A stretch of DNA of 64,000 nucleotides. Origin: Odontesthes bonariensis (taxonomy: Eukaryota > Chordata > Actinopteri > Atheriniformes > Atherinopsidae). The notes under the pieces are model-generated. The model saw only the letters and a list, made by a program, of their open reading frames with translations. It searched no databases and was not told the origin of the DNA. Made by a program: the position numbers and the translations under genes. This document shows positions 1 to 64,000 of this stretch, in pieces. Numbering within the stretch: position 1 is the first letter of the stretch; every line of letters starts with the position of its first letter. The stretch lies in assembly GCF_027942865.1 (NCBI RefSeq), contig NC_134507.1, forward strand, positions 35,021,711 through 35,085,710, read 5' to 3'.

Positions 1-1
1 T

Positions 2-797
2 TTAGAAGACCTGATTCACCCGGATCAAGCCTGTGCCATCCCGGGGAGGAAGATAACCGACAGCCTCGTACTGATCCGAGACACCATCTGTTATGCGAGA
101 GACAGAAACATTCGGCTAGCAGTCCTAAATTTAGACTTTGAGAAAGCCTTTGATCGGGTCTCGCACCAGTACCTTTTCATGGTACTGCAAAAAATGGGGT
201 TCCCAGAAAGGTTTATAGCTTGGGTGGGTCTGCTGTACCGGGGCATTACCAGCAAATTCCTTGTTAACGGGCATCTGACAAAAGCAGTAAACATCCACTG
301 CGGTGTCCGTCAGGGTTGTCCGTTATCTGCCCTCCTCTACATCATCTGTGTCGAACCACTAGCACAAAGCTTGAGAAGGGACCACCGAATCAATGGGGTG
401 AGAGTCCCGGGGAGCGGGGGACAATCGACAAAGTGTGTTTTATATATGGACGATGTGAACATTTTATATACAGACCTAATATCCATCAATAGGACTCTGG
501 ACTTGACTGACTGGTATGGACGGGCCTCTGGGGCAAAACTAAACAGAAACAAGACCCAAGCCCAATTTTACGGGCCATGGACAGCGACTGAGACTGCAGG
601 ACTCCCCGTGACTATAACCCAGACAAAACAGAAAATACTGGGGATTAATTTTGACAGGAAAGGAGGAGGGACATCAAACTGGCCAGACGTGGTAGAGAAA
701 GTCAAGCAAAGACTAGGATACTGGGGACTTAGAGGACTGACCATTGAAGGAAAGGTTTTAATCATCAAAGCCGTGATTTTACCTTTTCTTTTACTAA
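2..797 (+). mobile_element. Tx1/L1-like LINE, reverse transcriptase segment (5' part cut by window edge)
   Basis: One reading frame is open from base 2 to the point where an LTR element interrupts it at 798. It encodes the palm of a non-LTR reverse transcriptase: LNLDFEKAFDRV, then GVRQGCPLSALLY, then the catalytic YMDDVN box and LGINF. The order and wording fit the L1 superfamily, Tx1 branch, where ORF2 copies the element RNA at a nicked target. The endonuclease and the RT fingers lie outside the window. The reading resumes in the same orientation at 7861, so this is one LINE split by a later insertion. The clade is assigned by eye. Confidence 0.85.
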
Positions 798-1794
798 TGA
801 CACGACCTGGCTCAAAAGCCGTATCAAAAAGGAGGAAGCACACGGTTTGTAAGTTATAAGGAAATCAAATTTATTTAAACAATTCGAACTTAAGCTACAA
901 ATTCAACAAAAGTAAAACAATGGGATGTGGCAATCAGTCATCAGTAGTGTAGTGGTGTTATGGAGCATAAATGTGCGGCAAAGGTGTTGTATGGTGCTAA
1001 ACGTAACAAAACGATAAAGCAAACAATCCCAAAACACAATGCTGTTCTCACAAACCCAGCCAGGAACCAAAAGGGAAGAATTAACAAAATAAGGCGGCTT
1101 AAAACCACTCCCACAGACGGCCAGGTGTACGAGCTGCCGCAATCACTGCTGCACACTCCAATCAGCTTCCTAGTCTGAGGGAGGAGACAAAGGCTGTGTT
1201 CGAAACCGCCTACTTCTCCTACTATTCCTACTAGTCATACTTTTTTAAGTTCCCGGATGTACACTAGATACATACTAGATTCGCCGAAATGTTGAGTATT
1301 CATCATGAGGTTACTTGTCACACTCAAACTACCCAAGATGCAACGTAACGTGACGTCGCCCATCGCCATTTGAACGGTCAAATTCCGTTAACGGGACGAG
1401 AGCAGTCAAAACGGCATAACCGGAAGTGCGTTGCTCACTGCGGCTAGCTTTTGTAGCGCCGAATTCGTGGGAACAAAATTGTAAATAGCCGGTATTTTGT
1501 CAGATTTTCAACACCTTGGGGGTCTAAATGACTACTTTCTCGCCTGAAAATGTTTCAAATGTTGCTAAAGTTATATATTTACAGAGTTTATAGCTTAAGC
1601 GAAATCAGCTTTTCAGGCCGGCTGATTTCGGCTCGGGCAGGAGTGAAGTGCACTGTGTGTAAACGCTCTGCATACTGTCAGATCGATGAGTATGCCGTTT
1701 TCAAGTATGTAGTATGTAGTAGGCGGTTTCGAACACAGCCAAAGAAAGAGGGAGGAGAGAGACATGCCCAGCACAAGCCCCAGGGGCTGTGACA
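798..1794 (-). repeat. 3' LTR of the Gmr1-type element (left copy, carries a MITE)
   Basis: This copy matches 7412-7856 at about 97% once the 549-bp insertion at 1192-1740 and its 3-bp duplication are removed; the native length is then 445 bp, exactly that of the other LTR. A purine-rich tract (AGGGGG on the - strand) directly precedes it at about 1795-1800. Confidence 0.9.
1192..1740. mobile_element. Non-autonomous DNA transposon inside the left LTR
   Basis: The 549-bp element has 23-bp perfect terminal inverted repeats beginning GGCTGTGTTCGAAACCGCCT and is flanked by aaa on both sides (1189-1191 and 1741-1743). The right LTR at about 7801-7815 is the empty site (gacaaagaaag), which proves the insertion and a 3-bp target duplication. 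No transposase is encoded. The superfamily is not clear; 3-bp duplications occur in Harbinger and Zator among others. Confidence 0.85.
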
Positions 1795-2135
1795 CCCCCT
1801 AAAAAGAGGTTCAATATAGGGAACCGAAATATGTTTAAAACCTAGTAGGTACAACACACAACCAGCACTATTAAATGCTCAATGAAAAGTTATCAAAAAA
1901 AACAAATCAGAAAAAAAACACTTGCCCCATGAGGAGTTTAAAGTCCAACCACTGCCATCTGCCCCCAGCACACCAAACTCTTGCTCCTCAGCAACAGAGA
2001 TTTGCCTAGGATTTCTGTGAGCATTTAAGAGGAGAAAGACAGGAGGCAGGAACAGACACCGCAAGCGGAACTGGAAGGGGACATCAACCGATCAAAGTTG
2101 TCCTAACACACCAGGTCCCTCGCCAACCCATACTT

Positions 2136-3450
2136 CTAATGGGCCGGAGAGAGGGCATCCGCCACCACATTCTCTGATCCTTTTATGTATCGGATGTTCA
2201 ACCCATAAGACTGCAACATCAGAGACCATCGTATCAGTCTCTGGTTTGGACACTGCAAGGAGTTCAAAAAGGTTAGTGGATTGTGATCCGTGTAGACCAC
2301 CACGGGTGTAGTGCCTGAAACTACATACACGTCAAAATGTTTCAAAGCCCATATCAAAGCTAGTGCCTCCTTTTCGATGGTTGAATAATTTAGTTGGTAG
2401 GAGTTAAACTTTTTGGGAAAAAAAACTCACTGGCTTATCAACACCCAGATCATCAGCTTGCAATAGAACAGCACCTGCACCCACGTGACTCGCATCTACC
2501 TGCAGTGAAAAAGGGCGGTCAAACCGTGGTGCCTCAAGAACAGGAGCTGTACATAACAAGGCTTTAATGTTCTCAAAAGCCTGTTGACATTCAGGGGTCC
2601 ATATATACACTGCCTTTGCCTTCAAAAGGTTAGTGAGTGGCGATGCAACAGTGGAAAAATTGCGACAAAAACACCTGTAGTAACCCACTAATCCAAGAAA
2701 CCGCAACAGTTCCTTTTTCGTGGTTGGTACCGGATAATTTTCTAACCGGGCTCACTTTAGCAGCCACAGGACGGACGCACCCCTGACCCACAACTCGGCC
2801 AAGATAAGTCACTGTCGCCTTGGCAAACTCACATTTTGAGAGGTTAATGGTGAGACAGGCCTCAGCCAAGCGACCGAACAGCACCCTGATGCGCTCGACA
2901 TGCTGAGGCCAAGAGTCAGAAAACACCACCACGTCATCCAAATAGACAGCGCAACCCTCCAGGTCCCCCAGAACACGAGTCATAAGGCGTTGAAATGTCG
3001 CTGGCGCATTTCTCAAGCCAAAAGGCATAACCTTGTAAGAAAACAAACCGTTCGGTGTCACAAATACAGAAATTTCATGGGCCCGCTGAGTTAAAGGGAC
3101 CTGCCAGTACCCTTTCAATAGATCAAACTTACTTACAAACTTAGCATGACCAACCTCATCTACACAATCTTCCATACGAGGAAGTGGGAACGAGTCAGGT
3201 CTGGTGACAGCATTAACTTTCCTGAAGACAGTGCAAAACCTTGGTGTGCCGTCTGCTTTGGGTACCGTGATGCAAGGCGATGCCCAGCTTGAGGAGGATG
3301 GCTCAGCTATGTCATTCTCCAACATACTTAATTTCGGCATCCAGATACCTGCGTTTTTCAGCATTGACACGAAAAAAACGTTGACGAATAGGCTGAACAT
3401 CTCCCACCTCAATATCGTGTTCAATAAGGAGGGTCTGAGTAGGCGTATCA
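2136..3450 (-). pseudogene. Gmr1-type element: reverse transcriptase and RNase H region (fossil)
   Basis: The RT palm is seen with DLLKGYWQVPL, FGLRNAPATFQRLM and the catalytic YLDDVVVFS box (about 2750-3350). It is followed by the RNase H part, with FSLQVDASHVGAGAVLLQ and VVYTDHNPLTFL (about 2140-2560). The region lies after the integrase in the direction of transcription. It is broken. Confidence 0.85.
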
Positions 3451-3499
3451 CCAAACAAACATGGAAAAGACCTAATCAACTCTGCCAACTCTGCCCTTT

Positions 3500-4560
3500 C
3501 TAACTCTGGCAGATGTTGCAACAATGCCTCAAGGTTACAGAGAGCCTCAGAGTTTTTCAACCGCCCATGTGTTAATGCTTGATCAACAGCTGGTAACCCA
3601 TCCGCCTCCACCTCCACCTCACTCACCAACAAAGGTGTAGTGACTTCTGATGCTCTAGTTGCTAAACATGCTGGATGAGAATTCGCCGCGATAACCTGTG
3701 CACCATACCCAGGTGATTTTGACGCACGCTCATAATATGGTTTTAACAGGTTCACATGACACAATTGGGTGGTTTTCCTGCGCTCTGGAGTCGAAATCAA
3801 ATAATTTAAATCAGAAAGCTTCCTTAAAACTGTGCATGGGCCAGTAAATTTGGCTTGAAATGGCGAGCCTATGATGGGCAACAGCGCCAGTACTCGATCA
3901 CCAGGACTGAAAACCCACCGTTCCGTACGTCTATCATAGAGCTTTTTCATTTTTCCCTGCACATGCTCCATTTTCTCCCTGGCCAGTTCGCCAGCTGCAT
4001 AAAGTCTACGCCAAAAACCATTCACATAGTCTAACACGTTCCGGGGAGGGTCCTCCCCCATCCACTGGTCCCTCAAAATGGCTAACGGACCTCGTACAGT
4101 ATGGCCGAACACCAAGTCATTTGGGCTAAACCCTGTACTCTCTTGAACTACTTCCCTAGCTGCAAGCATTAACCAGGGCAAACCCTCCTCCCAGTCACCT
4201 TCCATTTGAATGCAATAAGAACGTAGCAACGACTTCAACGTTTGATGGAAACGTTCTAATGCTCCCTGACTTTGTGCATGATACGCAGATGCTTTGTTAT
4301 GCTTGATGTTAAGCTGCTTCAACACTTGAGAGAAAAGGTGTGAGGAGAAATTCGAACCCTGGTCACTTTGAATGATTTTTGGAATGCCAAATATAGAGAT
4401 GAATTGTGACAACGCTCTCACCACCTATGTGTGGCAAGTTTTTATGTGTACCGATACGTCATGTTTCAACCGAGGCCAGAAAAAATGCCTCAGAATCCGG
4501 TCGTATGTCTTCCGAACACCAAGATGCCCCGACCCCTCATGAGCTAGTTTTAAAACAGGT
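3500..4560 (-). pseudogene. Gmr1-type element: integrase region (fossil)
   Basis: An HHCC zinc domain (HEGSGHLGV ... FFWPRLK ... CHT, about 4425-4540) is followed by an integrase core with QSDQGSNF and ALERFHQTLKSLLR (about 4200-4420). A C-terminal basic stretch with GDRVLALLP comes next. The region precedes RT, which marks the Gmr1 arrangement. It is broken. Confidence 0.85.
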
Positions 4561-4599
4561 TCACGAAACCTCTCAGGCAACACGATTTGGATAATCGGA

Positions 4600-5590
4600 T
4601 CACCCACAAAACTCTGACCATGCGGGACCCATTTCCTTACCAACAGGTAGTCTTTAAGGAAATAGCCCCGAGCACTGCTCTCTATCTGGGCACCGGTTAC
4701 CACCTGGTCAAACAAACCTTGCAGGGAACAATCAGCCTCTTGCTCCGCCTTCAACTCTTCCTGCAAAACTGACAAGGGATAGTCAGACAAAGAAAACATA
4801 GATAACGACCCCACATTTTTATTTGATTCACACAGGCTGGAATTAAACTTATCCCCTGTCATAGCACGCGTTACAGCACATGCTGTGAACTCTTCAGGGA
4901 ATGCTGATTGACTATCATCAGGCTGTTGTCTTACCACTGGCACCGTGTCCACCTCTAACTGTGGCGGCACGTCAACCCACGCACAGGCACCAGCCAGGCC
5001 ATTACCCAAAAGCACATTGACACCCTCCACTGGGAAAGCAGGACGCACCCCCACAACTGCTTGTCCCTGGAAAAGATCGGAGTACAACATGATGTTATGC
5101 ACGGGAACTTGAAGTACATTTAAACCCATACCCAACACAGGAATACAAGACCCAGTATCACTCTCACTGCTGAATGGCAAAACTGATGCTTTGATAAAAG
5201 TATCATAAGCAGCAGTGTCACGCAATATCTTTACTGGTACTTTTTTGTCACTCCCCACCAAAGACACAAAACCATCACTAACAAAATGTCTAACTTTCCA
5301 GTTCCGGACTTTGATGAGTCCCAACCTGAAACCCCCCCTTCACCACCAAAGGCAGCGAAGGTGGCACTGAGACAGCCATAGACACCCCTCTAGCCCTAGG
5401 TTGAGAGACAGACTGGTTAGAGTTTGACTTAGCCTTAAGAGCATAACAGTCAGCTTGTAAATAGCCCTTTTTATGACAGTAATTACAGGTTCTTTCCTCA
5501 CGGCTACGAACACCATGATCCTCTGTAGCAACAACTTTAACTGAGCTACCCACTGCATATAAATCGGAACGTGCCCCGTTTCCATGACCA
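4600..5590 (-). pseudogene. Gmr1-type element: zinc knuckle and protease-like region (fossil)
   Basis: A zinc knuckle of the form CNYCHKKGYLQADC is visible near 5450-5500. Upstream of the integrase comes a protease-like segment with ILRDTAAYDTF near 5200-5230, in which the usual DTGA/DSGA active-site motif is only loosely kept. The region lies between Gag and integrase. Confidence 0.7.
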
Positions 5591-6655
5591 TTACCACCAG
5601 ACAGGTGGGTGCCGGCTAAACAGACGCCGCTCACTAAACCCACGTCTGTGCCTGAGCACATATTCATCTGCTAATGCCGCAGCGTTCGCAACTGTTTTCA
5701 CTTTCTGGTCACTGATGTAATTAGCAATATGTTCAGGTAACATGTTCTTAAATTGCTCGAGAACTATAAGTTCACACAACCCCTCATAATCACTGACTTC
5801 CAGCGCAGCAACCCAACGGTCAAAATGCCTCGCCAAATCACCCGCCAATTCCAAGTGGGTTTGCTTCTCGTTTTTCCGCCACGTACGAAAACGTTTGTGG
5901 TACGCCTCAGGCACCAACTCAAAAGCTCTTAACACTGCCTTTTTAACTAAGGCGTACTGCTTACTATCCTCTGAATTTAAACTTGCATAGGCCTCTTGAG
6001 CTCTTCCAGTAAATACGCACTGCAACATCAATGTGCGCACAGACTCCGGCCAATTCCGGACCTCAGCAACGCATTCAAAAAGAGAAAAGAATGTTTCTGG
6101 ATCTTTTTCATTGAACTTTGGTACCAGGTGCAGATTGCGAAAAATGTCAAAGTCCTGATCATTCGACCCTGAAACCCCTGACCGACCACCAGTTACCCCA
6201 GCCTCCCCAGCTGCAAGTTTCCCCTGTTTTATCAGTTCCAGTTTAGTTTTCTCAATGTCAAGTCTGGACTGCTCAATCCGCAACCTCTCCACCTCAATTC
6301 TCTCTTGGGACTTTAAAAAAAACAGCTCCCTCTGCTGCTCAAATGTTAAATTACCAGTTCCTTTATTAAAATGCTGGCCCAAACCATCACCAGATTCACC
6401 AGGCCACTTCTCCTCTGGATCCGGATGAGGCTCCTCCTCAGTCAGGGTCAGGATTCCTAAATCACTCAAGAAGGCTTTAATCTCAGACTTCAGTACCTCC
6501 TTATTTGACTTTTTATCATTAATCCCTATCTTGTAGTGGTCTGCTACTCGGAGTAACTGGTTTTTGGTGAATCTATTCAATAACTCTAAACTCGGAGCTT
6601 CCACAAACTCAGCAATGCTAGCCATCTCTAAGCTAGAAAAGTTCCCAACATACAA
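5590..6655 (-). pseudogene. Gmr1-type element: Gag region (fossil)
   Basis: The segment encodes a Gag-like protein: a coiled-coil-rich Glu/Arg stretch (about 6250-6350), then a SCAN/retrotransposon Gag core with FFSLFECVAEVRNWPE, LQCVFTGRAQEAYASL and FRTWRKNEKQTHLELAGDLARHFDRW. It is the first coding region after the 5' LTR on the - strand. Confidence 0.8.
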
Positions 6656-6659
6656 GCCA

Positions 6660-7395
6660 GGTCAATACTAATTAAGAAAAAGAGCAGTGAAAGGAAAAAC
6701 ACTCAGGCGCTCTAACCAGACCTGTGCTGCGTCACAAAGCAAGTGTAGCCAGTGTGCCAAAGGTCATCACTGACCCCTACTCAGTGTGTGTCCCCCCACT
6801 AACTAAACTGCCTAACCAAAACTAACCTAAACCAACTCAACCCTAGTCTTCAGGGGATCTGGCAGCGGGTATTTATGCACTGAAACCCACTGGTGTGGTG
6901 ATGCGACCAGTCATCTGGCAACACCACCAAAACCATGGACATGCCCCCGAGACAACTGCTCTAACCGCCGTCACCCCACACTACGGACAGATGAGCAGAT
7001 ACCAAAGGGAAAATGCACTTAGCCTAACAGAGGGAACACACGGTCCAATGTGACACACCAACCAACATTTACCCTGACAACCAGCCCAAAACATTAACAA
7101 ACAGCGCGCATAAACTAAATTACCACAACACAAACTACCTTCAAACTAGAACCAAATCAACTTCAATACCAAACCATGCACTTCCTCAAAACAACCAGGT
7201 CAGAGTTTCAACCTACCCCCAACAATAGTACCACCAGGAGAAACTCCTCACCTAACCACTGAAGCCATGCAAACTTCCAACAACCCCTCCCCCAGCAGGG
7301 CAGCGGGTAATCAGCACTCAGGTGCGCAGCAATCAACCCACCACCAACAACCCCAAGCTCAGAAACTACCCAATAAACTTTAGCAAATAGAACAA
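6660..7395. other. Leader of the Gmr1-type element, no gene seen
   Basis: This is the 5' untranslated leader between the right LTR with its primer site and Gag. I see no further coding sequence in it. Confidence 0.6.
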
Positions 7396-7408
7396 GGACG
7401 AGCCCCCA
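7396..7408 (-). promoter_or_regulatory. Primer binding site, tRNA-Pro
   Basis: On the - strand the sequence TGGGGGCTCGTCC lies 3 bases inside the 5' LTR. It is complementary to the 3' end of tRNA-Pro including CCA. The tRNA-Pro gene at 28177-28248 ends in the matching sequence. Confidence 0.85.
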
Positions 7409-7411
7409 ATT

Positions 7412-7856
7412 TGACACGACCAGGCTCAAAAGCCTTATCAAAAAGGAGGAAGCACGCGGTTTGTAAGTTATAAGGAAATCAAATTTATTTAAACAATTCG
7501 AACTTAAGCTACGAATTCAACAAAAGTAAAACAATGGGATGTGGCAATCAGTCATCAGTAGTGTAATGGTGTTATGGAGCATAAATGTACGGCAAAGGTG
7601 TTGTATGGTGCGAAACATAACAAAAGGATAAACCAAACAAACCCAAAACACAATGCTGTTCTCACAAACCCAGCCAGGAACCAAAAGGGAAGAATTAACA
7701 AAATAAGGCGGCTTAAAACCACTCCCACAGACGGCCAGGTGTACGAGCTGCCGGAATCACTGCTGCATACTCCAATCAGCTTCCTGGTCTGAGGGAGGAG
7801 ACAAAGAAAGAGGGAGGAGAGAGACATGCCCAGCACAAGCCCCAGGGGCTGTGACA
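7412..7856 (-). repeat. 5' LTR of the Gmr1-type element (right copy)
   Basis: The 445-bp LTR begins TGTCACAGCCCC and ends GTCGTGTCA on the - strand. It is the empty-site reference for the MITE in the other LTR. Confidence 0.9.
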
Positions 7857-7860
7857 CTAA

Positions 7861-8514
7861 TCAGTTCTGTTTTAATCCCACCTAGGAAAGTGCTTTTAGA
7901 CCTGGACCGAGCCATTTTTTATTTTCTGTGGGGCTCCAAGTGGGATAGACTGAGGAGAGATGTAATGAAGAAACAAACAGAGAAAGGAGGAAAGGGAGTG
8001 CCTGATTTTTATTTGTTTTTAGGAAGCAGATACACTACACTGCACATCTTACAGGCCACAGACCCATCCGGAAACCCCAAAACTAAAGCAATGACACGAT
8101 TCTGGATGGGTTCTTACCTCAGAAGACTGAAGATTTTACCCACCGACCTAAAAGTGCCTGTGTCTTTTAGCCTGCCACCATCCTATGCTTTTATCCAGAC
8201 GTTCTAAAAGCATTTTAACTTGGAGGCAGAGGAGTTGCATGTTTTAACAAACCACCGCTCTCTGATCTCTGTTGTGCAGGAGCGGGAACCAGTGAGTCCA
8301 GTGCGTGGGCTCGCGTTTGGCGAGCACTAAACAGTTTGGTGCAACGTCAACCATTCCGCTCTTCCAAACAAACTCCGGGACCTGTCATGGATGGTGGCTC
8401 ATGAGATCCTGCCAGTCAGGTCCGTTATGCACTCCCGGGGCATGTCAGCGATCTCAACCTGCCCGCGACCTGGTTGTGGCGCGCCCGAGTCGGTGAGGCA
8501 CCTGCTCTGGGATC
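7861..8514 (+). mobile_element. Tx1/L1-like LINE, C-terminal part of ORF2
   Basis: This is the continuation of the LINE at 2-797 beyond the LTR element. It encodes VLIPPRKVLLDLDRAIFYFLWGSKWDRLRR and GGKGVPDFYLFLG, the usual post-RT region of L1/Tx1 proteins. After a frame change near 8205 it ends with a Cys-rich tail CPRPGCGAPESVRHLLWDL (about 8455-8514). A hAT MITE then interrupts it. Confidence 0.8.
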
Positions 8515-8522
8515 TTAGAGAT

Positions 8523-8924
8523 TAGTGATGGGATTTTCGGGTCTTTTTCCAGATGCGGCTCTAATGGCTCGACTTACTGTGGAGAGCCGTCTCTTTCGGC
8601 TCCACAACGGCTCCCCATATATCCCCGTCTAGCACTGGCAGAAGCAGAGAAAAACGCGCAAGGAGAGGGAGAGTGAGAGTGAGGGGGAGGGAGATGGGAG
8701 AGACAGCGAGGCACCGGTCCGAAGGACAAAAAAAATGACGTGGGAAAAAAACTGTCGGCTCTGTGGCACTGACAGGGAGGCAGAGAGACAGCGAGATACT
8801 GAAAGAAAAAAAAACATCTCCCAAATAGGATCCCAAAATGGCTCCCATTATGGAGCCGGTTCCTGTCGTTCACTTCAAAGAGCCGGCTCTTAGAGCCGGA
8901 TCGTTCGCGACCGACACATCACTA
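8523..8924. mobile_element. hAT MITE
   Basis: The 402-bp element starts TAGTGATGGG and ends in the imperfect inverse ACACATCACTA, and is flanked by the 8-bp direct duplication ttagagat (8515-8522 and 8925-8932). An 8-bp duplication and TAGTGATG ends are typical of hAT. It contains several AGAGCCGGCTCT-like sub-terminal repeats and no transposase. It sits in the 3' part of the LINE. Confidence 0.9.
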
Positions 8925-8999
8925 TTAGAGATGGCAGCAAAAAGATGAAAAAAAAGAGCACATGTGAACAATGAAGTGGATGTTTAGCAAGTTTTGCTG
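8925..8999 (+). mobile_element. 3' end of the Tx1/L1-like LINE, abutting the U1 array
   Basis: Sequence after the hAT MITE, with a short A-rich stretch. Homology to the U1 tandem unit starts at about 8999 (gaatacggcagc), so the LINE-side sequence ends directly at the array. Confidence 0.5.
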
Positions 9000-9254
9000 A
9001 ATACGGCAGCATGTCTGCACTGGAGATATTAAGCCGTGAGGGTTTTCCTCAACTAAGAATTTTCCCAGTGTGGGTTGGGTGTGGCTCTAGAGATGGGGAG
9101 AGTGGAAAAACTAAATAAATTTCTGCTCCAAGTTCCTTGGTTGTTGAAACAAGAACTGATCAGAAAGATGAAGAAAAGCCGGACTGTTTTAATCTGCAAG
9201 CTTTTCAGATTCAGGTTAGCTGCTGGCATGTTACTGCAGACAGTTGAATTTGCT

Positions 9255-9272
9255 GCACCGTCCGGCCGAGTG
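9255..9272 (+). promoter_or_regulatory. PSE-like element of U1 genes
   Basis: GCACCGTCCGGCCGAGTG lies at -61 to -44 from the U1 start, the spacing of the snRNA proximal sequence element bound by SNAPc. The same element occurs at 9980-9997 and, with one change, at 10706-10723. It resembles the PSE-like elements in front of U2 and U5 in this window. A second possible PSE reading lies slightly downstream at about 9270-9292. Confidence 0.55.
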
Positions 9273-9315
9273 AGGCACGTGGAAAAGAGGTGTCAGCCTC
9301 TGACAGTTCCAACTC

Positions 9316-9479
9316 ATACTTACCTGGCAGGGGAGATATAATGATCAAGAAGGTGGTTCACCCAGGACAAGGCTCAGCCATTGCACACCGGCTGTACTGA
9401 CCCTTGCGAATTCCCCAAATGTGGGAATCTCGACTGCATAATTTCTGGTAGTGGGGGACTGCGTTCGCGCTCTCCCCTG
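9316..9479 (+). ncRNA. U1 snRNA, copy 1
   Basis: A 164-nt U1 sequence beginning ATACTTACCTGGCAGGGGAG, the 5' splice-site-recognising end, and ending GCGTTCGCGCTCTCCCCTG. The Sm site reads AATTTCTGG. U1 pairs with 5' splice sites in the spliceosome. In this copy the first stem-loop carries TATAATG where copies 2 and 3 have TACCATG, which weakens the stem that presents the U1-70K loop, so it may be a variant or a weak gene. Confidence 0.9.
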
Positions 9480-10040
9480 ATTTAAATGTATAATATAAAT
9501 ATCCCTGGGCAACTTTACCTTGTTTTTTGTCCTGACGTTGCTGCTTTAAGGACACCTTTCCATCTTTAAAACCAATGTTTTGCAAGGTTTACTGAATGCT
9601 GCGGCAGGTCTGCACAGCTGATATGCAGCTGCGCAGTTGTCAGGTGATGTCATACAGTGCGGTCATACAGTGCAGTCACCCCAGGCAGGTGGGCGTTGCC
9701 TTAGTGATGGCAACAACGAGATGAGAATACGGCAGCATTTCTGCACTGGAGATATTAAGCCGTGAGGGTTTGCCTCAACTAAGAATTTTCCCAGTGTGGG
9801 TGGGTGTGGCTCTAGAGATGGGGAGAGTGGAAAAACTAAATCAATTTGTGCTCCAAGTTCCTTGGTTGTTGAAACAAAAACTGATCAGAAAGATGAAGAA
9901 AAGCCGGAGTGTTTTAATCTGCAAGCTTTTCAGATTCAGGTTAGCTGCTGGCATGGCACTGCAGACAGTTGAATTTGCTGCACCGTCCGGCCGAGTGAGG
10001 CACCTGGAAAAGAGGTGTCAGCCTCTGACAGTTCCAACTC

Positions 10041-10205
10041 ATACTTACCTGGCAGGGGAGATACCATGATCAAGAAGGTGGTTCACCCAGGACGAGGCTC
10101 AGCCATTGCACACTGGCTGTACTGACCCTTGCGAAATTCCCCAAATGTGGGAATCTCGACTGCATAATTTCTGGTAGTTGGGGACTGCGTTCGCGCTCTC
10201 CCCTG
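10041..10205 (+). ncRNA. U1 snRNA, copy 2
   Basis: A full-length U1 of 165 nt with the intact stem I (TACCATG), the U1-70K loop GATCAAGAAGG, the Sm site AATTTCTGG and the 3' stem. It has one extra A in CTTGCGAAATTCCCC compared with copy 1. It is probably the best functional copy of the three. Confidence 0.92.
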
Positions 10206-10766
10206 ATTTGACTGTATAACGTGAATATCCCTGGGCAACTCTACCTTGGTTTTCGTCCTGGTGTTGCTGCTTTAACGACACCTTTCCATCTTTAAAACCA
10301 ATGTTTTGCAAGGTTTACTGAATGCTGCGGCAGGTCTGCACAGCTGATATGCAGCTGCGCAGTTGTCAGGTGATGTCATACAGTGCGGTCATACAGTGCA
10401 GTCACCCCAGGCAGGTGGGCGTTGCCTTAGTGATGGCAACAACGAGATGAGAATACGGCAGCATTTCTGCACTGGAGATATTAAGCCGTGAGGGTTTGCC
10501 TCAACTAAGAATTTTCCCAGTGTGGGTGGGTGTGGCTCTAGAGATGGGGAGAGTGGAAAAACTAAATCAATTTGTGCTCCAAGTTCCTTGGTTGTTGAAA
10601 CAAGAACTGATCAGAAAGATGAAGAAAAGCCAGACTGTTTTAATCTGCAAGCTTTTCAGATTCAGGTTAGCTGCTGGCATGGCACTGCAGACAGTTGAAT
10701 TTGCTGCACCGTCTGGCCGAGTGAGGCACGTGGAAAAGAGGTGTCAGCCTCTGACAGTTCCAACCC

Positions 10767-10861
10767 ATACTTACCTGGCAGGGGAGATACCATGATCAAG
10801 AAGGTGGTTCACCCAGGATGAGGCTCAGCCATTGCACACCGGCTGTGCTGATTCTTGCGAA
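10767..10861 (+). ncRNA. U1 snRNA, copy 3, 3'-truncated
   Basis: The first ~95 nt of U1 are present and well conserved, then the sequence leaves U1 after CTTGCGAA and continues as unrelated DNA. The Sm site and the last stem-loop are missing, so it is a truncated pseudogene at the array edge, although its PSE-like element remains. Confidence 0.88.
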
Positions 10862-11664
10862 TGGCCCTCAGCGCGTACAAAGTGCAAAATCGGATGTAGA
10901 CTGTAAGACAAATAAGGCATATTATTGGCTAAAAGATTTGTCAATCAAATCCATGGAGAGGGAGGGATGGGAAATCATGGGCATGCTGTACTATTGGTCA
11001 ATTAGCTGTCAAAAGCTGCCAGGCCATGTGGTGAAGTTTTGTTTCAGGGTGAATCTAGGGAAATGTACAAAATACGACTTAAATGATCGTTTTATACAAG
11101 TGTTTTGTCTAATTGGGAGTGTTGGACATTGAATCGTGTTTTAATGCTTGCATTGCTGTCTATTGATCACTTCATTTGAGTGATTTATTTATTTTCACCC
11201 ACCAGCTGGTACTTGGTATTGTATGAAAAAATGAAAAAGGTGGTTAAAAAAAGACATGAGACTAATTGGTGTGGCTATTTTTAGAAACATGTGGATGTGA
11301 ACGTAAACAAAACCTCTAAAGCTCTTATTTTTGTCTTCCCATTGGTCGACCCGCTGGTTTGAGGCCTACATGGTGATGGAGACATTGATTATGGGGGAAA
11401 TGACACACTGTTACCTCTGCAACATTGTCTATTAAGTCAATAAACTTTTTTATTTCTTCACAGTTGTATGCTGTTCATGTGTTTATTATTACAGATGATG
11501 GTATATCATGAATGATTATAATTACTGGTAGGTTACATTATAATGAATAGATTGAAGGAGAACATTGAAAGTGTTGACTTGGAATAAGAAATGACACAAC
11601 ACACTGCTACTGCGATTCAAGGCACTTTAAGGGCTGAAGTGCATTTATTCAAGTGCATTCTCAT
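10862..11664. other. Unassigned flank of the U1 array
   Basis: Unique-looking AT-rich sequence. I recognise no gene, RNA or element. Confidence 0.4.
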
Positions 11665-12085
11665 TTAGTAAACAAAGTTAAGACATGTATAGTGCACATT
11701 TTTCATGACAAGACATTTGAAATTAAGTGTGTGAGGGGGAGAGAGAGCGAGAAGGGGGGGGGGGGGGTGAGGTGGAGGTGGAGGGAGAGTGTGTGTGTGT
11801 GAGACAGACAGACTGACTGACCAGGAGCAGTGGGCAGACAGGAGAGAGAGCCATGTGCAACAGCAGATATGGGAACAAACAAGTTGCATGCTCATTTGGT
11901 AAACAAAGTGAAGACATGTATAGTGCACATTTGTCATGAAAAGATATTTGAAATTAAGTGTGTGTGTGTGTGAGAGAGAGAGACAGACAGACTGACTGAC
12001 CAGGAGCAGTCGGCAGACAGAAGAGCCATGTGGAGTATGTGCCACAGCAGATATGGGAACAAACAAGAAATCAAGTGTAAGTGAA
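11665..12085. repeat. Imperfect tandem duplication with GT/GA-rich microsatellites
   Basis: Two copies of a ~215-bp unit follow each other. Both carry a gacatgtatagtgcacattt segment (about 11683 and 11912), a catttgaaattaagtgtgtg-like segment, a GT/GA-rich run and a gactgactgaccaggagcag segment. The block lies just downstream of the broken gene at 12235-14339 and may be its old 3' flank. Confidence 0.7.
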
Positions 12086-12234
12086 CAATAAAAATGAGAA
12101 CTGTATACATGTGCATGTAGGAGTGCAATCAGGAAACTATATACACAAACAACAACATAAAGTGACATCAAAGATAAGAGAAAAAAAAAGTTCAGACAAG
12201 TCAAGATCAGTCACTGGGCCTCAGTATCAGTCAT

Positions 12235-13186
12235 TTACCAGCCGTTGATGTCACAGATGGGCCTCACCGTGTTGCCGTAGCCACAGCGGTACAGGAAAGC
12301 CTTCGGGTTGTCCTTGGCAGGGCAGCCGGGCTCGGTGCAGCGGACGCTGTAGCGCCACACACCAACTGGCCTCCAGAAGAAGACGCGGTGTCGGAAGAAA
12401 CTGTCTGCCACGGGGACCGTGCTGCCATCCACCACACCGGGCATCTCGGGAGGGTGGAACCACATCTTTTCACTCTTCAGGACCTTCCTCCACCTCTTCC
12501 TGCCGTACATGTCAGAGAAGGGCCGCGGCTTCAGAAAGAGCCCCCTCTCCTCATCCTCCTTCAGCCACTTAATGTCTTGCTCGGGCAGCCCGCTGTCCTC
12601 AGCCTCCCAGGATTTGTGCCATCCTTCAAACAGGATGGCGTCTTCACCACCAACTGCCTTCTGTGACTGGCTCTCTGTAAATACAAAAAAACCCAAAACA
12701 CATTGATTATAGTATATCCACACTGTGGAATGAGGCTTTTCATTACAGCAGCCCACTGGATGTGACATGCACGATCTGTGTGCTATTAGCCAGTAAACTA
12801 ATACAACTTGTGTTAAATGAATATGTACCTTGAGTTTCGTAGGTGGACAGAGCCTCCATAAGCAGAGCGTCGTCTTCCCAGCTGGGGTCTGCTGAGCTGG
12901 GAGTGGTGGCTGATGGACGGGGCGCAAAGAAGGAGGGTACCGGTGAAGAGGTAGGCACAGCTGCACGGGGTGCTGGGGTGGCAGGCGATGGTGTTGGGGC
13001 AGCCGACTTGGAGGAGGCCTTCTTCTTCGGCTTCGCGGTGGTGGTGGGGGATGCTGCTGCTGCTGCTGGTGCTGAAGGGGGCTTTGTGGTGGAGGTAGGT
13101 GTGGCTGATGGACGATTCTTGCTGGTGATGGAGGGAGGTGCAGGAGGAGGAGGTGATTGAGGGGCCTTGCTGATGGTGGCAGTGGG

Positions 13187-13222
<36 letters not shown>

Positions 13223-14339
13223 AGATGCTGCTGGGGCCTTGCTGGTGATGGAGGGAGATGCAGGAGGAGGAGGTGATGGAGGGCCTTGCTGGTGGTGGGT
13301 GGTGCTGCTGCTGCTGCTGCAGATGCTGCTGGGGGCTTGTTGGAGGAAGCAGATGCGGTGGAAGGAGTGGCTACACCCTGCTGAGGTATTAGGAGGAATA
13401 TTACATTTCAGTTGTGCTCAATACATTTGTTATGTTATTCCTTTATACACATGTTCACCTGCACACATACCTCCTTGTCCATAATGTACTTTCTGAACCT
13501 CTTCAGGGCCTTTGAATTGATGTCATCCTCCTTCATGAGGAGCCACTGTGTCACCGACGTGTAGGCCTCCTGCGCCCTCTTCCTCTCAGCGTCGCTGCCA
13601 GCCTGAGGATCCGCCAGGAGCCTCTTGTACAGGCTGTACCACTGCCACATCTCCAGGTAGGTGAACGACTTGAACCTCCCCTGTCCATAGATGGCCCGGT
13701 CCACATTCACCTCCAGGTGGCACGAGACGGTGGTGAAGAGGTGCGCGTACTTGACCAGCTGCTCCTTCAGCCACTCGTCGTTGATGGTCTTCCTCTTCTC
13801 AGGGTGCCTCATCTCCTTCATGTGGCGGTTGACGATTCTGAAATGGCATAGTAATGTAACATAGTGATACAGTACTATTAAGTTATAACACTATTCACAT
13901 GGCGATCACATTTAGTGTACCACACTTACTATTTGCAGTAGCCGACATCATTCTCGACCAGCCACTTGAAGCTCTTGCTGGTGTACTGGCCAAAGGTCAT
14001 CACCAGCTGCCCCAGGACTTGCGCCTCAGTTGGAGAGGGTGTGACGATCTGGCATTTCTTCAAAGCTGTAGACAGATAAATAAGGGGGAACAAAATTAAA
14101 GTAATCATGCCTAGACAGTAGTGCAGTTGTAAGCACAGGGTTGTGCATGCACTCTTCTCACCTTCTTTGTAAGCCTTGTCTGAGTCTCTCAGCCTACTGT
14201 CCACTGTCTCACGGTCCCGTGCATGTGCCTTAAGGAAGTCCTTGGCCTCCTTGGTCATCCCAAGCACACACTGCTGCCTGTCCTTAGGGAAGCTTGTGTC
14301 CAGGATGGACAGCACAGGCATCAGAGGATCCATTTGCTT
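12235..14339 (-). pseudogene. Broken five-exon gene, last exon DUF6729-like
   Basis: Five exons with GT-AG borders can be traced: 14339-14162, 14065-13930, 13837-13471, 13380-12829 and 12674-12239. They encode an N part (DPLMPVLSILDTSF..., a possible start at 14332), a helical Trp-rich part (TYLEMWQWYSLYKRLLA), an Ala/Pro/Ser-rich repeat segment, and a C part with MWFHPPEMPG, FFRHRVFFWRPVGVWRYSVRC and AFLYRCGYGNTVRPICDINGW. That last wording resembles the DUF6729 family of unknown function (my recall, not a search). Three defects are visible: joining exons 2 and 3 makes a TAA codon, the repeat exon lacks one base near 13278-13283 compared with its own sister repeat, and no exon follows the apparent donor GTAAAT at 12238. 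It is probably a dead, truncated copy. Confidence 0.6.
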
Positions 14340-14593
14340 CTGTAAACACACACAGACAGACACACACAAACTAACACACACACACACAGCCATCCTGTAT
14401 AGTATAACCAGTTGTTTAGTTTACAAGTTATAGAGGGGAAAAAAGCAAAGAGGCTGACACGATTGCATTACTGTAGTTATAAATCTGTATAACTATGGGA
14501 TATTAATAGAAAATTGTTCCATGTAGTAATGGCATGAGACTAGTATAAAATCTTTGTATTAGAATAGGATGCATATTATTCAGAAATATGTGT
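14340..14593. other. Spacer between the broken gene and the 5S-U2-U5 array
   Basis: Contains an (AC)n-like stretch at 14344-14390 and otherwise nothing I recognise. Homology to the array starts at about 14594. Confidence 0.4.
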
Positions 14594-14639
14594 CACAACA
14601 GATGTTTCAACAAAAGACATGCAGAGAGAAGAGAAAAAT

Positions 14640-14747
14640 GCTTACAGCACCTGGTATTCCCAAGCGGTCTCCCATCCAAGTACTAACCAGGCCCGACCCT
14701 GCTTGGCTTCCGAGTTCGGGCGTGTTCAGGGCGGTGTGGCCGTAAGC
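14640..14747 (-). rRNA. 5S rRNA, copy 1, with 10-nt internal deletion
   Basis: A 5S sequence from GCTTACGGCCACACC to GGTGCTGTAAGC with a T-run terminator after it. It lacks 10 nt (CGATCTCGTC region) present in the other copies, so it is 108 nt instead of 118 and is likely a pseudogene. Confidence 0.85.
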
Positions 14748-15115
14748 CACAGTCCCTGTGACAAATATGTGTTACATAGGTGCTGGAACCATACGTTGAC
14801 CCTATTTTACCAGAGAGTTGGCTTGAGAGGCTGATGTTGAGCCTGCACGTCGACTTCCCTGATGTGATTGTTCTCTGCAGCTGAAAATGGGACTCTCAGA
14901 TAACTTAGTGTGTGTCTGTCAAGCTCCTCTGTTCTCTGTGTGTAGTTTGGTGTTCATGGTCATACAGAGAAACCAGGGAAGCTCAATCCCACGACGTGCT
15001 CATAAACTGCGTCTTTTCTAAAGATTATAGTTCCATTTTAGAAGTCAGAATACAATGGCTCCCTGAAACTACCACCATGTACCGCTGGTTTTGTTATTTC
15101 ACAAGAGTTGGGAAG

Positions 15116-15302
15116 AGTGCACCGTTCCCGGCGGCACTGCAGTACCGGGTCGATGCGTGGAGTGAACGGAGCAAGCCCCTTTTTCAACCCCTGTGCCTAA
15201 AAATCCATTTAATATGTAGTCCTCATATAGAGGACGTATCAGATATTAAACTGATAAGAACAGATACTACACTTGATCTTAGCCAAAAGGCCGAGAAGCG
15301 AT
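15116..15302 (-). ncRNA. U2 snRNA, copy 1
   Basis: A full-length U2 of ~187 nt. The start ATCGCTTCTCGGCC, the branch-point recognition segment GTGTAGTATCTGTTC, the stem IIa/IIb region, an Sm-like ATTTTTAG and the 3' loops ending GGAACGGTGCAC are all present. U2 pairs with the intron branch point. The exact 3' end is judged by analogy with vertebrate U2. Confidence 0.93.
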
Positions 15303-15347
15303 AACCCTCCACTGTTTCACGTCCGAGCGCCCTTCCTGGCACAATGC

Positions 15348-15365
15348 GCACTTGTGGCGGTGCTC
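15348..15365 (-). promoter_or_regulatory. PSE-like element of U2 genes
   Basis: On the - strand GAGCACCGCCACAAGTGC lies at -63 to -46 from the U2 start. The same element is at 17043-17060 and 18738-18755. Spacing and the CACCG core match the U1 and U5 elements here. Confidence 0.55.
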
Positions 15366-15600
15366 TTTTTTTGCCTACAAAGCGTCACTTTGCACCTCCG
15401 CCCACCCGCTGCAGTGAGCACTCTTCAGCCGTTTCAGATGGTACAACTTTGCACTCCCGCCCGCTCCACTGAGCACCATTCAAACAACAACAATTTAGCG
15501 CTCCAGCTTTGAACATGGGCACGGTCTCAAGAAATAAGGTGACTCTACTCCGAGAAGTCACTTGGCACAGCAAGAAGATTTCCTTTGCACAGACAGAATG

Positions 15601-15719
15601 GGCTTCACCCGCAAAGGTAAAGCCTTCCAAAAATAGAAACAACTCATTAATGTTGCTCTCCACGGAAGTCTTTAGTAAAAGGCGAAAGACTTGTACGTTA
15701 TGAAGAGAAACCAGAGTAC
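15601..15719 (-). ncRNA. U5 snRNA, copy 1
   Basis: A ~119-nt U5 sequence. It begins GTACTCTGGTTTCTCTTC, contains the invariant loop 1 CGCCTTTTACTAAAGA, then an Sm site TATTTTTGGA and a 3' stem (GGCTTTACC pairing with GGGTGAAGCC). U5 loop 1 holds the exon ends during splicing. The first base is G instead of the usual A. Confidence 0.92.
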
Positions 15720-15766
15720 GAGTATTTGACACTGCGGGAGCAGTGCATCAGGCTAGTTGGCATAGC

Positions 15767-15785
15767 CACCTTCCCCACGGTGAGC
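15767..15785 (-). promoter_or_regulatory. PSE-like element of U5 genes
   Basis: On the - strand GCTCACCGTGGGGAAGGTGG lies at about -66 to -48 from the U5 start, close to the vertebrate PSE form. The copy is at about 17462-17480. Confidence 0.55.
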
Positions 15786-16023
15786 TTTGCTTGGTTGAGA
15801 CGTTGGCTCCTCGGCCGACCAGGTAGGAACAATCGGGCCCTATTCAATGGCTGCTTTGTCTTTTACTCTGTGCAAAAGACTAGGGGTCTTGAGGCTTTGT
15901 TCTGACCGCTCATTGGGTGTAGAGGTTTTTTTCAAGCAATTCTCCCAGTCGGCCCAATCCCAGAGCCATCTCAAAGTGGAGTTCACTTTCACTCTCTTTT
16001 CGCAGACTAAAAGCCAGAGTTTT

Positions 16024-16103
16024 ATCTCAGAAGCTAAGCAGAGTCGGGCCTGGTTAGTACTTGGATGGGGAGACCGCCTGGGAATACCAGGTGCTGTAAG
16101 CCT
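16024..16103 (+). rRNA. 5'-truncated 5S rRNA, inverted, unit 1
   Basis: About 80 nt matching 5S from TCTCAGAAGCTAAGCAG to GGTGCTGTAAGC followed by CTTTT. The first ~37 nt are missing. The internal promoter region is largely kept. It lies on the strand opposite to the full 5S, about 220 bp away. Confidence 0.85.
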
Positions 16104-16324
16104 TTTGGCTTCTCCAGGCGCATGCAGTTTGACTGCGTCAAATGCAAAGGCAGTCCCTGTTTGACTTTTTGGAACTGCTCCTTTGTCAGGACAAAGTTAA
16201 ATGTATGAGGATCAAAGGCAACCATGACCTGGGACACCTTAGCAGATCCAGGATCAGCAAGATGGATCACAGGGTGATCAACAGATGTTTCAACAAAAGA
16301 CATGCAGAGAGAAGAGAGAAAATT

Positions 16325-16442
16325 GCTTACAGCACCTGGTATTCCCAAGCTGTCTCCCATCCAAGTACTAACCAGGCCCGACCCTGCTTGGCTTCCGAGT
16401 TCGGACGAGATCGGGCGTGTTCAGGGCGGTGTGGCCGTAAGC
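16325..16442 (-). rRNA. 5S rRNA, copy 2
   Basis: A full 118-nt 5S body, GCTTACGGCCACACC to GGTGCTGTAAGC, followed by AATTTT as Pol III terminator. One base differs from copy 3 (AAGCTGTCTCCC against AAGCGGTCTCCC on the + strand). Confidence 0.92.
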
Positions 16443-16810
16443 CACAGTCCCCGTGACAAATATGTGTTACATAGGTGCTGGAACCATACGTTGCCCCTAT
16501 TTTACCAGAGAGTTGGCTTGAGAGGCTGATGTTGAGCCTGCACGTCGACTTCCCTGATGTGATTGTTCTCTGCAGCTGAAAATGGGACTCTCAGATAACT
16601 TAGTGTGTGTCTGTCAAGCTCCTCTGTTCTCTGTGTGTAGTTTGGTGTTCATGGTCATACAGAGAAACCAGGGAAGCTCAATCCCACGACGTGCTCATAA
16701 ACTGCGTCTTTTCTAAAGATTATAGTTCCATTTTAGAAGTCAGAATACAATGGCTCCCTGAAACTACCACCATGTACCGCTGGTTTTGTTATTTCACAAG
16801 AGTTGGGAAG

Positions 16811-16997
16811 AGTGCACCGTTCCCGGCGGCACTGCAGTACCGGGTCGATGCGTGGAGTGAACGGAGCAAGCCCCTTTTTCAACCCCTGTGCCTAAAAATC
16901 CATTTAATATGTAGTCCTCATATAGAGGACGTATCAGATATTAAACTGATAAGAACAGATACTACACTTGATCTTAGCCAAAAGGCCGAGAAGCGAT
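16811..16997 (-). ncRNA. U2 snRNA, copy 2
   Basis: Same U2 gene body as copy 1, shifted by exactly 1695 bp; I see no difference in the RNA. Confidence 0.93.
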
Positions 16998-17295
16998 AAC
17001 CCTCCACTGTTTCACGTCCGAGAGCCCTTCCTGGCACAATGCGCACTTGTGGCGGTGCTCTTTTTTTGCCTACAAAGCGTCACTTTGCACCTCCGCCCAC
17101 CCGCTGCAGTGAGCACTCTTCAGCCGTTTCAGATGGTACAACTTTGCACTCCCGCCCGCTCCACTGAGCACCATTCAAACAACAACAATTTAGCGCTCCA
17201 GCTTTGAACATGGGCACGGTCTCAACAAATAAGCTGACTCTACTCCGAGAAGTCACTTGGCACAGCAAGAAGATTTCCTTTGCACAGACAGAATG

Positions 17296-17414
17296 GGCTT
17301 CACCCGCAAAGGTAAAGCCTTCCAAAAATAGAAACAACTCATTAATGTTGCTCTCCACGGAAGTCTTTAGTAAAAGGCGAAAGACTTGTACGTTATGAAG
17401 AGAAACCAGAGTAC
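17296..17414 (-). ncRNA. U5 snRNA, copy 2
   Basis: Same U5 gene body as copy 1, shifted by 1695 bp, with its PSE-like element. The third unit has lost its U5. Confidence 0.92.
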
Positions 17415-17718
17415 GAGTATTTGACACTGCGGGAGCAGTGCATCAGGCTAGTTGGCATAGCCACCTTCCCCACGGTGAGCTTTGCTTGGTTGAGACGCTG
17501 GCTCCTCGGCCGACCAGGTAGGAACAATCGGGCCCTATTCAATGGCTGCTTTGTCTTTTACTCTGTGCAAAAGACTAGGGGTCTTGAGGCTTTGTTCTGA
17601 CCGCTCATTGGGTGTAGAGGTTTTTTTCAAGCAATTCTCCCAGTCGGCCCAATCCCAGAGCCATCTCAAAGTGGAGTTCACTTTCACTCTCTTTTCGCAG
17701 ACTAAAAGCCAGAGTTTT

Positions 17719-17798
17719 ATCTCAGAAGCTAAGCAGAGTCGGGCCTGGTTAGTACTTGGATGGGGAGACCGCCTGGGAATACCAGGTGCTGTAAGCCT
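17719..17798 (+). rRNA. 5'-truncated 5S rRNA, inverted, unit 2
   Basis: Identical in form to 16024-16103, so the truncated inverted 5S is a fixed part of the repeat unit. Confidence 0.85.
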
Positions 17799-18019
17799 TT
17801 TGGCTTCTCCAGGCGCATGCAGTTTGACTGCGTCAAATGCAAAGGCAGTCCCTGTTTGACTTTTTGGAACTGCTCCTTTGTCAGGACAAAGTTAAATGTA
17901 TGAGGATCAAAGGCAACCATGACCTGGGACACCTTAGCAGATCCAGGATCAGCAAGATGGATCACAGGGTGATCAACAGATGTTTCAACAAAAGACATGC
18001 AGAGAGAAGAGAGAAAATT

Positions 18020-18137
18020 GCTTACAGCACCTGGTATTCCCAAGCGGTCTCCCATCCAAGTACTAACCAGGCCCGACCCTGCTTGGCTTCCGAGTTCGGA
18101 CGAGATCGGGCGTGTTCAGGGCGGTGTGGCCGTAAGC
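18020..18137 (-). rRNA. 5S rRNA, copy 3
   Basis: A full 118-nt 5S with terminator TTTT, as copy 2. Confidence 0.92.
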
Positions 18138-18505
18138 CACAGTCCCCGTGACAAATATGTGTTACATAGGTGCTGGAACCATACGTTGCCCCTATTTTAC
18201 CAGAGAGTTGGCTTGAGAGGCTGATGTTGAGCCTGCACGTCGACTTCCCTGATGTGATTGTTCTCTGCAGCTGAAAATGGGACTCTCAGATAACTTAGTG
18301 TGTGTCTGTCAAGCTCCTCTGTTCTCTGTGTGTAGTTTGGTGTTCATGGTCATACAGAGAAACCAGGGAAGCTCAATCCCACGACGTGCTCATAAACTGC
18401 GTCTTTTCTAAAGATTATAGTTCCATTTTAGAAGTCAGAATACAATGGCTCCCTGAAACTACCACCATGTACCGCTGGTTTTGTTATTTCACAAGAGTTG
18501 GGAAG

Positions 18506-18692
18506 AGTGCACCGTTCCCGGCGGCACTGCAGTACCGGGTCGATGCGTGGAGTGAACGGAGCAAGCCCCTTTTTCAACCCCTGTGCCTAAAAATCCATTT
18601 AATATGTAGTCCTCATATAGAGGACGTATCAGATATTAAACTGATAAGAACAGATACTACACTTGATCTTAGCCAAAAGGCCGAGAAGCGAT
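18506..18692 (-). ncRNA. U2 snRNA, copy 3
   Basis: A full U2 with its PSE-like element. The array breaks off at 18857, about 165 bp upstream of this gene, so any distal enhancer element may be lost. Confidence 0.92.
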
Positions 18693-18857
18693 AACCCTCC
18701 ACTGTTTCACGTCCGAGAGCCCTTCCTGGCACAATGCGCACTTGTGGCGGTGCTCTTTTTTTGCCTACAAAGCGTCACTTTGCACCTCCGCCCACCCGCT
18801 GCAGTGAGCACTCTTCAGCCGTTTCAGATGGTACAACTTTGCACTCCCGCCCGCTCA

Positions 18858-19080
18858 GGACAAAGTTAAATGTATGAGGATCAAAACCAACAATGGCCTG
18901 GGACATCTCAGCAGGTCCAGGATCAGAAACATGGAGACTGAGGGCCAATAGAAACAGAGGTGTCTGCCAACCAATCAGCAGCAGCCGAAGCTGGTTAACT
19001 TCCTCGTGTCTGTGTGTCTGTGTGTGTGTGTGTGTCACAGTGTGATCGGCAAATTTTTCAACACAAGACATGCAGGACGC
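18858..19080. repeat. Diverged, rearranged end of the 5S-U2-U5 array
   Basis: After 18857 the unit jumps about 720 bp ahead, losing U5 and the truncated 5S, and continues as a diverged form of the spacer (aggacaaagttaaatgtatg, compare 16190 and 17885). An insertion with a (TG)n run follows. It ends in a relative of the unit start (caacacaagacatgcag). Confidence 0.7.
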
Positions 19081-20568
19081 AGAAGTAAATATAACTGTAT
19101 TTTTTTGAAGAATTGGAAAGAATTGTCCTTGTGGATAAAAATCATGTCATTAACATCCATTTCTGTGACGGAAGTTAATAATTATTTGTGTTGACAGCAG
19201 CACCGTCACTGTGATGGAGAGTGTTATAAATAGTAGCCGATGGATCACTATTGTCTATACCTGGGTGGTAGAACACAAACAGTTATACACATAGATTATA
19301 TAAACCACCCCAGTCAGAACATCACCTGTGATGTCTACCCTGTAAGGGACATTTGTTTTTTGAGGTGTGGGAGTTAGAGGCAGCTGGAAGCTCTAACAGT
19401 CAACCAGCCACAGAGGATGAAGCTCTGATCACTTTTTTCTCATTCTCATGAGAAAATCTCAGCAATCTCATTGCTTTACAACTTCACCGCTTGACTAGGC
19501 TCATGGATTATCTATATACAATACATCTTCACTGTAAAGTCCAATAGCTGCCCTGACATACATACATTCCTTAACTTTACTAGGTTAATTACCATATGCA
19601 CTTATGACTGATTTTTATGAAGTAAAAGTTAGTTGCATGGTGAAAAATGCAAAAAACTTAGTGTTTAGAGGGAAGATGACTTTATTTAGAGTGAAGCTCA
19701 TTCAACAATAAGTAGCAACACAGTCTCACTCCCACTGCGCATTCAAAGAAGAAGAAGTGTGTATGCATGCGACATTCAGTCTCTCCCGCTCAGCAAAGTA
19801 TATTAGGTCTATGTCAGCAACGCAGCAGTCCAGCACACAGGCCGGGGCACTGAGGGCAGCCTGCTGAGTCCAGTTTTTTTAATTCTTTTGAAGAAGAATA
19901 AATAAGGTAAGTTATCAAGCAAGTATGTTTGTTAATATGTTTTAATTACTGCTCTGACAGTTAGCGTTCACTAGCTAACGTTAGCATTAGTTAGCTAGCT
20001 AACGAACCAAACAGGCATAACGTTAGCCTGTTCAGGCCATGGTTAAGGCGAGTTTGGGAGGTTTCCCAGTCCTGTGATTATCTTAAAACCTTCGAAAAGT
20101 TCCAAAGCCTAATTACTTTGAAAGTCTCACATTTGAAATGTTGTAGCATGAGTTTTCCGTTTTCCCCAAATTGACAGCGATGGCATTTTGGCCTGACTTT
20201 CAAATTTGCAAGGTGGAAATGACAGTTTTCAGTTAAGGCAGCATGAATGTGTTTGATGCAGAGAGGAGGATAAATGAGGTTCATAATGCACTGGCGCTGT
20301 CTTTCCTTGGGGAAATGGTGAAGGCTGGTGTAGTAGCATAGATGCTTTCGCATCCTATGAGTCATGACGGCCCTAATTGCACACGCAATAAGGGTAAATA
20401 GCCATTGACTGCTGGTGGGATGGACTATATAGCCCAGTTACCTCCTCATCTCGCTCTTTTTGCGCTCCGTGCCCATATTATTTCCCAGCAGAGTGGCTGA
20501 GCTCAGGTGTCTTGCTCCGTGTGCGACACATAACCCAGTTGGTTTGAGGTGGTATTACTATTTTCAAA
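19081..20568. other. Unassigned AT-rich stretch
   Basis: I see no gene or RNA. A run of gttagctagctaacg-type short repeats lies at about 19960-20030. Confidence 0.4.
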
Positions 20569-20856
20569 ATAAATTGGCAATTGGCAACAATTTATCAAGA
20601 ACCCATTTTAAATTTTGAACTTCATACCAATATTGTTCCATATGTAGTATCTATGTGGGGGAAAATTATGTTTGCAGATCAATGACCAAGAAAGAAGCAT
20701 CTGTTTATGAAAGTAGGATAGTTTTGAGGGGATTTTTTCAACATTATAATTACAAAGTAAAAAGAAATTTAGGCCTCCTAATTTAGAGAAAATTAAATTC
20801 GGTATGAAGTTCCAAATTGAAGATGTGTTCTTGATAAATTGTTTAAGCCAATTTAT
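20569..20856. mobile_element. Foldback / MITE-like element
   Basis: The ends form long imperfect inverted repeats of about 55-60 bp (ATAAATTGGC ... CAATTTATCAAGAAC ... AACTTCATACC on both strands). No coding capacity and no clear target duplication were found, so the superfamily is open. Confidence 0.6.
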
Positions 20857-20864
20857 CCATAAGG

Positions 20865-21195
20865 TCACTGTGAGTGTTCATAATGGCCAAATGTGTTAGT
20901 CTCTCCTGCGTCATGGTGCTGCGCAGCCAGGTTTTCAGGCTGAGAAAGAGCGCTCAGATGCTGTGACAGATATGGGCAGGGCCAAGGAAAGCCTAATGAT
21001 CTTCTCCACCTCTGACAGCATGGAGCGGGGTTGGTGCTGCAAGGTTCGCAGGATGGACCCCTTTGCAGGAAAGCCCTCCTCTTTCCCCCGTCCCTGCATA
21101 CAACTATAAAGAATGTGAAGGGGACAAAGGGCCTCCTCACACTGGAGGGCAAAGTTGTTCAGGTATGTTGATTTGTCTTCATCAGAAGAACACAC
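20865..21195 (-). pseudogene. hAT transposase remnant, C-terminal dimerisation region
   Basis: The - strand encodes MLSEVEKIIRLSLALPISVTASERSFSA, then after a one-base frame change LKTWLRSTMTQERLTHLAIMN. This is the conserved C-terminal dimerisation motif of hAT-type transposases. The rest of the protein is absent, so it is a dead fragment. Confidence 0.85.
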
Positions 21196-21423
21196 TAATA
21201 CACTCAGATAAATGACCGTGCTTAATTGTAATTCAGAGATACAAACATTTTAGGTAGACAAAGTAATGCAGTAAAAATCTGTGATTTTCTTGTAAACAAC
21301 AGACTTTCTGCAGCTTTATTGTCTAATGACCAGTATTTGAAATGTTTTATTACGGAAAAGCTGTTGCAATGACATGTTTAGGTCTAATTAGATCACTAAG
21401 TGATTGAACTTGTTCTTATTTAG

Positions 21424-22709
21424 CTCTCAGCTGTGAAAAAGGTCCGCAGTGGGAGAGAGGAGGTCCCGCTGCGTGAGGTGAAGCTGCAGCAGGTAAGACC
21501 AGAGAACGGGAGGATTGGAGAGGAGGGACAACCTCTGTAGTTTCTAGATAAGGGAAGATAAAATAAGATAACTTTCATATTCTGTGAGTACCTTAGTAGT
21601 CTATGGGAGTGTGCTAACTGTCTCTTTCTGCGGCGCTGGTTGTTTATATGTTTACTGTGGTCACTTGTAGGCTGCACATTACAGAGTAATCTCTGGTGCC
21701 TTTATAGTTCTGACATCTCATACTGTGTTCTGTACAGGATAAAGCTTCTGCCTCCCTCACGCTGTGGCGGGAAGCTGCAGTCCAGGAGCTGGACCTCGGC
21801 AGCCAGTGCAGGATTACCCACTTAAAGTCCAACATGGATGCAGGAGGGGACTTCCTGCACACAACACCCTACAGCAATGTAGAAGTAAAAAGCATTCTAA
21901 TTCATCTAATCTAAAAACACATTCTAATCAGAATCAGAATGAGCTTTATTTGCCAAGTCGGTAGGCACATACAAGGAGTTGTTTTCTCTGGTTTAAACAT
22001 GTAAAAGGCCACATGAAGTTTGGAGGTCTGCAGCAATTGACTCTGCAGAAAGGTCGCCAACCTTCTGCAGAGTCCATTGCTACAGACCTCCAAACCCCGC
22101 TCTGTCATTTTACGTGGCCGACCACTTGGTGGCTGAGCTGCTGGCGTTCCCAGTCGCTTCCACTTTGTTCTAACACCACTGACAGCTGACTGTGGGATAT
22201 TTAGGAGCGAGGAAATGTCTCCACTGGACTTGTTGCACAGGTGGCATCCTATCATGGCACCACGCTGGAATCCACTGAGCTCCTGAGAGCGAGCCATTCT
22301 TTCACAGATGTTTGTAGAAGCAGTCTGCATGCCGAGGGGCTTGAATTTCTACACCTGTGGCCATGGAAGTGATGGGAACACCTGAATTTAATTATCTGGA
22401 TGAGTGAGTGAATACTTTTGGCAATCTAGTGTATATTATACAGACATAAAATGGCAAATGATGTGACACAATTGAGAAAGAGATTAAAGAAATAAACAAG
22501 GAGTAAGAAAGGGGTTTAATATCTAGCTGCAAGGTATTATGGGACATAAGTGCTGTTTGTTTTGGCAGGTGCTGATTGTGACTGATGAGGCAGCTGGAGT
22601 GGAGGTGATGGGCGTGATGGAGAGCAGCACAAGGGGGGTGCTGGAGCTCCTCATGTCCAGCACCGAAGTCTTTTATATTTCCCAGGACTTGTGGGAGCCC
22701 TTAAAAAGG
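21424..22709 (+). CDS. Three consecutive exons of an unrecognised gene
   Basis: Exons 21424-21492, 21738-21884 and 22569-22709 each have AG before and GT after, are multiples of three (69, 147 and 141 bp), all in phase 0 and open. They encode 119 residues: LSAVKKVRSGREEVPLREVKLQQ, then DKASASLTLWREAAVQELDLG... HLKSNMDAGGDFLHTTPYSNVE, then VLIVTDEAAGVEVMGVMESS...LWEPLKR. The pattern of strands with a TLWRE turn recalls OB-fold, RPA-like proteins, but that is only an impression. No start or stop exon was found, so it is either part of a larger gene or a copied fragment. The second intron holds a Tc1 scrap. Confidence 0.6.
21917..21998 (-). repeat. LINE/SINE 3'-tail fragment
   Basis: The sequence agaatgagctttatttgcca followed by cacatacaaggagttg is the common 3'-tail segment of teleost LINE-mobilised elements. 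Confidence 0.5.
22000..22435 (-). mobile_element. Tc1/mariner remnant with transposase N terminus
   Basis: The outer end at 22400-22435 reads, on the - strand, GATTGCCAAAAGTATTCACT, a Tc1-type terminal repeat common in fish. Inside, MARSQELSGFQRGAMIGCHL and ISSLLNIPQSAVSGVRTKWKRLGT are the paired helix-turn-helix region of a Tc1 transposase. The catalytic part is missing. Confidence 0.8.
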
Positions 22710-22739
22710 GTAAAGTCTTTCTAAATATAAAATATATTG

Positions 22740-23160
22740 GGAAAAAAATCATTAACATTGAGGCAGTGGAAAGACCCTGCCCTCTGGCAGAATAAATTTC
22801 ATATATATGTATATAGTTTACACATAGTTAATATTGTTTTATGTTCTATTTTTATTAATGAAGTTTCTTTGAAAATATAATAAAAATGAATTTAAATCCA
22901 GCATTTGGCTCAGTTGTATTGCTGTGGTAATATAGTCTGTGAAGATGAAGTGAAGATAAAAACTCTCCCAACCAAGGCTCAGCTCTGAAATACTACTGAG
23001 AGGAATTTCAGATGTGAGATGGTGACAGAGGGAGGACACCTGGAAGAAATCCTGGACAGAATCAGACTTCAGATTTATTCATCTATTCAATAAAGATATA
23101 TTTCAGTACTCTGTTTTAACGTAACATATAACAGTACAGATGCACATGTTCATTTATTTG
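22740..23160. other. Unassigned stretch
   Basis: I see no gene, RNA or element here. Confidence 0.4.
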
Positions 23161-23164
23161 TCAT

Positions 23165-23760
23165 TTCAGTTCAGTTTTATTAACACAGACACAATTAAAA
23201 GAAGTAGCTTAGCTAAGGAATCCTACAAAATGCACCGTAACTTCTGTTCAATCCCGAGCACGCACAGAACTGTGGGAAGAAAATACTCAGTTTTAACAGG
23301 AAGAAACCTCCATCAGAACCAGAACCAGGAAGGGCGGCCATCTGCCTGGAGCAGCTGGGGCTGAGAGGACAGAAAAGAGGGGACAACAAGCAGCGTAACA
23401 CCAGGCCAGGGACACCTGCTGAGAGAGAGGAACAAGTTAATGACAACAATGATGTCATATGTACATGGAGAGGAGAGGTGCATCATGGGAGCTCCCCCAG
23501 CAGGCTGGGCCTGTAGCAGCAGAACTATGGGATGTTTCAGGCTCACCTGAGCCATCCCTAACTATAAGCTTTATCAGAAAGGAAAGTTTTAAGCCTGATC
23601 TTAAAAGTAGAGAGGGTGTCTGCTTCCTGAAGCCAAACTGGCAGCTGGTTCCACAGAGAGGGGCCTGATAACGGAAGGCTCTGCTCTGCCATTTACACAA
23701 AAGGGGGAGATTAACATTATGCAGGACAGGTCCGATCCCTCGGTCAGTATATAGCTCATG
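23165..23760. repeat. Dispersed teleost repeat of unknown class
   Basis: The text aacaggaagaaacctccatc ... catcatgggagctcccccag ... aaagttttaagcctgatctt ... gagctggttccacagagagg-like segments forms a block that I recall as a widespread repeat of bony fish. No coding sequence is seen, and the class is not decided from sequence alone. Confidence 0.5.
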
Positions 23761-24325
23761 CAAATTTGACTGTATCCATTGAACTTATGATAGAATCATG
23801 CACCGTATTAGTCATTTTGGGGAACTCTGATTAAAGTTTTAATAATGTCTCTTGCTGACATTACATTTTATAACATTTAAGTCTAACACACCATGTTATT
23901 GTGAAAAAATGAAAGGTTTTAAATAACAGTACAACAGCTACAAGACGTCCAGGTTACACATATAACAGGGCTAAAATTGACAGGATTTCAGGTGAAAAAC
24001 ACTTTGAAAGATGGAAGTTGTAATAATCCTAAACCTGTCACTTGATTTCATTGTAAGACACAATTTTTTTTTGTACTATTAACAAAATTTCAACAAACTT
24101 CTATAACTGCTTAACTTGACAGATAAACATACATTTATATTTATATCTAAATATCTGTTGTTGTATTATAATGTAAATGTAATATAAATATCTCAAGTGT
24201 TTCCAGTTAAAGCGAGTCTGCCATGTCAGCAGAAAGTATTACCTTATTGCTGAATATACTGTCCTGTTCCTGTGGGCAGTGTCAGTGATTGACAGATAAA
24301 GCAGCCAATCAGCACATGATGTTCA
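23761..24325. other. Unassigned AT-rich stretch
   Basis: I see no gene or element. Confidence 0.4.
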
Positions 24326-24329
24326 CTGC

Positions 24330-25430
24330 AGGGCAGCTGCTTACTCGTGTGTACAGTATCTGACTAAATACATCCCAAAGAAGGAAAGTGGTCTGTCAGA
24401 GTACCTGCAAACTGTCATGGAGAATTCCAACATGGACAGAGTTAATGAGTGTGATGAGATGAGAGCTGTCATGCAGGCTTACTCCAGAAAGAGAGAGATC
24501 AGTGCTCAGGAGTGTGTGACTCGTGCATGTGGAATAAAGATGAAGAAGTGCTCACGCAGTGTTGTGTTCATTCCTACTGATGACAGTCCAGTGAAAATGA
24601 GTCGCCCCATGTCATTCTTGGAGGACACCCCGTCAGAGTCTTGTAATGTCTGGATGACGAGTTTGAGTGACAAATACAAAGCCAGACCCGAGACCCCAGA
24701 GTATGAGGAGATGTGCTCGGCTGATTTTGCTGCTAGCTGCAGGTTTGTCAGTGCAGACCACTCAAAGCGTGCTGGTGTGTCACCACTTCTGAATGAGCTG
24801 GGATTTGTCCAAAGGCGGAAAAATGATAAGCCCTCTGTCATCAGATATTACCAATGTTCCAAGGAGAAACACCCCGAGCAGTTTTATGCCAGATTACTGA
24901 GACTGTACCTTCCTCACCGATCCGAGTATGAAATACCAAGTGCCCATCTTCCAACCTACGAGTCTTTGTACAACTCTGGCTGGGTGCAGCTCCCAGGCTC
25001 AAACCGTCCTGAGAGCGTGAAAAATATTACACAAACACACAGAGACTAATATGAGAAACACACTGAGGAGATTGAGAATGCACTTGTAGAGTTTGAGGAG
25101 AGCAGAGAGCATGTGATGGATGAATGGTGTAATCTGGCTCCTGAATCTGAAGTTGTGATGATGAGCTGCAGCAAAGAGAGCCAGACGATGAGCAGGAAAA
25201 TGTGCCCGACTATTGTCCTCAGTCTGCTGCTGTGACAGAAATGAGAGCCATCAGAGAACCCCCAGCTGTGGATCCAGCTGTGCTGCGGCAGATGTATCAG
25301 AACCTGAAGCAGAAGCAGGCCTGTGTGTTCCATGCTATCAGAGACTGCTGCATTAAACTTGTGTGTGGCCTAAATCCAGAGCAGTTTTTCTTTTATGTCA
25401 ACGGTGGTGCGGGAACAGGAAAGTCCCACT
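24330..25430 (+). pseudogene. Helitron Rep/helicase remnant
   Basis: From about 24330 the frame reads CRAAAYSCVQYLTKYIPKK and on through AYSRKREISAQECVTRACGIKMKKCSRSV, the segment between Rep and helicase in Helitron proteins. After a stop at about 25047 and a frame change at about 25160 it continues to the helicase Walker A motif [13 protein letters not shown] (about 25390-25428). There the helicase stops and LINE sequence begins. Helitrons copy by rolling-circle replication. This copy lacks the Rep HUH motif and most of the helicase. Confidence 0.82.
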
Positions 25431-26455
25431 CCTTCCAAAGTGGGATGGATGCCGTCTCTCCTCATCAGACCAGGTTTTCTCCAGAAAGATTGCCAATTAT
25501 CTCTGTAGCCCACGTTGTTTGCTGGACACCATCTAGACAACCAGCGATTGAAGGAGGACATGCGACTAAACATGTCATCACTGGTCAGATTTGGCAGGGG
25601 TCCAGAGAAAACTACGGAGTCCGACATTGTTTTGGCAAAATCACACACCGATGCAACATTAATTTTAGTGACCTCCGATTGGCGTAACCGAGTGTCATTA
25701 ACGCCGACGTGAATAACAGTTTCACCGTATTTACGTTTATCCTTAGCCAGCAGTTTTAAATAGGATTCTATGTCGCCCGCTCTGGCCCCTGGAATGCATT
25801 TGACTATGGCCGCTGGTGCCTCTAATGCCACGTTTCTGACTATAGAGCTGCTAGTTACCAGGGTTTTGTCCTCAGCGGGTGTGTCGCTGAGTGGGGAAAA
25901 TCTATTTGAAGCGTGGACAGGTCGATGGTGAACAACGGGCTTGACTTTAGAGCTATGCCTCTTCCTGACAGTCACCCAGCCACCCTGTAATCCCGGCTGC
26001 TCAGGTTCTGCTAGGGGGAGGCTAATTGAGCTAGCTACGCTAGGTGGCTCCGCATTGACTAAAGGGACCTGGCTCGCTATCGGTTGATGTTCAACAGTGC
26101 AGAGCCGAGCTTCCAATTCAGATAACCTCGCCTCCAAAACTACAAAAAGACTACATTTGTTACATGTACCATTATCACTAAAGGAGGCAGAGGAGTAACT
26201 AAACATCTGACACGCGGAGCAGGTGAAAGCAGGAGATGGAGGGAGAGAACTGGTAGCCATGCTAAGCTAGAGAACCAGACACACCGCTAAAAAGTGAGAA
26301 TAAAAATTAAAGATCTGTAGGAGTGTGTTAGAAAAGAATGGTAAGCTATAGAGTTAACTATGCAAAATTGTGTAAGTTATAGGTAGAAATAAAGTGATTA
26401 TCAGTAGTCCAAGAGGAGCAAGAAATTCCACAGTACACAAGCAAGGTAACAGGAA
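25430..26455 (-). mobile_element. L2/CR1-type LINE, 5' end and ORF1 with esterase-like domain
   Basis: An open frame on the - strand starts at 26260. It begins with a zinc-ribbon-like CSAC...CNKC pair (residues ~13-37) followed by a Leu/Glu coiled-coil stretch. Then comes an SGNH/GDSL-like esterase part with [44 protein letters not shown] and GIHPTLEG. The nucleophile motif usually written GDSIVRNV reads TSSSIVRNV, so activity is doubtful. Such ORF1 proteins occur in CR1 and L2 LINEs of fish. The RT part is absent: the copy ends where it meets the Helitron fragment. Confidence 0.8.
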
Positions 26456-26665
26456 GTGATGCAACACGTCTTACTGCAAAGCAAAGCGTCACAGCGTCAA
26501 TCAACCACCACTTCACCACAGGGCCAAGACTCCTTTAATGTTGGGGTTGTTCAGTCTATGTCCTCAATAACTTCACTCATGTTGAGTGAAGGGAGAGCCA
26601 GCTGCTACAGTTCCAAACAATATAGTAAGACAGGACATTTTTGCAATTGTTATCAGCACTCTTAA

Positions 26666-27029
26666 AGCTGCCGTCGGCAGGTTTTCAAAATTCCGAGTCT
26701 AAAGTCGGAAAATTCGAACTGATACAACTTTCAGGTCCCTCCCCCTCTGTGGACGAGGTTGTGCACGTGAGTTCACACCAGTGTGCGCGCACACAAGCTG
26801 GGGGCAGACTCAGCATGGAAGACGTGGTTGGTGACTGTTCTGCTCAGATAATAGATAAATAATAAACCTAACGTGTTTGGTTAAAAACAGCCGGGAGCGC
26901 TCGATTTTTGCAAGCATGATTACAGGCTTCAGAGGGAGCTACAGAATTCGGGATTTTTCCTAAACAGCCTATTTAATATTCTACTTCCAGAATCAGAATA
27001 TGACTAAAAAAAAGTTGCAGACGGCAGCT
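26666..27029. mobile_element. TTAA-flanked MITE
   Basis: The 364-bp element has ends AGCTGCCGTCGGCAG and, on the other strand, AGCTGCCGTCTGCAAC, with TTAA at 26662-26665 and 27030-27033. Copy B of the duplicated block keeps a single TTAA at 28109-28112, an empty site. TTAA duplication points to Kolobok or piggyBac. A truncated relative is at 60061-60228. Confidence 0.85.
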
Positions 27030-27088
27030 TTAATTAACAATTTGGGTGAGCAAAGAGAGACGCATTTAAGATCAAGGAAGGTACCCAA

Positions 27089-27132
27089 AGTTAACCATCA
27101 AGCTTTCCGTATAGAAAGCTTGATGGTTAACT
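27089..27132. repeat. Perfect 19-bp hairpin in place of the tRNA body
   Basis: The arms at 27089-27107 and 27114-27132 are exact inverses (AGTTAACCATCAAGCTTTC) around a 6-base loop. In copy B of the block this position holds the tRNA-Pro. Confidence 0.85.
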
Positions 27133-27339
27133 AGACCAACGAGCCAAACGGTGGTCTTCCTGCGTTTCGTGAGAGCGTTCGGACAGCTGACGTAGCCATG
27201 GAATCCTGGGAATTTGTGATTGCTTTCTTTCTTCTTTGACTTTTCCAGAGCAATGAGCCTATATTGTTTGGAGTTGGCTCTCCCTTCACTCAACATGAGT
27301 GAAGTTATTAGGCACATACACTGAACAGCCCACAAAAAC

Positions 27340-27975
27340 TCCTGAGACCAATGAGTCAATACTCACCGCCAGGTTCCACCAATTCACATCACATTTTATG
27401 AAGAAGCCCAACTTTAAGACAGAACAGGCCTATATCTCCATTTCTCTACCATTGACTTGAAGCGTTTCAATCTGGATTTATAGAACAAATACCAAAACTG
27501 CTTTAGATAATACTGCAGAGGGTGTGCTTACATGATACAGGTATTTATGCGTGGATCTGTCTTTCAAATTCCAGATAAGAAATTCATTTAAGAAGGACTC
27601 CAAGCAACTTCAGAATGAGTGGTGGAGGTTTGAGCTGTATTTCCTTATTTGGGGCTTTGATTCCAAATGCATTCAATGTTATAGTCAAAACGATACCCTC
27701 GGAAGGTACGTTCGATCATCGAATAGAAACATCCTACAACTTTCAGTTCAGCTCACTCAATGTCAGTGTTGCTTCCATCTTTTTTATTTCAAAGTTCTCT
27801 TATTCTAAAGTGGAGATTAGTTGCCAAAAGTATGTGTAAATTAATCTGTAACACTACAAATCCCTGTGAGTGTAAACTTGTGGAGGGTCAACGTAAACTC
27901 CAAAAGCCGGGATAACGGTTTGTCTAGCTAAACATTGCATTGTAAAAAAAAGATGAGTTTTTCACTTAACTGTCA
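27340..27975. other. Unassigned stretch
   Basis: No gene or known repeat recognised between the inverted third copy and block B. Confidence 0.4.
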
Positions 27976-27978
27976 GTG

Positions 27979-28262
27979 GCTTCAATGTTGGGGTTGTTCA
28001 GTCTATGTCCTCAATAACTTCACTCATGTTGAGTGAAGGGAGAGCCAGCTGCTAAAGCTCCAAACAATGTAGTAAGACAGGACATTTTTGCAATTGTTAT
28101 CAGCACTCTTAATGAACAATTTGGGTGAGATCAAGGAAGGTACCCAAGCTTTCCGTAAGCTTTTCTTAGAGTAGGAGGGCTCGTCCGGGATTTGAACCCG
28201 GGACCTCTCGCACCCGAAGCGAGAATCATACCCCTAGACCAACGAGCCAGAAGGTAGACATT
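27979..28262 (+). repeat. Duplicated block, copy B (with tRNA-Pro)
   Basis: The fuller counterpart of copy A, with an uninterrupted TTAA site and a complete tRNA-Pro. The flank after the tRNA (gtcagctgacgtagccatgg) also matches copy A at about 27180-27200. Confidence 0.75.
28177..28248 (-). tRNA. tRNA-Pro(CGG)
   Basis: The 72-nt cloverleaf reads GGCTCGTTGGTCTAGGGG ... ending ACGAGCCC. The 7-bp acceptor stem, the anticodon stem CTCGC/GCGAG with loop TTCGGGT (anticodon CGG) and the T arm GGGTTCAAATCCC are all intact. No intron. It looks functional. Confidence 0.95.
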
Positions 28263-28306
28263 TTACGTTTCATGAGAGCGCGCGGTCAGCTGACGTAGCC
28301 ATGGAA

Positions 28307-29181
28307 TCAGTGGCGTGCATACATAGACATCAGGGGCCTCATGTACAAAGCGTGCGTACGCACAAAATAGTGGCGTACGTTTTCACGTCAACGATCAGAT
28401 CAAGAACGAAAAGACCGTGGAAATGTGCGGTGCCTCACGGCAGCTTCAGGGCTGGCGTACGCACTTTTCTACAGCTGTTGATTCTTTGGCGACACCTAAG
28501 GTGATGTTGGGAAACTGTTATAATAAATAAATGTGAAAACAATTAGTGCTCAGACAGTGATGTGCACACCTGAGACACATGAACAATTAATACTGATAAA
28601 CTATTAACACACCCATGTGTCTGCAATTACACGAGCGGACATAAAAACAGCGCAAAGTGGTGCAATGCAAACCATTAAAAACAATGGCTGCTTAAATTAG
28701 AAGACTTTGCAAATGGTGCAATTCGAAGAGAGCGTGTGTTCACTACAACAGAGAGGATTAGCTGGCACATGATGGCGACTGACTCATCAGCCGTTTTGAG
28801 GGAAATCCTCCTGGAACTGTGCGCAGAGCTGCGGCCGGCGTTGGAGCACAACACAGCGAGGAGGCATGAGCTGCCTGTGCCCACAGGTGATGTGCACACT
28901 GGGGTTCCAACCGGGGCATTCCAGGGGCAGGTCGCCAACCGATTGGGACTGTGCCAGTCTACCGTGACCCGAGCCATGCCAGCCACGTGGGGCAGAATTA
29001 ATCGCATCTCAGCCACGTATATCAAATTCCCAACAGGCCAACATTAAAGACCTCATGACACCTGGAGACGACTTTTTTTTTGTTTAGTCTGAAATAACTA
29101 TTATTTTCGAGTTGAAATACATTTTTGTGATAAATATGCCCGGTTCTCTGTTATTTTCGAAATTTGAACGCACGCCACTGA
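28307..29181. mobile_element. DNA transposon with Harbinger-like transposase fragment
   Basis: The ends are perfect 12-bp inverted repeats TCAGTGGCGTGC / GCACGCCACTGA, with aa on each side. Copy A of the neighbouring duplication keeps ccatggaatcc at about 27196-27206, consistent with an empty site. Inside, 28790-29047 (+) encodes LLELCAELRPALEHNTARRHELPVP and LGLCQSTVTRAMPATWGRINRIS, the N-terminal region of PIF/Harbinger (HARBI1-like) transposases. A second unit starting GGGGCCTCATGTACAAAG at about 28332 may be nested. The catalytic DDE part is absent. Confidence 0.6.
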
Positions 29182-29340
29182 AATCCACAGGCCAGTGTCC
29201 CGCCAACGTTCCAACATAAAAATGACGTATGCTCCGGAACGTCTGCTCCCTCCTCCTCTCTCCTCTCGCACACTTTAGACTGTTCGCGGCAGCACACCGA
29301 CTCATCTACTACTGGCATTGGCTCACACCTCCCACAAGAA

Positions 29341-29700
29341 CACCTAAAGCAGGGGTGGCCAACCGGTCATAGACTAAGAGCCGCATTTTTTACTGTGTTA
29401 CCACAAAGAGCCACATTATTTGGAAAAATGACCGAATTCTCTCCGTTCCATCCGTCTGTTCTTGACTCGCTCTCTCGTCTCGGTCACATTAACGCTGATA
29501 TTAAACCCACGAACCGAGCAAAATGAGTCAAAAACAGGCGTGTTTGGAAAGCTTCTTCCCACTGAGGAGACAGAAGAAGAGGCTAAGAAAAAGAAAGCTG
29601 CATTTTGAAGACATGTTTCAGCGTTACCATAGCGACCAGAGAGCGTTAGGAGGCAGAGAGGATGTTACGTCAGGAGGACGCTGCTAATAAAGTTACATAC
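29341..29700 (+). mobile_element. hAT 5' end with start of transposase
   Basis: CAGGGGTGGCCAAC at about 29353 is a typical hAT end. At 29524 an ATG opens MSQKQACLESFFP, then in the neighbouring frame TEETEEEAKKKKAAF, the usual N terminus of a fish hAT transposase. No matching right end was found. Confidence 0.6.
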
Positions 29701-30170
29701 AAGTACACAGTGGATTCAAGTTTATTATTATATTTACTAAATACCACAGAGTCTGTGATTGTATCATTTAATTTGTAGTATTTATCCGCCACACCTGAAA
29801 GGCGTGAAAATATTGTCTGACATTAAAAGAAAAATAATAAAATTATATCCAAGACTTGTGGAAAGAAGTAAATGATTTAAAAGCAAATAAAGCAATAAGC
29901 AGCAGGAGGAAGCAGAGACACGTCTGCACTCTTCAGAAGCAGGAAGCAAAGTCTGGCAGCTTTAGAGGTCAAGTTAGCGACTGAAAAACTTATCTGTCCT
30001 GTGCAGGTCGTCCACTTTTGTGTAACACCCCAACTTTGAATGTATAAGCAGTCATAAAGTTGAGACTTCTTCAGAGCTGCAGCCAGCGCCGTTTCCCTCC
30101 TTCAGGAAGTCAAATTAAACTGAAACGTTGATGCGGTCTCACTGAGCTTTGTTAACAGAAGTTTCCTCCA
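29701..30170. other. Unassigned stretch
   Basis: No gene or element recognised. Confidence 0.4.
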
Positions 30171-30174
30171 CAGA

Positions 30175-30306
30175 GGACAAGCTGCTGATCCTGGATCTGC
30201 TGAGATGTCCCAGGTCATTGTTGGCTTTGGTCCTCATACATTTAACTTTGTCCTGAGAAAGGAGAAGTTCCAAAAAGGGAAACAGGGACTGTTTCTGCAT
30301 TTGACA
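30175..30306 (-). repeat. Orphan copy of the 5S-U2-U5 array spacer, inverted
   Basis: Read on the - strand this piece follows the array spacer at 16150-16260: cagtccctgttt, ccttttttggaact-like, aggacaaagttaaatgtatgagg, cctgggacatctcagcagatccaggatcagca. It lies about 11 kb from the array and carries none of its RNA genes. Confidence 0.7.
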
Positions 30307-31140
30307 TAGACTATATCATGCTGACGTTGATCTGGGGCTGCAGTTTTTCATTTAGTTTCAGACTTGTTGGATTGAAATGTTGATGAGTTTCTGTGGCAGA
30401 TAGGCTCCAGTCCCCCTGAAACCAGGTAAAGCAAATGGAAGGATGGAGAGTTTGCTCCATTGAGTGTAAAGTTATCCTGAAGATAACGGGCAGGATTTGA
30501 ACCAGCTGTTGCACCAGTGGCAAGTTATGGTCTCTGTGAAACTCACCAAGCCACCTTCACACTTGAAGATGTTTCTGGAGTGTTTTTCAATTTGTATTTT
30601 TAGTGTTTGGAGCTGAAACTTCACTGAGTCATAAGTTTTGATCCCAGAACCTCTGAGGTTGAAAACATTCACCAAACAGTCTGAGCTATTCTTCCAGACA
30701 CTCAGATGTGCTGTCCTGCAGCTCTTCTCTCTGGACTTTGACCTATAAAATACAGAAACACATCACCTTACATTCATGATTTTTGACCTTTTCCTGTTAT
30801 TGAACTCAGTTAGGAACCTTTGTGTGCAGAAAAACTGTTCCACTGAACCCTTTGCTCTGATTTCTGCACAGGCAGCAGTTCCATAATGAATCAGTCGGGG
30901 TGTTGAAAGGAATGTTTACATGACATCGAACACAGAACCGTCTCCATTCACCTCAACAGTGAATATCATCTTCTCCCGTCCACACCAGCTCTGTGAAGAA
31001 TGTTAGCTGCAGTTCTTCATTCACCATCCCGTCTTCTGTGTCACTCAGAACAGCAAATGAAGAAGTAAAGGAAGTAAATCAGATCTTCTATGTGTCCAAT
31101 GAGTGTGATCCTCCTGACCGTATCCAAACCAGTCAAACTT
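30307..31140. other. Unassigned stretch
   Basis: No gene or element recognised. Confidence 0.4.
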
Positions 31141-31143
31141 CTG

Positions 31144-34100
31144 TTTAGTTCAGTTCAGTTCAGTTTACTTTATTGGTACCCGTAGGTAAACTGGTTTTGC
31201 AGTTTAAGAGAGAGATGGGTGTCCTTACATACAAGCTACAAGACACATGACACATATAAACATGGAATCTAAAAAACACATATAGGCTACACAAGAATAA
31301 ATAATACAAGGACAGTGCTGACATATAACATACAACATATATGTACGCAAGAAGCAGAACTGCAGTGGGATGACCGTAAGGCTTCATGCAGTTATTGAAG
31401 AACTATGGCAGTTAGAATGCAATTTAAGTGCAAAAGCATTGCTACAAGTAAATACATAACCTGCAAGTGCATTGGAAACATAATAATCCACAGGAAATTT
31501 GTCTTACATCTTATTTAGCAGAATAACTGCAGCTGGGACAAAACTGTTTTTGAATCTGTTGGTTCTGCAACCAGGAACTCCTAGCCTCCGTCCAGAGGGG
31601 AGGTACTGGAATTCATTATTCAAGGGGTGTCGGCTATCATCCAGGATACCCATTGCTATCCGCTGTAGTTGTCTTGTGTATAGGGAAGAAGGGTGCAGCT
31701 GTGTCTCCCCAATTAGTTTGCTTGACCACTTGACAATTTGGTATAGGCGGTTCTTGTGTGTAAGGGGAATATTGCCAAACCATGATGCTAAAGAAAAAGA
31801 TATAATTGATTCAATAAAAGAGTGATAAAACAAAATCATCATGGTCTTGTCACATTAAACTGGTAAAGCTTCCTCAAACAGTGTAACCGCTGTTGTCCTT
31901 TTTTGCATATAGCCTCACAATTCTCCTGGAGATTTAGTTTGGCGTCGATGATTGTCCCCAAGCATTTATAGGATTTAACTTGTTCCACTATTTGACCTTT
32001 CATAGTGGTGGCCTCATGCCTAGGATTGTTTCCAAAATCAATGTGCATATCCTTTGTTTTTGCTATGTTCAGTTGAAGATATGATTCCTCACACCACTGT
32101 ACAAAATCTTCTACTATTGGTCCATGACCTCGTTCGTTCTTCTGTAGCAAGCTTACAATGACAGAGTCATCTGCATATTTAATTATGGTCCTATTAGCAA
32201 AAGTACTCTGACACATGTTTGTATACAGGATGAACAGGAGGGGTGAGAGTGCCACCCTTGTGGCTAGCCTGTGGAGGAGCAAAGTTGACTGGACATGACT
32301 CCATTCACCCTGACTTCCTGTGTACTATTAATTAAAAAGTCTAAAATCCAACCAACAACATTAAAACTTAAAGAAAATTGTGTAAGAAGACGGTTTATTA
32401 AAATGTGTGGTTGGATGGTGTTAAAAGCTGATGAAAAGTCAATAAATAAAACTTGTGCATGTGACCCACTTCCTTCAAGATGTTTTAGAAGCTGATGGAG
32501 TAGGGTGATGGTAGCATCTTCCACTCCTCTGTTCGGCCTGTAGGCAAACTGCATGGGGTCCAATGCATTTTCAGTGTGCCTTAAGATGTGTGACCTTATC
32601 CATTTTTCAAAATTTTTCATTACAATTGAGGTTAGGGCAAAGGGTCTAAAATAGTTCAAAGTACTTGGCCTGCCACATTTCGGGACAGGGACCACAACAG
32701 GGTGTTTCCATACCTTGGGTACATGTTGTGTCTGCAGAGATTTATTAAAAATGAGCTGGAATATTGAGCTCAACTCTTTTGCACATGTCTTAATTACACG
32801 CCCACAGATATTGTCTGGTCCATAACTTTTATTAACCTTTGTCTTGAAGAAGACATTTTCAACATCTCTACATGTGATGCTGGTGTGCTGACCATCTTTG
32901 AGTTTGCACTGGAGTTTTCCAATTTCCTGGCTGAAATCAAACTTATCAAAACGGTTATAAAAACAATTCAAGGCATTTGCCAGCTCATTATCAGATGTAA
33001 AACCTTCAAGGGATATATGGTTACTTTTACTCTGGTTCTGGATACCAGCTATAGTTTTCATACAGGACCAGGCAGAGCCAAGGTTATTCTCAGTCATTCT
33101 TTGTTTGAGTTTGGACTTATATCTTTGTTTGGCTTTAGATATCTCAGTTTTCAGTTCTCTGGTGGCTACATGTAGATCAGTAGCAGTACCCTGCTTGTGA
33201 GCCTGCCTTTTTCCTCTGTAAACAGCTTTTAATAGTCCCATTTACCCATGGCTTGTTGTTTGGGTAAATCTTGATCTGTTTACATGGGATAATCATATCC
33301 CTACAAAAAGCCACATATGAACACACCACATCAGTGAGTTCATCCAAATCATTACAGGAGTCTGTAAAAGTGTCCCAGTCTGTGCAGTCATAACATTCCT
33401 GAAGGCACATAACTGAATCCTCAGTCCATTCCTTTACTTCCTTAATTTGCACTTGTTCCCTTCTCAAGACAGATCTGTACTTGGGAATGAGTTGAACACA
33501 GTTATGGTCTGCAGAGCCCAGCGGGGGCAGTGGAATCGATTTGTAGGCGTCCTTCACTGTACCATAACAGAGATCCAGTGTCTTTCCCCGCCTGGTTGGA
33601 CAGGTGACATACTGATAAAAGTCTCTCACGGAATGTTTTAACGTCACGTGATTGAAGTCACCTAGGATAAAGTTCGGAGCGTCGGGTGAGAGTGATTGTA
33701 ATTTATGCGTGACATCCGAAATAACATTGCAGGCAAAGGTGGCATTTGCCTTCGGGTGAATGTACACGACTGTTAGAAAGATTTGCAGAAATTCGCGTGG
33801 CAGATAGAATGGACGCATTGACACGGACAGGAGCTCAATGTCGGGTAAACAGATGTTTTCTCTGACAGTCACAGAAGTACAGTAGCGCCTGTTCAGGTAT
33901 ACACATACCCCTCCGCCGAGCGTCTTCCCCGTTATGTTAGCATCTCTGTCCGTCCGGATAGGTGATCCAAAACCGTCGATCCACAGTTCTCGGTCCTGGT
34001 CGTGCCCAGACAACCAGGTCTCCGTGAAGGCCAAGACGCAGCATTCCCCAAAATCCTTCTGCAGCTGGACGTTTCCCTGCAGCTCATCGAGTTTATTCCT

Positions 34101-34610
34101 AAGGGATTGTACATTTCCTAAAATCATGGTGGGGAGGGGGATCCGTTTCAGACACCGCTTCCTCCGGCGTAAACGAACACCTCCGCGTTTGCCCCGCTTC
34201 CTCTTTTTTCCCTGCCATGCCGAGTGTTCGGGCTTGTGATCTTTTCTTATACAGTCTGGTAAGTTTAAAACCGCATCTGGTGTGTTGTGCGCGCCCTCAA
34301 AGCGAAGTTGAAGCAACTGGTCTCTGCTGTACACAGTTCTTGCTTGGGCGGCCTGCATTGTGTCTCGGGCAAGCAGCAGGAATGACACCAGAATCCAAGT
34401 TACAACCAGATAGAAAAGTTCCATTTTTGTTTTGTATCGTCAGTTCAGGGTGAAATGACGTGGACAAACTTTAAACAGACTTCAGACAAACGTTAGGACT
34501 CTTAAGACTTATACAACTGATTAAAACAAACAAACATGTCGGACGCCAAACTCTCTCCCTGCCAGTCGCTGCGTGTGCAAGCGCCTGTGGCTCTTGCTCA
34601 CAGTTCAGGT
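31144..34610 (-). mobile_element. CR1/Rex1-like LINE, near full length
   Basis: On the - strand an open frame from 34424 to 33177 carries an apurinic-type endonuclease: MILGNVQSLRNKLDEL, TETWLS, GGGVCVYLNRRY, FILGDFNH and SADHNCVQL. After a frame change near 33230 the RT follows: FIDFSSAFNTIQ, then after a second frame change near 32280 LSPLLFILYTN and the catalytic KYADDSVIVSLL. The 3' end at 31144-31165 is a short tgaac repeat. The 5' border near 34610 is approximate. Two frameshifts make the copy inactive as it stands. Confidence 0.82.
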
Positions 34611-35665
34611 TCAGTTGAAGGTTTAGTCCGTGGTGTTATTTATTTAGTCATTTACAAATCCTCTGAAAAGTAGATCATAATCCAACTGAAGTTTGGTGGA
34701 TTAAAGCCTGCTGTTTAAAGCACAGAGCAGCGTCACCTCCCAAAGCCAACCCTGTCACTGGCTCTAAAGGAGAGGAGCCTGTTAGCGGAGGGCCCTGCTC
34801 AGAGTCCTGCTTTAGTGAACTACAGCAACCAAGTAAACCTGCGAGACTTCTGTTGGGATCAGACTGATCTATGAGGGCTTAAAGATTCCACAAAGAGAAA
34901 CATGCAGCTGAACCTAAAACTTGAACAGAGAACTTACAGGAGAGGTTTTTAATGCTTTTATGCATCAATCTTTACTTCATTGGCTCCCTCCATGGGATTC
35001 AAATTTGGAACATTTTTCTAATAAAAGAAAAAGATGTCAAGGCTCAGAAAGCACCTTTATCATTGTTTTACTGTGTAATATGTAGGATCCATAAACTCAT
35101 TTATTACCAGCTCTATCAGCATGGAGAGAATCCCCTTTTCTCCCAAAAGATCCCAGGTGCTGCTCCTGAGGTGTTTCTGTGAGTTTATCACACCAGCTGG
35201 TGAAATGATATGAGTCCCTCTACAGTTGTTGTAGATATCAGCTGAGATTCAAACTAAAAGACACATTTTGTGTCTGAAACTGTGAGAGACTGTTCAAGTG
35301 GGACTGAAAGCAGATTCAGAGGGTTGTGATGTATGTTTTTCCACCCAAATGATCTGATAACTGTCAGAGATGCAGCAGTGCTATGAAATCCACTTTAGAA
35401 GCTGCAGTTATTGGACACAATGAAAGCTGACCATCTCTGTGGCTCAGAGGAAAACTGAGCAACAATATATTTTAGATAACTTATATATTTATATATTATT
35501 TATATATTTCTATAACTTACAAATGAGGATATAACGATGCAACTAACAGCAAAGCTAACAATAAGCTACACAGAAGGAAAAGCATCAGCCAGGCTCTGTC
35601 AGAGGTGACAGTGTAGAAACAGAGTGCAGGCATAGAGGGAAGTACAGGTTAAGTGGGAGATTACA
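34611..35665. other. Unassigned stretch
   Basis: No gene recognised; part of 34735-34830 reads like degraded repeat sequence. Confidence 0.4.
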
Positions 35666-35671
35666 TTTTTA

Positions 35672-35744
35672 CACCTGAACAGGGACTTGAACCCTGGACC
35701 CTCAGATTAAAAATCTGATGGTCTACCAGCTGAGCTATCCAGGC
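35672..35744 (-). tRNA. tRNA-Lys(TTT)-like gene
   Basis: The 73-nt sequence reads GCCTGGATAGCTCAGCTGG ... with anticodon loop TTTTTAA (anticodon TTT), T arm AGGGTTCAAGTCCCT and acceptor end TTCAGGTG. It follows tRNA-Lys closely, but the D stem has a mismatch (GCTC against GACC) and the acceptor stem has G-T pairs. It may be a decaying copy. Confidence 0.7.
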
Positions 35745-35869
35745 CCTATGAAAGTGTGTCTGAGTGACAGCTGACATCTGAAACACTTCCTGAGTCCAAA
35801 GCTGTGACGCTGTTTTCTGAACAAACGCCTGGTTGATGTGAACTTGTGTTGCAGCCACTGAGCATAAAG

Positions 35870-36345
35870 AAGAAGGCCTTCATGGAGGGAAACAGGGAGT
35901 TAAGGAGGAGTGTGAAGAAAAAAGGAAGAGAGCAAGTCGGTGGGAAACTATCTGCAGCAGAACAGTGTGAGGGATGTGTGGTCAGGAATGGAAAAGCTCA
36001 CAGGCTTTGGGATAATGTGGGATCAGACAGATGGAAGAGTTCAGACAAACTCAGCATGCTGCTGCCTCCTGCTACAGACCTCACATCCTCCATGTACCAA
36101 CAGCTTCCCTGTCACACCTCAGCACATCTACATGAAACTATCACATCTATAGGAAAATAAACTATGGCCTCATCTGGATACAAACAAAAGAGATGATTGT
36201 GGATTTTAGGAGGAGCAGCAGTCAGCTGAACACCGTCTCCATCCTCGGTGAAGAGGTGGTTGAGGATTACAGATACCTGAGGGTTCACCTGGACAGCAGA
36301 CTGGACTGGAAATGCAACACTGAGGCTGTCTACAAGATGGGACAT
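35870..36345 (+). mobile_element. CR1/Rex1-like LINE scrap
   Basis: In different frames the text VWSGMEKLTGFG (about 35975-36010) and MIVDFRRSSSQLNTVSILGEEVVEDYRYLRVHLD (36193-36295) matches separated parts of the RT region of this LINE type, so it is an internally deleted remnant. Confidence 0.7.
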
Positions 36346-36349
36346 TCAG

Positions 36350-37935
36350 TAAACTATTCCTATAACTGTATATATGCTAACTGAGTTGGCATGGGTTGGT
36401 GCACTAACACATGTTACAGAGTTTAATATTTCTGCATCTTTTAGTAAAAACAGGAAAGAATGAGTGTATATTTCCAGCCAAATTCCCAGTAAAGCTGCTC
36501 TCATCCACATATTTTTCTGTTTCTTCTGTCAGACGGCTAAACTGAAAATCAGCCCATTAAGACTATGGGTCAACTCGTGGTCACTTAAAGCATGTCCAGA
36601 CTGTCGCTCTGCTCTAATAAAATCCTGATTTTGTAACCGCAGCCTCATGTGAGAAAATCACCCTTCAGGTGACTTAAAGACAACATGTTGGCAGCGCTTT
36701 CAGCTGTACTTACATGCAGCGTGATGTCCCACAGAGAAAGTTAGAGGCAGCAGAATGTCAGGAAGGTTTTCTGCACAGTCTATCCCGTGCATGTACGCTG
36801 GGACAACATGGTGGTCCAGTTAAATGGACGAGTACACCTGGAACTGAAGCTGGACTTACCTGTGCATGCAAGCGTTCTGAATGTCCATGATCAAGATAAA
36901 AATATGTAACATACAGAACAAAAAGCATACATCTCCAGCTGAAAACATGAAACCTGCATCCTACAAATAAAATGTTCCACTGGGGTGACCCACCCAAGTT
37001 GGTTATTAGGAGGAAATTTTAAGAAATATCCTCAAAACCAGTTTTTCTCAGTGTGCAGACTTCAGCTTTTTGTTTTAAGTTTTGAACAAAGAAAATAGAC
37101 TCAAATGTAACCTCTCTTCTATGCATATTCAGAACTTATTTAAATCTCTTCCAGAAAAACTCTTGTTTTGATCGTTTTCTTTAAAATAAAGATTTTTAAA
37201 AAGCTAATTGACCATGTGCTCTGTTTTACATATAACACCAGTTATAGAGGTAAACACGCAAAGTTAACATATTGACAGGTTTCAAATCTATGTTTCAGTG
37301 GCGGCCGTGCTTTGGCTCACTGGGCCTTCAGTGCGGGTTTACCGTCCATTCAGAGTCGCTATTTAAATCCGTCCTGAGTGCCCACATGGATCTGGATCTC
37401 ACTAACCGTGCTGTATGCCAATAAACACAGAGAGACAGCTGCTAGAAGACTTTCTTCTGCAGGTTTCCTTCTGATTTATTTATTTTTTAAACACATATTC
37501 AGCAGCAGGATGTTTATTCATCAATTAGCCTACTAATAATGAACTATGAGAGGCATTTCACGTGTTGAGAGCGACTTCCATTGTTATTGTTATTATTATC
37601 ACGTATATCAGCAGTTCAGAATATTTGATCATTTATATTTATAATTTAATATTTATACATGTAAATAAAATACATTATACTCACAAGAGTTCCTGATTAT
37701 TATCTATTTATTGACATAACACTGAGATGCTCCATATGTGAGTCCATTGTTGCCAGTTAACTGCAGCCTTGCACCTTTCAGCAGCAGCTGTTACCGCTGA
37801 GCAATCAGTTCCCTCTGCACTGAGGATCATATGAAAGCAGCTCCTGCAGCTTCAGGTTAGTGTCACAGGGCTCTGAACTTTGTGTTAGTGCAGTCTGTCA
37901 GGACCAGGTCCCAGGCAAGCTTTAATTATATTGCA
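36350..37935. other. Unassigned AT-rich stretch upstream of the small secreted-protein gene
   Basis: No gene or element recognised. It should contain the promoter of the gene starting at 37941, but I cannot place a TATA box or start site with confidence. Confidence 0.4.
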
Positions 37936-37940
37936 GCAGA

Positions 37941-38820
37941 ATGAGGTGAGTAACTTCTAGTCTATCCCAGTGCTTCTAAGTGGTGGCACTGAACCTCTGC
38001 TGCCTTAAATGTCTGAGGCAAGCAGAACCTCATTTGGTCGCAGCATTACACTATGTTTATACAGTTAAGCTCAACAGGACTGGGCATGTTAAGGGGAGGT
38101 GGTGGTTGGACCCCACTGGACTCTAAATGTACTCGGAACTTCATATGAGATGTCCCTGTTTCTGCAGGGTTTTGTGGATTTCTTGTGTGCTGATTGGAAG
38201 CATCACCTGCATTCCTGCACAAAGCGGTAAGCTGATCCCAATCAAAGCTCAGCAACTAAAAGCAGTTTAAATTGACTCGGGGTGTAAATGGAAGGCTGAT
38301 CTTAATTCTCCGTTTCCTCACCCATGTATTCAGTTTATGGACAAGATCTATCTAAGCCAACGTATCAGAAACAAACTGGAACCAGTGGTTCTGGAGCACA
38401 GCAGCATGGTGCTCAGGGAGGTCAGTCTGGAGCTCCTGGCAGCAATTACCAGTTTGAAGATGGGAGCTGGAGCCTTTCATCTGACACCAGCGGCGAGGAC
38501 GAGCCAGTCTTCACTCCTGTGGCCGACGAGGATCAAGTCTACGCTTACAAATCTCGGTCCCGCTACAACAAGAAGCGTGTGCTGTTCACCCAGTTCCGCT
38601 ACACCCCAACAGAATCTGAGCCAGACCACGGCAAAACATCTCAGCACAAGGTTCAAGTTCAGAGCGGCTTCTGAGGATCTTTCTGGTGAGGCTCATTTTA
38701 CTCTGCATGTGTGCTCTCTGTAGCTGCTGGTAGTTGACTGACTTTCTTTGTCTTGCAGATCTGCATATTCTAGAGGCATCGCTGCTGCTACCGCTTGAAT
38801 AAATGGCTTTAACTTGAATA
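37941..38820 (+). CDS. Small secreted protein gene, 134 residues, unrecognised
   Basis: Three coding exons join cleanly: 37941-37945 (ATGAG, then GTGAGT), 38168-38226 and 38334-38674, in total 405 bases ending in TGA. A 3' untranslated exon follows (38760 on, after donor at about 38686), with AATAAA at about 38799. The protein starts MRVLWISCVLIGSITCIPAQS, a textbook signal peptide. Then comes a Gln/Gly/Ser-rich stretch, an acidic segment with SSDTSGEDEPVF, and a basic end DQVYAYKSRSRYNKKRVLFTQFRYTP. There are no Cys residues after the signal, so no disulfides. It is likely exported. I do not recognise the family; an egg-envelope or other reproductive secreted protein is only a guess. Confidence 0.75.
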
Positions 38821-39780
38821 CCTTGTTGCTCCATCAAATGGCTCCTAGCCGTCTCTGGGTCATCCAGTTGTGGGTTGGAGGGGATAGTTGAGGGCCTGAC
38901 AGGTTGACATGACGTAATCCTATAAATAAGGTGTTGGCATTAACTTAAGGACAGTATCTGATCAAAGGTGAGCTTGTGAAGGTCTTCGGCTTCAGCTTGG
39001 AATGTATTGCCAACTAAAAATGGCTGAAAAGCCAACTGCAGCTCTCTGACAGCAGTGGGTAAAGGTGTGGCCTTGAGCTCTATCAGAAGATTCCACTGCT
39101 GCATATTGTGCTGAGGGGGAAACCTTCACACTCTGTAGCAGTCCTCACCCTACAGCTCTGGGTAAGGGCAGACCCATCAGATGCTGGGGCCATGTGAAAC
39201 CTGGACAGTATTTTCTGCAAGTCCATGACTGAGGATGGCTTCATAATATCGTCTGTGGTTGCAAAGGTCTTGTACTCTGAATACTTGTAATGAAGCTTGT
39301 GCTACACAAATCAAAAGATGTGGCAGCTACTTTTAGTGAAGTGGCTCGGGAACAAAATTTATAGGCTCAATGTTGTCACTTACTCACTACCCAGAAGTAA
39401 GTTGGATCAGGTGGTGGGGGCAAACATCTAGTGGAGGACCCTGTTCATGACATCTTCAACAAAGCTGAGTATTTTTATTAAATCTATACATTACCATTGA
39501 GGTTGGGTCATGGAAACTGAAAGGAGCCTCTCAGCCTCAATTGTAGTGGTGTGGCCAGAAGGTCATCATTGCCTATCAGGACAGTAGCATAGGACCTGCT
39601 TGTGAATATTAGCATGTAGGGAAAAAATTCAAGCTGAAGAAAAAGGCCTTTTGTGTTGGGTTGTTCAGGAGGTTGACCTGAAGCAGGTACCAGGTGGCCA
39701 AAAGGGCTGCATCATCAGTAGCTGCTCAAGCTAAAATTCAGGTATGGGAAGAATCTGTTCCCATGTCTTTGGTTGCATCT
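38821..39780. other. Unassigned stretch
   Basis: No gene recognised; parts of 39500-39780 may be decayed Tc1 sequence belonging to the next feature. Confidence 0.35.
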
Positions 39781-39789
39781 ATAAAATAA

Positions 39790-40040
39790 CAGTTTGACAT
39801 GCATGAAATAGCATTTTTGCAGAAAAAAGGTGATTCCCTGAGATGCATCTGGACCTTCTGCTGTTCAATGAAGCTTGATCAGAAATGGTCTCCATGGAAG
39901 GGTGGCTGTCAAGAAGCCGTTCATAAGGAGGGGAAACAGGGAGAAAAGGCTGAGCTATGCCAAATGACTCAAGAAGTGGACTGAAAATCAGTGGCAACAG
40001 GTCTGGAGGGATGAATCCTCCCCAGAGCCCAGGGAGGGTT
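39790..40040 (+). mobile_element. Tc1 transposase remnant
   Basis: Around 39900-40010 the reading RRGNREKRLSYAK ... LKKWTENQWQQVW matches the segment of Tc1 transposases before the second catalytic Asp. The frame is broken by a stop and the rest is not recognisable. Confidence 0.6.
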
Positions 40041-40044
40041 AGAA

Positions 40045-41140
40045 TAAACGTGTTAAATTAATAAATCAAACAACTCATGGATTCTGTCCATTACATCAGA
40101 TTTTACAGATCAAACATCTATTTTGTTCTACATTTGGATGCAAGAAGACGAGCCAGGTGTTGGAATATATTCAGTTCAGTCGTGAGCTGTACAACCACAC
40201 AGTGGACTGTGCACAAAAGCATTCACTATCCTGTCTGGAACATGAACAAACATGTCTGATTAATACTGGGCATAATGCAACATCAAATGTGCCATCTATA
40301 TGTGAGAATCAGATGTCTTACCCGGTCGTCCCTACAGCAAGGACACTGCCTGTGGGGACTGCTTGTAAATAGTCAACATGTACTGACATATAATTAAAAG
40401 AAAAACTTCTGTGGACTTGTTTCCACACTTTAAGTCACTCACATTGTTAACCTGCAGGTTTCAGTTTAAATATGAACATGATAAAGTCTGGTCTTTGTTG
40501 GATTTTATGAAAGTAATTATGAGGACAGATGATGTGAACTACTGTAACAAATGTTAGTTTTCAGAATTAAAACAACCTGGGGATATAAATATTCTCATTT
40601 TCATAAATAAATATGAAGTTCAGGTGTGCCAGTCAACATTTTAAAGTAAAAAAAAGACTTTCTCAGAAACTTAGACCCATATTAAAAAAGAGCATTATTA
40701 AAATAGACATATTTTCCCTTTTAAATGAGTTAAAAATGTAACTTTAACTTCAGTGTATTTTCAGTACAGTTCCACCTCACTGATGGCTGGTAAAGCCTCC
40801 ACAGTACAAAGAACAGAAAACAGTCGCCTACAGAATATAAAGTGCTCAAATGTCACATTTCCCATGTTGGAAGTTTGCTGTGTCACAGGGAGTCTGTGGG
40901 AGTCTGTGGTTGTTCTCACAAGGCAACAAGTTTTCAGGAGGAATGATGGAAATCCACAGAAATCGTCAAGATGCTATAGAACTACTAGCCACCGTACCCT
41001 GAAACCTTTATCTTCCACAATGGAAAATGGTTGCGCATCCATAACAATCATATCTACCAACGCAGAATCAAGCTTTTGCTTCCATGACACTACAAAAATA
41101 AAATTCTGCATATCAAGAAAATAAACGCAGGGCAAACTTG
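40045..41140. other. Unassigned stretch
   Basis: Two short open frames (40157-40372 and 40753-41124, +) have no features that persuade me they are genes. Confidence 0.35.
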
Positions 41141-41144
41141 TAAA

Positions 41145-41215
41145 ATGCTGGATTTAAACTCATAACCTTCGGATGCAAAAGCCACTAAGCTAATCACTGA
41201 GCTATCAGGTATGTG
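41145..41215 (-). repeat. tRNA-like sequence (SINE head or tRNA pseudogene)
   Basis: On the - strand TAGCTCAGTGATTAGC looks like a Pol III A box and GGTTATGAGTTTAAATCC like a B box, about 25 nt apart. The cloverleaf does not fold well. Confidence 0.45.
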
Positions 41216-41257
41216 ACTGTCTGCACCCACCATCCACATCATACAGTAAATAATTAC

Positions 41258-41906
41258 CGGCAGAAGGAGGATTGAAGGTTTGGTTTGTTGTTCGAGGGGT
41301 CTCAACATGATGGATGGACCGGAGGTGTCCCAACATGGAGGATGTGTTGTCATCAAAGGCCAGTTCTTGTGGGCAAATCAAACACCGCACCTTCAACAGA
41401 CAGACAAGAAAGAGATAAACAATCACTTTTTAAAATGAAGGACAAACCTACTTCTAGTTAAAGACATCATCAATAGCTAAGAATAATAGTGCACTTTAGT
41501 TGTTTTAAATAATTCAGAGACCCTTTGCGTAATAAACACACCTTTCTGTCAGAACACAGACAGAGAGGTGTTTGGTACACAGCTGTGTAATAATGGCCGT
41601 AAGCGCTATGTTTGGGATATGCGCTAAATAAACAATTAGCACAATAAATCTTGAATCTTAAACAAGTCCAAAATGAATGTATTGTCCTTGATAACTTAGA
41701 TTCTTAAATGCCCCCTTATTTTAAGAAGAGAAGTATATTAGCATGCATACCCATTATAATAATAAAGCTTATATTTTCACTTTAAAAACAAAAACAAGCA
41801 AACATCTTACATCACACAATAGTATATTGTACAATAGTATCACCTTATTAGGAGAAACCAAGGTGAAGTGATCCCAAGCCAAATAACGTTTCTTGCCAGA
41901 AGCCAT
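41258..41906 (-). CDS. BED zinc finger, two exons of a ZBED/hAT-type protein (partial)
   Basis: Exon 1 (41906-41844) encodes MASGKKRYLAWDHFTLVSPNK and ends at GTGATA in phase 0. Exon 2 (41390-41258) continues VRCLICPQELAFDDNTSSMLGHLRSIH and ends at GTAATT. Joined at the splice they form a BED finger: the aromatic W..HF part, then C-x2-C and H-x4-H. BED fingers bind DNA in ZBED proteins and hAT transposases. I find no further exons downstream, where a tRNA-like sequence lies instead. It is probably the leftover N terminus of a hAT-derived gene. Confidence 0.7.
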
Positions 41907-41918
41907 GGAAAAGAGCAA

Positions 41919-41940
41919 TGAATTCAATTCAATTCAATTC
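41919..41940. repeat. (aattc)n microsatellite
   Basis: Four to five copies of aattc upstream of the BED exon start. Confidence 0.8.
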
Positions 41941-42472
41941 TGACAGGGCAACAGAACTGGTCGGGAAACGTCGTTTGGGATTCATTCTCCTTTTATAGAG
42001 AACAGCGCGCCCAAGTGTTCAAACGATGAGAGACCTCTGAACCGTGGTTCCACCAAACAATGCGTTCTGCGCTTCGGACGTCATCAATCACGTGATCAGC
42101 GCCATCTGGTACCCCGGAACATTGTGCCGAAGCACTCTGCTTCACGAAGATAAAACAAACGCCGAAGCGTCCGTGTCAAACGGGGAAAAAAGAAAAAAGA
42201 TGGTTGTTGTGACATAAAACACTCATACACAGAATAACATGTTTATTATGTTGATATTTCTACAGTCAACACTACAAATATGTGTACAATGTTTTGTATG
42301 CCATGCTTTTTGTACATTTACATAGAACAATAAAGTTTATTGAGAAAAAAACCCTTCCGAAACCAGTCACATGGTACGGCCGGTTCGAAAGGCCTCTGAC
42401 GTCACCACATAGTCATCGACACGCGCCGCTTCACAAAATACATCCGAAGTTACCGCACACACTGCGAAGCCT

Positions 42473-42562
42473 CGGCTCATCTCGGTACATCTCGGAACAT
42501 CTCGGCTCATCTCGGAACATCTCGGAACATCTCGGCTCATCTCGGAACATCTCGGAACATCT
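42473..42562. repeat. 10-bp minisatellite catctcggNN
   Basis: About nine to ten units of catctcgg plus ct, ta or aa follow one another. The pattern ct-aa-aa repeats, giving a 30-bp higher order. Confidence 0.9.
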
Positions 42563-42569
42563 GGTAACA

Positions 42570-43800
42570 GCAACAGAAAGCTGCATGAAGGTGAGTCCAA
42601 AAAAGAATGAATTTAGCGGTCAGACGTTAGCAGAAATGTCTTCAAAGTGCTCTGTGTCATTGGTTTGATTCCTGCTCCTGGACACGGGCAGTCAGAACAT
42701 GCAGCAGAGAGTAAAAAGGTCAGATAACCTGGCTGCTAGTCACAGTTAGCACGTCCTGTTGATGCTAATGCTAATGTTCTGCAAACCATTAAAGCTTTAA
42801 ACGATCCCAGAAACACAACCTCAGCAAGATTTCAATAAGCCGGCCAGATGGCCAAATAAGATGGAGCTTTATCCTTTTAGCTGTGTGTGAAACATACTTC
42901 TGGGCCCTTTTCTTCCTCTTTTCTAACCTTTTGGGGCAGTTTTTGACCATCCTGTCACATTTTCCACTAAAGCTGCAGTTTTCTTAACTTCTTTCTGTAG
43001 TTTTGCTGAAATCTTTTGTGATTTAAAAAGTTTGATGATCAATGTCAAATATAGAATGGTTCTTTCCAGACTTATCTGAGTATCATTTGGCTTTTTGATA
43101 GAAATGTATGGCGAAAACATGTGATTTGATGTGTTTAACGTACACAATATGCCATATTTCATGATTAGATCTTAAAATGACTTAATTATGGTCAATATAA
43201 ATACTTTAATTACATTAAGAGTTTAAGTTGTGTGAAGAGGAGTCATAGCATTATTATAAAGACTTGTGGGTGATCCAGGAAAGTATCACAGGAGCAGTAG
43301 AAATCCAGTTCTCCTCAGTATCAGTGTGTGATTTCTCAGATTTACACTCAGAAGCCCATTAAAAGTCAGTCTAACTGTCCTCTTCAGAAGTGTCTCATGA
43401 AAGCTTCATTATTCACTTTCCTTTACATATCCAATATTTTCTTTTATCCACGAATCAACAAGGACTGAGCACATAATGAAAAAGTTCTGGAAATGAGAAC
43501 AGGTTTAGAAACGGAGAGAATCTGAACCTCAGTCTTTGGGATGATATTGGGACCCTTTCCTCAAACAGGATCATTGTCTTAATGTAGTAAAATGATTTAA
43601 GTTGATGGTGTTACACTGACTCAGATGAGATTTATGGGATATTGCACACAGTGGGTGGCGGTCTACAGAGTTATTATTACATTTTTTTTCTGAATGTGAT
43701 CAAAAAGCTACAAATATTTTGAACTGTGACCTTAGTGGGTCTTTAAAGAAGCATTTTAAAGTTCACAGGGATTTAAATAAAAACCAAAATAATGAGTTTA
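42570..43800. other. Unassigned stretch
   Basis: No gene or element recognised. Confidence 0.4.
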
Positions 43801-43907
43801 ATGGAATGTGACTGGATGGTTAAAAACTGTGCAGAAAGGTTATCAAGAGAAGAAGAAAAGTGGGTGTGGTTTAACACGCTGCACGCCACAGCTGGATCTT
43901 ATCGTAT

Positions 43908-44324
43908 GTGCTGACTGTTACAGAGTCCATCAGTCGGAGAACCAGAATGGAGCAGCAGAACCAGGAGCTGAAGCAGGAGCTGAAGCAGGAGCAGAACCAG
44001 GAGCTGAAGCAGGAGCTGGAGCAGGAACAGAACCAGGAGGTGAAGCAGGAGCTGAAGCAGGAGCAGAACCAGGAGCTGAAGCAGAAACAGAACCAGGAGG
44101 TGAAGCAGGAGCAGAACCAGGAGCAGAACCAGGAGCAGAACCAGGAGCAGAACCAGGAGCTTAACCAGGAGCAGAACCAAAAGCTGAACCAGGAGCAGAA
44201 CCAGGAGCTGAAGCAGGAGCTGAAGCAGGAGCTGAACCAGGAGCAGAACCAGGAGCAGAACCAGGAGCAGAACCCCTCCACCAGGAACAGTGCCGGCTCA
44301 TCCTCTGGGTCCACCGGGCCACAG
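43908..44324 (+). CDS. Possible exon with Glu/Gln-rich repeats
   Basis: One frame runs from an ATG at 43908 and encodes MLTVTESISRRTRMEQQ, then about 110 residues of E-Q-N-Q and E-L-K-Q repeats (6-bp units caggag plus cagaac or ctgaag, 43946-44275). It ends NSAGSSSGSTGPQ before a good splice donor CCACAG/GTCAGT at 44325. Such Glu/Gln repeats ending in a Ser/Gly/Pro tail could be an N-terminal exon of a larger gene. Because the unit length is a multiple of three, all frames stay open, so length alone is no evidence. I do not recognise the family. Confidence 0.4.
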
Positions 44325-44554
44325 GTCAGTGTGGAGGACGTTTTTATTTTATTTCTTATTTATTTGGTTAGGACACTGCACATTAATCAACATATCAGCA
44401 AAGCATCAATGTAAATATGCCGGAGTTAGCACAGTTGCTATATTTTACATGTTGTCCTCAGGCAGGTATCATAAAAATATACAGACAATACACCATGACA
44501 AAAAACTAAAGAAGAAACAAACAGAAAATATTTTCAAAGATTCACATCAAAGTT

Positions 44555-45330
44555 AAAGGGATAGTTAGCCTCTTTTGACATGAAGCTGTATGACATCCCA
44601 TGTTAGCAATATCATTTATGAACATTGACTTACCCCCTGCTGCGTCCTGTGAGCAGAGTTCCAGCCGAGTTTTGGTGTTGATGAAAGTAGTCCGGCTAGT
44701 TTGCTAGGGTCCCGAAAATAAAGCGTTTTGCTTTTCAAAACAATATGCGTTCAAAAGAGTAATACATTTGCATCACAAAATCCTCCCTCCAGAAAAAGTC
44801 AGACCTCACATCGCTTGGCGCTATTTTCTCTCTCCCTTCGTATCACTGCCTGCTGTGTAAACCGTGCAGACCGAAGTGCAGACCAAGCACTCCCCTGCTT
44901 CCGAGCAGCAAACACCGTAACAGGTGCAGCTATCGCTAGGTGGCTGTTCGCATTGATATTAAAGTGATAGTTCGGAGTAGATTCACCCTAGGGTCATTTG
45001 AACCGTGACATCCTGCCAAGTAGCCCACCCAAAGTTTTTTCGATATTGGCTGAACATCAGCTGAGTTACTGAGTTAACCCGAATAGTTTAGTACAAGCGC
45101 TAATGGAACCTAGCAGTATCTCCAAAATTACCACACTAAAATCACATGCCATGACACCAAACTTCTACAGTAGTACAAATATGGTCTGTACTCACAAAAC
45201 GATGCATTTGGATGTTTGAAAATAGTCCAGGAGTTTATTATTATCAACACAAGCCTAATAGCTTCTCTGCTGCTAAAGCTGCGTCGACGTCACTTCTGGG
45301 AGCTGGGAGCTTCAAAGTAAGATGAGGGTT
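44555..45330. mobile_element. Two TTAA-type MITE ends in the same orientation
   Basis: TTAAAGGGATAGTTAGCC at 44554 and TTAAAGTGATAGTTCGGAG at 44959 look like left ends of a common fish TTAA-type non-autonomous family. I could not find the matching right ends, so the borders are open. Confidence 0.5.
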
Positions 45331-45669
45331 GATCTACTACTGTAGACAACAAAGTATATGCTATATTCTACATGGTTTTTTATGAATTTTTATGTTGTAG
45401 AGTTGTGAATTTATTTTATCAATGGAGAAATTGAGCAGCCTTGCTCTTCTGTTTGCACATACTCAGACAGCCATTCCATCCTAAAAGAACCGCATTTCTT
45501 TTTTACTTTGGCTTGGTGAGTGGATGTGTCGCTGGTGCTGCCCGTTCGTTTCACCATGATAAGGGGTTGCGTCTCACTGTTAGCTAGCTAACCTGTACGG
45601 CGCGTATGGGTAGGGCACATATGCAAGCACTATCAATGGCTGCCTAGCGTAAGTAAGCCGTATCGTATC

Positions 45670-45990
45670 CAGTGTTTCCCGCAGGAAAATGCTTAGTCAA
45701 GGTGGTGAGTCGTCGGCTGGGACCAGGGGTTTTGCGCGGATAGCGTTCCGTCGGGTGGCGGGGGGGGGGGGGGGGGGGCGGGGGGGGGGGGGGGGGGGGT
45801 ACTTGGAATGGGACGGGGGCTGTTAGAGCAATAACGAAGCTGTTTAAAAGCTGAAACACTTTTTTTATTTACATTATTAACTATTTACATTAACAACCAG
45901 TAGGTGTCGCAATTCAATGTTATCAATGCTGTCTTTTAATGTCTGAGCATGGCAAAGCATTATTACTTCGATTTAAAAAATATTTATATA

Positions 45991-46031
<41 letters not shown>

Positions 46032-46115
46032 TGTTTGTTTGGGAACGTTGGCAAGGCGGCAGTGCGAGTTTGCTAAGGCGGCCGCCTTAACTATAATGCG
46101 CTGCGGGAAACACTG
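45670..46115. mobile_element. hAT-like MITE with poly-G and (TA)n tracts
   Basis: The ends are perfect 15-bp inverted repeats CAGTGTTTCCCGCAG, typical of hAT. The sequence gtatc is found on both sides (45665-45669 and 46116-46120); a full 8-bp duplication is not visible. It holds a long G run at about 45758-45799 and a (TA)n run at about 45980-46022. Confidence 0.75.
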
Positions 46116-47284
46116 GTATCATTGGCTGAACACCTGTCACTCACTGCTTTACATTGAAAAATGGTACAGAAAAACACAGTATTGGTCTAATTAATTAGAT
46201 TAGGTCTAGTATTAGATATTAATTAATACGTTTATGGTGAATTTTATTTTATGCACTGCATAGATTTTCTTGTGCGCTGAGAATGTGCGAGCAGCTTAGA
46301 GGGAACATTGCTTACCTGCACAATCAAAGACGACACGTACCTTTCCAGGCTTGCGTGGATGAGTCACTGGGTGATGTGGGAGGTACCAGATCTTGCTATT
46401 GCTGCGGTCAAGTGACGAAGCTGAGACCTCTTCTGCATAACCTTTGTCGATGGTCGACTCCATCGCCTCCACATACTTCTCATTCAGGTCTGCGTTCTTT
46501 CTTAGTCTGCGTTCCAGTAATCGTAGTCTGTGTTGCTAAGTTGATATTGTTTGGTAATGTCACTGTTTCATTTTTGAAAGGTATGTCTAAGCTATAGTGT
46601 AAGCCTTCTTTGGAGAATTAATTTTTCCACAGTTTAATTACTTTGTGGTCATTGATCGATAGATTGTTCTTGTGTGTGGGGTCATCAAGTTTCCAAAACC
46701 TTTCTACCTGAGTTTGCAGGCTATGATCGGACTTGAGGAAGTAGGCCCTGTTCTTCCTTCTTTCCTTGTAATCAATTGGTCCAGACCTCAGCGTTGTGTC
46801 CCATCATGAATCAGTTTTGGCACAGGTTTTTCTCCTGAACGAACACGAGGGGATCTGGCACAGTTAGTGAGCGGAAAGCTGGACACTGGTTCAAGAAGTG
46901 GCGCTCTAAGCACTTCAGACACTTTAGATTAACTGGTTGCTTGGTACGTGTAGACTTGTTCTCCTGAACAGCAGCTGCCTTAACACTTGTGGGGTAGTTT
47001 TGAAAGTTTTTGTTTGGTTTCTCCTGTTTCTTACAGCTAACTAACCCACCAAAGACTGGATCAGACCTCTTTTCAGCCTCAGTCTCTACGAAGCTGACAA
47101 CGTCGTCAAGTTTCGGAAGATGTTCTTCTTTTGTAATTTAATAATAATAATAATAATACATTTTATTTCGAGGCGCCTTTCAGGTCACCCAAGGTCACCT
47201 TACATTAAAATTTGAGAGCATTAAGAAAAATAATAAAAGCATAAAAACATGAGACAACATAAAACAGAAGTGCACAGAGTCCAG

Positions 47285-48901
47285 TTATAGGGAGAATGCC
47301 AGTTTGAATAGGTGAGTTTTAAGTTGGGATTTGAATGATGTGATGGAGTCTGACTGTCTTATGAGTGGGGGGAGGGAGTTCCAGAGCCTGGGTGCTGAGC
47401 AGCTGAAGGCTCGGTCACCCATGGTCTTGAGGCGTGACGTGGGGATGGTTAGCAGTCCAGCAGAGGTTGAGCGGAGGGTGCGGGAGGGAGTGTGTTGGTG
47501 AAGGAGGTCGCTGAGGTAGGTGGGGGCTAGGTTGTGGAGAGCTTTATAGGTGAGGAGAATATTTTTGTAGTGAATGCGGTATTGTACTGGGAGCCAGTGA
47601 AGTTGGATGAGAACAGGGGTGATGTGGTCTGAAGATTTGGTACCGGTGATGATCCGGGCGGCTGAATTCTGGATGATTTGCAGTCTGTTAATGAGTTTGG
47701 TGGGGAGTCCAGTGAGCAGGGCATTGCAATAGTCAATGCGGGATGTGACAAATGAATGAACCAGGATTTCAGTGCTGGATTGGGTCGGTGATGGGCGGAG
47801 TCTGGAGATGTTGCGGAGGTGGAAGAATGCGGTTCGAGTGATATTTTGAATGTGGGGTGCAAATGAAAGGGTGCTGTCCAGAATAACGCCGAGGCTCTTG
47901 ACTTGGGGTGAAAAGGGTACAGGAAATCCGTCGATGATGATGGGTGGAACTGGGTTGTGATGTGATTTGGTGAGGATGGATTTGGAGCCGATGAGCAGGG
48001 CCTCGGTTTTGTTGCTGTTAAGTTTAAGGAAGTTCCTGCTCATCCAGCTCCGGATGTCTTCAAGAAAGATGATGAGGGAGGGGGGAGGGATGGCGGCGGT
48101 GGGTTTGGAGGAGATGTAGACCTGTGTGTCGTCAGCGTAACAGTGAAAATGGACTCCATGGTGACGGAGGAGTGTGCCCAGGGGGAGAAGGTAGATGATG
48201 AACAGAAGTGGACCCAAGACTGACCCCTGGGGGACACCCAGTGAAACACCCGAACACCCAGACTTGTGGTTCCTTAGTTGCACGAATTGTTGGCGGTCAG
48301 TGAGGTATGATGTGAACCAGGAGAGTGCAGCACCAGTGATCCCAATGCCAGCCAGGCAGTCCAGGAGCAGAGGGTGGGAGATGGTGTCGAACGCTGCACT
48401 GAGGTCGAGGAGGATGAGAATGGTGAGGAGCCCAGAGTCAGCTGCACGGAGGAGGTCGTTGCTGATTTTGACCAGGGCTGTTTCAGTGCTGTGTTTTGGA
48501 CGGAAGCCAGATTGGAACGGTTCGTGGAGGTTGTTTGTGTCAAGGTGGGACTGTAGTTGTGCTGCAATCACCCTTTCAAGTGTCTTGGAGATGAAGGGGA
48601 GGTTGGAGATGGGCCGGTAGTGGTTGAGGACAGCTGGGTCAGCACCAGGTTTTTTCAGGATGGGTGTGATGGCAGCCAGTTTGAGAGTGGGGGGTACAAT
48701 ACCAGTGGTGAGGGAGGAGTTAATTATGTTGGGGATTATGGGAGAAATGGAAAGCAGACAGGCTTTGACAAGCGAGGTGGGAAGAGGATCAAGCTGACAG
48801 GTGGTGGTTTTGGCTTTATTGATGTATTCCGAGATGGTGTGTTCTGATGCTGGGGTGAAGTCAGAGAGAGAGCTGATGAGAGGTTGTCCAGTGGTGATCA
48901 T
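47285..48901 (-). CDS. L2 reverse transcriptase, open 538-codon part
   Basis: One uninterrupted frame encodes the whole RT and C-terminal region: [50 protein letters not shown], the catalytic [11 protein letters not shown], and the ending [18 protein letters not shown] ... [13 protein letters not shown] typical of L2 and CR1. The ATG at 48901 is internal to the original protein; the frame continues upstream to the hAT insertion point at 48954. Confidence 0.9.
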
Positions 48902-49764
48902 CCAGGGTGGATCTTTTGGGGAGGTGCAGGATGAGGCCAGTTGTTGGTGAATAGTAGTGATGCTCCGATCGATCGGCCGATAATGCCCAAAAATAGCCTG
49001 ATCGGCGATCGGAAAAATATGCCGATCAAAAAACCGATCACGTGACGTAAATTAGGCTTCTAGCGACCACTTTCTAATGTGTTACGTGACGTGTGTACAG
49101 AACCGAACAGGCAAAACCTCTACAGTGCATCTCGACAACATGACCTCTCCTGTCTGGAATTTCTTCAAAGTGTGTCAGAAAGATGTGAAACTTACTGCGG
49201 TCACGCTATCTGCGCTTCGGAGTGGCACGGTCGCGCTAGCTACACTTGAAAATCGAGTGCCCGTTTACATCACGTTATACGGTAAAACGTGTGAGCGGTT
49301 TCATGGTGCATTCAAGTGCACCCCGTAAACTCAGAAATCTATATCGAAGTTGATTTTTCATTTGTTGGAATACATACACCTGTCATTACTTGGTTGTTTT
49401 TTTACTACATTCTTTTTAATGATTAAAGGTCCCATGGCATGAAATTTTCACTTTTTAAGGTTGTTTAACATTAATATGAGTTCCTCTAGCCTGCCTGCGG
49501 TCCCCCAGTGTCTAAAAATGACGATAGACCTAAACCATGCACTGGAAATTATTCTCTGCCTTTGGAAATGTGACCATGCAGAAGGCATGATCGAGAAAGC
49601 CGCCGCTTATGACGTGTGCCCGCTTATGACGTGGAGGTTGTTTCCACCCAGAGCCAATAAACTGCCTTTCCCCGCCCACAGCTCTTTGGCCAGCTCATTG
49701 TAAAATCAGTTGAAAGTCTGCGCAACGCCATCTTGATTTTTCTGCGTAGGATATCTAACACACC

Positions 49765-52700
49765 ATGGCTGATCGAAAGCATAACATTTGCTCTGTACAT
49801 GGATGTACAACGGATCTAAAAAATCTTTTTAAAGCTCCTGCATCAGAACCCCTAAAGAGCCAGTGGTCAGATTTTGTTTTTTCTGGGAAAGTGACAAAAG
49901 AACAGAAGAGATTTGTGTATGTGTGCGCCAAACATTTCACGGAGGATTGTTTCCAAAACTTGGGCCAATACCGAGCTGGCCTTGCCGATCGTCTTAAAAT
50001 GAACCCTGGATCAGTACCAACTCTCTTTGGCCCAACTACAGACCTCGGACAAGTAAGTAATTTAACGCTCTATAATTGTCTTGCTTTTATGTATGTACAG
50101 TATAGTTAAATAGCTTGTTACCACAAGAAAGTGTCCTGAAAGTATCGTTAGCTCTGCAGCTAATAGCTAATGCAGCTACTGTCGCTAATGTAACAGTAAA
50201 TAGCATGAGGTATGCGAGTGGACACCTCATTTACTGTAACGCCAGTGTTGTGTACTTATTTGTTGTTTTGATAGCCGTCCTGCTGTTGGTGTTATGGCGC
50301 GCACGATATCTGCCTTTCCCCTGATTGAAATGACTAGCACTACGTCCATCTTTGCAAACCAGAGCAATCAGCTGAGAATGTCAAAATCGCGATTAGCATA
50401 GGGCTAAGTCTTCAAACTTGCATTTGGAAGATATACAAAGTAATAACTTGTACTAATTTGACCTTGTTGTATCTACACAGGCCAGCACATCAAGTGCTTT
50501 TATTCAGCTGCCTCTCTCAAGGGATGTTGCCTGCCAGACAGACCAACTGGAAACACATACTGTAGCCACACAGCTATCCTTTAGGACTTTGAAGGCCCAC
50601 ATCAGAAGTGAAGGTATTTTGACCCTGTATTTATTTTGCTTGAGAAAACAACAGAACAAAACTTTACTAAAGACCAGTGTTATATTTTGCATGTCTTACT
50701 AATGATCGCAAGAAAAATTATTACAATGCGTTGGATGCAGCCTGAGCCTCATACAGTGGCTCAATGGAGACAGAGGTGTAATCAAGTCCAAGTGATGGAA
50801 AATATGACTGCCATTCTACAGTTAAAATTACCCCTTTTCCTTAGGAGATGGACACCTGTCATTCTTTATATTGGTTAAGCATATAATTGTATAAGACGAA
50901 TGTAACATAAGCTTGCAATCAAGGTGAACCTTTTTTTTTCTAATGTATTTTTATTTTAATTTTATTTTATTTTAATTTTCAATTTTATTTGTATATGTGT
51001 GTTTTATGTATAATATTGTTATTATTATTATTTGTCTGTTTCTGTGTGGTGTGTTTGTTTGTATTGCCTATACGTTATTGGCAATAAAGTAAAAAAAAGA
51101 AAGAAGTGAAGGTATGTTCTAGCCACCTTCAATAAGATGAGATTAACTTTATTGTCCCACATGTGAAAGTGGGTTAGAAGAGTGCTGTCACTGTATGAAT
51201 ACATCATATGTCATACACATGAATGACTTGACATATCAAACAAACATACATCCTGACGGTACAATGGTGATATTTGTTGCAGGTGTCCAGGCAACTGTCT
51301 CCTGCAAAGACTTTGGTGTTGGGACGTCCAATGTAGACCCTTTGTTCCTGTCATCAACACCAGTAAAGAGACCATCCAAAAGACCTCGATTGGATCTTGA
51401 GGAGGAGCAGGAAGATGATGCATTGGAGGGAAGCTCTTTAGTGGATACCCCAAAGGGACAGGATTCCACTTATGACCCTGCAGACTCTGTCACAGCGTCC
51501 GAAAACTCTACACTGAGGCTGTAAGTTATCATTATCTGTGTGTGAGTGTGAAGAAAATGTAGGGATTGTGAGAACTTTCATAATTTTTTTTTAATTGTAT
51601 GGCATTCCAACATGAAGGATTGGTCTCAGCGAGACTGTTGTTGTTTATAGCATTACTTTTAGGATTATTTATGTGCATACAGATTATTCATCCGGCTTCA
51701 AGGAGTGTGCTGGTTTAAAGTACTGTCCAGATGAAAGCTCAATCTGATCAACTCAAAATGTGTTTTGCTTTCTTTGTGGTTTTATATAGAGAGGAGTCCT
51801 CCACTTCCACACACATCAAGAAGTACATAGTGTACGAGAACTGCATCATGCAGTTGTTTAATGCATGTCCGGTCTGCACACGGGCATGTGATGTGAAGAC
51901 TCAAAGGCTGGGGACATTCCTGTCTGTGAAGCAGCGGTGTCCCCACTGCACATTTAGAAGACAATGGAATAGCCAGCCTATCCTGGGTAGCACGCCAGCT
52001 GGAAACCTGCACCTTTCTGCCGCTGTGTACCTGAGTGGTGCATCTTTCATACAAATAGAAAAGGTAAAGTATGTGCAACTGTAGATACCGTAACTGAAAT
52101 ACTTGTATTTATATCAAATTACATGTATTATTTCTCCCCTCCACACCCAGGTCTTCAAGGCAATGAAGCTGGAGTTGTTTCGGTATGAAACATTTCGCCG
52201 GCATGCCAGAGCCTTCATTGAACCTGCAGTTATTCACCACTGGAAAGTCACACAGGATGTGAATCTGCAGCGGCTTACTCGGGAGGAAAAAGTCATACTC
52301 GGTGGTGACATGAGGGCTGATTCTCCAGGTATTGTTACTTGACTGAAGTATTGTATTTTGTACAGTGATATTGTTTGAAGTTCAAAGGAATGACAGCAGG
52401 CAGGGGGTGGTTTTATCAAGGTCTTTAGCTCCAACTATCTGTAGCCAAAGGCCAGCAATCAGAGTGTAATAGTGCTGGCTCTGAGACACACAAAAGCCAG
52501 GGACCAGGTCTGATGGCTCTAAGCAGTGTGTTGTTATGTGAAGTTATGAATTGCACCTAAATATAAGAATACATAATATGTATTGAATAGTGATTCCAAG
52601 TGTCATTATTTAAACCCAATTTTTAACAGGTCACTCTGCAAAATATGGGAGTTACACCATGATGGATCTCCAAACTAACACCGTTGTGGACATTCAGTTG

Positions 52701-54587
52701 GTCCAGGTGAGTTGTTGAAATTGACTCTGTAAAGGGGTTATTTGTTGTAATTTAAAAATCAAGGTCCATAATACATTGTCTACTAATGTGTTTTTTTTTC
52801 TGTGGTGACAGAGCAACGAGGTTGGTGGTAGCTGCTATATGGAGAAAGAGGGCCTGACGAGGAGTCTGGCCTTGCTCGAGTCGCGTGACGTCAAACTGGA
52901 TTGCATTGTCACCGATCGTCATCCTCAAGTTCAAAAGTTCCTCAGGGAGAGAAACATCACCCAGTACTACGATGTGTGGCACTTCGCAAAAGGTAACTAT
53001 TCAGGTTTTCAGGTAACCTAAAGTACTTATGGCATCTGAGGTGGAAAAGACGCTGGCGTTCACCAGTGAATCAACATGTTTGGTCAAAGTCAGATGTTCA
53101 GAAATATCAACACCAAGATCTACTCTTTCCACCTCAGAGTCGTTAATCTGGACTGGTTGGTAGACTTTCTGCTGATATTGCCTGAAATCTATATATATCT
53201 CCTTAGTCTTGGTAACAATAGGAGTAGGTTGTTGTCTTGGCAACAGTTTGAAAGTCTATCTACCTCATTCAAGTAAGCCTGCTCATTGTTCTTAGAAATT
53301 AGGTCAACTACTGCTGTGTCATCAGAAAAATTGACAGCAGTGATGTTGGACAGTCAAATGCTGACATTATGAGTCAATATTATCAAATGCTTTGAAATTG
53401 TTTTTGAATTGCTACAGCATAGTTGTCACTCTTACTCTTTACTAAGTGGAATGTTGTTTGCTTTCATTTTAGGAATTTCAAAGAAACTGGAAGTCCTATG
53501 TAAGATGAAAGACTGTGAGAAACTGAACAAGTGGATGAAAAGCATCAACAACCACATATACTGGACTGCAGCTAATTCAACCTCAGGGCCAGAGAGAATT
53601 GCCAAGTGGAACGCGATCCTCAACCATGTGCAAGATATCCACACGCATGAGAATCCTCTTTACCCCAAGTGTGAGCATGCAATCCGCACAACAACGGACA
53701 AAAAGAAATGGCTCCAAGCAGGTATCTCAACCAATATGCAGGCAAAATGTTAAAACAGCAAACAGACAAGCAAACAACGAGGTCATTGCTGTGATATTTG
53801 TTACTGTATTGTTTTCTAATAAGATATTTTGTTATTGTTTGCAGCAACTCCAGCTTTCTACAAGTTGGAGTCTCTGCTGACAAAGAAAAGAACGCTGAAG
53901 GATGTGGAAAAACTGAGCCCCCACCACCAAACGTCATCTTTGGAGGCTTTCCATGCAGTCATCCTTCGTTTTGCTCCAAAAAATGTAGTGTTTCCCTTTA
54001 TTGGAATGCTGTGCAGGTAAAACAAATCTTTACTCAATACTTTTAGGAATTTTAGTTTAAAATATCTGTCAATATGAACAAATATTTTTATCTTGTACTT
54101 CCAGACTCTACCTGGCTGCTATGCATTTCAATGAAAATGCGGATCGACCACAGGCCGAAACGGAGGAAGGTGTACCCCTCTTTAAACTCTCCTTTCCAAA
54201 GTCTCGGAAGGGAGAGTGCAGAGCTAAACCAGTAAAGACGAAGGCGACCTTTGGTAATGGTTCAAATCAATTAAAATGACACATTGTTTGGAATTTTAAC
54301 ATTTATTTCTCTCGAAGAAAAATGGATTACATACAAATACACAAAATGCACAGTAAAAACAAAACTCAACCAATTAAATGGAGATATTGCTTGTGCTTTA
54401 TGATACAGGTTATGTTTCTGACATGATGGACCTAATCTTCGATGAAGTCTTTTTTAACCCGACACCATACAACGATGCGCTGTTGGCCATCTCTGTCCCA
54501 GAAAACTTATCAGCGCAGTATGAGAGGCCGGACAAGGAAGAGGTCATTGCCAGCTTTGTTTCAAGGTTCAAACAGGGGGCCGTTTAA
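49765..54587 (+). CDS. Kolobok transposase with THAP domain, 11 exons, 705 residues
   Basis: Exons: 49765-50052, 50481-50613, 51283-51520, 51790-52063, 52151-52328, 52630-52706, 52812-52992, 53473-53721, 53845-54016, 54105-54253, 54409-54587. Every border has GT-AG and all phases agree; the sum is 2118 bases with one stop at the end. Residues 1-90 are a THAP zinc finger (C9, C14, C54, H57, with W34). A Ser/Pro and acidic linker follows. A zinc ribbon CPVC...CPHC precedes WNSQP (about 240-285). The transposase core has DMRADSPGHSAKYGSYT, MEKEGLTRSL, DCIVTDRHPQV and DVWHFAKG (about 365-455). It would cut and paste at TTAA. The start is chosen because the THAP domain begins there. Intron 7 holds a LINE scrap. 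Confidence 0.85.
53020..53360 (-). mobile_element. CR1/Rex1-like LINE RT scrap in transposase intron 7
   Basis: On the - strand the text AVNFSDDTAVVDLISKNNEQAYLNEVDRL, then TKTKEIYIDFRQ and SEVERVDLGVDISEHLTLTKHVDSL, matches the catalytic YADD region and what follows in this LINE type. It lies wholly inside the intron, so splicing removes it. Confidence 0.75.
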
Positions 54588-55709
54588 ACCCAACATAGTG
54601 GCCTTCCTCATCAGGAAACTCCGAGCGGATGCGCAGGACCACACAGGCTGGAATTACAACCCGGATTCTGCGTCCCAAGAAGCCCCAGCACCAGCTCACA
54701 AAACTGCGACAGGACAGATACCTGTAGCGACTGAACAATTGATTCAGAAATTTTAGATATTAAATTCTGAATGTATCATTGTGTGTGTGAAAAAATAATT
54801 CTATGCACCAATGGATCATATTCGGTCTGTTTTGTGTCCCCCCCCCCCCCACCCCATCCCTCGCTGTACAAAAATAAATAAATTATTGGAATACAAAGTC
54901 AAAACTCTAAACTTCTGTTATTAACTTATCTAACAATGCACAATTTACCGGTGTATTTCTCTGAACTGTAGAGGACCATAGTCGGCATTTTGAAGTGAGT
55001 AGACATTTAGGCAGACAGGCTCCAATCCAGGATGGTCTACCATGCATGGGAGCTGTTCTTCGACCTCCCGAAGTCGTGTAGTAACCTTTTTTAGAATTAG
55101 AAACGGTAAGTGACATTTATTAGCAAAATTAGTTGCCGAAAGAAGAGACAAATTATTTTCCAGTGAGGTGGTGAGAATGTTACCTGTGGTATCTCAAGGC
55201 AGCAAATATTCTCCACTTCTGTGGGCATAGTTGCACATTTTCCACAATGGCAAATATGTAAAAAATGTAGGTGGATATAAACAACATAAAAAGGTATAAT
55301 GGCTTGTTAGTGTCTAGCTTGTGGCTGTTGAGTAAGTAAACATCAAATGTGCTCTGGAGTAAATCAAATATTATTTTTCATACGGTGAACATTTATCTTC
55401 AGGAATAAATCATGAGTAATGTGCAACATGATTTACATGGATGTGAAGGCTGCATAGCTCTTTTTTATGACAAAGATTACTGATATAACTAGACATACAA
55501 CTACTTCAGCATAGGTAGCTAAGCCCACATGATAATATCTGTAACAACACATAAGCAAAACAAACTAAATTAACGGCGAAATACTTAACTAACCATTCAG
55601 AGACGTCCTGCTGTAGTCGCTGATTTTCAACTTCTTCAACTTCTTCTCCATCTGGATCAGACTCTGGGTCAAATTGAAAAGCTTGAACGACTGCTGTTCT
55701 ACGTGCCAT
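54568..55709 (-). CDS. P2X7 intracellular (ballast) domain-like gene in the Kolobok element
   Basis: Four exons are seen on the - strand: 55709-55594 (MARRTAVVQAFQFDPESDP, then an acidic run, ending in DVSEW with donor GTTAGT), about 55253-55185 (CHCGKCATMPTEVENICCLEI), 55085-54949 (LPCMVDHPGLEPVCLNVYSLQ) and 54730-54568 (FVSWCWGFLGRRIRVVIPACV and RIRSEFPDEEGHYVGFKRPP, then TGA). The CxCGxC...MPTE...CC pattern and the ending VIPACVVLRIR...EFP...Y.GFK follow the Cys-rich intracellular module of P2X7 receptors and its stand-alone relatives in fish. Exons 3 and 4 join in phase. I could not find an AG acceptor before exon 2, so the gene may be damaged there. No membrane segments are present. The role in the transposon is unknown. 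Confidence 0.75.
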
Positions 55710-56310
55710 AGCGATTCACAACGCATTTGCGCATGGTACCAAGGGCGGAAGTAAGGCCACACCCCCACCCTCCGCTTTGCCCCGTCTTTCTCCTCCTAAT
55801 TTGCATTTAAAGCTGCAGGCCCTAAACAGCTCATTCTGAGGATCCTAAGAAAAACTCATTTTGGGACTGGCTGTAATTCTGCACCAAGGCAGAATGTTGC
55901 CTATATACAGTATAATACAGTATAAGGGGACCACTAAAGCCTCTAAAAATATATAAAAGCCTCCATTTATTTTCATGTCATAGGATCTTTAAAACAAAAT
56001 GATAGAACAAAATTATTGAAGCATATTCAGAATCAAACTCATTTCTGCATAGTCAGATTTGAAAACTTCATTTAGAACCAAATCAAAATGTTCTCTGCCG
56101 ACTCCACCAGATTCTTGTTCTACATGTCCCCAGCTACCTCTGGCGGTTTAATTTCTATAAATGGTGCACTCTCTGCTAGATGAAAGGCATGGAAATGTCC
56201 GATTCCTTCCGTGATCGGCAGTGATCGGCAATCGGGCAGATCATGATTTTGGTGATCGGTGATCGGTGATCGGTCCAAAAAATGCTGATCGGATCATCAC
56301 TAGTGAATAG

Positions 56311-58100
56311 TGTTGATTTTGGAGTTGAAGAAGTCCAAGAAGGCAGTACACTGATCGGTGGAGATGTCAGGAGGGAGGGTTTTAGGCGGTTGAAGCAAGC
56401 GGCTGACAGTTGAGAAGAGGACTCTGTTGTTTCCTGTACCAGTGTTGATGAGGTTGGAGTAGTATGAAGATTTGGCAGTGGTGAGGGCATCCTTGTAGTG
56501 ATGGAGGTGGTCTGAGTACGCTCCAATCGACGGCCAGTGGCTTTGAGCTGGCGAAGCTCAGGGGTGATCCAGGGAGCAGTGTGGGTAAATGAGACTGAGC
56601 GTTTTTTCAGGGGGGCCAGGGTGGTGAGAGAAAAGGAGAGGCAGTTGTTATAGTGAGTCACCAGGTCAGCCGGGGAGGATTCTGGGTGAGGGCTGGGGTA
56701 GGAGCTGATCAGGGTGGAGAGATCTGTGGTGTCGATGTGTTTGATGTTTCTGAAGAAGATGGTCCGTTGTTCTTTGGCTTTGTGTAGTTGGGTGTGAATG
56801 TCAAAAAGTACAGCTTTGTGGTCGGAAATGGGGAAATCAGTGACATTAAGGTTAGTGGGGGTGATGTCAGTACAGCAGATTAAGTCCAGTATATGACCTT
56901 TGTTATGGGTTGGGAGGTTGACATGTTGTGTGATACTAAGACAGTCCAGGAGTGATGTGAAGTCTTTAGCAAAGATACTAGATGGGTTGTCAATGTGGAT
57001 ATTGAAATCACAGAGGAGGATAACTGTGGGGGACATTGCACATACAGATGTTAATAGTGATGAGAATTCAGTGAGGAAGACAGCAGAGGGTTTTGGTGGT
57101 CTGTAGATAGTCACAATAATAGTTGGTTTGGGGCCTGTGAGTTTTATAGCTAAACATTCAAAAGAGGAGTTATGGGGGATTGTGACAGCAGTGACTTTGA
57201 TGTTATCACGGTGAAGGAAAGCGAGACCACCCCCCCCTTCCAGTAGCACGGGCTTTACTAATAAAAGAAAAACCAGGCGGGACAGCGGCGTTGAGATGGG
57301 AGAAGTCATGTGGTTGTTGCCAGGTCTCAGTGAGGCATAGAATATCCAGGTTGTGGTCAGCAATAAAGTCGGCGATCAACAGAGCCTTGTTACTGAGGGA
57401 TCTGATATTAAACAGACAGAATTTCAGACAGGTGAGTGGTATGTAATTGGTTGCAATGAGCAGCGGGGACAGTACACGGTGATTTTGGCGGAGGGCGGGG
57501 CTACTCATCGTGTACTCTGTGGCCGCCGTGGCAACGCGTACAGTGCTGGGAAGGGGACGGAGCCTAGTGGACCAGAAGGAGCGGATGTTTGTATTGCTGT
57601 TGTGTTGAGTGTAGTGAAAGTTCTGTCCAGAGCCTCGGTGGATGTATCTTGGTCGTTTGAGAATGTAGTGATGGGATACAAGCTGGGGTGGGGGGGTCCT
57701 TGAGAAGGTCCAGAGATGTAACACCTCCGCTGCCGAGTAACGGAGCGGCGGAGATGCGCTCGCGAGAGTCAAGCACAGCGCAATCCAGAGGAACAGATTA
57801 AAAATCCATATGGTTTGAGATCGGCAGCAACGTAATCCAACAGTGGATGGTGAAGCCACAGAGCCAGCGCAACGGAGGCAGAGGAGTGGGGCGTGCTGGT
57901 TGTAGCTTCGCTTGAAACGGGGGGCGGCGTTGGGGATTATCAGCAGCAGGCTAGCCGGCCGGCAGGTGGACACCGTCGGTGTTACAGGGAGGCGGCGTCC
58001 CCCGCACTGACAGCAATCCACAGGAGCAGACGGGCTCCCAGGAGAGCCGGCAGGTTGGCAACGGACCGGCCCGAACCGGTGTGCTTCGAGGGGCACACCA
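56311..58100 (-). pseudogene. L2 leader and endonuclease region
   Basis: On the - strand LKFCLFNIRSLSNKALLIADFI, ILCLTETW, TIIVTIYRPP, VILLCDFNIHIDNP and FPISDHKAVLFD form the apurinic-type endonuclease that nicks the target DNA (about 56580-57450). Upstream comes a leader-type open stretch to about 58096. One frame change lies in the C run near 57228-57237 and another near 56520, so this half is not open throughout, unlike the RT half. Confidence 0.82.
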
Positions 58101-59720
58101 GTACAGATTTATCCAGCCACAGAGTGCGGAGAGGAGCCATAGGAGTCCCATACAGGTGAGCCCTGTACCGGTGTAGCTAGCTGCTGGCTAACGAGTGGCG
58201 AGGCAGTGGCAGCAAACAGGTAGAGACTGTTTGCTGCTGATTCGGTGTCGCAGAGTGCTAGGTCCCGCACCCGGACTTTCTCAAGCAAGCCGGTTCTAGT
58301 AGATGTGTTTAAAATCCAACGTTAAAACTAGACTTAAAAATAAAAATAGCGAATACAGTGTGGAGGCGCGGCAGCAGCTTGCCAGCGGTCCCTCCACCTG
58401 TCACTAATTAACTAGTTTAACTACTCTCAGTCAATGATGGACAACAGCAGGAGAAAAAGACAGAGAGAGAGGGTGAAGAAATAGACACGTTTGTCAGCAT
58501 GATTGTCATAGATCTTATTTAACCATTTGGCCCTGAGGTCTGATGGTAGCTTGCCAATGATCTCAACCAATGTGCGGTGACCACTGAGCTCTTCCTCACA
58601 CTTCATGGCAGCAAGCGTATCCTTACAGCCTCTCAGTTGGTCTGCGAAGTCTCTGAGTTGCACATTGTCACTTATCTCCTTAAAGTTCAAAACCTTTCCA
58701 ACCCAAGCTTGTGAGATGGAATGAGGATTTCTGAATCTTGTTCTTCGTCACTCAAGTGCCTCCTTGCTACCCGCACTAGGATTTGGGTTGTATAAGCAGT
58801 GACTTATGGCATCTCGAGCCTTTCCTTCGGTGTACTGATGTAGACGAGTTAACTCTTCTGGAGCAACTGACTCCTTGTCCACCATTGTGGTGAAAAGCCT
58901 CATGAACTTCCAATACTGGAGGGGGGTCACCATCAAACTTGACCATATCCCTTGGTGGGAGCCTAAGAGAGTCTACTTGGTCTTGATACTGCTGCCTTGA
59001 AAACTCTAGCAATTGTGATATTGAATCCCTAAATATTGGCGAAAGTGACGGTTTTGTCATTGCAGGGATCCTGCCAGCTCTCGGTGTAGAATAGAAATCT
59101 GCAGTCAGGGCTTGCTTCTTTTGTTCATTGTGTAGCATCTGTGCATCTCGCTCGGCCTTGCGATGCATTCGCTGGAGTTCCAGCTCAAACTCCTCTTTGT
59201 TGCATTGATGCAGCATTTCAAAGTTTTCCTGTTCCCTCTTTCACAGAGCTTGTAGCATCTCTAGCTCTCCTGACACAGAATTTTCATCATTTGTGTCGGC
59301 TTGAGGTTCATTGACTAAATCATTTTGGTTTGTGACATCTAACTCTTCATCAACATCTGGATGATCGTCAACTCCATTTTTCACTTCATGCAGCCAGGCT
59401 AGAGCCTCGTGACGCACATCATGAACGCTCATCAAGATAAGCCTCTCATAGGCATCAAACTCTTCTTTGTCAATGTCATCAGTGAGTCTATCATGATAAC
59501 ATCTGTGTGCATCTTGAAGTTATGTGAGGGCTAGGTCGAGGCTTTCCAATGCTGCTTTCAACTCTTCAGGTTTGTTTTCTCGGATTTTTACATTCACAGC
59601 CATTATCATCTTGGTTACAGCTGCTTTAGCTTGTCCTCACCTCCTTTTCAGTGTTGTAAGGTCCTTTTCTCCTGCAGAATCTTTGGCTTCAGATATGGTT
59701 GCCACTCGTGTTTAACTTTA

Positions 59721-60060
59721 TGTTACGAATAACACAAGGTAGTTCTTTGTTGTTGTTGTTGTTTATTGCCTTGTGAATTACACGGTCAAACACGGTCAAA
59801 ATTTTAGCATTTTTTAGCATTCAAATACACACAAATTTTAAACCATACATTTTAAAGCTTCACAGTAAAACATATGAACATATCACAGCCAAAGTTGAGC
59901 TGGCTTTAACTCACATTTTACAAAATTATAATCCACATATAATTTCCCTTTGAACACATCATCCTCAATCTGTTTGGTGAACTAAACAAGTGCTAACATT
60001 TCGCTAACTAGCCGCTAACATAAAAAAAACCCTTAGAAACAGCTAGTATATTTCAATAGC
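59721..60060. other. Unassigned AT-rich stretch beside the BEL/Pao fossil
   Basis: It lies where the leader or LTR of the BEL/Pao element would be, but I see no second copy to prove an LTR. Confidence 0.35.
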
Positions 60061-60228
60061 TTAAAGCTGCTGTCGGCAACTTTTTTTTTGTCATATTAGC
60101 TTGAACTGTCATGGGATTCTGCAAGTAGAATATTAAATAGGCTGTTTAGGAAAAATAACTAAATCTGTAGCTCCCTCTGAAGCCTGTAATCATGCTTGCA
60201 AAAATCGAGCGCTCCCGGCTGTTTGTTT
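60061..60228 (-). mobile_element. Truncated TTAA-type MITE, relative of 26666-27029
   Basis: Starts TTAAAGCTGCTGTCGGCAAC and follows, inverted, the right half of the MITE at 26666-27029 (shared aatattaaataggctgttta and atcatgcttgcaaaaatcga). It stops at ggctgttt, so the other end is lost. Confidence 0.8.
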
Positions 60229-60570
60229 TGTTTTTTTTTAATTCAAGAAAGCACAAAGTAAGATACTTTAAATACAATATCTTGAATTGTTTTCTTTTCT
60301 TTTTAACTAAACAGAACCCATCCAACCACCCACAACACCCATATACAGCTGTAAAGGAAAAGGAAAGGGAAAAAAATAAATAAATAAATAAATAAAAAAA
60401 ATAAAAAAATTCATAAGCATAAATAGCAAAGTTAAATAAATAAACAATGCCATAAATTAAATAAATAGCTAAAAGAAAATAACATTAATAATGATAGTAG
60501 TTATGCTAGTAAGAATTAAAGTGTCCATAATGTAATGGCAAAATTAAGAAGAAAATAAATAAACAAACAC
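60229..60570. repeat. A-rich, (aaat)n low-complexity stretch
   Basis: Low-complexity A/T sequence with aaataaataaat runs at about 60375-60410. It is the target of the LINE inserted next. Confidence 0.6.
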
Positions 60571-60602
60571 TAATAATAATGAAAATAAAAATAATGACAG
60601 AC

Positions 60603-63600
60603 CACCTTACCGTGGTGGGGGGGTTTGCGTGCCCCAATGAGTCTGGGAGCTATGTTGTCTGGGGCTTTAAGCCCCTGGTAGGGTCACCCATGGCAAACAG
60701 ATCCTAGATGAGGGACCAGACAAAGAACAGCTCACAAGACCCCTATGATGAGTGATACGTTTGGACGCCGTGTTCCCTTGCCCGGACGCGGGTCACCGGG
60801 GCCTCCCCCTGGAGCCAGGCCCAGGGGTGGGGCCCGCCGGCGAGCGCCTGGTGGCCGGGTCTGTGCCCGTGGGGCTTGGTCGGGCACAGCCCGAAGAAAC
60901 GACACGGGTCCCCCTTCCTACGGGCTCACCACCCGTGGGAGGGGCCATGGGGGTCGGGTGCAATGTGAGCTGGGCGGCAGCCGAAGGCAGGGACCTTGGC
61001 GGTCTGATCCTCGGCTACTGAAGCTGGCTCTTGGGACGTGGAACGTCACCTCTCTGCTGGGGAAGGAGCCTGAGCTGGTGCGCGAGGCTGAGCGGTTCCG
61101 GCTAGATATAGTCGGACTCACCTCGACGCATGGCTTGGGCTCCGGAACCAGCCTCCTCGAGAGGGGTTGGACTCTCTTCCACTCTGGAGTTGCCCGCGGT
61201 GAGAGGCGTAAAGCAGGTGTAGGCATACTTATTGCCCCCCGGCTGTGCGCCTGTACATTGGGGTTCACCCCGGTAGACGAGAGGGTAGCCTCCCTCCGCC
61301 TTAGGGTGGGGGGACGGGTCCTGACTGTTGTTTGTGCTTATGCACCGAACGGCAGTTCAGAGTACCCACCCTTTTTGGAGTCCCTGGAGGAGGCACTAGA
61401 GAGTGCTCCTCCGGGAGACTCCCTCGTCCTGCTGGGGGACTTCAATGCTCACGTGGGCAATGACAGTGAGACCTGGAGGGGCGTGATTGGGAGGAACGGC
61501 CCCCCCGATCTGAATCAGAGTGGTGTTTTGTTGTTGGACTTCTGTGCTCGTCACGGATTGTCCATAACGAACACCATGTTCAGGCATAAGGGTGTCCATA
61601 TGTGCACTTGGCACCAGGACACCCTAGGCCGCAGCTCGATGATCGACTTTGTAGTCGTATCATCGGACTTGCGGCCGTATGTCCTGGACACTCGGGTGAA
61701 GAGAGGGGCGGAGCTGTCAACTGATCACCACCTGGTGGTGAGTTGGCTCCGCTGGTGGGGGAGGAAGCCGGTCAGACCTGGCAGGCCCAAACGTATTGTG
61801 ATGGTCTGCTGGGAACGGCTGGTGGAATCCCCTGTAAGGAGGAGTTTCAACTCCCACCTCCGGCAGAGCTTCAACCATGTCCCGGGGGAGGTGGGGGACA
61901 TTGAGCCCGAATGGGCCATGTTCCGTGCCTCCATTGTTGAGGCGGCCGACCGGAGCTGTGGCCGCAAGGTGGTCGGTGCCTGTCGTGGCGGCAATCCCCG
62001 AACCCGCTGGTGGACCCCAGTGGTGAGGGAGGCCGTCAAGCTGAAGAAGGAGTCCTATCGGGCCTTTTTGGCCAGTGGGACTCTGGAAGCAGCTGATGGG
62101 TACCGACAGGCCAAGCGGAACGCAGCCTCGGCGGTTGCTGAGGCAAAAACTCGGGCTTGGGAGGAGTTCGGGGAGGCCATGGAGAACGATTTCCGGACGG
62201 CCTCGAGGAGATTCTGGTCCACCATCCGGCGGCTCAGGGGGGGGAAGCGGTGCACCGTCAACACCGTGTATGGTGAGGGCGGGGCTCTGCTGACTTCAAC
62301 TAGGGACGTCGTGAGTCGGTGGGGGGAGTACTTCGAGGGCCTCCTCAATCCTACCGACACGCCTTCCGATGAGGAAGCAGAGTTGGGGAGCTCGGACGTG
62401 GGACCTCCCATTTCTGGGGCTGAGGTTGCCGAGGTGGTCAAAAAACTCCTCGGTGGCAAGGCCCCGGGGGTGGATGAGGTCCGTCCTGAGTTCCTCAAGG
62501 CTCTGGATGTTGTGGGGCTGTCTTGGTTGACACGCCTCTGCAGCATCGCGTGGACATCGGGGGCAGTGCCTCTGGACTGGCAGATCGGGGTGGTGGTCCC
62601 CCTCTTTAAAAAGGGGGACCGGAGGGTGTGTTCCAACTATAGGGGGATCACACTCCTCAGCCTCCCTGGTAAGGTCTTTTCGGGGGTACTGGAGAGGAGG
62701 ATCCGCCGGATAGTCGAATCTCGGATTCAGGAGGTGCAGTGTGGTTTTCGTCCTGGCCGTGGAACAGTGGACCAGCTCTTCACCCTCCGCAGGATCCTGG
62801 AGGGAGCATGGGAGTTCGCCCAACCTGTCTACATGTGTTTTGTGGACTTGGAGAAGGCGTTCGACCGTGTCCCTCGGGGACTCTTGTGGGGGGTGCTCCG
62901 GGAGTATGGAGTGCCGGACTCCTTGATATGGGCTGTTCGGTCCCTGTATGACCGGTGTCAGAGTCTGGTCCGCATTGCCAGCAGTTAGTCGGACATGTTT
63001 CCTGTGAGGGTTGGACTCCGTCAGGGCTGCCCTTTGTCACCGATTCTGTTCATAATTTTTATGGACAGAATTTCTAGGCGCAGCCAGGGCGTCGAGGGGG
63101 TCCGGTTTGGCGACCTCAGAATCGGGTCTCTGCTTTTTGCGGACGATTTGGTTCTGTTGGCGTCGTCAGGCCGTGACCTTCAGCTCTCACTGGAGCGGTT
63201 CGCAGCCGAGTGTGAAGCGGCTGGGATGACCATCAGCACCTCCAAATCTGAGACCATGGTCTTCGGCCGGAAAAGGGTGGAATGCTCTCTCCGGGTCGGG
63301 AATGAGATCCTTCCCCAAGTGGAGGAGTTCAAGTATCTCGGGGTCTTGTTCACGAGTGAGGGACGAATGGAACAGGAGATTGACAGACGGATTGGTGCGG
63401 CGTCTGCAGTGATGCGGGCTCTGCACCGGCCCGTCGTGGTGAAGAAGGAGCTGAGCCAGAAGGCGAAGCTCTCGATTTACCGGTCAATCTATGTTCCTAC
63501 CCTCACCTATGGTCACGAGCTGTGGGTAGTGACCGAAAGAACGAGATCGCGAATACAAGCGGCCGAAATGAGTTTCCTCCGCAGGGTGTCTGGGCTCTCC

Positions 63601-63956
63601 CTTAGAGATAGGGTGAGAAGCTCGGTCATCCGGGAGGGGCTCGGAGTAGAACCGCTGCTCCTCCGCATCGAGAGGAGTCAGATGAGGTGGCTCGGGCATC
63701 TGGTGAGAATGCCTCCTGGACGCCTCCCCGGTGAGGTGTTCCGGGCCCGTCCCACTGGGAGGAGACCCCGGGGAAGACCCAGGACACGTTGGAGAGACTA
63801 TGTCTCTCGGCTGGCCTGGGAACGCCTCGGGGTCCCCCCAGAAGAGCTGGAGGAAGTGGCCGGGGACAGGGACGTCTGGGTCTCTTTGCTCAAGCTGCTG
63901 CCCCCGCGACCCGATCCCCGGACCAGCGGAAGATAATGGATGGATGGATGGATGGA
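60603..63956 (+). mobile_element. RTE-like LINE, full length, 32-bp target duplication
   Basis: The element starts CACCTTACCGTGGTGG and ends in a (TGGA)n tail at about 63937-63956. A perfect 32-bp direct repeat flanks it (60571-60602 and 63957-63988). This proves target-primed insertion and suggests a recent event. The family is the very abundant teleost LINE with a tetranucleotide tail that I place near RTE/RTE-X by eye. Confidence 0.9.
60745..63936 (+). CDS. RTE-like LINE protein, endonuclease and RT, one in-frame stop
   Basis: A single frame of 1064 codons is open except for one TAG at 62986-62988 (between RIASS and SDMFPV), where relatives usually have a Lys or Arg codon. The N-terminal endonuclease has [22 protein letters not shown] and [10 protein letters not shown] (residues ~90-340). 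The RT has [47 protein letters not shown] and [12 protein letters not shown] (~620-800). A C-terminal tail follows with [16 protein letters not shown]. No separate ORF1 is seen. The start ATG at 60745 is the first in frame but unproven. Confidence 0.88.
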
Positions 63957-64000
63957 TAATAATAATGAAAATAAAAATAATGACAGACAATGGGGGCATT

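Follow-up and report, generated by a model that had tools for sequence, protein, structure and literature searches.

A P2X7-ballast-like gene between Kolobok transposon ends in Odontesthes bonariensis

A gene resembling the cysteine-rich intracellular module of the receptor P2X7 can be read, in the genome of Odontesthes bonariensis, between what look like the ends of a Kolobok transposon. Does such a gene belong to the transposon, has it been picked up from the host, or does it lie there by accident? And if it belongs to the transposon, what is its relation to the receptor? We address these questions in a stretch of 64,000 nucleotides of contig NC_134507.1 (assembly GCF_027942865.1), which we refer to as the window. 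The original prediction, made from the letters of the window, had treated the gene as a passenger. Kojima & Bao (2022, PMC9587614) report, however, that the Kolobok elements of the Kol0 group encode a protein, KolX, which resembles the C-terminus of P2X7 and adopts the ballast fold, and we use their name for the gene below.

The element, its ends and its transposase

Kolobok elements are characterised by TTAA target-site duplications, by termini of the form 5'-RR...YY-3', and by a DDD/E transposase with a C/DxxH motif between the second D and the E (Kojima & Bao 2022, PMC9587614). The element in the window extends from 49427 to 55988 (6562 bp) with TTAA on both sides. That is, a 4-bp TTAA duplication is found at 49423 and 55989 (49423..49426 on the left, 55989..55992 on the right), and the element begins with AG and finishes with CT, in agreement with the purine and pyrimidine termini. 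The left terminal inverted repeat (49427..49444, + strand) starts AGGTCC and matches the right one (55971..55988, - strand, with GGATCT at its end on the + strand) at 15 of 18 bases; with TTAA counted in, 19 of 22 bases of the inverted ends are identical. The TTAA-flanked Kolobok ends that had been predicted are therefore real, but they fall outside the interval originally given, 54568..55709, which is exact for the KolX gene from ATG to stop.

TTAA is frequent, with 347 sites in the window, and this frequency speaks for an accidental arrangement, in which the resemblance to P2X7 is due to chance or a host gene happens to lie amid unrelated TTAA sites. Among those 347 sites, however, the right end is the top partner of the left end, with 16 of 20 inner bases shared, as against 11 for the runner-up. 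When the same 20-base end score is computed at every position of the window, one place scores 16 and one scores 15. The Pfam, PDB and profile matches reported below argue against an accident as well, as does the nesting of the Kolobok in another, hAT-like element, and we regard such an accident as practically negligible.

This host element (48955..56302), inside which the Kolobok is inserted, has ends alike at 15 of 16 bases and is bordered by an 8-bp duplication, GTGAATAG, at 48947-48954 and 56303-56310; from the duplication and the ends together, we take it to be hAT-like. When its flanks are joined with one copy of the duplication, a continuous frame of 638 amino acids results, and the ORF holding the left part of that frame (47285-49051) matches a reverse transcriptase family (E 9.4e-37). 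Given this continuous reverse-transcriptase frame across the joined flanks, we conclude that a LINE was hit by the hAT-like element, which in turn received the Kolobok.

The transposase gene lies on the + strand (49765..54587). Its 11 exons give an open frame of 705 amino acids, with GT/AG borders at all 10 introns, and an N-terminal THAP domain is recognised in the product (E 4.2e-9). From their order and from the motif DVWH at 450-453, which is of the DxxH kind and falls between the second D and the E as in Kolobok, we propose D364, D431 and E573 as the catalytic residues. In an alignment of 94 relatives, defined as the proteins of 640-770 aa within the best 120 of 465 matches, D364 is shared by 85, D431 by 87, D450 by 88, H453 by 81 and E573 by 84. 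Between DxxH and the last E, H508, H513, H515, C523 and H525 are also conserved in this alignment of retrieved relatives; a zinc finger in that interval is reported for all Kolobok groups but Kolobok1 (Kojima & Bao 2022, PMC9587614). A transposase of this kind would bind the ends of the element through its THAP domain, and then cut and paste at TTAA.

The 465 matches were those at E <= 1e-3 after 7991 candidates had been scored. Closest by identity among the matches listed is P0094, likewise from O. bonariensis, which covers 66 percent of the transposase query and is identical to it at 464 of 466 residues. Because one of the two differences falls on the second putative catalytic D, we take P0094 to be another copy or allele. 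With nine queries, no relative of the transposase was found in the window outside the element at 49-56 kb at E 1e-3; the P2X channel domain, for its part, is absent from the 705-aa transposase and from the eight ORFs of the element that were scanned.

Several other features were observed elsewhere in the window. Adjoining ORFs at 3312-6661 (-) carry SCAN, integrase zinc-binding and integrase C-terminal domains and are probably an LTR-type element, and a further non-LTR element at 60712-63936 (+) has endonuclease and reverse transcriptase spread over two adjoining ORFs. An ORF at 12235-13407 (-) matches Pfam DUF6729 (E 2.5e-12). Rfam matches place three copies of U1 snRNA in tandem at 9316-10909 (+), at a spacing of 725-726 bp and with a much lower score for the third, and they reveal at 14639-18692 (-) tandem units of 1695 bp in which U2 snRNA (3), U5 snRNA (2) and 5S rRNA (3) are linked on one strand.

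The KolX gene and the P2X7 ballast domain

The KolX gene occupies 54568-55709 on the - strand and consists of four exons and three introns, with its ATG at 55709 and its stop codon at 54570-54568. It is convergent with the transposase gene, and the 3' coding ends of the two overlap by 20 bp (54568..54587). Exon 1 (55594..55709) contains the start codon, and its 3' border is placed by reference to the family; the conserved part of exon 2 (55184..55252) contains CxCGxC and CC; exon 3 (54949..55085) contains the sixth conserved cysteine; and exon 4 with the stop codon (54568..54730) contains the Pfam domain P2RX7_C. The three peptides on which the likeness to P2X7 was originally read are present on this strand, in the order claimed for them.

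A profile search was expected to return a match of the P2X7 type, and it does so with exon 4, whose ORF alone matches P2RX7_C (PF20478) at 38.8 bits (E 1.2e-9; cut-off 23.5). The ORF of exon 2 alone reaches 13.1 bits, which is under the cut-off, and P2RX7_C was not matched by the ORFs of exons 1 and 3 in the Pfam scan. In P0001, the nearest relative of the window protein, P2RX7_C is the sole domain found and scores 56.1 bits. The spliced KolX protein matches four distinct PDB sequences, all of them P2X purinoceptor 7 (best E 4.6e-5). A profile made from 40 relatives, near-identical P0001 among them, matches all four exon ORFs (E 1.2e-11 to 2.7e-29). A second profile, built on 78 relatives, was run against PDB: four distinct P2X7 sequences come out at E <= 8.2e-12, and iC++ follows at E 0.45. 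When the KolX family is compared by profile with the C-terminus of rat P2X7, the probability is 99.1. All 27 members of our alignment A1 match P2RX7_C as well, having been chosen from matches already so labelled. As a matter of sequence, the match between KolX and P2RX7_C is far above chance.

We compared rat P2X7 with 26 KolX-like proteins, chosen by hand from the match lists. Six cysteines (C477, C482, C498, C499, C506 and C572) are present in all 26, and a seventh, C479, in all but one; these we take to be the seven zinc-coordinating cysteines of the rat protein. All seven can also be read in the KolX exons of the window, and a ballast domain is described as having seven cysteines (Kojima & Bao 2022, PMC9587614). 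Among the residues that contact GDP in rat, R546 is kept in 25 of the 26 proteins and R578 in 24, while R574 and K583 are kept in none (with one gap at K583). Their absence does not exclude membership in the ballast family, because P2X7 of fish and amphibians is likewise reported to be without R574 and K583 (Rump et al. 2020, PMC7016195). Y550 is retained by all but one of the 26 proteins; the exception is P0001, and the window likewise has C where rat has Y.

KolX and the P2X7 ballast domain therefore share the seven cysteines, the equivalents of R546 and R578, and the ending EFPxxxGxYxGF. KolX differs in being without the channel domain and without R574/K583, and P0001 is 25 percent identical to rat; moreover, KolX has three introns, whereas the ballast of P2X7 is encoded by one exon (Rump et al. 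2020, PMC7016195). A structure model of P0001, computed from 27 sequences, is poor (mean pLDDT 53.1), and the support for a ballast fold here comes from the sequence comparisons.

How intact is the gene in this copy? The O. bonariensis gene model P0001 bears the name "P2X purinoceptor 7-like"; it is near-identical to the window gene but is without its gap in exon 3. Exact pieces of the window cover 162 of the 167 residues of P0001, and the remainder is this gap of six residues (one residue being counted twice), which leaves exon 3 of the window 18 nt short. No AG acceptor was found where exon 2 should begin. The 330 nt upstream of the exon contain 17 AGs, 16 of which then run into stops, and the nearest AG, 50 nt from the exon, does not fit the phase of the expected exon-1 donor. 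Neither the gap nor the absent acceptor figured in the original prediction. Because the exon-2 acceptor is absent and six residues are missing, KolX is probably not made in full from this copy; that is, the gene is unlikely to splice normally or to be expressed as a full protein. If KolX is defective here, then the copy would rely on KolX from other copies, or else KolX would be dispensable. Such details of a single copy are ordinary for an ageing transposon. It is conceivable, though we lean against it, that the family as a whole is on the way to doing without KolX, with KolX acting in trans or being dispensable. If this were true, the loss of KolX in a copy with an open transposase and paired inverted ends would allow an accessory role to be tested by setting copies against one another.

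Another KolX-like exon, now decayed (CSCGRCEPMPVVDESVCCREQ), was observed at 29366-29154 (-). It matches the KolX profile at E 7e-6, its top single match is P0248 (E 5.4e-8), and its score against P2RX7_C, 11.3 bits, is under the cut-off. A plausible AG acceptor lies 5' of this exon.

Relatives of KolX and their pairing with transposases

Searches with KolX return 79 relatives by sequence at E <= 1e-3, and 215 by profile at E <= 1e-5. The best 120 of these 215 come from many fish, and also from molluscs, sea cucumbers, an acorn worm, a nemertean, a sea spider and an anemone, if our assignment of the species names to animal groups is right. The stand-alone module was said to recur in fish and to be named often after the receptor, and this is seen among the relatives; two others, P0209 and P0243, bear the name nanor. 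In one gene model, P0212, THAP and P2RX7_C are combined in a single protein.

This distribution bears on the direction in which the domain has moved. Similarity alone has no direction, and KolX could in principle derive from the receptor, the transposon having captured the ballast exon of P2X7. A tree of the 26 KolX-like proteins with the C-terminus of rat P2X7 is uninformative on this point, since P2X7 is placed unreliably, on a very long branch (3.1, with support 0.74). KolX-like proteins, however, occur in several invertebrate groups, whereas typical P2X7 is reported from bony fish and tetrapods and not from jawless or cartilaginous fish (Rump et al. 2020, PMC7016195). The three introns of the window gene, set against the single ballast exon of P2X7, also speak against a capture from the receptor. 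On account of the animal-wide distribution of KolX and its intron structure, we judge this direction of transfer to be very unlikely.

If KolX is a regular gene of the transposon, relatives of the two proteins may be found side by side. We used equal contig size as a stand-in for the same contig, and read pairs by eye among the matches listed. Coilia grayii provides one pair with consecutive gene numbers, the transposase relative P0107 (ACEWY4_010434) and the KolX relative P0039 (ACEWY4_010435), whose contigs are of equal length. In Triplophysa rosa, which has 25 chromosomes, all four transposase relatives listed (P0114, P0131, P0144 and P0163) have contigs equal in length to those of KolX relatives, of which five appear among the matches listed (P0216, P0219, P0239, P0255 and P0256); with 25 chromosomes, the chance of this coincidence is ~4e-4, for a species picked after looking. 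Further pairs of equal contig size among the matches listed come from Engraulis (1), Carassius (2) and Leuciscus (3); both pairs of Leuciscus waleckii, however, have gene numbers hundreds apart. Among the same matches, no agreement in contig size with a same-species transposase relative was seen for four other KolX relatives of Coilia and four others of Engraulis, or for the two of O. bonariensis and the one of Gadus chalcogrammus. For example, P0001 and P0094 are on contigs of differing length.

The pairs are relevant to the passenger reading, according to which an ordinary Kolobok took up a nanor-like gene of its host. Stand-alone ballast proteins such as nanor do occur in fish (Rump et al. 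2020, PMC7016195), as the two relatives of that name illustrate, and nanor and nanor-b of fish belong with KolX to the same family of stand-alone ballast proteins. But nanor itself is interpreted as a likely domesticated KolX (Kojima & Bao 2022, PMC9587614), whereas the window gene is still inside a transposon. Elements of the Kol0 group are described as encoding KolX as their second protein (PMC9587614), and this, together with the consecutive gene numbers in Coilia, makes uptake from the host highly improbable. The prediction was thus correct in placing the gene inside Kolobok ends; its description as a passenger we have dropped, because KolX is the regular second gene of Kol0 (Kojima & Bao 2022, PMC9587614).

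Kol0, KolX and the origin of the P2X7 ballast

KolX is present in the window element as a second protein, and it is from this gene content that we assign the element to the Kol0 lineage. With Kol0 (type Kolobok-1_XT) the element shares TTAA duplications, RR...YY ends, a DDE transposase with DxxH, and the ballast-like second protein; we found no difference in kind, and the window copy has a probably defective KolX. Taken as a whole, the locus is very probably best explained as a single genomic copy of a Kol0-type Kolobok DNA transposon. Within such an element, KolX may serve as an accessory factor of transposition, stabilised by zinc; it might help by binding to the transposase, to nucleic acid or to a guanine nucleotide.

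As for the receptor, Kojima & Bao (2022, PMC9587614) propose that P2X7 originated when a P2X4-like gene was fused with KolX; an ancient KolX gene, joined to a P2X4-like receptor gene, would on their account have become the ballast domain. The suggestion in the original prediction that a transposon is the likely source of the receptor's module matches this published proposal. The same authors state that in diverse animals ballast proteins belong to Kolobok elements, which had previously not been pointed out, and that a few piggyBac families encode a KolX-like protein without most of the seven cysteines (PMC9587614). Such a domain is therefore found, in a few cases, outside Kol0 as well. Capture of the ballast domain was described by Rump et al. 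(2020, PMC7016195), in whose paper the string "transpos" has no occurrence. Besides Kojima & Bao, our search of the literature on P2X7 or ballast in relation to Kolobok, KolX or transposons showed no publication on the link among the titles listed, and PMC9319628 is unrelated to it.

The link between KolX, P2X7 and transposons has thus been in print since 2022, and only the window copy and its details are new. The raw sequence does give a separate route to the published point that, in fish, Kolobok elements can harbour P2X7-ballast-like genes. It follows for the annotation of fish genomes that many gene models with the name "P2X purinoceptor 7-like" probably represent proteins of transposons and are best left out of any count of receptor genes.
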